A stretch of 64,000 nt of DNA from Porphyromonadaceae bacterium COT-184 OH4590 (GTDB taxonomy: Bacteria; Bacteroidota; Bacteroidia; Bacteroidales; Paludibacteraceae), in assembly GCA_000768855.1 (NCBI GenBank), contig JRAN01000032.1:1-64000 (forward strand), in the 5' to 3' direction. Made by a program: the position numbers and the translations under genes. Below are positions 1-64,000 of this stretch, in pieces. Under the pieces are notes generated by a model, which had not been told where the DNA came from, ran no database searches, and saw only the letters and a list, made by a program, of their open reading frames with translations. Each line of letters opens with the position of its first letter. The first letter of the stretch is position 1.

Positions 1-24
1 CTATTATGGGACTTTTTAATCATA

Positions 25-70
25 AAATCTGCAAGTTTCCTATTACAAAGGTAAGAAAACTTGCAGATTT
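25..70. repeat. 14-bp perfect inverted repeat
   Basis: The arms at 25-38 and 57-70 are exact reverse complements (AAATCTGCAAGTTT), with an 18-nt loop. This could be the terminator of a gene lying before the window or a recombination or regulatory site. No coding sequence is seen here. The structure is certain; the function is not. Confidence 0.5.
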
Positions 71-262
71 ATCAAAGGGTTTCGAAGATTAATTTACTGA
101 ATATCAGATGATCGATGGTTTTAAGGGACAACTAAATATCTTTAAAAAAAACCGCACTGTTTCAATAGCCATAAGTATAAGTGTACCATATTACACAATC
201 CATAACCTGGAGTTGAGTCTGTGCGAAAGGTTTCATCTTTTTGTTGTATGTTTATAAACAAA

Positions 263-284
263 ACGGCAATCAAAATATTGCCGT
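263..284 (-). terminator. Terminator of the RiPP operon
   Basis: The arms ACGGCAAT (263-270) and ATTGCCGT (277-284) enclose a 6-nt loop. Read on the minus strand, the hairpin follows the maturase stop by about 12 nt and runs into a T-rich tract, as expected of an intrinsic terminator. Confidence 0.7.
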
Positions 285-295
285 CTCAGTTATTA

Positions 296-1648
296 TTATT
301 TGTCTATCTCTGTCTTTTCTTCTTTTTTACCAAAAACTCCAAGTTTTTTGAGTTCGAGATATGTCAGCAACCACTCTTTAATATGATTTTTATATGTGGT
401 ACATATCTCATTTTTGCCTTCTTCAAACTCATTTTGAATTCTTTGTATAGGGCAACCACCTCCACATAACGGTAAATACGAACACTTAATACACATTGGT
501 GTAGCTAATGGGTCTGCTCCATATAGATTACGATTTAATTCGGTTTTATTAATTTCACCTATGTCTCCATTTTCATCCAGCCTCCCTATTGCATGTTCCT
601 TATTACCAATAACTTCCCAGCATTGATACACATAACCCTCAGGATCAACAGATATAGCATTAAGGTTTCTAATTGCACATTCATAATGTCCGTTATCTTT
701 ATACTGCAACCATGAGGTAATAATACCATTATTATTCCATAAGTCAAGAGAAAATTTAGAAAAATCTTCATGATTAAACAGGTTTGATAAATTTTCATCA
801 TTAGTTCTATTTACTACAAGTCCCGGATTATCAAAAACATTTTTGCCTTTATAACGTTCTTTTATATAATTATGTAATAATGGATATTCCACTGAATTGG
901 TTTTGGTAACATTTACTCTAATTACAATATTAAGTTCTGGAAATTTATCAACTAACAAGTCAATATTAGCAAATACTTTTTGAAAAACATTATCACAACC
1001 GTCGGTAAATTTTATTGAATTATGAGTCTCTTCTATTCCATCAAGAGTTATCTGCATTGTATTAATTTCCATCTCTTGAAGTATCTCTATGACTCTTTTA
1101 TCAATATGATAAGCCGTAGTAATTATATTAGAAGAAAATTTCCCTTTAAATGTAGGACGAAACTTGCGATAAAACTCCTGCATTTTATCTATTGCCATAA
1201 GGGGTTCACCTCCAAACCATGTAAGATGTAAAGATTGAAGATTAGAATGATTGCTAATGTTTTTTATAATAGCATCAATTACTGTGTCAGTTATATATGC
1301 TTTTCTGTTAGTTTTGTTTTCAAAACAATAAAAGCAATTAAAACAACAATCCATAGTCGGAGCAATAGTTAAATGCATTGATGAATTTTGATTTCTAAAA
1401 CTCATAATTATTGACTTAAAGATGAGAAATTCATCTTTATGACTATTGCAGATAAAAAATCTCTTTTTTAACTCTTCGTATAAGGCACTGTCTAATTCTT
1501 CTTCCAACAGGTTTGACTTTGTCTTTTGTTTTTCATGCAAAATATCAAAATTTGCCTTATCAACCTCTAAAAATGATTTCGATAGAGCATTAAAAGCAAA
1601 ATATTCTCCTTTATTTTCAAATAAAAATGTATAATTAGATATTATCAT
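296..1648 (-). CDS. Radical SAM/SPASM peptide maturase
   Basis: This 450-residue protein is a probable iron-sulfur enzyme that modifies the small precursor encoded at the head of the same operon. The radical SAM motif CxxxCxxC lies at residues 101-108, followed by a WFGGEPL segment typical of peptide-modifying radical SAM enzymes. The C-terminus carries a SPASM domain: an isolated Cys before a GR element, then C-x2-C-x5-C-x3-C and a final Cys, which would bind auxiliary clusters. The N-terminal 90 residues look like a peptide-recognition region. Its ATG overlaps the stop of the upstream DUF4932 gene by four bases, so translation is probably coupled. The class is clear from sequence. The actual modification (thioether, C-C crosslink or epimerisation) cannot be deduced. 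Confidence 0.87.
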   Translation of the reverse strand: MIISNYTFLFENKGEYFAFNALSKSFLEVDKANFDILHEKQKTKSNLLEEELDSALYEELKKRFFICNSHKDEFLIFKSIIMSFRNQNSSMHLTIAPTMDCCFNCFYCFENKTNRKAYITDTVIDAIIKNISNHSNLQSLHLTWFGGEPLMAIDKMQEFYRKFRPTFKGKFSSNIITTAYHIDKRVIEILQEMEINTMQITLDGIEETHNSIKFTDGCDNVFQKVFANIDLLVDKFPELNIVIRVNVTKTNSVEYPLLHNYIKERYKGKNVFDNPGLVVNRTNDENLSNLFNHEDFSKFSLDLWNNNGIITSWLQYKDNGHYECAIRNLNAISVDPEGYVYQCWEVIGNKEHAIGRLDENGDIGEINKTELNRNLYGADPLATPMCIKCSYLPLCGGGCPIQRIQNEFEEGKNEICTTYKNHIKEWLLTYLELKKLGVFGKKEEKTEIDK

Positions 1649-3132
1649 TGTTTTTTTCGTGTTTTAAATCTTAAACGATAAGTATTTTTGGGGCGATATA
1701 TCTCCCAGTATCCTTCGGGATTTTTATGGCTTGTCATAAAAAATATATCCGGAAATATCATAGAATACTCCGAGTCAGGCTCAAGACCTATAAAAAAAAT
1801 CCAACTTTTTGCATCTTTACTCCAATAGTTTTTCTTGGAACTTGAATTCCATTTTTTACACTCTTTGCATTCCATGTCATAACTTGCTCCACTGTTATAT
1901 ACAGCCATTGGAATATCAAAATAGACTACAATACTATCAAGATTATAGTCAACGTCTTGGTCGCCATTTTCTATATTTGTACCCAATATAGTAGCTCGTC
2001 TGCTCTCGAACGTTTGATATATCTCTTCGGGGTTGAGTCTATTTTGTAGATTGACTATCTCAGGCATAAAGCTATCTATATTTTTATAAATTCGCCTATT
2101 GTGTTGATAATATTCTAAAATATTGTACAGACTATCAATCCACAAAAAACCATAATATTTTTCCAATTGCATATCTTCAAAAATTATATCCAATCTCTCC
2201 TCTCTATCTTCGGCTTGGCGAGACATATAATGCATAGTGCAGGCACGGACAAAAATTTCTGATAAATAGTGCTCCACACTACCATAACTCTGCATTTTCA
2301 TCTTATATTCATAGGATTTATAAAATTTCTCTGCCTGAGGGTACAATTGGTCAAGATACTTGTCTATAATTGGGTTGCAAAAACTATGGCAAAATTCGTG
2401 TACCACAACATTATGAAATTGTGGAGAAAACATAGGCAAATCCAAGCTATCAGTATAACCAAAACCATTGACAGAATAAATGTGCTTTTTGCCGTCTTTG
2501 GAGTACGCACTTGCCCCATAATTGTTTGATCCTGTTAGTAATGAAATAATCATATTACTTTCAAAACTAAAATCATTATCTCCAAAAAAATCATTAAACC
2601 ATTGAAAATCTATCTTATCACTAACCTGAGTTTTGAATCTCTCCTCTACGCCACGGTAATATTGGGTATTAGAATTGAAGAAGGTCTCAAATTTGGATTT
2701 TTTGTAAAAGTCATTCAATAGCTTGATATATTTCGGCAAACTATCGGGCACCCAACGGTCGTCGAGGTCATCAAAGGATAAATCTTTGTTCAACGACACT
2801 TTCCCTTTTTTTATATTCAACCTTATGGCTAAATCTGGAATAGCACTATGAGCCATCCCTTTTTCGATGCCCTGTGTCTCTTTCAAAAACTTAGTATATT
2901 GTACCACGGAATGCTCTTTGTATGGGGCAAACCACTTTTCAACCTTTGCCAAATAGGGTAGGTTGTTAGGTTCGGAAAACTCCGAAACCTCCGCCAACCT
3001 AAATACTATCGACAGCAATTCCATACGTTGATCTACCCTGGGAGTAGTTACTTCTTGGGCATTGGAGGTAAATGTAACAATGAACAAAACCGCCAGCACC
3101 ACCGCCTTAATACTTTGACACATGCTTTTCAT
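1645..3132 (-). CDS. DUF4932-type secreted metallopeptidase-like protein
   Basis: This 495-residue protein has an N-terminal signal peptide ending near the SNAQ segment. The early segment PRVDQRMELLSIVFRLA resembles the start of the Bacteroidota DUF4932 family, which I recognise by pattern only. A zinc-protease-like HEFCH (HExxH) motif lies near residue 245, followed by conserved acidic and aromatic helices, so a metallopeptidase fold is likely, though not proven. The gene sits between a Cys-rich precursor and a radical SAM maturase and overlaps the maturase by four bases. I infer a role in leader removal or peptide processing in the periplasm. The signal peptide means it would meet the precursor only after export. 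It could also be an unrelated surface protein carried along in the operon. Confidence 0.75.
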   Translation of the reverse strand: MKSMCQSIKAVVLAVLFIVTFTSNAQEVTTPRVDQRMELLSIVFRLAEVSEFSEPNNLPYLAKVEKWFAPYKEHSVVQYTKFLKETQGIEKGMAHSAIPDLAIRLNIKKGKVSLNKDLSFDDLDDRWVPDSLPKYIKLLNDFYKKSKFETFFNSNTQYYRGVEERFKTQVSDKIDFQWFNDFFGDNDFSFESNMIISLLTGSNNYGASAYSKDGKKHIYSVNGFGYTDSLDLPMFSPQFHNVVVHEFCHSFCNPIIDKYLDQLYPQAEKFYKSYEYKMKMQSYGSVEHYLSEIFVRACTMHYMSRQAEDREERLDIIFEDMQLEKYYGFLWIDSLYNILEYYQHNRRIYKNIDSFMPEIVNLQNRLNPEEIYQTFESRRATILGTNIENGDQDVDYNLDSIVVYFDIPMAVYNSGASYDMECKECKKWNSSSKKNYWSKDAKSWIFFIGLEPDSEYSMIFPDIFFMTSHKNPEGYWEIYRPKNTYRLRFKTRKKQ

Positions 3133-3208
3133 AAATATTTTAAAATAAATTAATTAAAAAAAATTGATTAACATCTCTATGATATTAGAGATGTTAATCA
3201 AAAATTCA

Positions 3209-3502
3209 TCAAGGGGTGGTAAGTGATGTATTATTATAAGGATCATGCCTTTTACAAGAGCAAGTAACAAACCCATCATGACAAGAGGAATAGCCTTTAT
3301 CAAGAACAGGACAATTAAAAAAGTGTTTAGAACAAGTCAAACGTTCTCTTGCACACGGTTCAATTACAAAGCTTGAAGGGTCATCATTGCTACATCCATA
3401 CATACCACCAGGGCCACATGCTCCACCGAAAGTTTTCTTCATACTTTCATTTGTCATTACACCCTCTTCAATTACTCGAAACTTTTTATTATTTTCTAAC
3501 AT
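3209..3502 (-). CDS. Cys-rich RiPP precursor with GG leader
   Basis: This is a 97-residue peptide. Residues 1-27 form a charged leader (KKFRVIEEG ... KKTFGG) ending in Gly-Gly at 26-27, as in double-glycine precursors of Bacteroidota. The 70-residue remainder has eight Cys, is rich in Gly, Ser and Asp, and has no transmembrane segment. The gene is first in the operon, 76 nt before the DUF4932 gene and upstream of the radical SAM maturase, the usual position of a substrate gene. A second peptide at 47747-47938 has the same leader type. The start is the ATG at 3500-3502. The precursor role is inferred from leader and context. The mature product and its activity are unknown. Confidence 0.8.
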   Translation of the reverse strand: MLENNKKFRVIEEGVMTNESMKKTFGGACGPGGMYGCSNDDPSSFVIEPCARERLTCSKHFFNCPVLDKGYSSCHDGFVTCSCKRHDPYNNTSLTTP

Positions 3503-3525
3503 AATGATATTTCGCTATATATATC

Positions 3526-3534
3526 CCTGTGTAG
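3526..3534 (-). promoter_or_regulatory. 5'-UTR motif shared by both RiPP precursor genes
   Basis: Read on the minus strand, this is CTACACAGG, 23 nt before the precursor ATG and preceded by TTTAAC plus a T/A-rich segment. The same nine bases lie 20 nt before the ATG of the orphan precursor at 47747, with a similar TTTAAC upstream. The match is seen directly. A regulatory role is inferred. Confidence 0.5.
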
Positions 3535-3566
3535 CCCGGCTTTAAAATGTTAAACTTATTTTTCTA

Positions 3567-3574
3567 CAAAGGTA
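3567..3574 (-). promoter_or_regulatory. -7 box TACCTTTG of the RiPP operon
   Basis: This matches the Bacteroidota -7 consensus TAnnTTTG on the minus strand, about 65 nt before the precursor start. No well-spaced TTG partner is visible. The region 3503-3924 otherwise holds only this promoter, the shared UTR motif and the tcdA promoter. Confidence 0.5.
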
Positions 3575-3824
3575 ATACAATAAATCAGTGGTTGTTATTC
3601 ACAAAAGGAATAAAAAATATAACTTTTAGGAATAATTTCTTAATTTCTATAATTTTTTGCTTCAAGATAACTTTATAGACTAATTATCTTTATAAGTTAT
3701 TTTCTAACAATGATAAACAAATATATAAAAGTTACGCACATTTCAGAACGGGAAAAGTATTTATTACTCATTGTCCTTTAATTAATTATGCAAAGATAAT
3801 CTTTACTTAACTAATCTTGAACCA

Positions 3825-3855
3825 TTGTATAAATTAAAATTTATACTTAACTTTG
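3825..3855 (+). promoter_or_regulatory. Promoter of tcdA
   Basis: TTG at 3825-3827 and TAACTTTG at 3848-3855 are separated by 20 nt, a near-consensus Bacteroidota promoter. It predicts a 5'-UTR of about 60 nt before the GTG start of tcdA. Confidence 0.6.
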
Positions 3856-3924
3856 CTCAAAAATTTGAGAGAACACCATCTAAAGTTATCTTAACCCCAA
3901 AATCTATAACTCACAACTAACAAA

Positions 3925-4662
3925 GTGAATGAATCTTTTTTTCAGCGTAGCAGACTTCTTGTCGGCGACCAAGTGATGCAATCGCTCGCATCGAAAAGAG
4001 TAATTATCTTCGGTGTAGGAGGTGTTGGCAGTTGGTGTGCCGAAAGTCTTATCCGTAGTGGAGTGCGGTATCTCGATATTGTCGATTACGACGATGTTTG
4101 CCCCAGCAATATCAACCGTCAGGTAATGGCAACAAGTTCCACCGTAGGCAAGCAGAAAGTAGAGGTGCTCCGCAACCGACTGCTCGACATCAACCCCGAC
4201 GCCAAGATAGGTGCTATCGCTCATTTGTTCAACGAAGATACCAAAGAGCAGTTTGATCTCGACCGATACGACTACATCATCGACTGTATCGACAGCCTCA
4301 AAGACAAGATATTGCTATCGGTGGAAGCGACACGCCACAGAGCCGTCTTTTTTTCATCGATGGGTAGTGCCCTCAAACTCGACTTTACCAATATAAGGGT
4401 AGCCGAGTTCTGGCAGGTCGATGGTTGCCCCTTGGGGTCGGCAATGCGTAAACGTATGCGACAACGCAAGATGTTCCCGTCCAAGAAGTATCTTTGCATA
4501 TTTTCGCCAGAAGTACTTGAAAACAAAGGAATTCAGTCACCAGCCACCGAGCAAAACCCAACACACCCCCAAAAAGCCCAAATCAACGGCACAATGGCAC
4601 ATATCACAGCTATTTTTGGGTTTGCCCTGGCAGGACTTGTGGTGCAAGATGTGGCAAAGTAA
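3925..4662 (+). CDS. tcdA: tRNA threonylcarbamoyladenosine dehydratase (ThiF/E1-like)
   Basis: This 245-residue enzyme is expected to use ATP to cyclise t6A37 of tRNAs to ct6A in the cytoplasm. The N-terminal GVGGVGSW nucleotide-binding loop (about residue 31) and the DDVCPSNINRQ segment are typical of the YgdL/CsdL branch of the E1-like superfamily. The C-terminus ends in a hydrophobic helix (FGFALAGLVVQDV), as in TcdA. The start is GTG at 3925: no in-frame ATG precedes the fold, and the short N-terminus fits the family. bcp and murB follow on the same strand, the former with its own -7 box. The alternative of a ThiF/MoeB enzyme is less likely because no thiamin or molybdopterin genes are near. 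Confidence 0.88.
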   Translation: MNESFFQRSRLLVGDQVMQSLASKRVIIFGVGGVGSWCAESLIRSGVRYLDIVDYDDVCPSNINRQVMATSSTVGKQKVEVLRNRLLDINPDAKIGAIAHLFNEDTKEQFDLDRYDYIIDCIDSLKDKILLSVEATRHRAVFFSSMGSALKLDFTNIRVAEFWQVDGCPLGSAMRKRMRQRKMFPSKKYLCIFSPEVLENKGIQSPATEQNPTHPQKAQINGTMAHITAIFGFALAGLVVQDVAK

Positions 4663-4673
4663 AGTATTTTTTC

Positions 4674-4681
4674 TAACTTTG
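4674..4681 (+). promoter_or_regulatory. -7 box TAACTTTG of bcp
   Basis: A perfect TAnnTTTG match 12 nt after the tcdA stop and 140 nt before the bcp ATG. No clear -33 element is present. Confidence 0.45.
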
Positions 4682-4821
4682 CAAAACAAATTTTATTTTA
4701 TCGTAAGATTTGAATTATTGTTTACAAAAAATTTAAATACAATAATTCTCTCACAGATTAAATCCACAACAAATTGATTGTAAAAGAATATATTAAATAC
4801 AAAATTAAAAATACCGTAATT

Positions 4822-5280
4822 ATGGCATTGAAAGTTGGTGATAAAGCTCCCGAACTGTTGGGAACAACCCAGAGCGGGCAAGAGATAAAATTAAGTGATT
4901 ATAAAGGCAAAAAACTTGTTTTGTACTTCTATCCCAAAGATAATACTTCGGGCTGTACAGCCGAAGCGTGCAGTATTCGCGACAACTATACAGCACTCAA
5001 ATCCAAAGGCTATGAGGTGGTTGGTGTAAGTGCCGACAGCCAACAGTCGCATACAAAATTTATTGAAAAACACAGCCTGCCTTTCGACCTTATAGCCGAT
5101 ACTGACAAAAAACTGTCGGAACTCTTCGGCACGTGGGGCGAAAAGTCTATGTATGGCAGAAAATATATGGGAATGTTTCGTACTACATTTATAATCAACG
5201 AACATGGTATTATCGAAAAAATATTTTTACCCAAAGAGATAAAAACTTCTATCCACGGAGAACAGATATTGAAACTGTAA
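4822..5280 (+). CDS. bcp: Thioredoxin-dependent thiol peroxidase (Bcp/PrxQ)
   Basis: This 152-residue atypical 2-Cys peroxiredoxin reduces hydroperoxides using thioredoxin, protecting an anaerobe from oxygen exposure. It has the AhpC/TSA fold, with KVGDKAPELLG at the start and the active-site segment TSGCTAEACSIRD, where the first Cys is peroxidatic and the Cys five residues later is resolving, as in the Bcp/PrxQ class. The ATG at 4822 is chosen rather than an upstream in-frame start at 4774, because the family begins directly at MALKVGDKAP and the earlier residues are low-complexity. murB follows after 12 nt and is probably co-transcribed. Confidence 0.93.
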   Translation: MALKVGDKAPELLGTTQSGQEIKLSDYKGKKLVLYFYPKDNTSGCTAEACSIRDNYTALKSKGYEVVGVSADSQQSHTKFIEKHSLPFDLIADTDKKLSELFGTWGEKSMYGRKYMGMFRTTFIINEHGIIEKIFLPKEIKTSIHGEQILKL

Positions 5281-5292
5281 ACGCAGATATAA

Positions 5293-6300
5293 ATGATAAA
5301 ACACAACTATTCGCTGTTGCGTCACAATAGTTTTGGGTTCGATATAAAGGCCAACCACTTTTTCGACTATAAGACAAAAGAGCAGTTAAAGGAGTTTCTC
5401 AAAGATGTCAGAGGTTTATCCAACAAACTACTGCATATAGGCGAGGGTAGCAATTTGCTTTTTACCTCAGACTTTGAGGGGACAATACTCCATTCGTCCA
5501 TAAAATCTATTCATATCCAACAGGAGACAGATTCTCATGTCTTTATTCGAGTGGGGTCGGGTGTAGTGTTCGACGACTTTTGCCAAGAGATGACGGAGCT
5601 AAATTTTGGCGGAATCGAAAATTTGTCTTTAATACCCGGTCAAGTAGGAGCGGCTGCCATACAAAATATCGGTGCGTATGGGGTAGAAATAAAAGATGTA
5701 ATTGTAGAGGTGGAAGCAATAGAGATAGATACCTTGCACTGGCGTAAATTCTCGGCTTTAGAGTGTCAATACGACTATCGTAGCAGCATATTCAAAACCG
5801 AGTTAAACGGCAAATATATAATCACTGATGTGGTTTTTAGATTAAACAAACACTCCAAACCCAATATAGAATATATTGCCCTTAGAAATGAGTTTGCCGA
5901 TGATTACGAGCCTTCGATACAGGAGGTTCGAGAAGCCGTTATAAGGATTCGCACCTCAAAACTTCCCGACCCTAAACAGTTTGGTAATGCGGGTAGTTTT
6001 TTCAAAAATCCGTATTGTTCCAGGTCTCATTATGAGAAGCTTTGCAGAGAGTATTCGGATATCCCTCATTATAATGTATCTGAAAATTTGGTTAAAATAC
6101 CTGCGGCATATCTTATCGAGAAGTGTGGATTTAAGGGCAAAAGGGTAGGTAATGTTGGTGCTTATACCAAACAACCTTTGGTACTTGTCAATTATGGCGG
6201 AGCCTCTCCAAACGAAATAATAGAACTTGCCCAAGCAATAGAGACTAAGGTACAGGAGACTTTCGGCATTCTCTTGGAACGAGAAGTTATATATGTGTAA
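5293..6300 (+). CDS. murB: UDP-N-acetylenolpyruvoylglucosamine reductase
   Basis: This 335-residue flavoprotein makes UDP-N-acetylmuramate with NADPH in peptidoglycan precursor synthesis. The FAD-binding segments GEGSNLL and SLIPGQVGAAAIQNIGAYG are present, and NAGSFFKNP supplies the proton-donor Ser. The length and the extra YR-type insertion fit type I (E. coli-like) MurB rather than the shorter type II. It is 12 nt downstream of bcp and converges on mutL with a 23-nt gap. It is separate from the other mur genes in the window. Confidence 0.95.
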   Translation: MIKHNYSLLRHNSFGFDIKANHFFDYKTKEQLKEFLKDVRGLSNKLLHIGEGSNLLFTSDFEGTILHSSIKSIHIQQETDSHVFIRVGSGVVFDDFCQEMTELNFGGIENLSLIPGQVGAAAIQNIGAYGVEIKDVIVEVEAIEIDTLHWRKFSALECQYDYRSSIFKTELNGKYIITDVVFRLNKHSKPNIEYIALRNEFADDYEPSIQEVREAVIRIRTSKLPDPKQFGNAGSFFKNPYCSRSHYEKLCREYSDIPHYNVSENLVKIPAAYLIEKCGFKGKRVGNVGAYTKQPLVLVNYGGASPNEIIELAQAIETKVQETFGILLEREVIYV

Positions 6301-6323
6301 ATTAACCATCTAACAAATGCAAC

Positions 6324-8156
6324 TTATCCCCAAATATCTGCATCCGAAAGTATCACTAATATCTTTTTGCCGTCGGGAGCAAAGTTGGGTATCTCGCACT
6401 GAAATAGCGATGCTATCAGGGCTTCGGTCTCTTGCTCGCTACTATGGCGGAATGCCGATTTGGCAATTGCCTTTGCCGTGCGAAGGGCTATCTTTTCGTA
6501 AATCTCTTTACCCACCGTCGAGGCTTGGTCCGATACGTCGGCTATTATCTCTTTGAGCAACTCTTCGATATTGCCTATGTCGGTAAGTATCGAGGGTACT
6601 CCCTTGATATTAAAAGTATTGTGCGAAGTTTTTTCGAGGTCAAAACCTATTGCCTCAATGTCGGGCAATATTTCGTCGAACACTACTGCTTCGTCGGCTG
6701 TAATTTCTGCTACATCGGGGAATAATAACGACTGTGTGGCTTTTTGCCCTTGTTGCAGTTGCAGTATTATCTTTTCATAGGTAATACGCTCCATTGCACG
6801 CTGTCGGTCGATTATCATCAAACCCGATTTGACAGCGGTTACGAGGTATTTTTCTCTATATATCAGAAATTTATTTTGCATCTCGTCCGAGTTACCGAAG
6901 ATAGGTAATTGCTCCGTTTGTTGGGTAACACAGTCGGTTTGAATTGCTTGTGTCTGCTGTGGCGAATGGTGTTGGTGTTTTTCATAAAGCATATCCCAAT
7001 TTTTGGGCAAACTGCTTTTGTAGCCACCGCCTCCAGATGAAGAAGCAAACGGATTGTAGCAGGAGTTGAGGCTTATCTTGAACATATCAGGCTTTTGGTC
7101 GGCGGTATAGAGAGGCATAGCCACGGTGTCGCTTGTTTCGAAGTCGAGCGAGGGAGTAAAGTTGAACTTACCAAGACTCTCTTTGACACTTGCCATTAGT
7201 ATCGAGAAAATCTCCTTTTCGTCTTCAAACTTTATCTCTGTCTTGGTTGGATGTACATTTACATCAATACTCTCAGGTCTTACTTCGAGGTTGATGAAGT
7301 ATATCGGCTGCGTATCGGGCTGTAACATATTGGCGTAAGCTGCCTGTACCGCCTTGTTGAAATATGGGTGTCGCATATAACGCCCATTAGCAAAGAAAAA
7401 TTGTGTGGCGGAGCGTGTGGCGGACTGTGGAGTACCCACAAAACCGCTGATTTTTACCATATTGGTATCGATACTTATGGCAATGAGCTGGTTGGCATAA
7501 TTGCGTGTCTTTTTGCCGAAAATGGCTGTGATACGCTGTTTGAAGTTACCTGCTTGCAATTCGTATATAGGCTCATTATTGCTATACAGCGACAGCTCTA
7601 TATGCGGATTTGCCAAGGCAACACGATGAAACTCGTTGATAATGTGTTGTAGCTCGGTGTTGTCCGATTTTAGGAACTTCCTTCGTGCCGGCACGTTGTA
7701 AAAGAGATTTTTGACCAAAAAAGAAGTTCCCTCAACACACGAATCAGCTTCGTGGCGTAATATCGACGATGCGGCTATCTCTACCAATGTGCCGAAATCG
7801 GCTCCAGTCTGTCTGGTGCGAAGCTCCACAGAAGCTACGGCAGCAATGGACGCCAACGCTTCGCCTCGAAAACCCATCGTGCGAAGGCTAAAAATGTCGG
7901 ACGCATCGGTTATCTTCGATGTGGCGTGTCGCTCAAACGCCATACGGGCATCGGTATGCGACATACCTTTGCCATTGTCGACAACCTGTATCGAGGTACG
8001 TCCGGCATTAGTTATCACCACCGAAATACGATTTGCACCGGCATCTATGGCGTTCTCAACCAACTCTTTTACTACCGAGGCAGGACGCTGAATGACTTCG
8101 CCCGCAGCAATCTGATTGGCAATGGCATCGGGAAGGATGTTGATAATATCCGACAT
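6324..8156 (-). CDS. mutL: DNA mismatch repair protein MutL
   Basis: This 610-residue GHKL ATPase couples MutS mismatch recognition to strand removal. N-terminal motifs are intact: IAAGEVIQRPASVVKELVENAIDAGA (written here only to identify ATP-binding helix and Asn), DNGKGM, and TMGFRGEALASI. The middle is a Ser/Gln-rich linker. In the C-terminal dimerisation domain, the place of the metal-binding DQHA-x2-E-x4-E motif reads DRQRAMERITYE, so the Gln and His are changed. The endonuclease site of MutL homologues may therefore be weak or absent. It has its own -7 box. I do not see a mutS nearby. Confidence 0.95.
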   Translation of the reverse strand: MSDIINILPDAIANQIAAGEVIQRPASVVKELVENAIDAGANRISVVITNAGRTSIQVVDNGKGMSHTDARMAFERHATSKITDASDIFSLRTMGFRGEALASIAAVASVELRTRQTGADFGTLVEIAASSILRHEADSCVEGTSFLVKNLFYNVPARRKFLKSDNTELQHIINEFHRVALANPHIELSLYSNNEPIYELQAGNFKQRITAIFGKKTRNYANQLIAISIDTNMVKISGFVGTPQSATRSATQFFFANGRYMRHPYFNKAVQAAYANMLQPDTQPIYFINLEVRPESIDVNVHPTKTEIKFEDEKEIFSILMASVKESLGKFNFTPSLDFETSDTVAMPLYTADQKPDMFKISLNSCYNPFASSSGGGGYKSSLPKNWDMLYEKHQHHSPQQTQAIQTDCVTQQTEQLPIFGNSDEMQNKFLIYREKYLVTAVKSGLMIIDRQRAMERITYEKIILQLQQGQKATQSLLFPDVAEITADEAVVFDEILPDIEAIGFDLEKTSHNTFNIKGVPSILTDIGNIEELLKEIIADVSDQASTVGKEIYEKIALRTAKAIAKSAFRHSSEQETEALIASLFQCEIPNFAPDGKKILVILSDADIWG

Positions 8157-8191
8157 TGTATGTTTCCTAAAATTAGATGACTTTTTCCGTG

Positions 8192-8199
8192 CAAAGTTA
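8192..8199 (-). promoter_or_regulatory. -7 box TAACTTTG of mutL
   Basis: A perfect minus-strand TAnnTTTG match 35 nt before the mutL ATG. The bases 8200-8393 beyond it contain nothing else I can identify. Confidence 0.5.
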
Positions 8200-8393
8200 C
8201 ATTTTTTTTAATAATAAAAAGTAGTCGTATTATATGCCCTTAGATTGATGAAGTACTTCGCCCCAAGCCAAAAGCTAACCACACAACAGCAAATCTAATC
8301 TCTACGAGCATTTTTTACTTATCTCATTGAAACAATTATAGTTTACATAAAATGTTTAGTAAATTATCCGATATAATTTTTATTTAGAGTGGG

Positions 8394-8928
8394 TTATGGG
8401 TAATTGTATAAACACTTTTTTTCTTTATCTATTGCCATAAAATTACCTTCTTCAATATCTCGTAAGTGATAATACTATTTACCTTTCAATACTATTTCGT
8501 ATATGTCATTAGGCACTATGTGCTCTTCAACTCCTCTTACAAAAATAAATTCATCGGATATTTTTCGAGGTCATCAAAAAACTCAATTTCAATGCTTGAA
8601 ACATCTACATTAACATCTCCATTCAAGGAGTTGAACAAAATATTATCTTTGGTTAAATATCCCAATAAAATCCCATAACCGAATCTTAAACTAATGGCTA
8701 TATTTGTGTCTCTATCCGACAACAATATCCCTTTTATTTGGTAATATCTGCCTTTTTTGTCTTCATACTTACCCACAAGGTTATTGTCTAAATTGAATTT
8801 AAAATATCCGTTACCTTTTTTAAGGACAAAATGACATTGTCTTTTATTCGATTAGACAAGAAAGAGTATTTGTTGGGCAATAAATCACATATTTTCACAA
8901 ATACTTCACAATTAAACTTCTCTTTTTT
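8394..8928 (-). pseudogene. Decayed gene with frameshifts and in-frame stops
   Basis: Three frames on the minus strand join into one plausible protein. The N-terminal piece (CEVFVKICDLLPNKYSFL...) runs from 8928 to an A-tract at about 8816-8821. There the frame shifts to LKKGNGYFKFNLDNN..., which is open to 8537. A second shift near 8550 leads to DEFIFVRGVEEHIVPNDIY... ending at a stop at 8475-8477. After that stop the same frame continues with LRDIEEGNFMAIDKEKK to 8394. The longest intact piece is 79 residues. I do not recognise the family. The GNFMAIDKE end resembles small cytoplasmic proteins, but this is weak. It lies 21 nt after murU and looks like a relic. Confidence 0.6.
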
Positions 8929-8949
8929 CTAAAAAAACTAAACATAAAT

Positions 8950-9684
8950 TTATATAAAAACATTAGAAATCACTTTGAGTTGTTCTATTTTGCCCACATC
9001 GGTTACTTGCAAATCGGGCTGTTGATAAGCTACTATCCGTTCCTTATCGCAGACAGAGAGGTAAAAATCGGTTATAGAGAATGGTTCTGTACGACACTGC
9101 ATAAGAGAGAATATGCGAGGAGAAATCACGTGTATACCGTTGAATGCCAACGGAATATATTGTCTTTCATCGAAGTCGGCAAAAGGTGTTTTCAGTTCGT
9201 CGGTTTTGACATTTTTCCATCCTGCCAAATGGTTGTTTTTATCGAAAAGCAGGTAACGACTTGTTTGTCTATCACTTACCAATAGTGTAGCAAGGTTTTC
9301 TTCTCTGTGTGTGGCATAAAACTTCTCTACATCGAGGTCCGAAATAATATCTACATTGTATGCTAAAAATGGTTTATTTCCAAGCAATTGTTTTGCATAT
9401 AAAATTCCTCCACCTGTATCGAGCAGTTGCTCCTTTTCGTACGAAATGTAGATGTTGGCGTCAAAATGAGTTTTTGCCACAAAGTCAAAAATTTGTTCGG
9501 CAAAATGGTGTGCATTGATTACGATATGGTCAAAACCGGCTTTTTGCAATCGCCCTATGGCTATCTCCAACAGGGTTTTATTCCCAATCGTTACCAATGC
9601 CTTGGGTTTGTCGTCAGTGAGCGGTCGGAGGCGAGTGCCAAGCCCTGCAGCAAATATAAGTGCAGTTCGTTTAGAATAACTCAT
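8950..9684 (-). CDS. murU: N-acetylmuramate-1-phosphate uridylyltransferase (MurU-like)
   Basis: This 244-residue sugar-1-phosphate nucleotidyltransferase is expected to convert MurNAc-1-phosphate plus UTP to UDP-MurNAc in the recycling pathway that bypasses de novo synthesis. The signature LIFAAGLGTRLRPLTDDKPKAL holds the nucleotide-binding loop and catalytic Lys, and VDIISDLD supplies the metal-binding Asp. Its start overlaps the stop of the AmgK-RapZ gene by 14 nt. An anomeric sugar kinase followed by MurU is the known arrangement in this pathway. A mannose- or glucose-1-phosphate enzyme is the alternative, but the neighbour favours MurU. Confidence 0.85.
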   Translation of the reverse strand: MSYSKRTALIFAAGLGTRLRPLTDDKPKALVTIGNKTLLEIAIGRLQKAGFDHIVINAHHFAEQIFDFVAKTHFDANIYISYEKEQLLDTGGGILYAKQLLGNKPFLAYNVDIISDLDVEKFYATHREENLATLLVSDRQTSRYLLFDKNNHLAGWKNVKTDELKTPFADFDERQYIPLAFNGIHVISPRIFSLMQCRTEPFSITDFYLSVCDKERIVAYQQPDLQVTDVGKIEQLKVISNVFI

Positions 9685-11086
9685 TATGTTTCAACTTTAT
9701 ATCTACATCAAAATCTTTTAGATACTCTGCCAAACTTTCGGCACAAAACACCGAACGGTGCTGTCCGCCCGTGCATCCGAAAAATACCGACAAGTGCGTA
9801 AATCTGCGTTTGGAATAGACCTCTATATGCTTGGTTATTAACGAATAAACATTGTTGAGAAAAACCTGCACTTCTCCATTGGCAAGCAAAAAATCTTTTA
9901 CCTTTTTGTCTCTGCCTGTAAGGTGTTTGTATTCTGCATATCTGCCGGGATTGTAAATGCTGCGACAATCAAATACATAACCGCCTCCATTGCCCGAATA
10001 GTCGATAGGAATGCCACATTTTTTGTACGAAAAACTTTCGATTTGCACCTGTAAACGTGCAGGTTGATTGCTGCGATTAATTATTTTATCTCTTTTATAA
10101 CAGTCGAATTGCTTATTATCAAAAACTTCCGACAAGTATGGTAGTTCCTCAAATGGCATAAGTTGTCCTATATTTGCCAATGCCAAAGGTATAGACTCTA
10201 TAAAATGAGGCTTTTTCTCAATCAACCCCCTCAACCCGTAAGCACCAAGTACTTGTAGCTGGCGAAATAATACAAAATATTTCAAACGCTCTATGAAGTC
10301 GGCTTTCGATATGGTTTTGTAGCGTTGCAATCTCTCCAAATATGTGTCGATTAGCTTGTTGCGTACATCTTCCGAGAAATTAGCCTTTGCCTGCCACAGA
10401 AACGATGCCACATCGTAGTAAAACGAACCTTTTCGTCCTCCTTGGAAGTCGATGAAATATGGACAGTCGTCTTTTATCATAACATTACGACTCTGAAAGT
10501 CTCGATACATAAAAACCTCTTCATCACGATTTTGCAAAATTATCTTCGCCAAAGTCTCAAAATCTTTATCAAGTGCAATCTCGTCAATCTCCACTCCGAT
10601 AATTTTTAGGAAACAATATTTGAAATAGTTGAGGTCGAACCACACATTACGCCTATCAAGCCTCGCCTGAGGGTAGCATACCGAATAGTCGAGCCTCTTA
10701 TCTACTCCAAACTGAATATCAGGCAGATACGCAATTGTTTTATGTAGCAAAGCCAACTCTTGTGAGCTAAACGAACCACTCTGTCGCCCCTGATAAATGG
10801 TATCAAACAGGGTATTGTCAGCAAGATCGGTCTGTATGTACGACATTGCATCATCGCTGATTGCCAGCACCTTAGGAGCAGGTATATTAACCTCAGCAAA
10901 GGCTTGTGATATTGCCACAAAAGCCCTATTCTCATCTACCGACATACCCACAACTCCGATTAAAGAGGGGCTGTTGTCGCCTGTTATACGATAATACCTC
11001 CTATTGCTCCCCGATTGAGCCAATGGTGTAATTTGGCACTTTTTCTCTTTTGTATATTGTTGGTATAGAGATTGTAACGATTGCAT
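9671..11086 (-). CDS. Fusion of anomeric amino-sugar kinase (AmgK-like) and RapZ C-terminal domain
   Basis: This 471-residue protein has two domains. Residues 1-330 form an aminoglycoside-phosphotransferase-like kinase of the AmgK type: MYRDFQSRNVMI is the catalytic loop and YFIDFQGGRKG carries the metal-binding Asp. It would phosphorylate MurNAc or GlcNAc at C1. Residues 345-471 match the RapZ C-terminal domain, with FDCR, NPGR, TGRDKKVKDFL and the terminal GCTGGQHRSV. In RapZ that domain senses glucosamine-6-phosphate, but the P-loop half of RapZ is absent here. The gene overlaps murU. I infer a kinase whose activity may be tuned by amino-sugar phosphate binding. Confidence 0.85.
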   Translation of the reverse strand: MQSLQSLYQQYTKEKKCQITPLAQSGSNRRYYRITGDNSPSLIGVVGMSVDENRAFVAISQAFAEVNIPAPKVLAISDDAMSYIQTDLADNTLFDTIYQGRQSGSFSSQELALLHKTIAYLPDIQFGVDKRLDYSVCYPQARLDRRNVWFDLNYFKYCFLKIIGVEIDEIALDKDFETLAKIILQNRDEEVFMYRDFQSRNVMIKDDCPYFIDFQGGRKGSFYYDVASFLWQAKANFSEDVRNKLIDTYLERLQRYKTISKADFIERLKYFVLFRQLQVLGAYGLRGLIEKKPHFIESIPLALANIGQLMPFEELPYLSEVFDNKQFDCYKRDKIINRSNQPARLQVQIESFSYKKCGIPIDYSGNGGGYVFDCRSIYNPGRYAEYKHLTGRDKKVKDFLLANGEVQVFLNNVYSLITKHIEVYSKRRFTHLSVFFGCTGGQHRSVFCAESLAEYLKDFDVDIKLKHNELF

Positions 11087-11371
11087 TTTATTAGCTTTGG
11101 ATTAATATTTTTCGAACCTCTTTGCAGTTTGGCAAAATTAACAATAAAATTTTAGAAAATTACGGTTGTGTAGTTTTTAACCCGGATTACGCATTAGAAA
11201 AAATGTATACTGTCTGCCTCGACCTAAGAGTATGTAAATGCGATTGCAGCTTTAGTACGATTGTAGGTTATCAATACTCCCAATACCAAAGCAGACTTTC
11301 CTTTGGCTTTTCAAGTAAAGTCCACCTTCGCAGGAATGACAGAACGCAACAAATTATTAATTTTACATTAA
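11087..11371. other. Intergenic stretch without recognised gene
   Basis: About 285 bases between divergently read neighbours' ends. It includes the segment CCGGATTACGC near 11184, which recurs in inverted form at 42971-42981 (GCGTAATCCGG). No ORF with gene-like features is seen. Confidence 0.4.
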
Positions 11372-11405
11372 AAAAAGAGGTTTCCTTTTTCAGAAACCCC
11401 TTTTT
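11372..11405 (-). terminator. Terminator after etfA
   Basis: The arms 11372-11384 and 11393-11405 pair over 13 bp with one mismatch (AAAAAG-GGTTTC type) around an 8-nt loop. A/T tracts flank both sides, so it could work on either strand. It lies directly after the etfA stop. Confidence 0.75.
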
Positions 11406-11408
11406 AAC

Positions 11409-12416
11409 TCAAAACTTTTTAATGTTTTTGATTTTTTCGTTGAGAAGTGGCACTATTTTATGCACATCGCCCACTATGCCTATATCGGCAACGCTGAATA
11501 TGGGAGCATATTTGTCGCGGTTGATAGCGATGATATATTCGCTCTCCTCCATACCTGCCAAGTGCTGAATAGCACCCGATATACCGCAAGCAATATAAAG
11601 TTCGGGGCGAACGGTTTTGCCTGTCTGCCCTACCTGCGAACAGTGTTCTATAATACCTGCATCGACCATTGCACGCGAGGCTGCTATCTCACCACCGAGG
11701 GTTTGAGCCAATGCTCTCAGCTTGTTGAATCCTTCGGCATTGCCTACACCACGTCCTCCGGCAACCAATATTTTCGATTCCGAAATATCGGCAACACATT
11801 TGCACTCTTTTACCTCCTCTACAATGCGTACACGATTTATTTTTGCCTTATCAAAATTAACATTGTAGTTTACAATCTCTCCTTTACGAGATACGTCGGG
11901 AGCTATTCTCTGCATCACACCCGGACGCACGGTTGACATCTGCGGGCGATGATTTTTACAAAGAATTGTTGCCATAAGGTTACCACCAAAGGCAGGACGG
12001 GTCATAAGAAGCTCTCCGCTTTCGCCTATTTCGAGTTGTGTACAGTCGGCAGTAAGCCCAGTGTTGGTGCGTGCCGATAGTCTCGGAGCGAGGTCACGTC
12101 CGATGATAGTAGCACCAAGTAGCAATATAGCGGGTTTCTGCTCAAGTATAATCTGGCTTACTGCTTGTGTATAAGGTTCGGTAAGGTAGCTTTTCAGATA
12201 TTCATTGTCCACTACCAAAACCTTATCGGCTCCGGCAGCGATAAGCTCTTGAGCCTTATCCGAAATACCTTTACCCAAAATAAGAGCCACTACTTTTTCG
12301 CCAACGCGGTCGGCAAGTTCACGAGCTTTACCCAAAAGCTCAAGACCAACGCTTTGCACTGCACCATCACGTTGTTCTACAAAAACATATATATCTTTAT
12401 ATTGAGAAATATCCAT
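11409..12416 (-). CDS. etfA: Electron transfer flavoprotein alpha subunit
   Basis: This 335-residue FAD-binding subunit pairs with EtfB and shuttles electrons to or from the acyl-CoA dehydrogenase encoded upstream. The C-terminal ETF-alpha signature is present (VAGGRGVGNAEGF, ASRAMVDAG, GQTGKTVRPELYIACGISGA, which binds FAD). The ATG at 12416 gives MDISQYKDIYVF and is preferred to an in-frame start at 12467 that would overlap the etfB end. The gap to etfB is 19 nt. A hairpin terminator follows. In anaerobes this Bcd-EtfBA set can bifurcate electrons to ferredoxin. Confidence 0.94.
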   Translation of the reverse strand: MDISQYKDIYVFVEQRDGAVQSVGLELLGKARELADRVGEKVVALILGKGISDKAQELIAAGADKVLVVDNEYLKSYLTEPYTQAVSQIILEQKPAILLLGATIIGRDLAPRLSARTNTGLTADCTQLEIGESGELLMTRPAFGGNLMATILCKNHRPQMSTVRPGVMQRIAPDVSRKGEIVNYNVNFDKAKINRVRIVEEVKECKCVADISESKILVAGGRGVGNAEGFNKLRALAQTLGGEIAASRAMVDAGIIEHCSQVGQTGKTVRPELYIACGISGAIQHLAGMEESEYIIAINRDKYAPIFSVADIGIVGDVHKIVPLLNEKIKNIKKF

Positions 12417-12435
12417 CTTTTTTTGTATTAAAAGG

Positions 12436-13218
12436 TTAAATGATGTGTCGTTCTTTAAGTTTTTCAACTATTATATCTACCGCCTCCTCAGCCGATACCT
12501 CAAATGTGGCTCCGGCAGGCTTCAAACTCTTAGGGAAGGCTTTCATAACGCTTGTGGGCGAACCCGCTTTACCGATTTTATCTTCGGCAACGTCGATGCG
12601 GTCGGCACCCCAAACCTCTACCTCTCTTTGATATGCCTCAACTATCCCTCTCATATTCATATAACGAGGTTTAACAGCCGATGCCAACACCGTTACAAGA
12701 CAAGGGGCATCCATCTGAAGCACCTGATAGCCGTCATCGGTCTGTTTACGTAGAGTAAATGTTTTATTGCCATCGAAGTCAATATCTTCGAGGTACGACA
12801 CCTGCGGTATGTCGAGATGTTCGGCTATCTGAGGACCTACCTGTGCCGTATCGCCGTCGATAGCTTGACGACCGGCAACAACAAGGTCGTATTCTAAAGT
12901 ACGCAACGCTCCTGCAATAGCATTTGATGTTGCCAAAGTATCGGCACCGCCAAGCTTACGGTCGGTAAGCAATATGGCACGGTCAACACCCATTGCCAAA
13001 GCCTCACGAAGGATAGCATCAGCCTGTGGCAGCCCCATTGTGATAACGGTAACGTGTGCGTTAAACTTATCTTTGAGCTGTAAAGCAAACTCCAATCCGC
13101 CCTTATCGTCGGGGTTCATAATGCTTGGCACACCTTCACGAATCAATGTGCCTGTCTGAGGATTTATCTTTACCTCAGTAGTATCCGGCACCTGTTTGAT
13201 ACAAACTATAATATTCAT
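12436..13218 (-). CDS. etfB: Electron transfer flavoprotein beta subunit
   Basis: This 260-residue subunit carries the AMP or second FAD site of the ETF heterodimer. The start MNIIVCIKQVPDTTEVKIN and the VVAGRQAIDGDTAQVGP segment are hallmark features of the family. It lies between the acyl-CoA dehydrogenase gene (139-nt gap) and etfA (19-nt gap), all on the minus strand, forming a bcd-etfB-etfA operon. Whether it belongs to the bifurcating class needs residue-level comparison of the FAD-beta site. Confidence 0.95.
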   Translation of the reverse strand: MNIIVCIKQVPDTTEVKINPQTGTLIREGVPSIMNPDDKGGLEFALQLKDKFNAHVTVITMGLPQADAILREALAMGVDRAILLTDRKLGGADTLATSNAIAGALRTLEYDLVVAGRQAIDGDTAQVGPQIAEHLDIPQVSYLEDIDFDGNKTFTLRKQTDDGYQVLQMDAPCLVTVLASAVKPRYMNMRGIVEAYQREVEVWGADRIDVAEDKIGKAGSPTSVMKAFPKSLKPAGATFEVSAEEAVDIIVEKLKERHII

Positions 13219-13357
13219 TTAGTTACAATTTTTCTGATATGTTTTTAATAATAATAAATGTTGTATATGCCTCATAAATAGCAATGTATGTGTTCGACAA
13301 CAAATACCTTTTCTTTTTAAGAGGCTTTTTACAAATAATTAAACAAGGCTAGCACGG

Positions 13358-14500
13358 TTATTTAAGTAATTTAGCAGCAATAACCATTTTTTGCACCTCC
13401 GAAGTACCTTCGTAAATCTCGGTAATCTTGGCATCGCGCATCATACGCTCTACAGGATATTCGCGAGTGTAACCATAACCGCCGTGTAGCTGCACCGCTT
13501 TGGTAGTAACCTCCATAGCTGTTTCGGCTCCGAAAAGTTTGGCCATAGCAGCGTCTACCGAATACGGTATGCCGTTGTCTTTCTTATAGCTTGCACTACG
13601 CACCAGCATACGAGCCGCCTGTACTTTGGTTTCGAGCTCTGCGAGCTGAAATTGTGTGTTCTGAAACTGCGATATACTGCGTCCAAACTGCTTACGCTCT
13701 TTGGTATAGCGTATTGTTTCGTCCATAGCACCTTGAGCAATACCCAAAGCCTGAGCAGCGATACCTATACGACCGCCATCGAGAGTCTTCATAGCTATGC
13801 CAAAACCTTTTCCTATCTGTCCGAGCATATTCTCTTTGGGTACGCGACAATCCTCGAAGATAAGTTCGGTAGTAGCCGACCCGCGGATACCCATCTTCTT
13901 CTCTTTTTTACCGATAGAGAATCCGGGAGTGCCTTTCTCGATAATAAATGCGGTAATACCTTTGTTACCCAGCGACTTATCGGTCATAGCAAATATCACA
14001 TACACGTGTGCATAGATGGCATTTGTGATAAAAATCTTACTGCCGTTGATAATGTAGTGATCGCCGCCGTCGAGTACAGCTGTAGTCTGTTGCATAGCGG
14101 CGTCGGTACCCGCATTAGGCTCGGTAAGCCCGAAAGCACCAATCCATTCGCCCGAAGCGAGTTTGGGCAGGTATTTCATTTTTTGCTCCTCTGTACCCGA
14201 TTCGAGTATCGGGGCACAACATAGTGAGGTGTGTGCAGAGAGTATCACACCTGTGGTACCACACACTCTCGACAGCTCTTCGACAGCCATACCATACATC
14301 TGGTTTGTACCACCGACACCGCCGTACTTTGCAGGTATAGGAATACCCATTAAACCAATCTTTGCCATTTTTTCGACAGTCTCCAAGGGGAAACGCTCAT
14401 CCTCGTCCACTTCGGCAGCCAAAGGTTTTACCTCTTTTTCTGCAAACTCACGTATCATTTGTAGAAAAAGCTCTTCAGTTTTTGATAAGCCAAAATCCAT
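13358..14500 (-). CDS. Short-chain acyl-CoA dehydrogenase (butyryl-CoA dehydrogenase type)
   Basis: This 380-residue flavoenzyme interconverts crotonyl-CoA and butyryl-CoA or a similar short acyl-CoA. The three acyl-CoA dehydrogenase domains are present: an N-terminal helical part; the FAD/substrate segment GAFGLTEPNAGTDAAMQ; and a C-terminal helical domain with QLHGGYGYTREYP and IYEGTSEVQ, whose Glu is the catalytic base in the short-chain group. Immediate linkage to etfB-etfA points to a Bcd-Etf complex, used in butyrate formation by some Bacteroidales. Thiolase, hydroxybutyryl-CoA dehydrogenase and crotonase genes are not in the window, so the pathway is inferred. Confidence 0.9.
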   Translation of the reverse strand: MDFGLSKTEELFLQMIREFAEKEVKPLAAEVDEDERFPLETVEKMAKIGLMGIPIPAKYGGVGGTNQMYGMAVEELSRVCGTTGVILSAHTSLCCAPILESGTEEQKMKYLPKLASGEWIGAFGLTEPNAGTDAAMQQTTAVLDGGDHYIINGSKIFITNAIYAHVYVIFAMTDKSLGNKGITAFIIEKGTPGFSIGKKEKKMGIRGSATTELIFEDCRVPKENMLGQIGKGFGIAMKTLDGGRIGIAAQALGIAQGAMDETIRYTKERKQFGRSISQFQNTQFQLAELETKVQAARMLVRSASYKKDNGIPYSVDAAMAKLFGAETAMEVTTKAVQLHGGYGYTREYPVERMMRDAKITEIYEGTSEVQKMVIAAKLLK

Positions 14501-14609
14501 AATGAATCTTATTAATTATTATATTGTTTATTATATCACGAAAAACACACCCTCAACAAGCTGATAACCTGTTGAAAAAATTTCTGCCACTGCCTGTTAA
14601 AAAAGCACA

Positions 14610-14617
14610 CAAAGGTA
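14610..14617 (-). promoter_or_regulatory. -7 box TACCTTTG of bcd-etfBA
   Basis: A minus-strand TAnnTTTG match about 110 nt before the bcd start, in the divergent gap to ftsI. Confidence 0.45.
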
Positions 14618-14740
14618 GTACTTTTTTCTGAGATATTCATCACTAATGTTCTTAAAAAAATCGCTTTATATTTCTTTGATTTTAAAAAAAACACCTCTAC
14701 CCAATCAAACTCTGATATGATATATTGTTCGGTTTTTTAT

Positions 14741-14748
14741 TAACTTTG
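14741..14748 (+). promoter_or_regulatory. -7 box TAACTTTG of ftsI-murE
   Basis: A perfect TAnnTTTG match 35 nt before the ftsI ATG. No well-spaced TTG is visible. Confidence 0.5.
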
Positions 14749-14783
14749 TAGGTTTTTTTAGAAAACGAATAATTTTACAATAG

Positions 14784-16907
14784 ATGGAGGCAAAAAGCAG
14801 GATAAATATTGGATTTCATATAATATATGCAATCTTTTTAATGCTTTTTCTATTTTGTATATGCTACATCATAGATATTCAATACATTAATGGCGACACT
14901 TGGAAAGCAATAGGGCAAACAATAAAAAGCTCTATGCAACCACGTAAAATAGAGCCTTTGAGAGGGAAAATTTATTGTTACAATATACACGGCGAAAAAG
15001 AGATAGTGGCGGCTTCGATGAAAGTATATAAGGTATACTTCAATGGTACACAGCTACACGCAATAGAAAAAGACCTAAGAGAGAAAAACAAAAAATTCAA
15101 TACCACCGACAGTATCAACAGGCTTTCGGAGGCACTTTCGAAGTTCTTCAACAATGCACCACCGTCTCACTACAAAGCCATTATAAACAAAGCATATAAC
15201 ACAAAAAAACGAGTACAGTTGGTAGCTCGAAACATAGACTATCTCGAACGAAAAGAGCTTATCAAAATGCCACTTCTAAACTCTGCAAAGGGCAAATACA
15301 CCGACTGTCTTATATCCGAAGAGGTAAACAGACGCATACATCCTTATGGCAATTTGGCTCTCCGTACCATAGGCGATGTCTATATAGACAAAAGTCAAAA
15401 GACAGACGGACGTTTTGGCATCGAACTTCAATTCGACTCATTACTGCGTGGAGTAGAGGGTGTTAGCAATCCTTTAAGAATAAGTAGGCGTAAAACTGTT
15501 TTTGATGAAGAAAAAAAAGCAGTCAATGGAGCAGATATAACTCTGACTTTAAACATTGATATGCAAGACATAGTACAAAACTGCCTTATGGAGCAAGCCC
15601 AAAAGCTTGGAATAGAGCGTGGTTGTGCCATATTGATGGAGGTTGCCACGGGTGAGATAAAAGCTATATCAAACCTATACTATTCGCCCAAAGGCTACTT
15701 TGAGGGAGGTAATATGGCAATATCAGACCTCAATCCACCGGGCTCTACATTTAAAGCCCTTACAATGATGATAGCCCTTGAGAATGGCATTATCACACCC
15801 GATACTATTATAAACGCTTTAGACAAAAAATATCCGAAAGTTACAGACCACTCTCCACAACCATTTTGGGGTGCCATCAGCGCTTCAGACGTATTTGTAT
15901 ATTCGTCTAATATCGGTATATCCAATATTATAGGCGATGCCTTCGAACGTGACCCGATGAGGTTTGTAAGAGAGATACAAAAGACAGGTGTCAATGAACC
16001 ATTCGATATACAATTGCCCGGAGCAACTGGATTCAAAATAGGTCCTATGCGATATTGGAATATCAAGGACACAATAAATCGTACCGATTTGCCTACATTG
16101 TCGTTCGGCTACCAGACGGCTGTGCCACCTATTTATATGTTGCGTTTCTATAATGCTATTGCAAACAATGGCAAAATGATTAATCCGTTTATAGTGAAAG
16201 AGATAGACAACAACGGAAATATTACGAAATTTAACACAAAAACTGTCAAATCGTCTATAGCGTCGAGCAGAACCATAAAGCAGATACAGACAATGCTTCG
16301 TAAAGTAATAGAACAAAAAGGAGGTACGGGTTATGCCTATCGTTCGTCGAAAGTTAGTTTTGCAGGCAAAACAGGTACAGCAGTTTTCCAGACAAACGAA
16401 GGAATTACCGACCAAGTAAGTTTTTGCGGTTACTTCCCTGCCGACAATCCGAAATATTCCTGTATAGTTGTTATGCAACGCCCCGGTATTTGGGGGTCTC
16501 AAAGCTGTGAAGTATTTCGCAATATCGCCGAAAAGATAACATCAATCAATACTACATTGGATATTGGCGATTTACAAGATACCATAACTTATCTGCCTTC
16601 GGTAAAAAACAGCAAAAAAGAGACATTAAAATATATACTTAACACTCTGGACATAAAATCGAATATTAGCAATTCGCCTTGGTTAATTGCCTCTAAAGAC
16701 AGTCTTAGAGTAAATACCTCGACACTTACGCTTATAGACAACCTTGTACCCAATGTAGTAGGAATGGGTGCCAAAGATGCCGTATATCTTTTAGAAAAAA
16801 GCGGTCTTAGAGTACATATATACGGCAGAGGTACGGTAAGACAACAGTCTATTGGACCAGGTACAAAGGTAATAAAAGGGCAAACCATAAGATTAGAGCT
16901 AAATTAG
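14784..16907 (+). CDS. ftsI: Penicillin-binding protein FtsI/SpoVD type with PASTA domain
   Basis: This 707-residue class B transpeptidase crosslinks septal peptidoglycan. It has a short cytoplasmic tail, one transmembrane helix (residues 10-30), a PBP dimerisation domain, then a transpeptidase domain with STFK (catalytic Ser), SSN and KTGT motifs. The last 60 residues form one PASTA domain (LVPNVVGMGAKDAVYLLE... ). murE follows after 44 nt. This pair is usually part of a longer mraZ-rsmH-ftsL-ftsI-murE-mraY cluster; here the upstream gene is a divergent acyl-CoA dehydrogenase and no ftsL-like ORF is seen. Confidence 0.93.
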   Translation: MEAKSRINIGFHIIYAIFLMLFLFCICYIIDIQYINGDTWKAIGQTIKSSMQPRKIEPLRGKIYCYNIHGEKEIVAASMKVYKVYFNGTQLHAIEKDLREKNKKFNTTDSINRLSEALSKFFNNAPPSHYKAIINKAYNTKKRVQLVARNIDYLERKELIKMPLLNSAKGKYTDCLISEEVNRRIHPYGNLALRTIGDVYIDKSQKTDGRFGIELQFDSLLRGVEGVSNPLRISRRKTVFDEEKKAVNGADITLTLNIDMQDIVQNCLMEQAQKLGIERGCAILMEVATGEIKAISNLYYSPKGYFEGGNMAISDLNPPGSTFKALTMMIALENGIITPDTIINALDKKYPKVTDHSPQPFWGAISASDVFVYSSNIGISNIIGDAFERDPMRFVREIQKTGVNEPFDIQLPGATGFKIGPMRYWNIKDTINRTDLPTLSFGYQTAVPPIYMLRFYNAIANNGKMINPFIVKEIDNNGNITKFNTKTVKSSIASSRTIKQIQTMLRKVIEQKGGTGYAYRSSKVSFAGKTGTAVFQTNEGITDQVSFCGYFPADNPKYSCIVVMQRPGIWGSQSCEVFRNIAEKITSINTTLDIGDLQDTITYLPSVKNSKKETLKYILNTLDIKSNISNSPWLIASKDSLRVNTSTLTLIDNLVPNVVGMGAKDAVYLLEKSGLRVHIYGRGTVRQQSIGPGTKVIKGQTIRLELN

Positions 16908-16951
16908 AATTATTAAAAAGCATATACAAAATCATTATAACACAACAGACA

Positions 16952-18454
16952 ATGCTTATTTCCAAAGTATTAGCAAATATTGCAACTATTAAGAGTTACT
17001 CCAACGATGTGGAGATAAATAACATAACCGACGATTCGCGTAAGGTTGTCAAGGGCGACCTTTTTGTAGCCGTTTGCGGCGTAACATCCGACGGACACAA
17101 CTTTATAGAGCGTGCCGTCAAAAATGGAGCTGTTGCCGTTGTGGTAAACCGCTCGCATCACGTACCGTGCTTAGCCGACTATAGCCACGTACAGGTAATA
17201 GAGGTGGACGACTCCGCCAAGGCATTGGGCGAGATAGCCTCCAACTTCTACGACCACCCTTCACAAAAACTTTATCTTGTGGGCGTTACAGGCACAAATG
17301 GCAAAACTACCACTGCTACATTGCTCTACAACCTGTTTCTATTGTTGGGTTTTAAGACAGGGTTGCTGTCAACTATCCGAAACTATATCTGTCAAACACC
17401 GATAGAGACTATCAACACCACACCCAATGTATTAGAAACAAACAGATTGCTCGCCGAAATGGTAACCTGCGGTTGCAGTTACTGCTTTATGGAGGTCTCA
17501 TCGCATGCCACTATACAGCAGCGCATTGCAGGTTTGCACTTCGCCGGGGCTATCTTTACCAATCTAACGCAAGACCATCTCGACTATCACGAGACAATGG
17601 ATAACTACCGCTATGCCAAAAAACTATTTTTCGACCACCTGCCACCGACCGCCTTTGCTATTACCAATCTCGACGACCGCAATGGTATGTTTATGTTACA
17701 AAACACAAAAGCAACCAAGATAACCTACTCTACACGCTCATTAGCCGACTTTAAGACAAAAATCATAGAAAATACCTTCGATGGTATGACCCTCACAATG
17801 GAGGTGCGTACTGATGGCTTTAGGAGTGGTGTTTATGAGATGGTTACGCCTTTTGCAGGCAGTTTCAACGCCCAAAACCTTACAGCAGTATTTGGGGCAG
17901 CAGCACTTTTGTGCAAAGGATTAAACATTGATAATCAAACTATTCTAACAGCTCTAAGCGGACTTCGTCCTGTATCGGGCAGGTTCGAGATGCTACATAT
18001 CGGTGGTATCGCCGCAATAGTCGATTATGCCCATACGCCCGACGCACTCAAAAATGTGCTTTCGACCATCAACGACATAAAAGGAGCAGATGCCCAAGTG
18101 ATTACAGTAGTGGGCTGCGGAGGCGACCGCGACAAAACCAAACGTCCTATAATGGCACAGATAGCCGCAAACGAATCTGATACCATTGTGCTTACATCCG
18201 ACAATCCACGCACCGAAAACCCACAGGATATACTCGACGATATGCTCGGCGGACTCAACAAGCAGCAGACCGAACGAACTATCGTTATACCCGACCGACG
18301 ACAGGCTATAAAAACCGCCTGCAAACTTGCCAAGCGAGGCGATGTGGTGCTGATAGCAGGCAAGGGGCACGAAAACTACCAAATAATAGGCAAAAACAAA
18401 CACCACTTCGACGACAAAGAGGAGGTAATCAATTATTTCGAGCAAAGCAAATAG
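16952..18454 (+). CDS. murE: UDP-MurNAc-L-Ala-D-Glu:meso-diaminopimelate ligase
   Basis: This 500-residue ATP-dependent Mur ligase adds the third stem-peptide residue. The ATP-binding GVTGTNGKTTT motif, HLDYH near the domain centre, and the C-terminal DNPRTENP segment are present. DNPR is the signature of enzymes that select meso-diaminopimelate over lysine. It is 44 nt after ftsI and ends just before a strong bidirectional terminator. mraY and murD, the usual next genes, are missing from this place. Confidence 0.96.
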   Translation: MLISKVLANIATIKSYSNDVEINNITDDSRKVVKGDLFVAVCGVTSDGHNFIERAVKNGAVAVVVNRSHHVPCLADYSHVQVIEVDDSAKALGEIASNFYDHPSQKLYLVGVTGTNGKTTTATLLYNLFLLLGFKTGLLSTIRNYICQTPIETINTTPNVLETNRLLAEMVTCGCSYCFMEVSSHATIQQRIAGLHFAGAIFTNLTQDHLDYHETMDNYRYAKKLFFDHLPPTAFAITNLDDRNGMFMLQNTKATKITYSTRSLADFKTKIIENTFDGMTLTMEVRTDGFRSGVYEMVTPFAGSFNAQNLTAVFGAAALLCKGLNIDNQTILTALSGLRPVSGRFEMLHIGGIAAIVDYAHTPDALKNVLSTINDIKGADAQVITVVGCGGDRDKTKRPIMAQIAANESDTIVLTSDNPRTENPQDILDDMLGGLNKQQTERTIVIPDRRQAIKTACKLAKRGDVVLIAGKGHENYQIIGKNKHHFDDKEEVINYFEQSK

Positions 18455-18475
18455 AGACGTAGAAGAGTAATTGCA

Positions 18476-18521
18476 GTAATACAAAAGAGAAGATAGTGTT
18501 TTATCTTCTCTTTTGTATTAC
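18476..18521. terminator. Bidirectional terminator between murE and an outer-membrane protein gene
   Basis: A 20-bp perfect stem (18476-18495 with 18502-18521) and a 6-nt loop, with A-rich and T-rich arms. It sits between two convergent genes and can serve both. Confidence 0.88.
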
Positions 18522-18536
18522 ATTTAAGCATCAAAT

Positions 18537-19121
18537 TTAAAATTTGTATATCAGCGAAATATAAAAATTGTTTGTTTTAATGCTTCCGGTTATACCGGAT
18601 GTTTGTGTTGATATACGATTTATCAAACCTAAATCATAGCCTAGTTGTAAACCATATTTTTGATAAGTAACACCTACCCCCGGTCCAACAAGCAGATTGA
18701 ATTTTTTGTTATCATTTATAGAACCGGAGCTGGCTACATCAAAAGAGAATTTGGGACCTGCATAAGCAAATATCGTAACATCATCTGTTAGAGCGTATTG
18801 ATACATAAAACGTACCGGCACATACAATGTGTGAACATTATACGTTTCTGTCAATAGTGGTACCTTACCAAAAGTCAAGGAGTAGTTTAGCCCTGCGTTT
18901 ATACCTAAATTTTCGGTAAACATTAAGTCATACCCTGCACCTACCAAAAACCCGTCTAAAGGCAAATTTACCGAAAGCTCTCCTAAAATAGATGATGTTT
19001 TGCTTATGGAATTGATATTGATATATCCAAAGTTTACCATAAGACCTTTCTGTGCCGTCATATTGACACTTACAAACACTACGGCAATAATTAATGCCAC
19101 TTTTTTAATTGATTTGTACAT
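18537..19121 (-). CDS. Outer-membrane beta-barrel protein
   Basis: This 194-residue protein has a signal peptide (KKVALIIAVVFVSVNMTAQ region), then alternating short amphipathic strands with Gly and aromatic residues, and a terminal Phe (ISLIYKF) as expected for BAM-dependent barrels. Size and pattern suggest an eight-strand porin-like or OmpW/OmpX-like barrel. I cannot assign a substrate. It is monocistronic: a terminator lies downstream and a small ORF lies upstream. Confidence 0.75.
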   Translation of the reverse strand: MYKSIKKVALIIAVVFVSVNMTAQKGLMVNFGYININSISKTSSILGELSVNLPLDGFLVGAGYDLMFTENLGINAGLNYSLTFGKVPLLTETYNVHTLYVPVRFMYQYALTDDVTIFAYAGPKFSFDVASSGSINDNKKFNLLVGPGVGVTYQKYGLQLGYDLGLINRISTQTSGITGSIKTNNFYISLIYKF

Positions 19122-19228
19122 AACTTTTTTATTTTTTATTAATATTATAAAGAAAATTGTTGTTAAATACGATTTTTAGTTTTTAAGCAAAAACTCTAAA
19201 AAAAGCCCTTACTCTTAATTTACCTGTT

Positions 19229-19381
19229 TCATATACAAAACTTATTTTTTTGGTTAGGATTCAGTTGTTTTCCTCTATTGCCTTGTGCTTTGTCATAGGC
19301 TTTATTGGTGCCCGAAGTACCTTTGTTTGAATTTTGTTGATTTGCACTGTTGTCTTTAAGTGATACTTTTTTCATTGTCAT
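19229..19381 (-). CDS. Small hydrophilic protein, 50 residues
   Basis: The ATG at 19379-19381 (or a second ATG two codons later) opens a 50-residue frame rich in Asn, Gln, Lys and Gly (MTMKKVSLKDNSANQQ..., with NPNQ near the end). It has no signal peptide, Cys pair or membrane segment; the last residues are FCI. Codon use is ordinary for the region, and the frame fills an otherwise empty gap between two minus-strand envelope genes. Function unknown. A chance ORF is possible. Confidence 0.4.
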   Translation of the reverse strand: MTMKKVSLKDNSANQQNSNKGTSGTNKAYDKAQGNRGKQLNPNQKNKFCI

Positions 19382-19540
19382 AAGATTGTTATTTGTTTAT
19401 TATTAAAAATATATTTGTGTGGCAAAGTTGTTATTTTGTGCTTTGTATTCATTAGTTCCCTTATATCATTTGTATTGTATCTTAGTTTTACTGTTGTTTT
19501 GAATTCCTTTTTTATTTTTATTTAATTTAATGCAAAGATA

Positions 19541-20368
19541 CTAAAATATTCTTAACCCCAAACCTGCAAAAAATTCAGATTTAACAAATATACCTGTGCC
19601 TGCCAAACTGTAGCCTAACAGAAAACACCAACTATGACCGAGATTTAATCGGGCTTGTGCATTTATTGCATAAGAAAATTTGACTCCTGTATTCAAATAA
19701 TCTTTTATTGCATTAAGTTGTGTAGTAGAAGATGATTTTTCCCGTTCTACAAATTTGATGTTGCCAAAGCCAATCATTGTTTTGCTTTCTACTCGTATTG
19801 CGGGAATAATCTCAAATGAAATCATAGGTCCGGCAACATAAGAACTGATAGAATACGGCTCTTGTTGGGTAGATGACAGAAGTAAACTTGCACCTATATT
19901 CTGTCTTACTAAATAGCTGAAGTCAAGACCTATCATACCAAAAATTTTTTTAATAGGCGCTAAAGATGAACCGCCACCCCCAACAATAGCCAGATAACCT
20001 TTATGTTCAGGTCTAATTTTTTTGCGTACGTACAAAGTATCTATATGTACTCGTCTCTCAACAATAACATTATTGTTGTTGTTGTTATTATTTATAATAT
20101 TGTTGTTGATTATTACAGGATTGTTACTATCTTTTGTATTATCTTCTTTATCTCTAACAGATTCTATATCTTCATTTTTATAAAACTTAGTTTCTCCTGT
20201 CGGTAATAAAATCCAATAACCTTTATCGGGTTTATGTTCTACAATTTCTCCGATAATCAAAGTTCCGTCTTTCAGACGTATTTCATCTGGCCACTTTTTG
20301 ACTTGTCCATACATCCCAATTACAATAATAAACAATAAAGATAATGCTAAAAGTAAACGTCTTGTCAT
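19541..20368 (-). CDS. Secreted outer-membrane beta-barrel protein with Asn-repeat linker
   Basis: This 275-residue protein has a signal peptide (residues 1-21), then a small beta domain around EIRLKDGTLIIGEIVE. A poly-Asn linker follows (about residues 87-100), then a likely outer-membrane barrel of about 150 residues ending in Phe (GLGLRIF). The K-DG-x-I-x-G pattern of the small domain occurs in other Bacteroidota envelope proteins. No specific function can be given. It is divergent from the XRE regulator gene. Confidence 0.65.
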   Translation of the reverse strand: MTRRLLLALSLLFIIVIGMYGQVKKWPDEIRLKDGTLIIGEIVEHKPDKGYWILLPTGETKFYKNEDIESVRDKEDNTKDSNNPVIINNNIINNNNNNNNVIVERRVHIDTLYVRKKIRPEHKGYLAIVGGGGSSLAPIKKIFGMIGLDFSYLVRQNIGASLLLSSTQQEPYSISSYVAGPMISFEIIPAIRVESKTMIGFGNIKFVEREKSSSTTQLNAIKDYLNTGVKFSYAINAQARLNLGHSWCFLLGYSLAGTGIFVKSEFFAGLGLRIF

Positions 20369-20564
20369 TTTCTGATAAATATAAAGTTTAGAATTTTACC
20401 TCCACTTTTTTGGCTATCGGCTACTCCATTTATGTGTTAAAAAAACTTTGCAAAAATAATAAAAACCTAATATCGTTTAGGTTTGTGCAGTAACTTTGTG
20501 CATTAATAGCAATATTATCGCATAAATAGCTATGAATACTAAATTATAGCAGGTTTATTTTTTT

Positions 20565-20572
20565 TAACTTTG
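20565..20572 (+). promoter_or_regulatory. -7 box TAACTTTG directly before an XRE gene
   Basis: The box ends five bases before the ATG of the regulator, so transcription should begin at or next to the start codon (a leaderless mRNA). A second TAACTTTG at 20491-20498 could give a longer transcript. Confidence 0.45.
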
Positions 20573-20577
20573 TTAAT

Positions 20578-20907
20578 ATGAAAACAGAAAAAGATATTAT
20601 TACCAATATTTTGCAAATACGTATTAAAAAGCGGTTAACTCAAAAAGACCTTAGTCTCTCGTTAGGTGTTTCTGAGGCGACATACAACCGTATAGAGAGC
20701 GGGAAAATCACTCTCTCTTATAGCCATATTGCAAAAATTGCAAGAGCTTTTTCGATGTCTGTAATAGACCTTATTACCTACCCCGAAGTATATCAGCCGG
20801 CTAAATCGTCTTACTCCACAAAAGTTCTTGTAGAGCTTGATATAAACAACGATGAATTTGTAAAAATGGGACTTAAAGATAAAGTCCTCCAAACACTTAG
20901 TAAGTAG
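20578..20907 (+). CDS. XRE-family helix-turn-helix regulator
   Basis: This 109-residue protein is a small cytoplasmic DNA-binding regulator. Residues 12-65 form a Cro/CI-type helix-turn-helix (RIKKRLTQKDLSLSLGVSEATYNRIESGK is the recognisable core). The remaining 40 residues are a short tail without a known ligand domain. It is divergent from the Asn-repeat envelope protein and convergent with nadB. Targets are unknown. It could regulate itself or the divergent gene. Confidence 0.8.
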   Translation: MKTEKDIITNILQIRIKKRLTQKDLSLSLGVSEATYNRIESGKITLSYSHIAKIARAFSMSVIDLITYPEVYQPAKSSYSTKVLVELDINNDEFVKMGLKDKVLQTLSK

Positions 20908-20933
20908 TTAATACCGTATGCCCCTAATCGGAA

Positions 20934-22505
20934 TTATTGTATCTTGTTCGGATAGTCTATAGTATAGTGCAACCCTCTGCTTTCGTGGCGAGCCATAGCC
21001 TGCTTTATGATTAGATATGCCACGCTTATAGAGTTACGAAGTTCGCATATATGAGGCGATACAACAGAGCGTTTAAATAAGTTTTCGGTCTCTTCATACA
21101 ATATTTCGAGCCTTACCAAAGCACGCTGCAGGCGAAGATTAGAACGAACTATACCCACATAAGAACTCATTATCTGCTGCACCTCTTTGAGCGATTGTGT
21201 TATAAGCACCATCTCTTCGGTTAGTTTAGTCCCTTCTGCACTCCAATTCGGAATATCTTCTTGCCATGTAAGATGGTCTATTTTTGTCAAAGCATCTGTT
21301 GCCGCAGCATTGGCATATACAATTGCCTCTATCAAAGAATTGGAAGCCAAACGATTGGCGCCGTGCAGTCCGGTACAGGAACATTCGCCACTGGCGTACA
21401 GACGCTTTATTGATGTTTGGGCGTTAAGATCGACCTCAATGCCACCACACAAATAGTGTGCCGCAGGAGCGACAGGTATAGGTTGCTTGGTACAATCGAT
21501 ACCGTACAACAGCAATTTTTCATATATGGTCGGGAAATGCTCTTTGGTAGTCTCGGGATTTTTGTCTGTAACATCGAGATAAACGTAGTCGCTACCGGCT
21601 TGCTTCATCTCGGTATCTATGGCGCGTGCCACAATATCGCGAGGAGCCAACGACAACCTGCTATCGTATTTATGCATAAACTCTTCTCCTTTTATATCCC
21701 GCAATACGGCACCATAGCCACGCATAGCCTCAGTTATCAAAAAAGAGGGGCGATTGTGAGCATTATAAAAGGCTGTAGGATGAAACTGCACAAACTCCAT
21801 ATCTTTTATCTTACCCCTTGCCCTATGTACCATAGCTATACCATCACCTGTTGCCACCAAAGGATTGGTGGTAGTTTGATATATATTACCGATACCGCCT
21901 GTGGCAAGCATAGTTACCTTACCCAAAATCGTATATATTCTGCTACTGTCAATATCCAGAGCGTAAACGCCGAAGCATTCTATATTGGGAGTATGACGTG
22001 TTACTATCTGTCCGAGGTGGTGTTGTGTCAATAATTCTATTACGAAACAATGTTCAAAAACCTCTATATTGGGATGTTGACGAACTCTTTTAATCAGAGA
22101 ATTCTGTATCTCGGCTCCGGTGGAGTCTTTGTGGTGGAGTATTCTAAATTCAGAGTGTCCGCCCTCCTTGTGTAGGTCGAACGTGCCGTCTGGAGATTTA
22201 TCGAAATCTACACCCCACTCCAAAAGCTGGTTTATCTCTTTGGGAGCGTTGGTAACAACCTTTTCTACGGCTTTTATATCGCAGATACCGTCGCCTGCAA
22301 TAAGAGTATCTTCTATATGTTTTTCGTAATTGTCGAGAATATAATTAGTTACCGAAGAGATACCGCCTTGAGCCAATGTGGTATTAGCTTCTACAAGTTC
22401 TGTCTTACACAAAAGAGCTACTTTACCTTTATGAGCAACTTTCAGAGCGAAACTCATACCTGCAATACCACTGCCCACTACCACAAAATCAAATTTTTTC
22501 TGCAT
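20934..22505 (-). CDS. nadB: L-aspartate oxidase
   Basis: This 523-residue FAD enzyme oxidises L-aspartate to iminoaspartate, the first step of de novo NAD synthesis; in anaerobes fumarate can be the acceptor. It has the N-terminal FAD-binding motif VVGSGIAGMSFAL, the succinate dehydrogenase/fumarate reductase-type region EFVQFHPTAFY, RGYGAVLRD, and the C-terminal helical domain with ESRGLHYTIDYP. Length is normal. nadA and nadC, its usual partners, are not adjacent. Confidence 0.94.
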   Translation of the reverse strand: MQKKFDFVVVGSGIAGMSFALKVAHKGKVALLCKTELVEANTTLAQGGISSVTNYILDNYEKHIEDTLIAGDGICDIKAVEKVVTNAPKEINQLLEWGVDFDKSPDGTFDLHKEGGHSEFRILHHKDSTGAEIQNSLIKRVRQHPNIEVFEHCFVIELLTQHHLGQIVTRHTPNIECFGVYALDIDSSRIYTILGKVTMLATGGIGNIYQTTTNPLVATGDGIAMVHRARGKIKDMEFVQFHPTAFYNAHNRPSFLITEAMRGYGAVLRDIKGEEFMHKYDSRLSLAPRDIVARAIDTEMKQAGSDYVYLDVTDKNPETTKEHFPTIYEKLLLYGIDCTKQPIPVAPAAHYLCGGIEVDLNAQTSIKRLYASGECSCTGLHGANRLASNSLIEAIVYANAAATDALTKIDHLTWQEDIPNWSAEGTKLTEEMVLITQSLKEVQQIMSSYVGIVRSNLRLQRALVRLEILYEETENLFKRSVVSPHICELRNSISVAYLIIKQAMARHESRGLHYTIDYPNKIQ

Positions 22506-22591
22506 AATGATAATATTTTACAAGATTTTATTTAACACCGACAAACAGCCCAAAATCAACTATTATTCTTAATCTTGATACTCATTTTAAT

Positions 22592-24439
22592 TTATAAGTT
22601 TAAAACATACTCAAGTATGGTGTCTTTGCCTTTTATGTAGTCCTCTAAGGTTTGTTTCACCTCTATATCGGGTGCCACGCCTTTGCCGTGATAGCCGTCA
22701 AAATCTTTTCCTATCGACAGCATAAAAGGGAACAGTCGTACATTTGCACGACCTACATCACCATTGGTACCTGAGGTATTTTCGCCTACAAGTGTGCCGA
22801 GACCATTTTTTTTAACTGTATTGGCTATACTTTCGGCATAGCTTGTAGAGCTGCTGCTTATCAAAAAATAGATAGGTGCCTTAATTGTCGGTTGTATCGG
22901 TAATATTGTATTCTGGTTTTCTTTCCAAATAGTTTTGTCTTGTTCGGGGAAATATCGCATAGGCAACCGATAGTCGCCCCAAACTACAGGCTTTTCGGTA
23001 ACAAACGCCAGTATATCTAAAGCATGCCAACTCGGATATTGACGATTGTCAAAGATTATCTTACTTATATTGGGTGTATTGGTAAGAAATTGTTTAAACG
23101 CTTTTGGTGTACATTTGCGAGACGAAAGCAATACATAAAATACCCCATTGCCCATATCTTGTATAAAACTTTCGTTTCGAGGTTTGGCTTCGGACGAAAA
23201 GTTCTCATAATAAGTACCGCTTGAGTCTCCGGTATAGCTTACCGTATCGCCGTTTTGTTTTCTAAAAGTGTATTTCATTACCGAGTCGGGGTCTAATGTC
23301 GGGAAACCAAAATAGAGCAACTGCTCAACCTTAGGTTTGTGCGTGGCAGCAGAAACATATTTCAACTGTTCGTCCAAAAATCTATCTGTTGGCACATCAT
23401 TGACAGAAATCAACAAATCGCCCTTGTCTATCATCCTATTATCGTGAGTTTTAATATTGCCAGACAATACAACTTCGCCATCGATATACTTCAATCCGAT
23501 AGAATTATAGTGTGTAGCCAAATAAGCACCGACAACTCCCTCTCCGCAAAAATCAGACGAAAGCACAATGTGCTGGTCTTTAAAATTCCCCATAAACTCA
23601 CGCAGAACATATAAATAATACTCTCCAATGTCGTCTGTTAGTGCTGCTTTTTGGGTGTACGACAATAGCAATTCGGTCATTTTTGCATCGTCTAATCCAT
23701 CTTCTTTTAGATATGGATAAAATAGGCGTAATACAGTCCAATGAACTATAATGTCGGCAATTTTCAAAGTTTCGTCTTTAGCTGTTATAGGCTTTATAGT
23801 TGCTGTTTTTGTGGTAATAGTCTTAATCACCGATGTGGTTGTTCTCAAATCAATCGTGTCAATTTTCTCTATTATGTTTTTAGTATTTTTTTTCAGCGAC
23901 GGATCGAATCTGCTTATTGCTATCGGGTAACGCAATGTTATTTCATCAGTTAAGCGATAGCTGTATAGAGAGTCGGCTACAGGCAGCTCGTTCGATTGTT
24001 TTTTACTAACTATTTTAGAATGGTAGGGCACCTTAATACCTAATACGCTCTTAGCCCCCACTCCGTAATGTTCCATTAAGTAAAAAGAGGCTGCCCTGCT
24101 CCTTTTAGGCTCTGCTCCAAAGGTTTTGTCAGACGTTATAATCTGCATTTCGGGCATTAATGGCGAAAAAGAGCGATATAAAAACTCTGCCAATATATCG
24201 GTGCTGTTGTCTATCTTTTTAGCCTCCCGTAACGTATGCATCAAAAACTTGTACCAATTGATTTTTTTGGCATATTTATTAGGATAATAGTATCTGGTAT
24301 AACCGTATAGATTGGCTATTGCCTCAATCTTATCGTTGCTATTATTCCATTTGCTATCATCTACGGTCGACCGATTATTAAAACCATACATACTCCCAAT
24401 AGATAGTAATAGCAAGATTACAATTATTGATTTTTTCAT
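22592..24439 (-). CDS. S41-family C-terminal processing peptidase-like protein
   Basis: This 615-residue exported protein has a signal peptide (residues 1-19). An N-terminal helical region of about 250 residues is followed by a PDZ-like segment (DKGDLLISVNDVPTDRFL) and the S41 serine-protease domain. The candidate nucleophile is the Ser in STSYAES near residue 540, followed by GTLVGENTSGTNGDV. The end HGKGVAPDIEVKQTLEDYIKGKD is typical of S41 proteins. It probably acts in the periplasm or at the surface. The substrate is unknown. Confidence 0.82.
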   Translation of the reverse strand: MKKSIIVILLLLSIGSMYGFNNRSTVDDSKWNNSNDKIEAIANLYGYTRYYYPNKYAKKINWYKFLMHTLREAKKIDNSTDILAEFLYRSFSPLMPEMQIITSDKTFGAEPKRSRAASFYLMEHYGVGAKSVLGIKVPYHSKIVSKKQSNELPVADSLYSYRLTDEITLRYPIAISRFDPSLKKNTKNIIEKIDTIDLRTTTSVIKTITTKTATIKPITAKDETLKIADIIVHWTVLRLFYPYLKEDGLDDAKMTELLLSYTQKAALTDDIGEYYLYVLREFMGNFKDQHIVLSSDFCGEGVVGAYLATHYNSIGLKYIDGEVVLSGNIKTHDNRMIDKGDLLISVNDVPTDRFLDEQLKYVSAATHKPKVEQLLYFGFPTLDPDSVMKYTFRKQNGDTVSYTGDSSGTYYENFSSEAKPRNESFIQDMGNGVFYVLLSSRKCTPKAFKQFLTNTPNISKIIFDNRQYPSWHALDILAFVTEKPVVWGDYRLPMRYFPEQDKTIWKENQNTILPIQPTIKAPIYFLISSSSTSYAESIANTVKKNGLGTLVGENTSGTNGDVGRANVRLFPFMLSIGKDFDGYHGKGVAPDIEVKQTLEDYIKGKDTILEYVLNL

Positions 24440-24539
24440 TTTAAGAATTTGCTTTTATTGTAAAAAAAAATCGTTATTCAATCAAGCACAAATATTTGAC
24501 AAACAGGCACAACCATCTACTTATCAAGCACAATTGCAA

Positions 24540-26222
24540 TTACTTCTTCTTCCAACCGTCTTTGAGCGTTGCCGTGCGGTTGACTATTAGAGCTCCTTCT
24601 TTTGAGTCTTTATCGACACAGAAGTAACCCAAACGGATAAATTGGAACTTATCCATCGGTTTGGCGTCTCTAAGGCAAGGCTCAAGTTTGCATCCTGTCA
24701 TTACCTTTTTCGAGTCGGGATTGATAAGCGAACGGAAATCGCGCTCATCGTCAGAAGGATTTTCGACAACAAACAATCTGTCGTACAATCGCACTTCGGC
24801 ATCGATACAATTGTGAGCCGATACCCAATGCAGAGTGCCTTTCACTTTGCGGTTAGCCTGAGGCATACCGCTCTTTGTGTCGGGGTCGTAGGTGCATAGT
24901 ATTTCGACGACATTGCCGTTTTCGTCCTTTACTATATCGGTACATTTGATAATGTATGCGTTTTTGAGCCTAACCTCTTTGCCAAGCGAAAGGCGGAAGT
25001 AGTCCTTAGGCGGATTCTCCATAAAGTCGTCTCGCTCAATGTAGATATTACGCGAAAACTCTATCCGACGCATACCTGCGTTCGGGTCTTCGGGGTTGTT
25101 TTCGGCAAGCAGTGGTTCGGTAGTCCCTTCGGGGTAGTTGGTAATGGTTACCTTTATGGGATTCAATATCGCCGCAACACGTTGGGCTGTCTTGTTCAAA
25201 TCGTCTCTTACGGCAGACTCCAATAGGGAAATATCATTCAACGCCTCAAATTTTGTATAACCAATCTTATCAACAAAGTCGCGTATAGCCTTAGGAGTAT
25301 AACCTCTACGGCGAAGCCCGCAAAGCGTAGGCATACGAGGGTCGTCCCAACCGGATACCAAGCCTTCTTCAACAAGCTGTAGCAACTTACGCTTACTCAT
25401 AACGGTGTATGTGAGGTTGAGGCGGTTAAACTCCCTCTGTTTGGGGCGATAGCTACTATCGGCAAACTGGTCGATATACCAATCGTACAAGGGGCGATGT
25501 ACCTCAAACTCAAGGGTACACAACGAGTGCGTAACACCCTCAAAATAGTCGCTTTGACCGTGTGCAAAGTCGTACATCGGATATACCTTCCATTGGTAGC
25601 CTGTGCGGTGGTGTGGGTGCGAGGTGATAATGCGATACATAATAGGGTCGCGAAAGTGCATATTGGGGTGAGCCATGTCTATCTTGGCACGCAGCACCAT
25701 TTTGCCATCGGCAACCTCCCCTTTTGTCATTTTTTCAAACAAATCCAGATTCTCCTCAACCGAACGATTCCTAAAAGGACTATCGGTACCGGCGGTAGTG
25801 GGCGTACCCTTTTGCTTGGCTATCTCCTCCGAAGTCTGCTCATCGACATACGCCTTGCCATCTTTGATAAAGCGTATGGCAAGGTCGTGCAACTGCTTGA
25901 AGTAATCCGAAGCATAATATACATTTGCCCACCGAAAGCCGAGCCACTCTATATCTTCTTTGATAGAATCCACATACTCGACATCTTCTTTTACCGGATT
26001 GGTATCGTCGAAACGGAGATTGCATATACCTTTGTATTTCTGTGCAATACCAAAATCGAGGCATATTGCCTTGGCATGCCCTATATGCAGGTAGCCGTTG
26101 GGTTCCGGTGGAAATCTGGTCTGTATCCTGCCGTCGTTTAAGCCCTGTTGCAGGTCGGTCTCTACTATCTGTTCGATAAAATTCAGTGACTTTTTATCCT
26201 GTTCCGATGTTAAATTTGTCAT
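24540..26222 (-). CDS. glnS: Glutaminyl-tRNA synthetase
   Basis: This 560-residue class I synthetase charges tRNA-Gln directly. The HIGH motif is in PNGYLHIGHAKA and the KMSKS equivalent is VMSKRKL. The C-terminal half forms the anticodon-binding beta-barrels. The ATG at 26222 (MTNLTSEQ) is used instead of an in-frame upstream start at 26420, because the extra 66 residues come from the repeat-rich intergenic sequence and match no part of the family. TACTTTTG at 26251-26258 (minus strand) is a possible -7 box. Confidence 0.96.
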   Translation of the reverse strand: MTNLTSEQDKKSLNFIEQIVETDLQQGLNDGRIQTRFPPEPNGYLHIGHAKAICLDFGIAQKYKGICNLRFDDTNPVKEDVEYVDSIKEDIEWLGFRWANVYYASDYFKQLHDLAIRFIKDGKAYVDEQTSEEIAKQKGTPTTAGTDSPFRNRSVEENLDLFEKMTKGEVADGKMVLRAKIDMAHPNMHFRDPIMYRIITSHPHHRTGYQWKVYPMYDFAHGQSDYFEGVTHSLCTLEFEVHRPLYDWYIDQFADSSYRPKQREFNRLNLTYTVMSKRKLLQLVEEGLVSGWDDPRMPTLCGLRRRGYTPKAIRDFVDKIGYTKFEALNDISLLESAVRDDLNKTAQRVAAILNPIKVTITNYPEGTTEPLLAENNPEDPNAGMRRIEFSRNIYIERDDFMENPPKDYFRLSLGKEVRLKNAYIIKCTDIVKDENGNVVEILCTYDPDTKSGMPQANRKVKGTLHWVSAHNCIDAEVRLYDRLFVVENPSDDERDFRSLINPDSKKVMTGCKLEPCLRDAKPMDKFQFIRLGYFCVDKDSKEGALIVNRTATLKDGWKKK

Positions 26223-26344
26223 ATATACTATTATTAATAATTTCAGAGTACAAAAGTAATAAAAAAAAACAGTTTGGGTGTTTAGAAACATAAGGATTGT
26301 TTGTTGCTTTTGGTTTCGGGCAAAAAAAGTTAAATATAAAACTT

Positions 26345-26520
26345 CGTTAGGTATTGGGTTTAGGTTTTGGGTGTTAGGTGTTGGGTATTGGGGTTGTAGT
26401 GTCCTGTTCTGAAAAAACAACGTAGAGACGCAAAATTCATTACGTCTCTACATCAGTTATTCGGGCGAATACGTGGGTACGCCCCTACATACCTAACACC
26501 CAATACCCAATACCTAAGCC
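26345..26520. repeat. Intergenic cluster of hairpin and GGTATTGGGT-type repeats
   Basis: This gap holds G/T-rich GGTATTGGGT-like units (26351-26393), a hairpin GTAGAGACG...CGTCTCTAC (26422-26451) and a 22-nt imperfect hairpin GGGCGAATACGTGGGTACGCCC (the repeat unit is at 26463-26484). It ends with ACCTAACACCCAATACCC-type units that are inverted relative to the first block. The same unit types recur at 27549-27775, on the other side of the lipoprotein gene. No protein is encoded. Confidence 0.75.
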
Positions 26521-26525
26521 CTGAC

Positions 26526-27515
26526 CTACGGTCTTTCGGCAATGAATATGGAGCGGGCTTCGCCTTTGTCGGCAAGTGTGTAGAGCTCTTTGCCGTTTTT
26601 CCATACTTTGGCTACATTATCCGAGCCCTCCGTTTCGGACCCTGCCACATATACATCGCCGTTATATACCACTATGGAACGGGCTACGCCATTATCGGCA
26701 AGCTCGTAGAGCTCCTCGCCGTTTTTCCATACTTTGCCTGCAGTTCCTTCATCCCCTACCACATATATATCTTCTCCCGCCACATATACGGAGAAGGCTC
26801 GGGCGCTTTTAGAACCGTCGGTCTTGAATACCACCTTTTTGTTTTTCCACACTTTGGCGACCCAGTTTGGGCGGCTGGTCTCATAGCCGGCGGTATATAC
26901 ATCTTCGCCCACTACAAATACGGAGAAGGCATAGGCAGTATTATCACCGTTGGTAAGGGCATAGAGTTCGCTGCCTTTTTTCCACACCTTGGCTACATAG
27001 TTTGTACCGTTGCTCTCATGTCCGGCGGTATATACGTTGCTGCCCGCCACAAATACGGAGTAGGCGGCTGCATCGTTAGTACCTGTGGTAAGGTCGGTGG
27101 CGCTTTTGTTTTTCCAAAGTTTGGCCACTTTGCCGTCCCACCCTGCGGTATATACTTTATCCTCCGATACGAATACGGATTGGGCTCGGGCAGTATTAGA
27201 AGCGTTGGTAAGGGCATAGAGTTCGTCTTCGTTTTTCCACACCTTGGCGACGTTGCTCTCATAGCCGGCGGTATATACATCGCTGCCCGCCACAAACAGT
27301 GAGTAGGCTTCGGCATCTTTATCACCGGTGGTAAGCTGGTAAAGCTCCTTGCCGTTTTTCCATACTTTGGCTACACCATTTGCACCTGTTTTGTCAGAAC
27401 CTGCCACATAGATATCTATCTCCTTAGGCGGTTCGGGCGGGGTGGGTTTGCAGGCAGTAAAGCCTGTTGCTAACATTGCTGCTACGGCAGCTCCAACTAA
27501 AATTACTTTTTTCAT
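26526..27515 (-). CDS. Lipoprotein made of seven beta-propeller-like repeats
   Basis: This 329-residue protein starts at the ATG at 27515, giving an N-terminal MKKVILVGAAVAAML signal with a lipobox-like FTAC. Seven repeats of about 40-45 residues follow, each of the form VYTAGYE-(x)-VAKVWKNG-x-ELY-x-L...A-x-SVFVAGSD. The count of seven and the strand pattern suggest a seven-bladed propeller with a tethering Pro-rich stretch (PTPPEPPK). Repeats 1-5 are very alike, so recent duplication is likely. The ligand is unknown. It is flanked on both sides by dispersed hairpin repeats. The first in-frame start, at 27545, is less likely. Confidence 0.75.
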   Translation of the reverse strand: MKKVILVGAAVAAMLATGFTACKPTPPEPPKEIDIYVAGSDKTGANGVAKVWKNGKELYQLTTGDKDAEAYSLFVAGSDVYTAGYESNVAKVWKNEDELYALTNASNTARAQSVFVSEDKVYTAGWDGKVAKLWKNKSATDLTTGTNDAAAYSVFVAGSNVYTAGHESNGTNYVAKVWKKGSELYALTNGDNTAYAFSVFVVGEDVYTAGYETSRPNWVAKVWKNKKVVFKTDGSKSARAFSVYVAGEDIYVVGDEGTAGKVWKNGEELYELADNGVARSIVVYNGDVYVAGSETEGSDNVAKVWKNGKELYTLADKGEARSIFIAERP

Positions 27516-27548
27516 AACTTTTTTGATTTTTTTGAAATTAAACAATTA

Positions 27549-27775
27549 TTTTGGGTTTTAGGTATTGGGTTTTGGGTTGTTTTATTTTGGGCGAACACGT
27601 AAGTATGCCCCTACATACCCAATACCCAATACCTAACACCTAATATCCAATACCTTTTTATTATTCGGGCGGACACGTGGGTACGCCCCTACACATTAAT
27701 CATTAATCATTATTTCTTTATTTGGGCAACCACAAGGGATTGCCCCTACATACCTAATACCCAACACCCAATTTA
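27549..27775. repeat. Second intergenic hairpin-repeat cluster
   Basis: Three 22-nt hairpin units of GGGC...GCCC type start at 27589, 27667 and 27724. Each is followed by CCTACA and, for two of them, by ACCCAATACC-type units; an ATTAATC duplication lies near 27695. Together with 26463-26484 there are four hairpin copies within 1.3 kb. No gene is seen. Confidence 0.75.
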
Positions 27776-28153
27776 TCATTCACTCTCTACTGTTTCGTAC
27801 GATATTTTTTCCATCTGCTTTTTTAGCTCCGTGCCGGGCGTAAATACTATCTTTGGCTTTATGGAGCCGGTCTTAAACTGTTCGGGGCTTTCGGCTCCGT
27901 CGCTCGACAGAGATATCCTCATAGTGCCGAAATGCCCAAGCTGTACGCTGAATCCGTCGTTTAGGTACATCGGAAGACGGTCTATAAGGTTGCTCAGCAC
28001 ATTTTCGACATCTCCTTTTGTCAGCGACGAGCGACCCGCAATATCGTCGGCTATAGCACGAAGCTCTTTTTTACCTGCATTCACCGCATTGGCGTAATAC
28101 TTTTTCTTGTCCCTGTCGGCAGGGTTTGCTTTCTTTACTAATTTAATTTTCAT
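27776..28153 (-). CDS. HU-family DNA-binding protein (Bacteroidota HU-like)
   Basis: This 125-residue nucleoid protein belongs to the HU/IHF fold, in the Bacteroidota branch that begins with a KIKLVKKANP-type strand. Residues 25-90 contain the helical dimer part (LTKGDVENVLSNLIDRLPMYL) and the GHFGTMRISLSSDG segment. The arm and C-terminal strand (PKIVFTPGTELK) follow. It probably bends DNA. It lies downstream of a four-copy 22-bp repeat array that it or another protein might bind; this is only a positional hint. Confidence 0.85.
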   Translation of the reverse strand: MKIKLVKKANPADRDKKKYYANAVNAGKKELRAIADDIAGRSSLTKGDVENVLSNLIDRLPMYLNDGFSVQLGHFGTMRISLSSDGAESPEQFKTGSIKPKIVFTPGTELKKQMEKISYETVESE

Positions 28154-28286
28154 AATCTTAACTGTTTTTTTTAATTATTAAACGGTATATAAAATTATAT
28201 TCTTACGTTATCGGCATTTTTTTCGTAACGTGCCGACAATCATCAAATAAGCCGAGAGGCGGATTTTGGTATTTATGCATAAAAAA

Positions 28287-28374
28287 TTCCTGACGTCCGC
28301 GACGAAATTTCTTGACGTGCGGAAATAAATTTCTTGACGTCAAGAAAAAAATTTTCTGACGTCCGCAAATTTTC
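28287..28374. repeat. Four-copy 22-bp tandem array around TGACGT
   Basis: Units begin at 28287, 28309, 28331 and 28353, and the TGACGT cores start at 28291, 28313, 28335 and 28357, exactly 22 bp apart. Unit consensus is TTYYTGACGTSCGV followed by an A/T-rich end. The period equals about two helical turns, so identical faces would be presented. It lies 134 bp before the HU-like gene and 16 bp after the end of a small ORF, both on the minus strand. Confidence 0.85.
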
Positions 28375-28389
28375 ATTCTCTTGCAGAGC

Positions 28390-28554
28390 CTAAAACAGGG
28401 ATAGCTTAAAAGAATTGGGGGGGGGGTAAATATGGTCTATGGAGGCACTTTCACCGCCTCTGCTGCACGAACTCGCCCAAAGCGAAGACAAAAGGGTATT
28501 TGCTCGTCTTCTGTCGCTATCGCCACCTAAATGATGTTTTTGTCCGTGTGCCAT
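28390..28554 (-). CDS. Small ORF with a C10 tract and consensus promoter
   Basis: The ATG at 28552-28554 opens a 54-residue frame (MAHGQKHHLGGDSDRRR... ending FKLSLF). It is preceded by a near-perfect promoter at 28583-28612. Ten consecutive C (minus strand, 28417-28426) encode part of a Tyr-Pro-Pro-Pro segment, so slippage of one base would change the C-terminus. The sequence is hydrophilic and Arg/Ser-rich, with two Cys. I recognise no family. A regulatory RNA or a chance frame is possible. Confidence 0.35.
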   Translation of the reverse strand: MAHGQKHHLGGDSDRRRANTLLSSLWASSCSRGGESASIDHIYPPPNSFKLSLF

Positions 28555-28582
28555 CTTTTTATTTTTTTAAAATATTCACGTG

Positions 28583-28612
28583 CAAAGATAATAAAATATT
28601 TTTTAAAAACAA
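28583..28612 (-). promoter_or_regulatory. Consensus promoter of the small ORF
   Basis: On the minus strand, TTG (28610-28612), 19 nt, then TATCTTTG (28583-28590), matching the Bacteroidota TTG-N19-TAnnTTTG arrangement exactly. Transcription would start near 28577, about 22 nt before the ATG. Confidence 0.65.
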
Positions 28613-28739
28613 TATATTTTTTAAAAAAAATACACAATAAATAAACCCGGCGGCGTAAGGCTCGGCATATTATAGTTGCCTATGAATTGCCGTTTGCAGT
28701 TTTTGCAAAGATATATTGTGCCTTTTTGCCATTTTTTAC

Positions 28740-28747
28740 TATCTTTG
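28740..28747 (+). promoter_or_regulatory. -7 box TATCTTTG of the T9SS-exported protein gene
   Basis: A perfect TAnnTTTG match with a TTG 21 nt upstream (28716-28718). It implies a 5'-UTR of roughly 120 nt before the ATG at 28873. Confidence 0.55.
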
Positions 28748-28872
28748 CACTCTAACAATTGGGGCAGCGAAGTTATGTTGATACTATCATTAAACGACAA
28801 GCACAACATTTTCCCCGATTGCAGTTTTTTTTATATCATTATACTTTTTATAACACAACATTAATTTTTTTT

Positions 28873-31800
28873 ATGGAGATGAAAAAAATAGCCTTGTTTT
28901 TTTTCTTTTTTTGTTGGATTGGTTGTATTCCTTTGTTACAATCACAAGTGAACGTTAATAAGTGGAACGGCACATCTTATGAATTGCCGTATCATTGCAG
29001 TTTTACAAACGCAGATATGTCTTTTTGGAAAATTATTGACCGTAACAAAGACGGCAAAACTTGGGAACGAACAATGATAGACAAAGGCGTGAGATGTCTT
29101 TACAGTTCGTTGCCCGGAGATGATTGGCTTATATCCTCGCCAATATTGTTGAAAAAAGGAGTTAAATATAAAATCAATGTTGTAGCCTCTTCTTACGATG
29201 AATATACCCCCGAAAAGATGAGTTTGCATATAGGTAAAGGCAATACGGAAGATGTTTTAAATACCGATTTTTTTCGTATTGCCGAATATGAAGTAACAAA
29301 TACCGAAGGAGGACGTAACAGTTATAAAGCATATTTTAAAACGGATGATTTTACCTTGCCTCCGAGCGATAGTTACAATATTGCTATCCGTATGTATTCT
29401 GACCCCGATATGTACCAGTTGGAGGTACATAGTATCGATATTGCCGAAGCAGGCGAAGGTATTCTGTATGGGCAAGTACTACACAAAAATAACGCAGTAT
29501 ACGGTGCCGTTGTAAGAATCAAGGGTACGGATTTTAGCGTTCAAACCGATAGCGAAGGAAGATGGCGACTTACAAATATTCCCGAAGCAGTCTATTCGTT
29601 AGAAATTGTAAAAGAAGGATTTGCCATGTTTGTAAAAGAAGTAGAGGTCAAAACAGAAATAGAAACAGAGGTTGTTTGCGAACTGAACTCTTTGGAAAAA
29701 CTTAATATCGGAGGTAAAGTAACCTATGGCAATAACACTCCGCTTAACGGAGCAACCGTTACTTTGACTCCCACAACAAACATAAGTACTCCTTCAAAGT
29801 ATATTGTTAGTAGCAACGAAGCGGGAGAATACTCTTTTGCTAACATATACGAAGGCGAATATGTCCTCAATGTGTCGCGTCAGGGATTATATCCTTTTGC
29901 AGATACATTAATCCTCGACAAAAACATTTCGAACATATCCGTTATAGAGCTCAAAGACAAAGCGGTAGCTCCACGTTTGGTTGAGGTAGCCCCATACCAT
30001 ACGGGCAATATTGTTACATGGAGCGAACCTATCGATGCCTCATCTCTGTATTATTATAAAGGTGAAGGTATTGCACGTATCGGTATTTTCTCATATACCC
30101 CCAATAGTATTGTCGGCTCTGTTTTTCGTCGCGATATGGCTCTTACAAAAGTTTCGTGGCAAACAGACGAATACAGAGGACCTCATAAATTGGTAGATTT
30201 GGTTGTCTTCGCATTGGATGCAAATGGTGAGCCTACCAATAATATTATTTATGAAAAAACAGGTATCAATAATATTGATAACGAATGGAGCAGTTACGAA
30301 TTGCCCGAACCCATTTGTATCAAAGGAGGGGCATTAATAGCACTTCGCTATAACGGATATTTAAGTCTTCGTGCCGACGGAGGTACTATTATGGGATTGC
30401 CGTTTACCCCTAATGTACATGTAATCAACAATGACTATACCTCATCGCCGTTCGAGTATTTGGATAATCATGATATGAAAAAAAATCTTCTCATACAAAT
30501 CGAACACACTCCGCTGAATGCCGAAAACAAACTGCCTAACACATTGCACAGACATACCTCATACGAGGTTTTTCGTCGGGCAGAAACAAACGGCAATATT
30601 GCGGAATGGCAATTGATAGGAACAACAACAAACGAAGTCCGTTCGTTTAGCGACGACCAATGGGGAAATCTTCCGATGGGATATTACAGATATGCCGTAA
30701 AAAGTGTGGTATCCGATACCGAAAAATCTCTTTTTGCCGTATCCCAAATAGTAGGAAAAGATTTGGATACTCAGGTAACGTTTAATATCACTACCAATGC
30801 AGGAAACCATAGTGCCGATACGGAGATAATGTTAGAAGATGTTTCCGATTCCAAAAAAATTTATAAAGCTTCCAATGATAATAACAAATGGACTGTGAGA
30901 TTACCTAAAGGTATATATAAATTGACGGCACTGTTAGACGGATTTGAAAATATTGAAACCGACAGCATTCGTTTCGACAAACAGAATGAATATCAATATG
31001 ATTTGATGTTTAAGGAACGCCTGCTTGCTGCATATAACCTCAAAGCCATACCTACCGACAAGCCGTCTGAAATGACACTGTCGTGGAATAGCGACAACTA
31101 TATATTCGATGGATTTGAAGAGTACCCCGCATTTACGACCGAACCTGCTACTCCGACCAAAAACTGGATTTATTGGGATTTGGACAAAGCTCTTACAGTC
31201 GAATTCGAGGGACTTACCTTTAAACATTCGGGTGAAGCTATGAGTTATCTGGTATTTAATCCGTATGAGACCAATCCTAATATGGCTTTTCTCGATAATG
31301 CATCAATACCTTATGACGGCAAGCAATATTTGGCTTCATTTGGCAACAGAACCACCGATAATCAGGATTATATTTTCTCTCCTATTTTGAAATTTGACGG
31401 TAAAGCAACATTGCGGTTTATGGTGAGGAGTTTTTCCAATCAGCTTGGCAATGAACTCATAAATATAGGATATACGAAAACAGAGTATCCCAAAACTTCG
31501 GCTGATATTACATGGATTAATCAATCGGTTAAAATATCGGATAAAGATTGGCAATTGATAGAGATAACCATTCCAAAAGAGGCATCAAGAATGGTGATTG
31601 CTCATGTCTCTCAAAAATCTATTTTTCTTATGATAGATAATTTGTTTGTGGGCGAAGAGTGCCCTTATGCCGACGGTTCGATAAAGAAACCGCTTATCGA
31701 CCGTGCCAAATACGAAGTCAAACTTGACGGCGAGGTCATATCCGATAATTCTACGGAAAAAACATTAACATTAAGCAATCTGAAACACGGCATTCATACG

Positions 31801-32112
31801 GTAGAGGTAACTGCCGTATATGTATCGGGTAGAGCAGAAACCAAAAAACTTGATATTGAAGTCTCTCAAATAAGTAGTATAACAGACATTAATATTGAAG
31901 ATAAAACCTATTTCTACCCCAATCCTGCAAAAACATATATAAATCTTGATGAAGAAGTCGTTCGTTGGCAATTGCTTGATTTTGGAGGAAGAATTATTGA
32001 TAAAGGAGCGGAACAAATAATAAATGTAAGCAAAATTCCTATCGGCATATATTATTTGAAACTTTATCTTAATAATGGTAATTCTCTTATAAAGAAGATA
32101 GTTGTACAATAA
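28873..32112 (+). CDS. Large type IX secretion substrate with adhesin-like domains
   Basis: This 1079-residue protein starts at the ATG at 28873 with a signal peptide (FFFFFCWIGCIPLLQSQ). Domain order: an N-terminal cleaved-adhesin-like jelly roll (about 25-190, with DDWLISSPI); two carboxypeptidase-regulatory-like beta domains (195-270 and 276-360); a middle beta region; a second cleaved-adhesin-like domain (about 745-930, FDGFEEYPAF to IDNLF); and a C-terminal type IX sorting domain (from 1011, FYPNPAKTYINL, ending LIKKIVVQ). It is probably displayed at or released from the cell surface. The ligand is unknown. The longer frame from 28759 is rejected because it precedes the signal peptide. 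Confidence 0.85.
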   Translation: MEMKKIALFFFFFCWIGCIPLLQSQVNVNKWNGTSYELPYHCSFTNADMSFWKIIDRNKDGKTWERTMIDKGVRCLYSSLPGDDWLISSPILLKKGVKYKINVVASSYDEYTPEKMSLHIGKGNTEDVLNTDFFRIAEYEVTNTEGGRNSYKAYFKTDDFTLPPSDSYNIAIRMYSDPDMYQLEVHSIDIAEAGEGILYGQVLHKNNAVYGAVVRIKGTDFSVQTDSEGRWRLTNIPEAVYSLEIVKEGFAMFVKEVEVKTEIETEVVCELNSLEKLNIGGKVTYGNNTPLNGATVTLTPTTNISTPSKYIVSSNEAGEYSFANIYEGEYVLNVSRQGLYPFADTLILDKNISNISVIELKDKAVAPRLVEVAPYHTGNIVTWSEPIDASSLYYYKGEGIARIGIFSYTPNSIVGSVFRRDMALTKVSWQTDEYRGPHKLVDLVVFALDANGEPTNNIIYEKTGINNIDNEWSSYELPEPICIKGGALIALRYNGYLSLRADGGTIMGLPFTPNVHVINNDYTSSPFEYLDNHDMKKNLLIQIEHTPLNAENKLPNTLHRHTSYEVFRRAETNGNIAEWQLIGTTTNEVRSFSDDQWGNLPMGYYRYAVKSVVSDTEKSLFAVSQIVGKDLDTQVTFNITTNAGNHSADTEIMLEDVSDSKKIYKASNDNNKWTVRLPKGIYKLTALLDGFENIETDSIRFDKQNEYQYDLMFKERLLAAYNLKAIPTDKPSEMTLSWNSDNYIFDGFEEYPAFTTEPATPTKNWIYWDLDKALTVEFEGLTFKHSGEAMSYLVFNPYETNPNMAFLDNASIPYDGKQYLASFGNRTTDNQDYIFSPILKFDGKATLRFMVRSFSNQLGNELINIGYTKTEYPKTSADITWINQSVKISDKDWQLIEITIPKEASRMVIAHVSQKSIFLMIDNLFVGEECPYADGSIKKPLIDRAKYEVKLDGEVISDNSTEKTLTLSNLKHGIHTVEVTAVYVSGRAETKKLDIEVSQISSITDINIEDKTYFYPNPAKTYINLDEEVVRWQLLDFGGRIIDKGAEQIINVSKIPIGIYYLKLYLNNGNSLIKKIVVQ

Positions 32113-32121
32113 ACCTTTTAT

Positions 32122-32129
32122 TATCTTTG
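32122..32129 (+). promoter_or_regulatory. -7 box TATCTTTG before the aromatic-rich protein gene
   Basis: A TAnnTTTG match with a TTG at 32102-32104 (17-nt gap), 59 nt before the ATG at 32189. Its own promoter separates this gene from the T9SS substrate gene. Confidence 0.5.
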
Positions 32130-32188
32130 CAGTCAAAATCACATAATAAACAAATATTTTTATAAACTATAAATCAATTTTTATTATT

Positions 32189-33430
32189 ATGAAAAAAGCA
32201 CTTTTTTTATCGTTGATGGCAGTATGGACACTCTCTGGATTTGCCCAATGGGACGATGTCTATTATATGCCTAAGAAGAAAGATAAGGCAAATTACACTA
32301 AAGCCGTTTCCAATTCGAATACTTCGAACACCACTATCTACAACAGTAATGACGACTATTCCTATGAAGAAGGATTTTACGAAAGACAGATAAAAGAGGC
32401 AAATGGCAAAAACTCGGTTACTGTAGTTGGTGAGCGAATAAGCAATGTACTTGGCTTGCCGAACGGAAAGTATGAGGTGGAGGTCGATAGATATTCGATT
32501 CATTCGCTTTATAACGAATTTGACGATATTACCAATATTTATAACCTTAGCAGCGGATATTACACTATATATGTAAGCGACGAGTCTGTTGTGATACAAC
32601 CTGCCAACAGAGTTTACTATACCGGCAGCTATTACAACTACAACAATTATTGGGATTACCCATATTATTGGGACTATTGGGGTCGTCCGTATCGTTATTG
32701 GGGCTATCCTTCTTGGTATTGGCACTCCTCACGATTCTATTGGGATTACGACTATTACTGGGGTTGGTGTTATTATCCTTGGGGCTATGGCGGATACAAT
32801 AATTGGTGGTGGCATAGCGGATATTACAACAACAACTACCACACAAGAATCCATAATCAAATGGACAGACGTAGAACCGGAGAATACAGAACCGCCTCCG
32901 ACAACTACAGACGCTATACCTCGGCAACTCGCACCAGTAGAATGCTCGACGGCAGGCGTACAGCTACAAATAACAACATTAGAGATAATAGCGTGAGACG
33001 TCCTATTGGTACAAACGACAGGGGAATCTTACGCGACAACAGTTTGCGGGGGTCAACCATTAGAGACGGTCGCTCAACTTCGGGTTCAGACCGCACAAGA
33101 AGCTCAGGCACAACTATACGCACTCAGGACAACCTACGCGACCGCACAAGAGGCTCAGGCACAACTATACGCACTCAAGATAACCTACGAGGCAGCACAA
33201 CCGACAGACGAAGCTCTTCGAGCTTTAATAGCGACAGAGGCAGAGGTTCGAACTCAAGCGTTCGCACACAAGACAACTCTTCGCGGTCTTCTTCGAGAAC
33301 ATCGTCGAGTAGCAGTTTATCGACTCGTTCGTCGTCTAATAGTTCATTTGGGTCATCCGGCGGTAGCACCCGTTCTTCTTCCGGCTCCTCAAGAGGAGGC
33401 GGTTCGTCAAGTAGCGATAGAAGACGCTAA
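32189..33430 (+). CDS. Secreted low-complexity protein, Tyr/Trp-rich then Ser/Arg-rich
   Basis: This 413-residue protein has a signal peptide ending at GFAQ. Residues 20-145 are ordinary mixed sequence. Residues 145-225 are unusually aromatic (repeated YYWDYW, WYWHSS, WWWHSGYY). Residues 225-413 are almost wholly Ser, Arg, Thr, Gly and Asn. A 51-bp DNA repeat occurs twice at 33091-33192, encoding RTRxSGTTIRTQDNLR. This looks like a structural or adhesive envelope protein, but I find no known domain. The next gene, an OmpP1-like barrel, starts 45 nt later and may be co-transcribed. Confidence 0.65.
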   Translation: MKKALFLSLMAVWTLSGFAQWDDVYYMPKKKDKANYTKAVSNSNTSNTTIYNSNDDYSYEEGFYERQIKEANGKNSVTVVGERISNVLGLPNGKYEVEVDRYSIHSLYNEFDDITNIYNLSSGYYTIYVSDESVVIQPANRVYYTGSYYNYNNYWDYPYYWDYWGRPYRYWGYPSWYWHSSRFYWDYDYYWGWCYYPWGYGGYNNWWWHSGYYNNNYHTRIHNQMDRRRTGEYRTASDNYRRYTSATRTSRMLDGRRTATNNNIRDNSVRRPIGTNDRGILRDNSLRGSTIRDGRSTSGSDRTRSSGTTIRTQDNLRDRTRGSGTTIRTQDNLRGSTTDRRSSSSFNSDRGRGSNSSVRTQDNSSRSSSRTSSSSSLSTRSSSNSSFGSSGGSTRSSSGSSRGGGSSSSDRRR

Positions 33431-33475
33431 TACTGAGTTAATATTATATTATAAATTTCTTTAATTGAATTGACA

Positions 33476-34993
33476 ATGAAAAAAATATTTTTTGCAATCA
33501 TATTGTTATTATCTGTTGTTACAGCAAAGGCACAAAGCATTTTCGATTTTCCGGGATTGACTACACCTGCTATCAACGGTACTGCCCGTTATATGTCTAT
33601 GGGAGGTAGTTTTGGAGCGTTGGGCGGCGATGTGTCGGCTATTATCGACAATCCGGCGGCATTAGGTATATTTCGCAGCAGCGAATTAAATTTCTCTACC
33701 AACCTACAACATGCCTTTACAAAATCGGATTGGGGCGGTATATCGCTCACAGGCAATCGTACAAAATTTAATATAAATAACTTCTCGTGGGTAATCAATT
33801 TCCCCTCTTACAAAGAATGGGGGTATCTGAATTCAAACTTTAGTTTTAGCTTCAATAGGCTGAAAAACTTCAATAGACGTGCTATCTTCAAACACAACGC
33901 TCTTGACCATTCTCTTTCTGATTTGATAGTAGATATTACCAACGGATTGTACGAGAACGATTTGAACAAACTGCCAGATGCTTATTTGAACAAAAGAGCA
34001 GGTTATTTGTCGATACTTGGGTATCACGGCTATCTAATCAACCCCAAAGCAATAGGAAGCAATCAATGGGAAAGTGGAGTAACAGGCGCTCCTCAAGCAA
34101 CTTATCGACTAAACGAGTGGGGACAACTAAATGATTATAACTTTACATATTCGGGTAATATCAACGATGTTTTTTATTTTGGGATAGGAGTATCGCTACA
34201 AGATTATTACAGAGTAGCACAGACCTATTATGGAGAAGTGTTTTCGAATGGTAAATTTAACCTCGCTACCACAACTATTCAAGACGGATCAGGGGTTAAT
34301 TTCAATTTTGGATTCATAGCGAGATTGAGCCGAGCGATTCGCATAGGTGCTTCGTTAAAAACCCCTACATCATATTCGTTTAAAAACCAACAATTTACAA
34401 CGCTAACGTCGAATATGGCAGCTGCCGGAAGACAGATGGTTATAACAGTACCTGACGATAAAAAAGGTGTATGGGACTACGACTACACATCTCCCCTGAA
34501 AGCTCAGTTTAGTGTAGGGTTTATCGTTGCGCGTAATGCGGCAATAAATATAGACTATGTTTTGACCGACAACAATACACAAAAATTCAAACTTAATGGA
34601 GAGACAAGTATTTTCAATAACGAAAATAGGGATTTCAAACAATATTCACAATTGGCACACACTATCAAAGTCGGTGCAGAAGCAAAGATTGCCTCAAATA
34701 TCAAGCTAAGAGGCGGTTTTGCCTATATCACATCGCCAATGTCTGCAGAAGCTCAAAAGAATATTATGAACAACACAGTGCAGACCGATATGGAATACTT
34801 TATAGACAATGCTCAGCTATATGGAACATGTGGTATAGGATTCAACTTCAACAATGTATTTCTCGATTTGGCTTACGTCTATAATCGTCAAAATCAAAGA
34901 TTTACTCCTTTCGAAATGTACAAAAACACAATAAAAGGAGATATTCTAAACAACTATCATAATATAGTAGCTACTATAGCAGTAAAATATTGA
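33476..34993 (+). CDS. OmpP1/FadL-like outer-membrane transporter
   Basis: This 505-residue protein has a signal peptide (FFAIILLLSVVTAKAQ). The N-terminal segment ARYMSMGGSFGALGGDVSAIIDNPAALG is the hallmark of Bacteroidota OmpP1/FadL-like barrels, and alternating beta strands continue to the end (VATIAVKY). Such proteins move hydrophobic compounds or act as surface anchors. The ATG at 33476 is used, two codons after an in-frame TTG. A strong terminator follows, shared with gdhA. Confidence 0.82.
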   Translation: MKKIFFAIILLLSVVTAKAQSIFDFPGLTTPAINGTARYMSMGGSFGALGGDVSAIIDNPAALGIFRSSELNFSTNLQHAFTKSDWGGISLTGNRTKFNINNFSWVINFPSYKEWGYLNSNFSFSFNRLKNFNRRAIFKHNALDHSLSDLIVDITNGLYENDLNKLPDAYLNKRAGYLSILGYHGYLINPKAIGSNQWESGVTGAPQATYRLNEWGQLNDYNFTYSGNINDVFYFGIGVSLQDYYRVAQTYYGEVFSNGKFNLATTTIQDGSGVNFNFGFIARLSRAIRIGASLKTPTSYSFKNQQFTTLTSNMAAAGRQMVITVPDDKKGVWDYDYTSPLKAQFSVGFIVARNAAINIDYVLTDNNTQKFKLNGETSIFNNENRDFKQYSQLAHTIKVGAEAKIASNIKLRGGFAYITSPMSAEAQKNIMNNTVQTDMEYFIDNAQLYGTCGIGFNFNNVFLDLAYVYNRQNQRFTPFEMYKNTIKGDILNNYHNIVATIAVKY

Positions 34994-35005
34994 AAAACAA
35001 TCAAA

Positions 35006-35042
35006 AAAAACGGAGGTTGCAAAAGCTGCAACCTCCGTTTTT
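35006..35042. terminator. Bidirectional terminator between OmpP1-like gene and gdhA
   Basis: A perfect 16-bp stem (35006-35021 with 35027-35042, GGAGGTTGCA core) and a 5-nt loop with A and T tracts at the ends. It serves the convergent genes on both sides. Confidence 0.92.
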
Positions 35043-35063
35043 CATATAACCATTAATAGTCGA

Positions 35064-36404
35064 TTAAATAACACCTTGTTCTTTCATTGCAATAGCTACC
35101 TTCATAAAGCCGGCAATGTTCGCACCTTTAACGTAGTTAATATAGCCATCTTCTTGACCATATTTTACGCAAGCGTTGTGAATCGATTCCATTATTTGAT
35201 GCAGTCTTTCATCAACTTCCTCACTTGTCCAAGACAGATGTATAGCATTTTGTGTCATTTCTAAACCTGAAGTAGCCACACCACCTGCATTAACAGCCTT
35301 ACCCGGAGCAAAAGGAATTTTATTATCTTGGAATGCCTTAATAGCCTCTGGAGTACAACCCATATTAGAGATTTCGGCTACAAGTTTTACACCATTATTG
35401 ATGAGTGTTTGAGCATCATCACCATTAAGTTCGTTTTGGAAAGCACTAGGAAGAGCGATATCGCAAGGGATAATCCATACTTTTTTGCCTGCTGTGAATT
35501 TGCTTTCACTTGCGAATTTCTTAGCAAAGGGCTCAACAATATTTTGGTTTGAAGCACGGAGTTCGAGCATATAATAGATCATTTCGTTTGTCATACCGTT
35601 TGGTACTTCGACACAACCATCAGGACCCGACAGACCTACCACTTTAGCTCCAAGTTGAGTAGCTTTTTGAGCCGCTCCCCAAGCTACATTACCGAAGCCC
35701 GAAACAATTACACGCTGACCAACGATAGAGCGATTCAATTTTTTGAGCATGTGTTCTACGAAATAAAGACCGCCGTAACCTGTAGCTTCGGGACGAATCA
35801 ACGAGCCTCCCCAATTGATGCTCTTACCGGTAATAACACCTGTATTGTACTCACGAGCTAATTTTTTGTACATACCGTACATATAGCCTATTTCACGAGC
35901 ACCTACGCCTACATCTCCGGCAGGAACGTCAGTGTCAGGACCGATATTTTGCCACAATTCAAGCATAAACGCATGACAAAAACGCATGATTTCGCCATCC
36001 GATTTACCTGTTGGGTCGAAGTCGGAGCCACCTTTTGCACCACCCATAGGCAATGTGGTCAAAGCATTTTTAAAAGTCTGCTCAAAGCCTAAGAATTTCA
36101 ACATTGACAAGTTTACCGCCTTGTGAAAACGCAAACCACCTTTGTAAGGTCCGATAGCAGAGTTGAACTGTACTCTGTAACCGATATTGGTTTGTACTTC
36201 ACCCTTGTCATCAACCCAGTCAACACGGAATGTGAAAATTCTGTCAGGCTCAACAATACGTTCAACGATTTTTGCTTTTGCAAACTCAGGGTGTTGGTTA
36301 TACACCTCTTCAATAGATTCCAACACTTCATGCACTGCCTGTAGATACTCTACTTCACCGGGGTGCTTTGCCTCCAACGAGGTCATAATTTTTTTTACAT
36401 CCAT
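35064..36404 (-). CDS. gdhA: Glutamate dehydrogenase (NADP-type)
   Basis: This 446-residue enzyme aminates 2-oxoglutarate to glutamate, the main ammonium-assimilation step in many Bacteroidales. The active-site segment PMGGAKGGSDFDPTGKSDGE contains the catalytic Lys, followed by FCHAFM, and the Rossmann domain has SGFGNVAWGAA. The length fits the hexameric NADP-linked family. It is monocistronic. TAATTTTG at 36493-36500 (minus strand) is a possible -7 box. Confidence 0.95.
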   Translation of the reverse strand: MDVKKIMTSLEAKHPGEVEYLQAVHEVLESIEEVYNQHPEFAKAKIVERIVEPDRIFTFRVDWVDDKGEVQTNIGYRVQFNSAIGPYKGGLRFHKAVNLSMLKFLGFEQTFKNALTTLPMGGAKGGSDFDPTGKSDGEIMRFCHAFMLELWQNIGPDTDVPAGDVGVGAREIGYMYGMYKKLAREYNTGVITGKSINWGGSLIRPEATGYGGLYFVEHMLKKLNRSIVGQRVIVSGFGNVAWGAAQKATQLGAKVVGLSGPDGCVEVPNGMTNEMIYYMLELRASNQNIVEPFAKKFASESKFTAGKKVWIIPCDIALPSAFQNELNGDDAQTLINNGVKLVAEISNMGCTPEAIKAFQDNKIPFAPGKAVNAGGVATSGLEMTQNAIHLSWTSEEVDERLHQIMESIHNACVKYGQEDGYINYVKGANIAGFMKVAIAMKEQGVI

Positions 36405-36589
36405 AATAGTAATAAAATTTTAAAAATATCTATTTAATTAAATATTAATCAAACATTTAAACCTTCGCTTTACTTTATAAGCGGATAATTTACAAAATTA
36501 CATAATTGTATTTAATTAAACAAATAAAAAATCATGATTTTGAGTGCAAAAAAAATCACATTTATACACTATAATAATAAAAAAAATAT

Positions 36590-36597
36590 TACCTTTG
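36590..36597 (+). promoter_or_regulatory. -7 box TACCTTTG of the tRNA pair
   Basis: A perfect TAnnTTTG match that ends 10 nt before tRNA-Gly. It would drive both tRNA genes to the terminator at 36787. Confidence 0.6.
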
Positions 36598-36607
36598 CAA
36601 ACTAATT

Positions 36608-36680
<73 letters not shown>

Positions 36681-36694
36681 CTAAAATAAGGTTT

Positions 36695-36777
36695 GCCCAG
36701 GTGGTGGAATGGTAGACACGAAGGACTTAAAATCCTTTGGCCTCACGGCTGTGCGGGTTCAAGTCCCGCCCCGGGTA
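36695..36777 (+). tRNA. tRNA-Leu (TAA)
   Basis: An 83-nt type II tRNA with a long variable arm (GGCCTCACGGCTGT region). The anticodon loop CTTAAAA reads TAA and the T-arm has GGTTCAAGTCC. The acceptor stem GCCCAGG against CCCGGGT contains one A-C mismatch and a terminal G-T pair. It is 14 nt from tRNA-Gly and presumably co-transcribed. Confidence 0.93.
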
Positions 36778-36786
36778 CAAGTATTA

Positions 36787-36836
36787 AAAGTTATTATATG
36801 TAAAATAATTTACATATAATAACTTTCTTGTTTTTT
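36787..36836 (+). terminator. Terminator of the tRNA pair
   Basis: A perfect 18-bp stem (36787-36804 with 36809-36826), a 4-nt loop and a following CTTGTTTTTT tract. Confidence 0.9.
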
Positions 36837-36884
36837 CCTTACCCCATACTAAAAACCACCTTTTCAATCTTATGAATAATTGAT

Positions 36885-38348
36885 TTAAATTCGTATAAAA
36901 TCAATAAAATCATTAGAATTGATACTTTCGCCAGAAATAGCTTCTGCTGCCTTCTCAGCAGCAATCCCATGATAATATACTCCTATACATGCAGCCAAAT
37001 GCGGAGAATAGCCACGTGACAAAAGCCCTGAAATAAGTCCTGTAAGAATATCACCCGCACCAGCCTTTGCCATAAAAGCATTACCTGTAGAATTGAACCA
37101 TATATCTCCATTCGGACAGCAAATCATTGTATGGGCTCCTTTGACAACAAGCAAAACATCATATTTTAGTGTAAAAGCTCGAATCTTGTCGATTTTGTCC
37201 TTATCATCAGCCCAATCTCCTATAAGTTGTCTAAGTTCGCCGAGATGAGGTGTCAATATCGAATGTTTAGGTATATATTTAAGCAAAGAACGATTGACTG
37301 TCAAAACATTAATAGCATCGGCATCTATTACTATAGGACGATTATATAGACGAAACAGTTGTTCGAGCAAATCTACTATTTGAGTATTTTGCCCTAATCC
37401 ACAACCGATTGCGATGGATGTGTATTTTTCGAGATTGGGAGGAAGTCGGTTCAAAACATCGGTATGCCAACCCCAAGTAAGAGCCGAAGGGTATCTCGAC
37501 AGCAATGAAGGTATATAGTCAAATGACAACGAAACCGTAACATATCCACAACCCGACCTCAAAGCTGCACCGGTAGCCAAAAAAGCAGCTCCTACCATAC
37601 CCTCAGAACCACAAATTAAAAGTGTATGTCCATAATTACCTTTGTGCGAAAATTTAGTTCGTCTTAGACTATTAGAAGCAATAAAATTGCTGTCTATATA
37701 GTAAAAACACGTTTTTGCGTTATTTATAAATTTACTATCCAAACCAATTTCAACAATCTCAACCTCACCGCAAGCATTGCCTGCTTCAGGCAACATAAAA
37801 GCCAACTTAGGGATTTGGATAGTAAGGGTAAGTTCCGTATGTAATACCATCTCATAATCATTGTCAAACTCCGATGACATTGCGGAAGGTAGATCAATAG
37901 AAACCTTGTAGTTAGGCAATTTATTGATATGTTTGATTACATTCAAAATATAGTTATTAGCCTTACCACGAAACCCCGACCCAAGTATTGCATCTATCAA
38001 TACTTCATCATCACATATCTCACACGGATATTGATTTATCTCAATATAAGAAGGCAATCGAGCAAAATTTATTGCACAGTTTTCATTCAACTCATTGGTT
38101 TCAAAAATCATTATAACCCTGCAACAAAATCCTCTACCACTCAATATACGAGCCATAGCCAAACCGTCTCCGCCATTATTGCCTTTACCAATCAGAAATG
38201 TTAGTTTTACGCCGACTGACAATCGTCTTTGCAATGCTTCGGAAAGCCTTTCTGCTGCTCTCTCCATAAGTGCTAAAGACTCTATTGGCTCATTTTGTAT
38301 AGTATATCTGTCCCATTCTGATATTTGCAGGGATGTAAGTATTTTCAT
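36885..38348 (-). CDS. nnr: Bifunctional NAD(P)H-hydrate epimerase and dehydratase
   Basis: This 487-residue protein repairs damaged NAD(P)HX. The N-terminal YjeF-N epimerase domain has GKGNNGGDGLAMAR and VDAILGSGFRGK-like residues. The C-terminal ribokinase-like dehydratase domain (from about 220) has HKGNYGHTLLICGSEGMVGAA, the central DADAIN and the ATP/ADP motif GAGDILTGLISGLL. It starts 22 nt after the metal ATPase gene, so it is likely the third gene of a fur-like/ATPase/nnr operon. Confidence 0.95.
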   Translation of the reverse strand: MKILTSLQISEWDRYTIQNEPIESLALMERAAERLSEALQRRLSVGVKLTFLIGKGNNGGDGLAMARILSGRGFCCRVIMIFETNELNENCAINFARLPSYIEINQYPCEICDDEVLIDAILGSGFRGKANNYILNVIKHINKLPNYKVSIDLPSAMSSEFDNDYEMVLHTELTLTIQIPKLAFMLPEAGNACGEVEIVEIGLDSKFINNAKTCFYYIDSNFIASNSLRRTKFSHKGNYGHTLLICGSEGMVGAAFLATGAALRSGCGYVTVSLSFDYIPSLLSRYPSALTWGWHTDVLNRLPPNLEKYTSIAIGCGLGQNTQIVDLLEQLFRLYNRPIVIDADAINVLTVNRSLLKYIPKHSILTPHLGELRQLIGDWADDKDKIDKIRAFTLKYDVLLVVKGAHTMICCPNGDIWFNSTGNAFMAKAGAGDILTGLISGLLSRGYSPHLAACIGVYYHGIAAEKAAEAISGESINSNDFIDFIRI

Positions 38349-38370
38349 ATCAATCAGCTTTATTTAGATA

Positions 38371-40377
38371 CTATATTTTCTTAAAAATAAGCCTTACCGA
38401 ATTTAATATAGCAAGCAAGGCTACACCTACATCGGCAAATACAGCAAGCCACATTGACGCATAGCCAAAAGCTCCGAGCAGCATTATAACAACTTTTATT
38501 CCAAGAGCCAATGCTATATTCTGAATAACAATTGATTGTGTCGATTTTGCTATCTTTATAGCAGTGGCAATAGAAGTTATATCATCTGTCTGTATTACCA
38601 TATCAGCTACCTCTATAGCAGCTTGAGAACTTAGCGAACCTATAGCTATACCTATATCACTTAGAGCCAACGCAGGCGAATCGTTAATACCATCGCCAAC
38701 ATAGGCTAATACATTATTTTTGTCGGACTTTAACTTCTCTATAAACTCCACTTTATCTTCGGGTAAAAGATTGCCATATGCAATGTCTATTTTTATCTCT
38801 TTACCTACTTTTTGGGCTATTGTATCATTATCGCCCGAAAGCATTAATGTCTTTATATTGCCCATTTCCTTCAACATCTTTATAAGATTAGATGACTCCT
38901 GCCTAAGCTCATCTGCAATAATTATATAGCCGGCAAAAACCTCACCGATAGAGACTAATATTTTGGTTTCAACTATATCTTCTATTGCCGAGCTAAAGGA
39001 TATATTATTATCTTTCAACAATTTACAATTACCAACCAATACTCTTTTATCATTCACATAAGCTTCTAATCCATGCCCTGCAATTTCTTTGATTCCCTCT
39101 AAATTACCCTTAAATGCTATCTCTTTTGTTTTGGCAAAATCTACAATTGCCTTAGCTATCGGATGATTGGAGTGTTTCTCCATCTCAGCTACAAGAGCAA
39201 TAAATTCGTCATCTGGTAAAGTTAAACTCTCTATAAACTTCACACTAAACGTTCCCTTTGTAAGTGTTCCTGTTTTGTCGAAAGCAATATGAGTAATATT
39301 AGTGAGAGTCTCGAGATAGTTAGCCCCTTTGAACAGAATTCCGTTTTTCGAAGCAAGTCCTATACCGCTAAAATAACCCAAAGGCACAGAAATAACCAAA
39401 GCACAAGGGCAAGATATAACCAGAAACACAAGCCCTCTGTACAACCATTCGGACAAAAGATAATTATCTACAAACAACCCAGGCAGAAATGTAATAATAA
39501 GAGCCAATACAAATACAACCGGAGTATAAACTCTTGCAAATTTGCGGATAAAAAGCTCTGCCTTGGCTTTGCGAGAAATAGCATTTTGTGTAAGATACAA
39601 TATCTTTGCCAAAGAGCTGTCTTCATATAACTTATCTACCTCTATCTCCGACACATAGTCCATATTAATCATACCAGCCAATACCCTTTGCCCCTTGTGT
39701 ATAGTTTTAGGCACACTCTCACCTGTAATAGCAGCTGTATTAAATGATGATTTGTCATTAAGCATAATGCCATCTAATGGTACTTTATCGCCTACCCGGA
39801 CCTGAACAATCTCTCCTATCTGTACATTTCGTGGGTTATCTTCTACAAAAACACCGTTCCGTTTGACTAATGCTTTATTGGGACGAATATCAAGCAGTGA
39901 TTTGATACTACTCTTTGCACTATTTATTGCCATCTCTTGAAAGATTTCTCCAACAGTATAAAAAAGCATTACCCCTACAGCCTCCGGATACTCTCCTATA
40001 CAAAAAGCACCTATTGTAGCAAGGCTCATAAGAGAAAATTCGTTGAAAAAATCTCTATTTAAAAATTCTTTGAATGTATTTATCAGTACCGGTGTAGCTA
40101 CTACCAAATAAGCAACAATGAACCATATAAATTTGATATATCCCTTAAAAAAATCCATTGATTGATAGTTGAACCACAAACCGAGTAAAAGCAGTAAGAA
40201 ACTTACTCCCACAAGCAACCAGCGCTGTAGGCTATTGTCGTGATTATGATGATTGTGCGTGTCATCCGTATAAATTTCACAACAACATGAACATTTACTT
40301 GATATATCATTATATTGATTGTCATTGTCGCAACAATGTTTGCCTTCTGTATGGTGTATCATATCTGTAATTTTCAA
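38371..40377 (-). CDS. P1B-type heavy-metal ATPase (Zn/Cd/Co exporter type)
   Basis: This 668-residue membrane pump drives metal ions out of the cytoplasm. Motifs: ITGESVP (actuator), ISCPCALVIS (CPC metal site in the membrane), FDKTGTLT (phosphorylated Asp) and GDGINDSPAL. The N-terminus lacks an HMA domain but has Cys and His clusters (KHCCDN, CSCCCE, HNHHNHDN) that could bind metal. The CPC site fits Zn, Cd or Pb. It lies downstream of a Fur-family regulator and upstream of nnr. The exact metal is inferred. Confidence 0.9.
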   Translation of the reverse strand: MKITDMIHHTEGKHCCDNDNQYNDISSKCSCCCEIYTDDTHNHHNHDNSLQRWLLVGVSFLLLLLGLWFNYQSMDFFKGYIKFIWFIVAYLVVATPVLINTFKEFLNRDFFNEFSLMSLATIGAFCIGEYPEAVGVMLFYTVGEIFQEMAINSAKSSIKSLLDIRPNKALVKRNGVFVEDNPRNVQIGEIVQVRVGDKVPLDGIMLNDKSSFNTAAITGESVPKTIHKGQRVLAGMINMDYVSEIEVDKLYEDSSLAKILYLTQNAISRKAKAELFIRKFARVYTPVVFVLALIITFLPGLFVDNYLLSEWLYRGLVFLVISCPCALVISVPLGYFSGIGLASKNGILFKGANYLETLTNITHIAFDKTGTLTKGTFSVKFIESLTLPDDEFIALVAEMEKHSNHPIAKAIVDFAKTKEIAFKGNLEGIKEIAGHGLEAYVNDKRVLVGNCKLLKDNNISFSSAIEDIVETKILVSIGEVFAGYIIIADELRQESSNLIKMLKEMGNIKTLMLSGDNDTIAQKVGKEIKIDIAYGNLLPEDKVEFIEKLKSDKNNVLAYVGDGINDSPALALSDIGIAIGSLSSQAAIEVADMVIQTDDITSIATAIKIAKSTQSIVIQNIALALGIKVVIMLLGAFGYASMWLAVFADVGVALLAILNSVRLIFKKI

Positions 40378-40473
40378 TTAAATAGTTCAAGAAACCTAAA
40401 TATATTACATTGCAAAGTTAATTGATATTATTTGAAATCAGGTTGCAAAGTTTGCTATCACATCAAACAAGGT

Positions 40474-40881
40474 TTATTTATTGCAATCCTTACACACACC
40501 TTTTATAACGAAATTGATACTCGAAAGCAGATAACCTTCCGGCAATAGTATTTTAGGTATTTTGGTCAAGGTCTGGCAAAAGATATTTCCACATCTTTGA
40601 CAATAAAAATGAGGATGCAAATCCTCTATCTCGGAACAACAATGATTGCTACACATAGAATATTTAACCGAACCCGAACCATCGTCTATAGTATGTACCA
40701 GATGATTGTTGTGAAAAAGAGTCAATGTGCGGAAAATAGTAGATTTATCAACCGTTTGCAGTTTATTTTCGAGCATAAGCAAAGAAAAAGCCTGCTTAAA
40801 CTGCAATATCTCCTTTAATATCAACAATCTAATAGCAGTAGGTTTTATATCTCTCTGTTTAAGAATAGCTTCGAAATCCAT
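40474..40881 (-). CDS. Fur-family metalloregulator
   Basis: This 135-residue regulator has an N-terminal winged helix (RDIKPTAIRLLILKEIL, DKSTIFRTLTLF) and a C-terminal dimerisation domain with two CxxC pairs (CQRCG and CKDC) forming the structural Zn site, plus HPHFYC. It heads the operon with the P1B ATPase (96-nt gap). It probably senses Zn or a related metal and controls this pump. The leader is very short: TATCTTTG at 40896-40903 lies 14 nt before the ATG. Confidence 0.88.
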   Translation of the reverse strand: MDFEAILKQRDIKPTAIRLLILKEILQFKQAFSLLMLENKLQTVDKSTIFRTLTLFHNNHLVHTIDDGSGSVKYSMCSNHCCSEIEDLHPHFYCQRCGNIFCQTLTKIPKILLPEGYLLSSINFVIKGVCKDCNK

Positions 40882-40895
40882 AAAATATTTTTTTG

Positions 40896-40903
40896 CAAAG
40901 ATA
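40896..40903 (-). promoter_or_regulatory. -7 box TATCTTTG of the fur-like operon
   Basis: A perfect minus-strand TAnnTTTG match 14 nt before the regulator start, so the mRNA leader should be only several nucleotides long. Confidence 0.55.
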
Positions 40904-40918
40904 CAAAAAAAACAAAAA

Positions 40919-40944
40919 AGGCTATTCGTGTGTACGAATAACCT
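40919..40944 (-). terminator. Terminator after tsf
   Basis: AGGCTATTCGT and ACGAATAACCT pair with one mismatch around GTGT. On the minus strand the hairpin is followed by TTTTTTG, just after the tsf stop. Confidence 0.82.
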
Positions 40945-40967
40945 AATTTATAATCCAATCAATAATT

Positions 40968-41786
40968 TTAATCCTGATTCAAAGTTACACGTTTGAAATC
41001 TGTAGGCATAGCATTGTTTGATTTGGCATACTGCTCTACAGTTATTTTGCCGTCTTTGATAAATTCCTGTGAAAGAAGTGTCGCCTCTTTAAAGAATTTC
41101 GCCAAACGTCCTTGTGCTATATTTTCTATAATATTTTCGGGTTTACCCTCTTGACGAGCTTTATCTCTGCCTATCTCAAGTTCCTGATTAATAATCTTTT
41201 CGGGAATACCTTCTTTGGTAAGTGATATAGGGTTCATAGAGGCCACCTGCATAGCTATGTCGCGTGCTACTTGACGGTCAACATTAGCCTGTTCGAAGGC
41301 TACTACAGTCGAAAGCTTGTTTCCAGTATGGTTATATTCTACTACCGAAGCACCTTTTACAAACTCGTAATATCCAAGTTCCATCTTTTCTCCTGTAACA
41401 CCCGAACGCTCAGTTATAAGGTCTTGAAGAGTTCTACCATCAATGGTAAAATTCAATAATTCTTCTGTTGTTGCAGGCTGTTTGTCCAAAGCAACTTCAA
41501 GAATTTTTTTGGTTAAACCTACAAAATCTTCATTCTTAGCGACAAAGTCTGTTTCACATTTTACGGCTACGATTGCCGCAAAACCATCTTTAACACCCGA
41601 AAGCACACAACCTTCAGCTGCTTCTCTGTCGCTACGCTTAGCTGCTATTGCCTGTCCGCGTTTGCGAATAAGTTCTATTGCCTTTTCCATATCGCCGTTG
41701 GCTTCTGTAAGAGCGTTCTTACAGTCCATCATTCCGGCGCCTGTCATTGTGCGGAGCTTCTGTATATCCGCCATTGTTACTGCCAT
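40968..41786 (-). CDS. tsf: Elongation factor Ts
   Basis: This 272-residue guanine-nucleotide exchange factor regenerates EF-Tu-GTP. The N-terminal UBA-like helix and the LRTMTGAGMMDCKNAL signature are present, followed by the KCETDFVAKNEDF segment of the core. It lies downstream of rpsB (116-nt gap holding a hairpin), the universal rpsB-tsf order. Confidence 0.97.
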   Translation of the reverse strand: MAVTMADIQKLRTMTGAGMMDCKNALTEANGDMEKAIELIRKRGQAIAAKRSDREAAEGCVLSGVKDGFAAIVAVKCETDFVAKNEDFVGLTKKILEVALDKQPATTEELLNFTIDGRTLQDLITERSGVTGEKMELGYYEFVKGASVVEYNHTGNKLSTVVAFEQANVDRQVARDIAMQVASMNPISLTKEGIPEKIINQELEIGRDKARQEGKPENIIENIAQGRLAKFFKEATLLSQEFIKDGKITVEQYAKSNNAMPTDFKRVTLNQD

Positions 41787-41830
41787 ATTATTAATATTTT
41801 AGATGTTTTGTTAATGATACGTTTATAATT

Positions 41831-41875
41831 AATAGGCGTTACCAATCACATGTCAATGTGAGAGCAACGCCTATT
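41831..41875. other. Structured hairpin in the rpsB-tsf gap
   Basis: The outer stem AATAGGCGTT (41831-41840) pairs with AACGCCTATT (41866-41875), and an inner stem TCACA/TGTGA lies within. The T-rich run follows only on the plus side, so on the genes' strand it is not a classic terminator. It may attenuate, process or stabilise the rpsB-tsf mRNA. Confidence 0.55.
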
Positions 41876-41902
41876 CTATTTTTTCTAATTTTTTACAAAA
41901 AT

Positions 41903-42718
41903 TTATTCTTCGTTGCCTTCACTTTTTGTTTCGTTGCTATCTTCTATTTCGGAACGAGTACGTCTGGCACGAGCACGTCTTTCTCTTTTTACCTCGATAG
42001 TCGAAGGGGTATCCTCTTCGGCTTTGTTCATTTTGAGTTCTTGTCTTCCCTCTTTGATAGCATCTACCATAATAGATAAAACAATATCTACAGCTTTTGT
42101 AGCATCATCATTACAAGGTATTACAAAATCAATATTGGTTGGGTCAGAGTTGGTATCTACTATACCAAAAACAGGAATACCAAGTTTGTTTGCTTCTGCC
42201 ACAGCAATGTGTTCTTTCATAACATCAACGACAAATATGGCAGCAGGAATTCTTGTCATATCCGAGATAGAACCAAGATTTAGTTCGAGCTTCTCACGCT
42301 GACGGCTTATTTGAAGTCTTTCACGTTTAGACATAGTATCCAGAGTACCGTCTGCATTCATTTTATCTATAGCATCCATCTTTTTAACAGCCTTACGGAT
42401 TGTCTGGAAGTTGGTAAGCATACCTCCTGCCCAACGCTCGGTAATAAAAGGCATACCTGCCTCCATAGCTTTGTCTGCAACAATTTGCTTGGCTTGTTTT
42501 TTGGTAGCAACAAAGAGCACTTTCTTGTCCGATTTGGCAATTTGACGAATTGCTTTGGCAGCTTCTTCTATTTTAGCAACTGTTTTGTGCAAGTCGATAA
42601 TATGAATACCATTACGTTCCATAAAGATGTAAGGAGCCATTGCCGGATTCCATTTTCTTTTCATGTGCCCAAAGTGAGCACCTGCTTCTAATAACTCTTC
42701 AAAGTTTGTTTGACGCAT
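41903..42718 (-). CDS. rpsB: 30S ribosomal protein S2
   Basis: This 271-residue ribosomal protein begins MRQTNFEELLEAGAHFGHMKRKWNP, typical of S2, with INVDT-like IVDTNSDPTNIDFVIPCNDD near the C-terminal core. About 35 extra charged residues (Arg- then Glu-rich) form a tail common in Bacteroidota. It is first of the rpsB-tsf pair. rplM-rpsI, often directly upstream in this phylum, are not here. Confidence 0.97.
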   Translation of the reverse strand: MRQTNFEELLEAGAHFGHMKRKWNPAMAPYIFMERNGIHIIDLHKTVAKIEEAAKAIRQIAKSDKKVLFVATKKQAKQIVADKAMEAGMPFITERWAGGMLTNFQTIRKAVKKMDAIDKMNADGTLDTMSKRERLQISRQREKLELNLGSISDMTRIPAAIFVVDVMKEHIAVAEANKLGIPVFGIVDTNSDPTNIDFVIPCNDDATKAVDIVLSIMVDAIKEGRQELKMNKAEEDTPSTIEVKRERRARARRTRSEIEDSNETKSEGNEE

Positions 42719-43376
42719 TCTTTTAATTTATTTTTTATGTTTACATTCTTTTTAGCAGAGCCAACCTTTAAGTAGTCTCACCAATAAAAACAAGAGTCTC
42801 AAAGATTTAGATACTAAACATTATTTATTAAAATTGAAATGCAAAAATAATATTTTTTTTTATTACACCCAAATAAATTTTTACACAAATATGGTATCGG
42901 AGACAGAGGTGTAGATTTGGTACGCTTGATAATTGATTATATTGAAAAAATCTCAAAAACATTTTTATCGCGTAATCCGGATTGAATGCAAACGGTTACA
43001 CTTCCACACACTACCCCACTAAATAGCTAAACACCTGTTAGAAAGCGATATTAGCTTGGAGAATATCGCCCTATTTTTAGGACACAGTTAATATTTTTGC
43101 CATTTGTAAAAAAGTAACAATAACTGTTTGTGTGGTTGTTACTCATTTGGCTATTGGGGTTGTGTATCGAACTCAACTGCTAAACAAAACACATCTTTTG
43201 ACCTCTTCCTGATAAATTTTCGTTAGGCTAAATCGACAATACACACTACAAATCAACAACTTAATAAATTCACACAAAAAAATTAGAGTATTACTACCCT
43301 TAATTATTTTTCGAACTCGTTGGTCTGATAAGCAAAATATCGCCTTTCGGGATTGTATCTCAACAAACTTTATTCA
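42719..43376. other. 658-bp intergenic region with rpsB leader and an integrase relic
   Basis: It holds the leader and a possible -7 box of rpsB (TATTTTTG on the minus strand, 42842-42849), the degenerate integrase fragment at 42996-43091, and an 11-nt segment GCGTAATCCGG (42971-42981) that also occurs inverted near 11184. No intact gene is seen. Confidence 0.5.
42996..43091 (+). pseudogene. Relic of a tyrosine recombinase C-terminus
   Basis: One frame reads LHFHTLPH, stop, IAKHLLESDISLENIALFLGHS, stop. This mirrors the catalytic end of phage-type integrases (HTLRHTFAxHLLE...LE-IA-LLGHSS): the His of the H-x-x-R box and the GHS box are kept, while the Arg is now Pro and a stop interrupts. 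The frame extends open upstream to about 42933. The fragment is in a gene-poor gap and clearly non-functional. It points to a past mobile element. Confidence 0.6.
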
Positions 43377-43595
43377 TCACTTATATCTAAACGATATTCT
43401 TCCCTTAGACAGGTCATACGGCGACATCTCTACTTTTACCTTGTCGCCCGGCAGTATTCTGATATAGTGCATACGCATCTTGCCCGATATATGAGCTATT
43501 ATTTCGTGTCCATTTTGTAATTTTACACGAAACATTGCGTTCGAAAGAGCTTCTAAGATAGTACCATCTATTTCTATTGCCTCTTGTTTTGCCAT
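43377..43595 (-). CDS. infA: Translation initiation factor IF-1
   Basis: This 72-residue OB-fold protein binds the ribosomal A site during initiation. It has the full canonical sequence pattern ([44 protein letters not shown]). It lies 34 nt after map. The usual next genes (rpmJ, rpsM) are absent downstream. Confidence 0.97.
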
Positions 43596-43629
43596 AGATT
43601 ATTAATAATTTTATATTGTATTAAGTAAT

Positions 43630-44406
43630 TTAAGATTCAAGGGCTTTTTCTATCAACGAAAAGTCCGAAAGAATATCGGCTTTGCCCTTACGTACTGCTA
43701 CCGCGTGTTCGTAATGAGCTGCCCATTTGTGGTCTCTGGTACGAGCAGTCCATCCGTCCGGGTCAATAGATATTGGATACCGGCCTATATTTATCATTGG
43801 TTCTATACATATAACCATATTCGATTTGAGCATAGGACCTTGTCCTCGCCTGCCATAATTAGGTACTTGTGGGTCTTCGTGCATACTTTTACCTATACCA
43901 TGCCCTACCATCTCTCTTACACAAGAGTAGCCTGCTGCCTCGCAATAGGTCTGTATAGCGTTGGATATATCGCCCACACGATTGCCCGCCACAGCCATCT
44001 CTATTCCTTTATACAACGACTCTTTGGTAGTTTTGAGCAGACGTTTCACCTCATCAGACACTTCGCCCACAGCAAATGTATAAGCACTATCTCCGATAAA
44101 TCCATTTTTGCGTGTACACAGGTCGATAGAGAGTATATCGCCCTCTTTGAGAATAGTAGATTCAGAAGGGATACCGTGCACCACCACATCATTCAACGAC
44201 ATACAAGTAGCATTCGGATATCCGTGATAGCCCTTGCAAGGAGCCTCTGCTCCGTGGTCTTTAATGAACTCTTCGGCAAGACTATCAAGATACTTAGTAG
44301 ATACTCCGGGCTTTACCAAAGGGGCAAGCATTGCCAATGTTTGTGATACCAAAAGGCAATTTTCACGGATTTTTTCTATCTCTTCCTCTGTTTTTATGTA
44401 TATCAT
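43630..44406 (-). CDS. map: Methionine aminopeptidase, type I
   Basis: This 258-residue metalloprotease removes N-terminal Met from nascent proteins. The metal ligands of the pita-bread fold are visible: the two Asp in SIDLCTRKNGFIGDS, His in GHGIGKSMHEDP, Glu in CIEPMINIG and Glu in YEHAVAV; VVHGIPS supplies the substrate His. In Bacteroidota it is normally between secY and infA in the ribosomal protein operon. Here secY is missing and a protease gene with its own terminator precedes it. TAATTTTG at 44439-44446 (minus strand) is a possible -7 box. Confidence 0.96.
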   Translation of the reverse strand: MIYIKTEEEIEKIRENCLLVSQTLAMLAPLVKPGVSTKYLDSLAEEFIKDHGAEAPCKGYHGYPNATCMSLNDVVVHGIPSESTILKEGDILSIDLCTRKNGFIGDSAYTFAVGEVSDEVKRLLKTTKESLYKGIEMAVAGNRVGDISNAIQTYCEAAGYSCVREMVGHGIGKSMHEDPQVPNYGRRGQGPMLKSNMVICIEPMINIGRYPISIDPDGWTARTRDHKWAAHYEHAVAVRKGKADILSDFSLIEKALES

Positions 44407-44511
44407 TTTAATTAATTGTATTCTCTCCGATTAGGGTGCAAAATTAATATTTTTTTTGGAATAAACTCAAATTATGGTACAGACAACCGATAAAATTCAT
44501 TAATTCTACAA

Positions 44512-44544
44512 AAAAAAGAGACCTTACAAGAAAGTCTCTTTTTT
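44512..44544 (-). terminator. Terminator after the M16 protease gene
   Basis: AAAAAAGAGAC (44512-44522) pairs perfectly with GTCTCTTTTTT (44534-44544) around an 11-nt loop. Confidence 0.85.
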
Positions 44545-44567
44545 ATTGTCTCTATAATTTATACAAA

Positions 44568-47513
44568 TTACATTTCGCCTCCTTTAAATATTTTTGTAAG
44601 TGGCACACGATTTACTTTACCGTATTTACGTTCGATAGCTTTGAGGTCGATATACTTAGGATTGCCGTGTATAACGATGATAACCGGAGCATTTTTGATT
44701 TTTTCGTTGTAGAATTTGGTTATATTATCGAATGTAAGTGCCTCTGCTTTGGGGTAAAGCGTTTTGGCAGGGTCTTCAGTGTATCCCATTTTTTTCAGAT
44801 TCTCAAAATACATACTCTTTGCTCTAAATGAAATATTGTCAGACTGAAGTTCAGACTTGAGTTGTGCTTTTAGCTCACCTATATATGAAGTATGCAGAGG
44901 CATATTTTTCAACAAATCCATATAAACGTCCACTACTATATTCACCTTATCATTTTGAGTGCCAGTAGAGCCCATAAACCAACTTGTGTTGTTAAGGGGA
45001 TTGCCTGATGCAAAGCCATAAGTGCTATAAGCCAAAGAGCGTTTTTCACGTATTTCCGTAAAAGTCAGGGTATTGAGACCACCAGCACCAAAATATCTGG
45101 AGAATGCGGAATAGTCCATTGCCTCAGACTTGTCGTAGTTACCTATAGGGAAGTACATAGTAACATCTGCTTGTTGTATGTCTGAGTTAGGCAAGAAGTA
45201 AATTTCCGGACTGCTGTATGCTACACGGTCGCGATAGAATGGTTTCTGAGCCTCTACCACCGTTTTCTGTGTAGGTACTGTACCTTTTAGGATACCGGCT
45301 ACTTCACCGATAGGTTTTGCACCGGCATAATGCACATCGACAGGATAAGAAGTTACTTTCTGTATAGCTGCGGTAAGGTCGGAGTTGGTAACGAGGAAGT
45401 TGTAACCCGATTGGCCCATAAATATAAGCTCTTTGGAAGGGATACGGTCGATATATGGAGATTTGTCGCCATACTGTATATATTGCATAAGGGCAGAAGA
45501 TATAATGCCCGGAATACGCTTTTCGAACATACGACCTTGTACTTCACCTGCCATAACAGCCTCTATCTGTTTATTGTCGAGCTTTGGCATCAAAAACAGA
45601 CGGAAAATAATAGGCATAATCTTGTCCAAGTCTTTTTCGTTACCTTGCACGTTGATAAAGAAAGAGTTGTCGTTGATACCAACTCCATAAGAAGCTCCAT
45701 ATCTCGACAGTTCACGTCTAAGGTCGTTATTAGACTGGCTCGGCATAGTACCCGCATAGTTCATAAGTGTAGCAGCATATCGCAGTTTAGGATCTGTATG
45801 TGTACCAACCTTATACTCAAGAGTAAGAGAGAAAATATCGTTTTTCTTATTCTCTACATAAAAAAGTTGTCCGCCATTGAAAAGATGCTCGGTTTTGATA
45901 TCCGAAAAATCTGTAAACTTAGGAGCCGGTGCTTGAATCTGATTTTTGGTAAACTCTTTGTAGTACTTAGAGTACTCCTCGGCAGGCGACTCGAGTTTGG
46001 CTATGTCAGACCTGTCGTAAAGCTGTATTTTAGGCTCTCCTTCTGAAAAAGAGATAGTAAGGTAATTACCCGAAAAATACTTGTTAGCAACAGCCTTGAT
46101 ATCGTCCAATGTTATAGCCTTTATCTGTTGCTCCATACTAAAGAAGTCTTCCATAGGTATGCCATATAGATAAGAGTCTGTAGCTACGCTAATCTTAGCT
46201 CTTTCAGACTCATCGTATAGTTTTACCATATTTAGATAAGAGTCTTTTACCGATTGGAAAAGCCAAGTTGGCACTTGTCCTCGTTTTAGTTTGTTTATTT
46301 CTGCCATTATAAGCCTTTCGGTAGCTGCGTCGGAGGCGTATGTATATTGGCTTACATCAAAGTATGGAGAGGCTTGTACCACAATCCTACCGCAATCACG
46401 GAACGATATTAGGCTTGCTCCTGCCTCCTGAACATCACCTTCCATAGATAGTTTATCCAAAAGACCTGTATTATATTGATTGTTCAAGAGCGAAAGCATA
46501 AATTCTATTTTAAACTCGTCGGGGTGTCCTTTCTTTACACCGTCAAAGCCCCATACAACCATTGGAGAGTAGCCCATTTTAACTTTAATTTTTTCATTAT
46601 TTTTAAGTGGCATAGGTACCGTAGGTGTTCGTTTGGGCAACTCTTTATATTTCATTTGACCAAAAGTCTTCTCAATCATCGGTTTTACAACGGCAGGGTC
46701 GAAGTTACCATAAAGCAAAAGCCCCATATTATTAGGCACATACCAATCGTCGAAGAACTTAATCATTGGTGAAAGACTCGGGTTCTTTAAGTGTTCGGGT
46801 GAACCTATTATATCACGAGCGTAATTTGACCCTTTAAAGAGATTTGCGAATAGAGCTTGTGTTATTTGAGCCCTCATTTGAGGCATTCTCATATTCAACT
46901 CTTCAAAAACGTTTTCCATCTCTGCTTGGAATTCGCGATAAACAGGATTGGTAAAGTGATCGACATATAGTTTCAACCATCTGCCTGTTTCATGAGCGGG
47001 AAACTCATTGTGATATACCGTTTGGTCATAAGCGGTATAAGCATTCAGACCGATACCTCCAAGGTTTTGAATAAGTGTCGAGAACTCAGAACCTTTGCTG
47101 ATTTTAGATGCGGCTACCGATAGCTCGTTGATTTTTTTTGTAAGTTCGTCTCTTTTAGCCTTATCTTTTTTGGGGTCTTTGAGTTTTGCCTTTTCGTCGT
47201 ATAGTTTGATAATTTGCTCATACATAGGCTTCTCTTTTTCCCAATCGAGAGCACCTATCTCCTGTGTACCTTTAAACAACATATGCTCCAAATAGTGAGC
47301 CAATCCTGTAAAATCTGCCGGTTCGTCGATAGATCCCGCTCTTACAGTAAGCTGACCATAAACATTAGGTTTCTCTTTGTCAACCCAAAGATAGACAGTC
47401 AAACCATTTTTGAGTTTGTACTCCTCAAAGCCTTCTCTAAGATTGGTCTGAGAGAAAACTCCTAAACTAACAGCCACAAAAGCCATTAACATCAAGAATG
47501 TCCTTTTCATCAT
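44568..47513 (-). CDS. M16-family zinc protease (insulinase-like), secreted
   Basis: This 981-residue protein has a signal peptide (FLMLMAFVAVSLGVFSQ). The first M16 domain contains the inverted zinc motif HYLEH (about residue 78) with a downstream Glu in the AEMENVFEEL segment. Two inactive M16 repeats follow, as in pitrilysin-type enzymes. It probably degrades peptides in the periplasm. Two adjacent Met codons make the exact start uncertain by one residue. It has a good promoter at 47579. Confidence 0.9.
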   Translation of the reverse strand: MMKRTFLMLMAFVAVSLGVFSQTNLREGFEEYKLKNGLTVYLWVDKEKPNVYGQLTVRAGSIDEPADFTGLAHYLEHMLFKGTQEIGALDWEKEKPMYEQIIKLYDEKAKLKDPKKDKAKRDELTKKINELSVAASKISKGSEFSTLIQNLGGIGLNAYTAYDQTVYHNEFPAHETGRWLKLYVDHFTNPVYREFQAEMENVFEELNMRMPQMRAQITQALFANLFKGSNYARDIIGSPEHLKNPSLSPMIKFFDDWYVPNNMGLLLYGNFDPAVVKPMIEKTFGQMKYKELPKRTPTVPMPLKNNEKIKVKMGYSPMVVWGFDGVKKGHPDEFKIEFMLSLLNNQYNTGLLDKLSMEGDVQEAGASLISFRDCGRIVVQASPYFDVSQYTYASDAATERLIMAEINKLKRGQVPTWLFQSVKDSYLNMVKLYDESERAKISVATDSYLYGIPMEDFFSMEQQIKAITLDDIKAVANKYFSGNYLTISFSEGEPKIQLYDRSDIAKLESPAEEYSKYYKEFTKNQIQAPAPKFTDFSDIKTEHLFNGGQLFYVENKKNDIFSLTLEYKVGTHTDPKLRYAATLMNYAGTMPSQSNNDLRRELSRYGASYGVGINDNSFFINVQGNEKDLDKIMPIIFRLFLMPKLDNKQIEAVMAGEVQGRMFEKRIPGIISSALMQYIQYGDKSPYIDRIPSKELIFMGQSGYNFLVTNSDLTAAIQKVTSYPVDVHYAGAKPIGEVAGILKGTVPTQKTVVEAQKPFYRDRVAYSSPEIYFLPNSDIQQADVTMYFPIGNYDKSEAMDYSAFSRYFGAGGLNTLTFTEIREKRSLAYSTYGFASGNPLNNTSWFMGSTGTQNDKVNIVVDVYMDLLKNMPLHTSYIGELKAQLKSELQSDNISFRAKSMYFENLKKMGYTEDPAKTLYPKAEALTFDNITKFYNEKIKNAPVIIVIHGNPKYIDLKAIERKYGKVNRVPLTKIFKGGEM

Positions 47514-47578
47514 AATTTTTAATTATTAATTTTTACATTTAAATAAGTTATTTTTTTTATTCATATATTGGCAGAATA

Positions 47579-47607
47579 CAAAGGTAATTATTTTTTTATT
47601 TTCTCAA
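47579..47607 (-). promoter_or_regulatory. Promoter of the M16 protease gene
   Basis: On the minus strand, TTG (47605-47607), 18 nt, then TACCTTTG (47579-47586), 65 nt before the ATG. Confidence 0.6.
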
Positions 47608-47643
47608 CACTTTAATTTGACTTAAATGAGAAGTGGTAGATTT

Positions 47644-47676
47644 TTTGTGAGATATAATTTTTTTTTATTATCTTTG
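47644..47676 (+). promoter_or_regulatory. Promoter of the orphan RiPP precursor
   Basis: TTTG (47644-47647), 21 nt, then TATCTTTG (47669-47676). The predicted 5'-UTR of about 65 nt contains the CTACACAGG motif. Confidence 0.6.
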
Positions 47677-47717
47677 CAATGAATTAAAATAAATTATTCT
47701 TTTAACTTTAATCCTGA

Positions 47718-47726
47718 CTACACAGG
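47718..47726 (+). promoter_or_regulatory. 5'-UTR motif shared with the RiPP operon
   Basis: CTACACAGG, 20 nt before the ATG and preceded by TTTAAC (47701-47706). It is the counterpart of 3526-3534 on the other strand. Confidence 0.5.
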
Positions 47727-47746
47727 TTGTATGTAGTAAATATTGT

Positions 47747-47938
47747 ATGAAAACTAAATTTAAAATCATTGAGGAAGGTATGATTTCTCAAGGCGAAATG
47801 AAGGTATCAAAAGGAGGAAACCCAACATTATGTGGAATAAATCAAGGAACTTTTTGGGGAACTTGTTTCCCAAATTACATGCCAATTTGTCCCTCGTTTC
47901 TCAATCCCTGCCCTAAGCATAATATAGGGTTGGGGTAA
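47747..47938 (+). CDS. Orphan RiPP precursor with GG leader
   Basis: This 63-residue peptide has a leader of 24 residues (KFKIIEEG ... KVSKGG, Gly-Gly at 23-24). The 39-residue core has four Cys and several Pro, Phe and Gly residues (CGINQGTFWGTC, CPSFLNPCPK). The leader matches that of the precursor at 3209-3502 in KF-x-[VI]-IEEG and in the GG end, and the 5'-UTRs share a nine-base motif. No maturase, protease or transporter is adjacent: its neighbours are an M16 protease (divergent) and fusA. I infer that it is a substrate of the maturase 44 kb away or of an enzyme outside the window. Confidence 0.72.
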   Translation: MKTKFKIIEEGMISQGEMKVSKGGNPTLCGINQGTFWGTCFPNYMPICPSFLNPCPKHNIGLG

Positions 47939-47966
47939 ATGATTTTGGCAACTAATTATTTCACAA

Positions 47967-48005
47967 AAACAAAAAAGGATTTTTAGATAAAATCCTTTTT
48001 TGTTT
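47967..48005 (+). terminator. Terminator of the orphan precursor
   Basis: A perfect 17-bp stem (47967-47983 with 47989-48005) and a 5-nt loop; the right arm carries the T-tract. It shows that the precursor is a one-gene unit. Confidence 0.92.
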
Positions 48006-48510
48006 ATTTACAGATATCTATATATATAATTGAGGCATAGCAGGAACTCAATATTTTATTTCCTGATAATTTAAACAAAGAATATTGAAAAACAATGATG
48101 GAGAATTAACAATAGACGGATACTTGGCAGTTATTCCCATTTTTAGATAAATCGAATAATAAAAGAATCACTGAATTTGCAATCACATAATTAGAGAAAC
48201 TGTCTGACAAGAGAATATTATAATTTTCCACAAGAAGGTGTAGCTATTGCCTCTAATAAAAGTAGAGTTCTACTATTGTTTTTGAAATACAATAATAAAT
48301 TACACAACAATATTTTAACATGATTACACAAAATAGAAGAAAAAAAGTAGTATCAGTAACATAATCTTTGTACAACAACTAAAAGATTAGATTTGGCAAA
48401 TTCATATATAGATATTTATTTGTGCAAAATACCATGTAGTATCCTAAATGTAGATCCGATAAAAGGGGGAAGAAAACATAAGATACTTATTTTTTATGCC
48501 CATAAAACAA
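48006..48510. other. Intergenic stretch without recognised gene
   Basis: About 505 A/T-rich bases between the orphan precursor and the fusA terminator. Short frames such as NNDGELTIDGYLAV near 48110 end quickly at stops. This may be decayed coding DNA, but I cannot assign it. Confidence 0.4.
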
Positions 48511-48540
48511 AAAAGCCCCACTTCGTAAAGTAGGGCTTTT
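48511..48540 (-). terminator. Terminator after fusA
   Basis: AAAAGCCCCACTT and AAGTAGGGCTTTT pair with one mismatch around a short CGTA loop. Confidence 0.85.
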
Positions 48541-48559
48541 GATATTTATTGTCAGACGA

Positions 48560-50677
48560 TTAGAGCAACTCGACACGTCCTTTGTTCTCTTCGATAACAG
48601 CTTTTGCAAGTGACGACGATACTTCGGCATAGTGCGAGAACTCCATAGAACTTGTAGCCCTACCGGAAGTAATAGTACGTAATGCTGTAACATAGCCAAA
48701 CAACTCCGCCAAAGGCACTTTTGCTCTAACAATACGAGCACCTGTACGTGAGTTGTCCATACCTTCGACGTCTCCTCGACGTTTGTTGAGGTCACCTATG
48801 ACATCACCCATACTCTCTTCGGGCGTTACCACTTCGAGTTTCATTATCGGCTCCATAAGCACGGGTTTAGCCTTAGCACAAGCATTTTTGAATGCAAGTT
48901 GAGCACATATTTCAAATGAAAGCTGATCGGAGTCAACAGCGTGGTAGCTACCATCAACAAGAGTAACTTTGAGAGTATCAACAGGGAAACCTGCCAAAAC
49001 ACCATTTTTCATTGCAGCAACAAAACCTTTCTGTACCGATGGTATATACTCTTTAGGGATGTTTCCGCCTTTTACTTCGTCAATAAACTGTAATGCACCT
49101 TCGAAATCGGGGTCAACAGGTCCTACCTTTACTATAATATCGGCAAACTTACCGCGACCACCTGTCTGTTTCTTATAAACCTCGCGAAGCTCAACCTCTT
49201 TTGTAATAGCCTCTTTGTAAGTAACTTGCGGTTTACCTTGGTTACATTCAACCTTAAACTCACGTTTTAGACGGTCAATAATGATTTCCAAGTGTAATTC
49301 ACCCATACCCGAAATGATAGTTTGACCTGTCTGTTCGTCGGTTCTAACTGTGAATGTTGGGTCTTCTTCGGCAAGTTTGCTAAGGCCAACACCGAGTTTG
49401 TCAAGGTCTGACTGTGTCTTGGGCTCTACTGCAATACCGATTACAGGATCGGGGAAATCCATACTTTCGAGTGCTATTGGATGATCTTCGCTCGACAATG
49501 TATCGCCGGTACGAATATCTTTGAAACCAACCCCTGCACCGATATCACCTGCACCGATGAAATCGACAGGGTTCTGTTTGTTTGAGTGCATCTGGAATAT
49601 TCTCGAAATTCTCTCTTTTTTGCCCGAACGCACATTATATACATACGAACCTGCTTCGAGTTTACCTGAATATACGCGGAAGAAACACAAACGACCTACA
49701 TAAGGGTCGGTAGCAATTTTAAATGCCAAAGCACACAAAGGCTCGCTGTCGTCCGGTTTGCGTTGAAGTGTTTTCTCAGGATCGTCGGGCAAGGTACCTT
49801 CGATAAACTCAGTATCAAGAGGCGAAGGAAGGTATGCACAAACAGAGTCAAGCAGTGTTTGCACACCTTTATTTTTGAATGAGCTACCACAAATAATAGG
49901 ATTTATCTGCATAGCAACAGTAGATTTGCGGATAGCTGCACGTATTTCTTCTTCAGTTATTGTATCCGGGTTGTCGAAATATTTCTCCATCAACTGATCA
50001 TCGAATGATGCCAATGTTTCGAGCATCTTATCTCTCCATTCGGCAGCTTCGTCCTGCCATTCTGCAGGTATATCTTCGATTTGGTAGTGGGCACCTATAG
50101 TCTCATCCCTCCAATAGAGAGCCTTCATAGCAACAAGATCTATAATACCCTTGAAGTTCTCTTCCGCACCTATGGGTATCTGTATCGGACAAGGGTTTGC
50201 ACCAAGTACCTCTTTGATTTGTGTTACCACCTCGAAAAAATTGGCTCCCGAACGGTCCATTTTGTTAACATAACCGATACGAGGCACACTATATTTATCT
50301 GCCTGACGCCAAACCGTCTCCGACTGTGGCTCTACACCACCAACAGCACAAAAAGTAGCTACAGCACCGTCGAGGATACGAAGTGAGCGTTCTACCTCCA
50401 CAGTAAAGTCAACGTGCCCCGGAGTGTCAATGAGGTTTATTTTATATTCTTCATTTCTGTATTTCCAACGAGTAGTGGTAGCAGCAGAAGTGATAGTGAT
50501 ACCGCGTTCCTGTTCCTGTTCCATCCAGTCCATGGTAGCAGCTCCGTCGTGAACCTCTCCTATTTTATGGGTGAGACCGGTATAGAATAGAATACGTTCC
50601 GACGTTGTGGTCTTACCAGCATCAATATGAGCCATGATACCGATATTTCTTGTAAAAGCTAAATTTTGTTTTGCCAT
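48560..50677 (-). CDS. fusA: Elongation factor G
   Basis: This 705-residue GTPase translocates tRNA and mRNA on the ribosome. G motifs: [23 protein letters not shown] and NKMDR. The five-domain length is full and the C-terminal [12 protein letters not shown] segment is canonical. In many genomes it follows rpsL-rpsG; here it stands alone with its own -7 box (TAACTTTG at 50741-50748) and terminator. Confidence 0.97.
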
Positions 50678-50740
50678 TATTTTATAATCTCCTTGTTATC
50701 TTATATTTAAATAAAGATTTTCTTCTCAAAAAAAAGTTTG

Positions 50741-50748
50741 CAAAGTTA
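50741..50748 (-). promoter_or_regulatory. -7 box TAACTTTG of fusA
   Basis: A perfect minus-strand TAnnTTTG match 63 nt before the fusA ATG. Confidence 0.5.
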
Positions 50749-50829
50749 CAAAAAATATTTCATTCAGCTGCGAAAATGAGTAAATAAATTTTACCAACAG
50801 ATTTAAAGGTCAATTGTAATCTTTTATTT

Positions 50830-51522
50830 TCAGCCACAGAAATCATTTAAACAACGGCAATACATCTCCACAGGGTTATCGGCTTGAGTAATCGGACGAC
50901 CTACAACTATAAAATCCGAGCCATTCTTTTTTGCATCAGCTGGTGTAGTAATACGTACCTGATCATCTTTGTTATTGTCGGCAAACCTTATTCCCGGTGT
51001 AACCGTTATAAAATCATTACCACATGCCTGCTTTATAGCTGCAACTTCGAGAGGTGAGCATACTACTCCTCTCAACCCTGAAAAACGGGCGTTTAGAGCA
51101 TAATGAACTATCACATCATTTATAGGCGAATTTATCATCAACTCCTTTTGCAGTATATCTTGCGAGGTAGATGTAAGTTGTGTAACTGCTATCAGTATAG
51201 GGGCACTATTGGCTTCCGATAGCCCCTCTAAAGCCGCCTGCATCATAATAATACCACCCGAAGCATGTACATTGACCATATCAATACCAAGGTTGCTAAT
51301 AGCCCTCATAGCACTCTTTACGGTATTGGGAATATCGTGAAGCTTTAAGTCGAGAAAAATTTTATGCCCGCGAGCTTTTATATCGCGTAAAAGCGAATGA
51401 CCTTCGGCATAAAAAAGCTCCATACCTATTTTTACAAAAGGTTTTTTATTGCCAAAAAGGTCTAAAAAAGCCAAAGTCTTGTCTCTGTTTGGGAAATCAA
51501 GAGCTATAATTACATCTCTCAT
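50830..51522 (-). CDS. pyrF: Orotidine-5'-phosphate decarboxylase (class I, short form)
   Basis: This 230-residue enzyme makes UMP from OMP, the last de novo pyrimidine step. The catalytic segment FLDLKLHDIPNTV contains the charged Asp-Lys-Asp array, and TPGIR and VVGRPIT bind phosphate. The length and motif are those of the class I (Bacillus/E. coli) form. Bacteroidota usually carry the longer second form, so a transfer origin is possible. The gene begins 29 nt after a truncated methyltransferase gene on the same strand. Confidence 0.92.
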   Translation of the reverse strand: MRDVIIALDFPNRDKTLAFLDLFGNKKPFVKIGMELFYAEGHSLLRDIKARGHKIFLDLKLHDIPNTVKSAMRAISNLGIDMVNVHASGGIIMMQAALEGLSEANSAPILIAVTQLTSTSQDILQKELMINSPINDVIVHYALNARFSGLRGVVCSPLEVAAIKQACGNDFITVTPGIRFADNNKDDQVRITTPADAKKNGSDFIVVGRPITQADNPVEMYCRCLNDFCG

Positions 51523-51551
51523 ACAATGTATATTTTATAGTTAAATAATTT

Positions 51552-51866
51552 TTATTCTATCTTAATCATATGTTTTACAAAATCTTGTATCGAAGTGTTG
51601 AATACCTCTATCGCACTGTTAAACTTGGAGTTTGCCACATTCAAATTAGCCTCCTCAGCAGCCTCTGCATCAATCTCTACCGCATCTATTCGTGCTTTGT
51701 CGTTGCGCTGAGCAATCATAAGAGACAGCAATCCTGTACCTGTACCAATATCCAAAACTTTCTCTGCATGCTCCACACTACACCATGCTCCCAGTAATAC
51801 ACTATCAGTGCCTACTTTCATAGCATTTTTAGCCTGTATTATATCAAATTGCTTAAATCTAAACAT
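51552..51866 (-). pseudogene. Truncated TrmN6-like tRNA1(Val) m6A37 methyltransferase
   Basis: The 104-residue remnant starts at MFRFKQFDIIQ, with the VGTDSVLLGAW segment and the SAM-binding loop DIGTGTGLLSLMIAQR and VEIDAEAAEEA typical of TrmN6 (YfiC). The family is about 235-240 residues and needs an NPPY/F catalytic motif, which lies beyond the point where this frame ends (DFVKHMIKIE, stop). pyrF begins 29 nt further on. The catalytic half is missing, so it is almost certainly inactive. An upstream in-frame ATG at 51890 is possible but less family-like. Confidence 0.8.
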
Positions 51867-51898
51867 ATATTTGTCTATAAAAATTAACAAATAGCTTA

Positions 51899-52852
51899 TT
51901 ATCTCTGTTTTAGATACTCTTCGATAAATCCCAAACCGTAGCCAAAAAGTTGTACAAAAGCCGTAGCTATTGATAAAAATCCGATATTGACACTTTTATT
52001 TTTCATAGATGAATCAACAAAAATCATAATAGCAAATAGAAGAATCGGTATCCAAAACACATAGTTGAACAATCCTAGAAAAGCAAATAGTATAGTACCT
52101 ACCATAAAAGCAGAGGGAAGAAGATGTACTATTTTAAGGGCTCCGGTATAATCCGAATGCTTTTTCCACAATATTATTCGTGCATTACCTGAATGTCGCA
52201 CCTGAGCAAAAAACTGTTCCAAATCAGTTCGACGTTTGTGATAAACAAATACATCACGAAGCAGACGTACCGAATAACCAGCCTTATAAATCCTTATACT
52301 AAAGTCTATATCTTCGCCGTAACGCATCTTCGAAAATCCTCCCAGAGCCTCAAAAACTTCTTTGCTTACACCAAGATTGAAACTGCGAGGATGAAATTTC
52401 TCCATCTGTTTTTTGCCTCCACGTATACCACCGGTAGTAAAAAACGAAGTCATTGCATAGTTTACCGCCTTCTGCATATCCGAAAACGATTCATCTGCCG
52501 CATCTGCTCCACCAAAGGCATCGCAATAATTATCAGTAAGTTCACGACGTAAAACAGATACATAATGATTCGGTACAATAACATCGGAGTCAAGTATCAC
52601 AAAGTAGTTGCCACTACTGTGTTTAGCTCCATAGTTTCGGCTTTGTCCGGGACCTGAATTGTCTTTATAAAAATATTTAACATCAAGAGTCGAAGAGTAT
52701 TTATCACAAATATATTTGCATGGTACTTGTGAACCATCTTCCACAATCACCACCTCAAAGTCTTTATCAGTTTGTTTTTCAAGACTTTGAAGAAGCTCAT
52801 CAACCTCATCGGGACGATTATAAACCGGAACTATTATGGAAAATTTCAACAT
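51899..52852 (-). CDS. Family 2 glycosyltransferase with membrane tail
   Basis: This 317-residue GT-A enzyme begins MLKFSIIVPVYNRPDEV, has the metal-binding LDSDV (DxD type) and the acceptor-side GEDIDFSIR segment. Two or three hydrophobic helices (about residues 245-305) anchor it to the membrane. It probably adds a sugar to a lipid-linked or surface glycan. The donor and acceptor are unknown. The ATG at 52852 is chosen over 52906 because the extra residues are not part of the fold. Confidence 0.87.
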   Translation of the reverse strand: MLKFSIIVPVYNRPDEVDELLQSLEKQTDKDFEVVIVEDGSQVPCKYICDKYSSTLDVKYFYKDNSGPGQSRNYGAKHSSGNYFVILDSDVIVPNHYVSVLRRELTDNYCDAFGGADAADESFSDMQKAVNYAMTSFFTTGGIRGGKKQMEKFHPRSFNLGVSKEVFEALGGFSKMRYGEDIDFSIRIYKAGYSVRLLRDVFVYHKRRTDLEQFFAQVRHSGNARIILWKKHSDYTGALKIVHLLPSAFMVGTILFAFLGLFNYVFWIPILLFAIMIFVDSSMKNKSVNIGFLSIATAFVQLFGYGLGFIEEYLKQR

Positions 52853-52878
52853 TTTAGATATACTGTTTGTAAAAATAA

Positions 52879-52910
52879 ATGATTGCAAAATTAAGAAAAA
52901 TTGCAATCAT
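52879..52910. repeat. 10-bp inverted repeat upstream of the glycosyltransferase gene
   Basis: ATGATTGCAA (52879-52888) and TTGCAATCAT (52901-52910) are exact inverses around a 12-nt A-rich loop. The repeat follows ridA and overlaps a TAATTTTG box at 52886-52893, so it may be the ridA terminator or an operator. Confidence 0.55.
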
Positions 52911-52940
52911 TTTATCAATAAAAGTATATTAAAACAAACT

Positions 52941-53315
52941 TTACTTAACAGCAGTTGTCTCTATCTCTACTTTCACTCCTTTGGGTAATTTCGACACCTG
53001 GTAACAAACTCTTGCAGGCATATCTTTTGTGTAATATTTGGCATAAATATCGTTCATGGCAGTGAAGTTAGCCAAATCATCAAGCAACACAACAGACTTT
53101 ACTACATCATCAAAAGTATAGCCGGCTTCATTCAGAATAGCTTTGATATTCGCAAAACATTGCTCTACCTGTCCTTCGATAGTCTCAGGCACTTCACCTG
53201 TAGCTGGGTTTACCGGCAATTGACCGGAAATATACAATGTCCCGTTTGCCTCTATTGCTTGACTGTAAGGACCGATTGCCGCAGGGGCATTTGTAGAATT
53301 AATTACTCTTTTCAT
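52941..53315 (-). CDS. ridA: RidA/YjgF-family enamine/imine deaminase
   Basis: This 124-residue trimeric protein hydrolyses reactive 2-aminoacrylate and similar imines formed by PLP enzymes. Family marks: PAAIGPYSQAI, LYISGQLPVNPATGE, the catalytic Arg in PARVCYQVSKLPKG, and VEIETTAV at the end. A possible -7 box TAATTTTG is at 53353-53360. Confidence 0.95.
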   Translation of the reverse strand: MKRVINSTNAPAAIGPYSQAIEANGTLYISGQLPVNPATGEVPETIEGQVEQCFANIKAILNEAGYTFDDVVKSVVLLDDLANFTAMNDIYAKYYTKDMPARVCYQVSKLPKGVKVEIETTAVK

Positions 53316-53386
53316 ATTATTTTTTATTTAAATTATTAATAGTAATATCCGACAAAATTACAAAAAATAACTAATACAAAGAATTT

Positions 53387-54019
53387 TTATTTTTTACGAA
53401 TAATGGTAAGTCCATCTCTGATAGGCAATATTATTTGGTCAATATCAGAGCGTTGACACATATATTTATTAAACTTAACAATCTCCTTTGTTTGATAATC
53501 GTTATCCTGAGGTATATTAAGCACTTTGCCACTCCAAAGAGTATTATCTACCAAAATAATACCATTAGGTGCGATATATGAAAATATTGTATCGAAATAT
53601 TGACAGTAGTGTCGCTTATTGCCATCGATAAAAGCTAACTCGAATGTTTTATTAAGCTTTGGTACAATAGTTAAGGCATCTCCGATATGCAATGTTATTT
53701 TGTCGGCAAAAGGTGAAAGAAGAAAGTTATCTTGAATAAAATCTTCGAGTTCGTCGTCTATCTCTATAGTGTCTATATGAGCCTTGTTCGACATACCTTC
53801 GGCTATACAAAGAGTAGCATATCCCGAAAATGTGCCTATTTCGAGTATATTATTCGGGTTAATTATCTGTGTAAATAATTTCAGTAGCCTACCTTGATAA
53901 TGACCACTTTGCATACGTGGATTCAATAGACGTATATTGGTATTACGGTATATTTTTTTTAAATAATCTGGTTCTGCCTCTATATGGTTAATTATATAAT
54001 CGTCTAAGGATATATTCAT
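53387..54019 (-). CDS. SAM-dependent O-methyltransferase (COG4122 type)
   Basis: This 210-residue protein has the class I Rossmann methyltransferase fold with ILEIGTFSGYATLCIAEG (SAM site), IDTIEIDDEL, the metal-ligand segment FIDGNKRHY and ILVDNTLWSGKV. It resembles catechol O-methyltransferase-like enzymes with a divalent metal. The substrate is unknown. It lies between a truncated purL and ridA on the same strand. Confidence 0.88.
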   Translation of the reverse strand: MNISLDDYIINHIEAEPDYLKKIYRNTNIRLLNPRMQSGHYQGRLLKLFTQIINPNNILEIGTFSGYATLCIAEGMSNKAHIDTIEIDDELEDFIQDNFLLSPFADKITLHIGDALTIVPKLNKTFELAFIDGNKRHYCQYFDTIFSYIAPNGIILVDNTLWSGKVLNIPQDNDYQTKEIVKFNKYMCQRSDIDQIILPIRDGLTIIRKK

Positions 54020-54117
54020 ACCTTTATCAACTAATTAAAATCTATTGAAATAAGTATTTATACCTATTTTTCACTAACAATTTTCTTATCTGTTGTACAA
54101 ATAGTCAATTACAGGCA

Positions 54118-55989
54118 TTAAAAAACAGCTTCGAATGGATTTCGGTTTTCGACTGCCGATATTTTGGCTGTTGCTGTGTGTTTGGCGCCTGCCGAGTCGA
54201 TAAATTCGCGTGAGATATCCACTATCATTTCATGGCGAAAATACATACGAAGACGCCCCTTATCGGTAACATCGGCTATATGCGAGACTTCAATATTCTC
54301 CTCTTCGCAATATTTTACAAACTTCTCCATATTATTGCATTCGATTACCACTGCCATACGTTCCTGACTCTCGGATATAGCAAGCTCCGTGCCCGACAAT
54401 CCCGAATACTTGGTCTTGATGCGATCCAAATATATGTCGAGTCCATCAGCAAGTTCGCCAATAGCTACACACACACCGCCAGCTCCAAAGTCGTTAGATT
54501 TTTTTATAAGGCGTGTAACTTCCCCACGACGGAAGAGCCGTTCGAGTTTACGCTCCTCAGGGGCATTCCCCTTCTGCACCTCACTACTGCAGAGTTCAAG
54601 ACTATCAGTTGTGTGTTCTTTCGATGAACCTGTGGCGCCGCCTATACCATCGCGTCCGGTACGCCCTCCGAACATCATTACCACATCTCCGGCTTGTGGA
54701 GTATCGCGATGTACATTATCTGCCTTTACCGCACCAACGACCGCACCTACCTCGAGGCGTTTGGCAACATAGTTGTCGTGATATATCTCGCGAACAAAGG
54801 TGGTAGCAAGTCCTATTTGGTTACCATACGAAGAATAGCCGTGAGCCGCTTTGGTTGATATTATCTTTTGCGGCAATTTACCTTGCATAGTTTCGTAAAC
54901 AGGCTGATATATATTGCCTGCTCCGGTAACTCTCATAGCCTGATACACATAGCTACGTCCCGACAGTGGGTCGCGAATAGCTCCGCCAAGGCAGGTAGAG
55001 GCACCACCAAAAGGCTCTATCTCGGTAGGGTGGTTATGTGTCTCATTTTTGAATTGCAACAACCACTTTTCGATCTGCCCATCCACATCTACATCGACAA
55101 AAATCGAACAGGCATTGTTTTCCTCACTCTGCTCCAAATCGTCAAGGTATCCGTGCTTTCTAAGATATTTGGCACCAATTGTGGCAATATCCATAAGGCA
55201 AACATCTTTATGTTCGCGTTTGAGGTCATTACGAATGGATTGGTACAAATCGAGAGACTGGCTTATACTACGGGCAACAAAGCTATCTTCTATCTCTATA
55301 TTTTCGAGTGATGTATTAAATGTAGTGTGTCGGCAGTGATCGCTCCAATAAGTGTCGAGTATCTTTAATTCTGTTTCGTAAGGATTACGATTCTCCTTTC
55401 TGAAATAAGTTACTACTTCTCTAAGGTCGTCAGCATTCATTGCCAAAGAGTTAGCCCTGCAATAATCGGCAAGTTCACTATCTTTGATATCGATAAAGCC
55501 TTCGAGTACCGGCACATGCTCGGCTACAGGGTGGTCAAATGTCTCCAAAACGGATATATCTTTGATACGGCTCTCAATGGGATTGATGAAATATTTTTTT
55601 ACCTTCTCCATATCATCAGCCGAAAAGTTGTCGTCAAAAATCAGTATCTTACCGCTTTTTATAGTAATATCTGCCTTAGGATCGATGAGGCGCACACAAT
55701 CTTCGGCGGAGCTTGCCCTTTGGTCGAACTGACCGGGCAGAAACTCAACAGCCAAATATGGTTTATTGCCAAACTCAAACTCGGTAGTAACCCTATCGGT
55801 AACAATTTCGCCAAAAACAGAATATAGACATTTGTCGAGCAATTCGGGGCTAAAACCAAACAGGTCGTACACGTTTATCAGTCGCAAATTACACAGATTG
55901 AATCCAAGGTTTGAGTTCAACTCATTTTGCAACTCCTCTGCCTCAACTCTAAAATCAGCTTTTTTCTCTACAAAAACACGATAATTCAT
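54118..55989 (-). pseudogene. purL: Half-length phosphoribosylformylglycinamidine synthase (PurL N-terminal half)
   Basis: The 623-residue frame starts correctly with a PurS-like N-domain, then the linker and first AIRS-type ATP-binding half (DTYWSDHCRHTTF, NETHNHPTEIEPFGGA, GRTGRDGIGGATGSS). It ends with a clean stop after NRNPFEAVF. The large PurL of Bacteroidota is about 1230 residues, with a second AIRS half and a C-terminal glutaminase domain. Neither is found downstream: the next gene, an O-methyltransferase, starts 98 nt later. Either the gene is truncated and inactive, or the other half is encoded elsewhere. Confidence 0.7.
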
Positions 55990-56044
55990 ATATATTTATA
56001 TTATACAATATTTTTTATAACTCTAAATAATAAATAAGTTCTTA

Positions 56045-58372
56045 TTACTCACACCCTTCGTTTGGATTGAACCACTCGGGGATATTGAATCTTGCAGCAG
56101 GATTGTAGCCTAATGACTTATCTTCCAACACTTTTTTCATATACAGAGCCCATATAGGCAATGCCATATTAGCCCCTTGTCCTTCAGCCATACTTGCAAA
56201 GTGTATTTGACGGTCTTCCCAACCAACCCAAACACCACTCACCAATTCGGGTGTATATCCAATAAACCAACCGTCTGAGTTGTCGTTGGTGGTACCTGTT
56301 TTGCCTGCGGCGGGGGCATTTACTCCATACTTATAACGTACACGCGAACCGGTACCGCCATCTACCACTGCCTGCATCATATTTATCATTTTGTATGCGG
56401 TTTTCTCGTTGATTACCTCAGTGGTATTGGTGGTAAAATTGGCTATTATATTGCCCTTATTGTCCGTGATACGTGTAACGAATATCGGCGTTACCCTTAT
56501 ACCTTTGTTTGGGAATGTCGTGTAAGCACTTACCATTTCGGATACCGATACCTCATTTGGTCCCAAGCAGAGCGATACCACAGGCGGTATATATCCCGAT
56601 ATTCCGAACGAACGCATCAACTTTACCAGTTGTTCGGGGGCGAGCATATTCATCAATGTTGCTGAGCCCCAGTTGTTAGAGTTTTGGAGCATCCAACGCA
56701 GAGTAACTTCTTCGTTCAAGCGTGCCTTTGAACCATTACGAGGAGTGAAGGGTTTGCCATTGGCATCTATAAGAGTAATAGGCTGATTAATAACCTTATC
56801 ACAAGGAAACATACCTTCCTCCATTGCCAAAGTGTAGACAAATGGCTTAACCGTAGAGCCAACCTGTCGTCTGCCCTGTGTAGTCATATCGTATTTGAAG
56901 TAGCTAAAGTCGGGACCTCCCACATAAGCACGCACATATCCATTAGCAGGCTCCATACTCATAAAGCCTACGCGAGCAAAACTTTTTGCCCACAGTATAG
57001 AGTCTTTGGGCGACATAACGGTATCAATCTCGCCTCGCCACGAAAATATCTTCATATCAACAGGCACTTCGAACTCCTTCAATATGTTATCTTTGCTCAT
57101 ACCACCTGCTTTCATTGTACGGTATCGTTCACTTTGCAATATCGATCTTTCTATAAAATTATTTATATCTTTTTGAGTAAATTCGGAGGGGAAAATACCA
57201 TTTTTACGTTTTTTCTTCTCTTTGAAGAAATCATCTTGCATGCCTGTAAGCCACTCGCGTACAACGATTTCGGCATAAGATTGCATACGACTATCAATAG
57301 TTGTATATATTTTCAATCCGTCGTGATACAGATCATACTTAGAGCCATCCGATTTCGGGTTTTTCTCGATAAAGCCATATAGCGGGTCGGTCTCCCACGC
57401 AAGCGAATCCAGATAATACTGACCATAAGGTTTTAGCTGCCAATCGGCATAATTGGAAGTTTTTGGCTTTTTTGCATTAAGTCTTGTACGGAGATATTCA
57501 CGCATATATGGGGCAAGTCCTTGGTCGTGTCCTACAGAGTGGTAGTCAAGTTCGACAGGCAACTTCTTATATTCTTCGGCTTCTATTTTGGTAATGAACT
57601 TATATTTAGCCATTTGATCGATAACAGTATTACGACGATTAAGAGCACGCTGACGGGTCTGCTCACGACGACTTGCAGGATTGTATAAAGATGGATTTTT
57701 ACACATTCCCACCAACATAGCAGCCTGAGGTACAGTTAATTTATCAGGAGTGGTATTGAAATATACCCGTGATGCGGTTTTGATACCAACAGCATTATTT
57801 AAGAAATCAAATTTATTGAAATACAATGATATAATTTCCTCTTTGGTAAATAGTTTTTCTAGCCTGATGGCTATAACCCATTCGTTGAGTTTCTGAGGAA
57901 TACGTTTGAAAATATTTCCTGCTCGTTGAGTATAAAGGAGTTTAGCCGTCTGTTGGCTGATGGTAGATGCACCGCCACCTCCACCGAATGATAGTACAGC
58001 TCTCATAAGCGCCTTACCATCTATTCCCGAATGTTTATAAAATCTTATATCTTCGGTTGCAAGCAGAGCATTTATAAGATTAGGCGAAAGTTCGTCGTAG
58101 GTAGTCTTCATACGATTATCTTTGCCGGTGTAGAATGTACCAAGTATTTTATTATCAGATGAGTATATCTCTGTGGCGAGTTTGTTTTTGGGGTTTTCCA
58201 ACTCTTCCAAAGGAGGCACATAGCCTATCCAACCTATTGAGATAAGCACAAATATTAAAGCTATAAATAAGACAACTCCACCCAGTACTCCCCAAAACCA
58301 TTTTAGGAATAACTTTTTGGTGCTACTGTCGATTGTCGTTTTAGATGTCTTATTATTACTATTATTTTTCAT
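56045..58372 (-). CDS. mrcA: Class A penicillin-binding protein 1A
   Basis: This 775-residue bifunctional cell-wall synthase has one N-terminal membrane helix. The GT51 glycosyltransferase domain follows, with ATEDIRFYKHSGID (catalytic Glu) and GGASTISQQTAKLL. The transpeptidase domain has STVK, SNN and KTGTT motifs (about residues 495-700). The ATG at 58372 is chosen because the preceding in-frame residues from 58549 are not family-like. TAATTTTG at 58403-58410 (minus strand) is a possible -7 box. Confidence 0.94.
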   Translation of the reverse strand: MKNNSNNKTSKTTIDSSTKKLFLKWFWGVLGGVVLFIALIFVLISIGWIGYVPPLEELENPKNKLATEIYSSDNKILGTFYTGKDNRMKTTYDELSPNLINALLATEDIRFYKHSGIDGKALMRAVLSFGGGGGASTISQQTAKLLYTQRAGNIFKRIPQKLNEWVIAIRLEKLFTKEEIISLYFNKFDFLNNAVGIKTASRVYFNTTPDKLTVPQAAMLVGMCKNPSLYNPASRREQTRQRALNRRNTVIDQMAKYKFITKIEAEEYKKLPVELDYHSVGHDQGLAPYMREYLRTRLNAKKPKTSNYADWQLKPYGQYYLDSLAWETDPLYGFIEKNPKSDGSKYDLYHDGLKIYTTIDSRMQSYAEIVVREWLTGMQDDFFKEKKKRKNGIFPSEFTQKDINNFIERSILQSERYRTMKAGGMSKDNILKEFEVPVDMKIFSWRGEIDTVMSPKDSILWAKSFARVGFMSMEPANGYVRAYVGGPDFSYFKYDMTTQGRRQVGSTVKPFVYTLAMEEGMFPCDKVINQPITLIDANGKPFTPRNGSKARLNEEVTLRWMLQNSNNWGSATLMNMLAPEQLVKLMRSFGISGYIPPVVSLCLGPNEVSVSEMVSAYTTFPNKGIRVTPIFVTRITDNKGNIIANFTTNTTEVINEKTAYKMINMMQAVVDGGTGSRVRYKYGVNAPAAGKTGTTNDNSDGWFIGYTPELVSGVWVGWEDRQIHFASMAEGQGANMALPIWALYMKKVLEDKSLGYNPAARFNIPEWFNPNEGCE

Positions 58373-58708
58373 ATTCTTATCAAAAGTATGAGTTTTAATG
58401 TGCAAAATTACTACTTTTTTTGATTTCTTGTTTACAGATGCAAGTCGTTTATAATATTTTATCAAAACACAACTAATATCAACTTTATCTAAATACTTAA
58501 CAAATGAGGAATGTGATTCGGATAATAAACCATTCAAAATTAGTTCCATTAGGGACCTTATACTTTATTGTAGCAAAAAAACTTATTTTTAAAAAAAATA
58601 CTGCCAAAATTGCAGTTTCACGAACGATTAATGTATATGGCAAGATTTTTGCAGGTTTTGTTTTAGCTATTCATCAAATAAATAACAAATAAAATCAGTT
58701 ACACTACA

Positions 58709-59266
58709 ATGGATAACAAAGAAACCGAAGATATAAAACAGCAAGACGAAGCTTGCAATAATCAAACAGAAGAAAACAAAGACACTATAGCATCAAACGA
58801 ATGCGAAACCACAGAGGATAACCAAAACAGTTGGGAGCAAAAATATGCAACTCTCAACGATAGTTATGTGCGTCTTATGGCAGAATTCGACAATTACCGC
58901 AAGCGCACCCTTAAAGAGAAGTTAGAACTCATACAGAATGGCGGAGAGCGGGTAATATCAGACACATTGCCTATTGTGGATAATTTTGAACGTGCTTTGA
59001 GTAATATGGAATCGGCAACTGATGTAGATGCAATCAAACAGGGTGTAGAGCTTATTTATAACCAACTAATATCTATGCTCAAACAGCATGGAGTAAAAGC
59101 AATCGAAACCGAAAATCGGGATTTCGATACCGAATACCACGAGGCGATTACCACCATACCAGCTCCAACCGATGATGCAAAAGGCAAGATAGTTGACTGT
59201 ACTCTCAAGGGGTATATGCTAAATGAGAAGGTAATAAGACATTCAAAAGTAGTTGTAGGCGAATAA
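58709..59266 (+). CDS. grpE: Nucleotide exchange factor GrpE
   Basis: This 185-residue protein releases ADP from DnaK. An acidic, disordered N-terminus (residues 1-45) is followed by a long coiled coil (YVRLMAEFDNYRKRTLKEK) and a C-terminal beta domain with the GrpE signature around VVVGE. dnaJ follows after 20 nt. dnaK and a CIRCE operator are not seen, so heat-shock control must differ or lie elsewhere. Confidence 0.96.
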   Translation: MDNKETEDIKQQDEACNNQTEENKDTIASNECETTEDNQNSWEQKYATLNDSYVRLMAEFDNYRKRTLKEKLELIQNGGERVISDTLPIVDNFERALSNMESATDVDAIKQGVELIYNQLISMLKQHGVKAIETENRDFDTEYHEAITTIPAPTDDAKGKIVDCTLKGYMLNEKVIRHSKVVVGE

Positions 59267-59286
59267 TACAGTAATAAAACCGGCAT

Positions 59287-60468
59287 ATGGCAACAAAGAG
59301 AGATTACTACGAAGTTCTGGAGGTATCAAAGACTGCATCTGCAGAGGAGATAAAAAAAGCATATCGCAAAAAGGCAATAAAGTACCACCCCGACAAAAAC
59401 CCCGGAGACAAAGGTGCCGAAGAGAAATTTAAAGAGGCAGCCGAGGCTTACGAAGTATTGTCTGATCCACAAAAGCGTCAGCAATACGACCGTTTCGGAC
59501 ACTCTGCAATGGGAGGAGGCTCTGGCGGATTTAGCGGCGGAGGCATGTCTATGGACGACATTTTTGCCAACTTTGGCGATATATTCGGCGGACATTTTGG
59601 CAGTGCTTTTAGGGATTTTGCAAGCAGTTTTGGCGGAGGTGGATTTTACGATGGTTCGTCGTCTAATAGAAGGGCTACCTCAAAAGGTTCTACCCTTAGA
59701 GTGAAGGTAAATGTAAGTCTCCAAGAGGTAGCCTCCGGAGTAGAGAAGAAGATAAAGGTAAATAAGCTTGTAAGCTGCTCTCACTGTAATGGCAGCGGAG
59801 CCAAAGACGCCAATAGTATAAAGACCTGCTCTACCTGTAAAGGTAGTGGTGTGGTTACACACATTCAGCGTACCATACTTGGCTCTATGCAGACACAGTC
59901 TTATTGTCAGACGTGTGGAGGTACAGGTAAAATAATTACCGACAAATGCGAATATTGTAGCGGAGAAGGAGTAGTGCGTGCCGAAGAGATTATACCAATA
60001 AACATACCTGCCGGAATAGAGGACAATATGCAGTTCACTCTTAGAGGCAAGGGCAATGCGGCTCGTAATGGAGGCGTTCCGGGCGATTTGCTTGTACTGA
60101 TAGAAGAGGAAGAGCATCCCGAATTGATAAGAGACGGCAGCGACCTTATATATAATCTTTTACTTGATTTACCTACAGCTGTTTTGGGCGGTACAGTAGA
60201 GATACCTACAGTAGACAGTAAAGTGAAAGTAAAAATAGAGAAAGGCACTCAACCCAACAAGGTGCTAAGGCTTAGGAATAAAGGATTACCTCGTCTAAAT
60301 TCTTATGGTTCAGGAGACTTACTCGTAAATATTGGGATATATATACCTGAAACCCTTTCTGGTGAGGAGAAAAAAACATTTGAACAATTCAACCTCTCTC
60401 CAAACTTCAAGCCCAAAGAGAGCTCTACAAAAGGATTCTTCAATAGATTCAAACAAATGTTCGATTAG
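59287..60468 (+). CDS. dnaJ: Chaperone DnaJ
   Basis: This 393-residue co-chaperone stimulates DnaK. The J domain (residues 1-70) has the HPD motif in [12 protein letters not shown] Gly/Phe-rich linker follows, then four CxxCxGxG zinc repeats ([32 protein letters not shown]) and the C-terminal substrate-binding domains. It is second in the grpE-dnaJ operon and is followed by a terminator at 60491. Confidence 0.97.
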
Positions 60469-60490
60469 AACAATTTTTTATACAAATTAG

Positions 60491-60525
60491 AAAAGGGTGA
60501 TAGTTGGTACACTAACACCCTTTTT
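60491..60525 (+). terminator. Terminator of grpE-dnaJ
   Basis: AAAAGGGTG-x-TAGT pairs with ACTA-x-CACCCTTTT and runs into TTTTT. It lies 22 nt after the dnaJ stop. Confidence 0.82.
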
Positions 60526-60719
60526 AATATGGCAATAAGAAATATGTTTACAAGTACGCAAGCAATACACTTTTACAACATTTGCAAATTTGCTTTTCTG
60601 AAAATTTTTTCCATCAGACCAAAAAAATAAAATACTTATAATCAAAAAATAATCTTTATTTTAAGAAAATTTAACTATAAAATTATTTCAAAATCGTTTT
60701 CCATAATGATAAATTTATC

Positions 60720-60727
60720 TACCTTTG
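60720..60727 (+). promoter_or_regulatory. -7 box TACCTTTG of nrdDG
   Basis: A perfect TAnnTTTG match just upstream of the riboswitch. It would give a leader of about 380 nt before nrdD. Confidence 0.6.
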
Positions 60728-60744
60728 TCGGAGCATTTGGTTTT

Positions 60745-60945
60745 ACGTTTCTATATACATAGAGGCGTAAATTAAAAGGGAAAATCGTGAAATTCGATTA
60801 TAGTACCCGCTGCTGTGAGTTCTTTGTCTACCATAAATGTAGGCAATAGTTCAAACCATCAAAGCCACTGTTTTACAAAATATTAAACGACGGGAAGGCG
60901 GTTTGGGCAACAGAACAAGTCAGAAGACCTGCCTCAATGCAACAT
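60745..60945 (+). promoter_or_regulatory. Cobalamin (B12) riboswitch
   Basis: The conserved core segments of the cobalamin aptamer appear in order: AAAGGGAA (about 60776-60783), GTGAAATTCG (60787-60797 region), ACCCGCTGCTGTGAG (60804-60819), AAGCCACTG (60862-60870), CGGGAAGGCG (60891-60900) and the B12-box-type AGTCAGAAGACCTGCC (60918-60933). A U-rich run follows at about 60944. It sits between the nrdD promoter and the nrdD ATG. The match is from pattern recognition, but it is extensive and ordered. Confidence 0.9.
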
Positions 60946-61115
60946 TTTTTTGAATCTTTCGGGAATAAAAGAGCCAAAAATGATAAGAATATACCCTATT
61001 TCAATCATTTATTCGCAACAAAAAAACACTCTCTTATTTTCCCAATTTTTATTCAAAAAAAGAAAAAGATTTTTTTGTAACCATATAATAATTAATAATC
61101 AAATCAATAAACACT

Positions 61116-63233
61116 ATGGGAAATAAAGAGATTTATATCATCAAACGCGACGGCAAGTCGGTACCATTTTCGCTCGAAAAGATAAAGGCAGCTATTGCCA
61201 AGGCATTTCTATCAGTAGGCACATTTGCCACAGATGACGATTTTATCGCCATTTTGTCACGTATCCACGTGGCAAATGGTATGACTGTGGAAGAGATTCA
61301 AAATCAGGTAGAAGTAGCACTTATGGCAGAGAAATATTTTTCTGTGGCAAAGTCGTATATGCTCTATCGTCAGAAACACACTGAGACACGCGAAACACGC
61401 GACAAACTCGAATTTCTTATAAACTACTGTGATGCATCAAATGCCGCAACAGGCTCTAAATTCGATGCCAACGCTAATGTGGAGAAAAAAAATATTGCAA
61501 CACTCATTGGCGAACTACCCAAAAAGAACTTTATCAACCTTAACCGCAAGATGATAACAGACCGCATGAAAGAGATGTATGGCAAAGAGGTGGCTGACAA
61601 ATACATAGATCTGCTCAACTCTCATTTCATCTACAAAAATGATGAGACAAGTCTTGCCAACTATTGTGCAAGTATTACCATGTATCCTTGGTTACTCAAT
61701 GGCACTACTACCATTGGAGGTAATTCAACACCACCGACTAATCTCAAATCGTTTGCCGGCGGATTTGTCAATATGGTATTCATAGTATCCAGTATGTTGA
61801 GTGGAGCTTGTGCCACACCCGAATTTCTGATGTATATGGACTACTTTATCCGTCAAGAGTATGGAGACGATTATTATTTAGATATAGAAAGAACGGTCGA
61901 TTTGTCAAAACGTCAACGCTCACTCGACAAAGTAATATGTGACTTCTTCGAGCAGGTGGTTTACTCTATCAATCAACCAACCGGCGCACGCAATTTTCAA
62001 GCAGTATTCTGGAATATAGCTTATTACGACCGCCTATATTTTGAGAGTATTTTCGGTGAATTTGTATTTCCCGACGGAACACGTCCTATATGGGAGTCGC
62101 TCAGCTGGTTGCAAAAACGCTTTATGAAGTGGTTCAACCGCGAACGCACCAAAACAGTACTGACCTTCCCTGTGGAAACAATGGCGTTGCTATCGAAAGA
62201 TGGCGATGTTATCGACAAAGAGTATGCAGACTTTACAGCCGAAATGTATGCTGAAGGACACTCGTTTTTCACCTATATGAGTGACAATGCAGACTCGCTG
62301 TCGAGTTGTTGCCGTTTAAGAAACGAAATAACCGACAATGGATTCAGCTACACGCTTGGAGCCGGTGGTGTATCGACAGGGTCTAAGAGTGTACTTACTA
62401 TCAATATCAACCGTTGTGTACAGTATGCAAACCGCAATAACAAATCATATATGACTCTCCTTGAAGAGGTGGTTGACCTTGCACATAAGGCACAAACTGC
62501 CTATAACGAGAATCTAAAAGTATTGCAACAAAAAGGTATGCTACCTCTATTTGATGCCGGATACATTGACATTAAACGTCAATACCTTACTATCGGAGTA
62601 AATGGATTGGTAGAGGCTGCCGAGTCGTTGGGTATCGTTATCGATGACAACCCTCAGTATGTGGCATTTATACAAGAGGTGCTCGGATTGATAGAGCATT
62701 ACAACAAGAGATACAGGAGTAAAGAACTAATGTTCAACTGCGAGATGATACCTGCCGAAAATGTTGGTGTAAAACATGCAAAATGGGACAAAGAAGATGG
62801 TTACCATGTCCGTCGCGACTGCTACAATAGCTATTTCTATATTGTCGAAGATGATACGCTTAATGTAGTGGACAAATTCCGCTTACACGGTGAAAAGTAT
62901 ATCCGTAACCTAACAGGAGGCTCTGCCTTGCATGCTAACCTATCGGAACATCTATCGCAACCACAATATCGTCAATTGCTTCGAGTAGCGGCACGCGAGG
63001 GGTGCAACTACTTCACATTCAACATACCCAACACCGTATGCAACGACTGTGGCACGATAGACAAACGTTATTTGAAACGATGCCCCAAATGCGGCTCCGA
63101 AAATATCGACTATCTAACCCGAATCATCGGCTATATGAAGCGTATCAGCAACTTCTCGGCAGCCCGACAGGTAGAAGCAGCCAAACGCCACTACAACGTT
63201 TTAGAACCCGAAAAAGCCGAAACAGAATGCTGA
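61116..63233 (+). CDS. nrdD: Anaerobic (class III) ribonucleoside-triphosphate reductase
   Basis: This 705-residue glycyl-radical enzyme makes deoxynucleotides without oxygen or cobalamin. It has an N-terminal ATP-cone (IIKRDGKSVPFSLEKIK, residues 5-90), active-site Cys in SSCCRL and NYCASI segments, a C-terminal zinc site (CNDC, CPKC) and the radical-bearing Gly in RIIGYMKR. nrdG overlaps its end by seven bases. A cobalamin riboswitch precedes it, so it should be silenced when B12 is plentiful. Confidence 0.94.
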   Translation: MGNKEIYIIKRDGKSVPFSLEKIKAAIAKAFLSVGTFATDDDFIAILSRIHVANGMTVEEIQNQVEVALMAEKYFSVAKSYMLYRQKHTETRETRDKLEFLINYCDASNAATGSKFDANANVEKKNIATLIGELPKKNFINLNRKMITDRMKEMYGKEVADKYIDLLNSHFIYKNDETSLANYCASITMYPWLLNGTTTIGGNSTPPTNLKSFAGGFVNMVFIVSSMLSGACATPEFLMYMDYFIRQEYGDDYYLDIERTVDLSKRQRSLDKVICDFFEQVVYSINQPTGARNFQAVFWNIAYYDRLYFESIFGEFVFPDGTRPIWESLSWLQKRFMKWFNRERTKTVLTFPVETMALLSKDGDVIDKEYADFTAEMYAEGHSFFTYMSDNADSLSSCCRLRNEITDNGFSYTLGAGGVSTGSKSVLTININRCVQYANRNNKSYMTLLEEVVDLAHKAQTAYNENLKVLQQKGMLPLFDAGYIDIKRQYLTIGVNGLVEAAESLGIVIDDNPQYVAFIQEVLGLIEHYNKRYRSKELMFNCEMIPAENVGVKHAKWDKEDGYHVRRDCYNSYFYIVEDDTLNVVDKFRLHGEKYIRNLTGGSALHANLSEHLSQPQYRQLLRVAAREGCNYFTFNIPNTVCNDCGTIDKRYLKRCPKCGSENIDYLTRIIGYMKRISNFSAARQVEAAKRHYNVLEPEKAETEC

Positions 63234-63679
63234 AATACACCGACTACGATGTGGTTTTTCGCGAAGTACCCGATGAAGTAACGCTCGCCATCAACCTATC
63301 GAACTGTCCGCATCGCTGCCGTGGTTGCCACAGTCCACAGCTGCAACAAGACATAGGCGAGGAGCTCGATGAGAGGGCTCTAAGCCTTATCGTCGAACGT
63401 TACCTGACGGCTGTTACCTGTGTCTGCTTTATGGGAGGCGACGCCGACAGCCAAGCGGTAGGGTGCTTGGCTGATTTCGTAAAAAAGCGTTGGGGCGGGC
63501 AACTAAAGACAGCATGGTATTCGGGCAACAACGAGCTGTACAACAAAAGCCTGCTCAACAGTTTTGATTTTATAAAAATAGGTGAATACATAGAAACACT
63601 CGGCGGCTTAGACAAATCCACCACAAATCAGAGACTTTATAGAGTGGTTGGCGGAGATATGATTGAATGCAGGATGTAA
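63227..63679 (+). CDS. nrdG: Anaerobic ribonucleotide reductase activase
   Basis: This 150-residue radical SAM activase installs the glycyl radical on NrdD. The CxxxCxxC motif is in CPHRCRGCH. The ATG at 63227 overlaps the nrdD stop (ATGCTGA), so translation is coupled. A longer in-frame ORF from 63002 reads through the nrdD end and is rejected. It shares the riboswitch-controlled transcript with nrdD. Confidence 0.95.
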   Translation: MLKYTDYDVVFREVPDEVTLAINLSNCPHRCRGCHSPQLQQDIGEELDERALSLIVERYLTAVTCVCFMGGDADSQAVGCLADFVKKRWGGQLKTAWYSGNNELYNKSLLNSFDFIKIGEYIETLGGLDKSTTNQRLYRVVGGDMIECRM

Positions 63680-63888
63680 TAATGTAAACGCAGGAATTAA
63701 ACAAAATTAAGAGTTTTGAATGAGTATTCTTTCTTTTATTTTTAGAATACAATAAAATAACTACAAAGCAATAAATCGACTAAACAGACATAAAATAAAT
63801 ACATTTAGCAAAATTTCACTAATTTTGTTATAAATACTTATCAATACATAACAACAATATTTTTTGCATCACAATCGGGGATTTTGCT

Positions 63889-63896
63889 TATCTTTG
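63889..63896 (+). promoter_or_regulatory. -7 box TATCTTTG before the last partial gene
   Basis: A perfect TAnnTTTG match 43 nt before the ATG at 63940. The preceding bases 63680-63888 hold nothing else recognisable. Confidence 0.5.
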
Positions 63897-63939
63897 TGAG
63901 CAAGTCCTAAACAAACAATATTAGAGATTTAAAGTTTTT

Positions 63940-64000
63940 ATGGCTGTTGTATTATCTATTATATACTACATATTGCTTATACTGTATTTATATATGGTAG
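63940..64000 (+). CDS. Start of a membrane protein gene, cut by the window end
   Basis: An open frame begins at the ATG at 63940 and reads MAVVLSIIYYILLILYLYMV to the last base, a typical first transmembrane helix. A correctly placed -7 box lies upstream. The fragment resembles the start of several membrane enzymes (cardiolipin synthase is one possibility), but 20 residues do not allow an assignment. Confidence 0.4.
   Translation, partial: MAVVLSIIYYILLILYLYMV

Follow-up and report, generated by a model that had tools for sequence, protein, structure and literature searches.

Models for the GG-leader radical SAM RiPPs of Bacteroidales, TIGR04149 among them, reportedly stem from work by Haft and Basu in 2011. 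Peptides of this kind are common in the order (PMC10352776, PMC4573289), and a published TIGR04149-type cluster carries a pseudo-rSAM protein (TIGR04150) together with a lipoprotein (PMC4573289). RiPP clusters of Bacteroidales (PMC10352776), as well as LanB clusters in which DUF4932 was earlier noted as a putative metalloprotease (PMC5410138), resemble the locus described here in their GG precursors, radical SAM proteins, C39 exporters and DUF4932, whereas many of them add YcaO, LanC or LanB, none of which appears in the stretches read around the present cassette. Among ranthipeptide maturases, CteB makes thioethers (PMC10352776). Unlinked substrates are known from the prochlorosins and synechococsins, in which a LanM enzyme has 29-79 substrates and its precursors may be encoded at dispersed sites across the genome (PMC10783134).

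The window, that is, the whole 64,000-nucleotide stretch of Porphyromonadaceae bacterium COT-184 OH4590 that was analysed, holds a radical SAM cassette at 296-3502 and, 44 kb away on the same 70-kb contig, a second precursor with a leader of the same kind, here called the orphan. The system resembles the TIGR04149 RiPPs in its GG leaders, its Bacteroidales host and its radical SAM/SPASM partner, whereas DUF4932 stands in place of the TIGR04150 protein and lipoprotein of the published cluster. Against the TIGR04149 cut-off of 25 bits, the orphan reaches 13.7, the cassette precursor gives no match and three sibling precursors fall just short (19.9, 20.1 and 24.5 bits). Because the precursors stay below this model and the maturase clears none of the named equivalog cut-offs among its 25 best models, the system forms a branch, so far uncatalogued, of the known GG-leader radical SAM RiPPs. 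The proposed arrangement resembles the prochlorosins in its single enzyme, in a conserved leader common to the orphan and the enzyme-linked precursor, in divergent cores and in a precursor lying away from the enzyme; it differs in that a radical SAM protein with two precursors replaces a LanM with 29-79 substrates, and the genome, with its two leaders, does not offer many substrates per enzyme.

Two precursor genes and a maturase cassette

The features on which the comparison rests are as follows.

296-1648, minus strand: radical SAM/SPASM peptide maturase, the proposed enzyme for both precursors
1645-3132, minus strand: DUF4932 protein (PF16286) with a signal-peptide-like start
3209-3502, minus strand: cassette precursor, with its leader at 3422-3502 (27 aa, GG at the end) and its core at 3212-3421 (70 aa, eight Cys)
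3526-3534, minus strand: 9-mer CTACACAGG in the 5' UTR of the cassette precursor
3567-3574, minus strand: -7 box TACCTTTG of the cassette precursor, 72 nt upstream of the start codon
47644-47676, plus strand: Bacteroidetes-type promoter of the orphan, TTTG-N21-TATCTTTG (regular-expression scan)
47718-47726, plus strand: 9-mer CTACACAGG in the 5' UTR of the orphan, common to both precursors
47747-47938, plus strand: orphan precursor, an intact reading frame of 63 codons
47747-47818, plus strand: orphan leader MKTKFKIIEEGMISQGEMKVSKGG, 24 aa, GG at the end (leave-one-out HMM; genome profile search)
47819-47938, plus strand: orphan core NPTLCGINQGTFWGTCFPNYMPICPSFLNPCPKHNIGLG, 39 aa with four Cys, plus stop
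47967-48005, plus strand: intrinsic terminator of the orphan, a perfect 17-bp stem (arms 47967-47983 and 47989-48005) with a 5-nt loop

The maturase exceeds the cut-offs of PF04055 and TIGR04085 and contains CX3CX2C, as expected of a radical SAM/SPASM protein, and C101, C105, C108 and seven later SPASM cysteines are invariant in five homologues. Among the 25 best NCBIfam models, it passes no named equivalog cut-off (Clo7bot 192.9 against 600, CefB 187.9 against 600, TIGR04463 177 against 525). Its closest solved relative by sequence is CteB (PDB 5WGG; E 5e-8 with a single sequence, 3e-19 with a profile), a distant relation, and the likeness to ranthipeptide and sactipeptide systems consists of cysteine-containing substrates and this distant homology alone. 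A structure model built from a two-sequence alignment was too poor (mean pLDDT 51.6) to reveal a recognition domain; the strand-strand-strand-helix order of its residues 7-39 hints at one and was kept out of the evidence.

The DUF4932 protein retains HExxH and a distal Glu (H245, E246, H249, E292) unchanged in seven aligned homologues and is likely a secreted zinc peptidase; it is a constant member of the radical SAM cassette, with processing protease or immunity as candidate roles. In the window, the cassette runs in the order precursor, DUF4932, maturase, and the contig ends 295 bases past the maturase, with no exporter start in these bases. At 1-76 on the minus strand, a consensus promoter TTTG-N19-TACCTTTG points off the left end of the contig, and a gene just outside the window, next to the maturase, may start from it.

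The orphan, with cysteines at positions 29, 40, 48 and 55, lies between two minus-strand genes at 44568-47513 and 48560-50677, which we take to encode an M16-type peptidase and EF-G, respectively. As the sequence-only reading had proposed, it has a promoter and a terminator of its own, and it therefore looks like a separate transcription unit: the -7 box lies 78 nt upstream of the start codon, the promoter pattern occurs 7 times when both strands of the window are counted, and the terminator hairpin (-17.9 kcal/mol, z -6.8) has a T-rich 3' arm. An Rfam search returned no known RNA element above cut-off. The four congeners have no orthologue of the orphan. The M16 gene is present in all four in the synteny comparison, and EF-G is absent from the stretches beside it, two of these loci ending within about 300 bases; the insertion of the orphan thus carries no date.

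Upstream of the two genes, CTACACAGG sits 20 and 23 nt ahead of the start codons. This 9-mer occurs 16 times in the genome, with a precursor following only two of the copies, and is therefore weak evidence by itself; since it is also missing before the precursors of other species, it was rejected as a family tag. The promoter-UTR regions of both precursors are alike at a level reached by 1 of 2000 shuffles, and the best match to the cassette precursor's UTR among about 26,000 windows of the genome is the region upstream of the orphan. The match is not reciprocal, the orphan's UTR having two better AT-rich matches elsewhere, and the promoter-UTR likeness is only suggestive of duplication of a 5' module with replacement of the core.

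Leader likeness and its co-occurrence with the maturase

The likeness of the two leaders is beyond chance. A degenerate DNA pattern for KF[KR][VI]IEEG has exactly two zero-mismatch matches in the 2.39-Mb genome, the orphan and the cassette precursor; across 300 genomes of the family, the other zero-mismatch matches occur only in one congener (G049), as three short Cys-rich GG peptides, and matches with one mismatch belong to proteins of other kinds or to frames that are open by chance. In the present genome, one such match, on contig C67, was considered as a third leader and discarded, as it lies inside a 131-residue protein resembling an HU/IHF-type DNA-binding protein. A profile of seven leaders, in which GG is invariant, was applied to five genomes of the genus and yields two leaders here, three in G049 and a single one in G086, with two further matches at E above 0.2. 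Since E-values of this profile are inflated for the leaders used to build it, the search that matters is a leave-out HMM made from five leaders of other species and neither leader of the window, which scores the latter at 3.9e-6 and 5.7e-6, the next best of 3566 frames reaching 1.5. In pairwise comparison, the orphan leader exceeds all 1000 shuffles against each of five close cassette leaders and does not exceed shuffles against leaders taken from the remaining GG systems compared, including the peptides of contig C43.

The sequence-only reading had held that the orphan and the precursor at 3209-3502 share the leader pattern KF-x-[VI]-IEEG ... GG and carry different cores (39 aa with four Cys against 70 aa with eight), and both statements hold. 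Homology of the two cores was rejected, since shuffled sequences align just as well (731 of 1000). The scan of the genome for the same leader and UTR motif that it had suggested, carried out by pattern and profile searches for small reading frames, yielded the two leaders and no third, and the 9-mer as already described. A lack of leader conservation in relatives had been named as a refutation; instead, the leader recurs in the cassettes of G049, G086, L035 and G510.

These cassettes share much of their organisation. In G086 (contig C226), precursor, DUF4932, maturase (63-64% identical) and C39 ABC exporter follow one another in this order, which is also that of G510, while in L035 ('Bacteroidia bacterium PG1894_169') precursor, DUF4932 and maturase are followed further on by a C39 exporter. 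One locus of G049 (C169) contains a C39 exporter, two tandem precursors, a DUF4932-like fragment and a maturase, and another (C186) a precursor, DUF4932 and a truncated maturase. In G576, the system is decaying, as judged from its reading frames: in this decayed version (L093 and L094, on contigs C4 and C76), the leader has a stop codon and lies beside an intact DUF4932, and the maturase, on the other contig, has two stops and adjoins a second intact DUF4932 and a C39 exporter.

The leader profile matches just three of 393 genomes in the order, namely this genome (G000), G510 and G576, and a maturase of at least 41% identity occurs in four, these three and G418, where the copy is partial. When G000, which contributed to the profile, is left out, both leader-positive genomes fall within the three maturase-positive ones of 392, an outcome with a chance probability of about 4e-5. 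Within this genome there are six SPASM proteins, including the maturase. The other five comprise two of TIGR04133 (one seen with a lipoprotein partner), two of the grasp-with-spasm type (TIGR04193) and one on contig C70, and an orphan-type leader lies near none of them. The expectation that the orphan has no dedicated maturase is thereby supported as regards SPASM proteins, among which none was found for it and the other five belong to other systems.

Proposed modification in trans and its alternatives

Because the leader occurs, among the 393 genomes, only where a close maturase homologue occurs, and the other five SPASM proteins belong elsewhere, the orphan is probably, though with appreciable reserve, a second, unlinked precursor of the system at 296-3502 that is modified in trans by its maturase; action of the enzyme on the orphan is what we infer from the leader. 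The N-terminal recognition domain of the maturase would bind the KFx[VI]IEEG stretch, and the enzyme would then modify the Cys-rich core, most likely by thioether cross-links from cysteine. A C39-type exporter would cleave the leader after GG and export the product, with the transporter of contig C43 acting in trans; both elements of double-glycine export are present, a GG site in the leader and, elsewhere in the genome, a C39 transporter, which lies outside the cassette as far as the contig extends. One point against this reading is that position -4 of C39 leaders is usually hydrophobic, whereas in the orphan leader it is Ser. The orphan itself may have arisen by duplication of the promoter-UTR-leader module followed by divergence of the core.

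A broader formulation, which we advance tentatively and rate somewhat below an even chance, is that the radical SAM maturase belongs to an unnamed Bacteroidales family whose cassette includes a DUF4932 zinc peptidase, and that it is guided by the leader and tolerant of the core. It would turn the products of two unlinked genes into Cys-linked peptides with different rings, and new cores would arise when the promoter-UTR-leader module is copied away from the cassette. The earlier idea of one maturase acting on several dispersed substrates remains plausible as regards a single enzyme for both precursors and is not borne out as regards several dispersed substrates, with only two leaders found in the genome and both on one contig. 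The combinatorial RiPP family it had envisaged finds no support, as the extra copies of congeners lie inside cassettes and are not scattered (G049 has two tandem precursors and one in another cassette, G086 has one).

Alternatively, the orphan could be an unmodified GG-leader peptide resembling class II microcins, its four cysteines joined in two disulfides and its leader kept for C39 cleavage and export only. No modifying enzyme adjoins it, and the C39 exporter of the genome, with membrane-fusion and outer-membrane partners, adjoins GG peptides that look unmodified. However, the conserved KFx[VI]IEEG is N-terminal, outside the usual C39 recognition stretch near GG, the leader of the C43 peptides shows no likeness to that of the orphan above shuffles, and the leader tracks the maturase across genomes, which together make this explanation unlikely.

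A slim chance is left for the orphan being a relic, or a precursor duplicate that survives fortuitously and is perhaps transcribed, yet yields no functional product. In keeping with this, its core is about half as long as the cores of all relatives, it is not kept in congeners, and decay is known in the system from the stop codons of G576. Against it, the gene keeps its frame open and its leader intact, along with a promoter that fits the consensus and a terminator without mismatch, and remains of DUF4932 and the maturase are absent nearby; the related notion of a remnant of a former cassette was discarded, since 47514-48559 shows no vestige of DUF4932, maturase or C39. Finally, action of another modifying enzyme on the orphan (the C70 radical SAM/SPASM protein, the grasp-with-spasm pair, or another type such as YcaO, LanB or LanM) is highly improbable; the genome was searched for SPASM proteins, and the C70 and grasp-with-spasm enzymes do exist in it, but the systems on C70 and on contig C39 have their own nearby GG peptides with different leaders, and the orphan leader matches the cassette family.

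If modification of the orphan by the cassette maturase is correct, the arrangement of one enzyme with an unlinked substrate, known in lanthipeptides, would extend to a radical SAM system of Bacteroidales, and a substrate of this sort would escape mining that works from clusters, since just one model touches the orphan and scores it below cut-off. With the two precursors one could also test cleanly to what extent a radical SAM maturase is governed by the leader irrespective of the core, and the comparison points to an uncatalogued cassette of precursor, DUF4932, radical SAM/SPASM protein and C39 exporter.

Additional peptide systems and minor observations

At L086 and L089, more distant maturase relatives (28-29% identity) lie with three or four GG precursors in tandem whose leaders closely resemble one another. 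In the present genome, the radical SAM/SPASM protein on C70 (94564-96284) has upstream a small GG peptide, MCNKKLKKDAEELLSNELLELKGGKEGVSSLDSGCFFGCESGCKQSCKEVIHLV, with a different leader; neither enzyme nor peptide exceeds the cut-off of a specific NCBIfam peptide system. The two grasp-with-spasm systems, with TIGR04193 over cut-off, lie on contigs C46 and C39; the latter is adjoined by a candidate precursor beginning MELDGLMKINNEGMKVVKGGYTLHTVTV, and no precursor was recognised alongside the former.

The sole C39 ABC transporter found in the genome lies on contig C43 (about 17327-27946) among unrelated GG peptides: the exporter, with HlyD- and TolC-like partners, is followed by three near-alike GG peptides, one of which scores as a TIGR03949 class IIb bacteriocin. 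These peptides are interleaved with six paralogous membrane-anchored proteins, most of which have a retropepsin-like WDTG motif; the one checked had no Pfam match. In the window, a putative lipoprotein at 26526-27545 on the minus strand, also without a Pfam match, contains repeats around VAKVWKNGKELYxL. Downstream of the orphan, an AT-rich, ORF-poor gap at 48006-48500 contains a 19-nt imperfect inverted repeat (48014-48032 and 48397-48415) and is possibly the remnant of a small mobile element.
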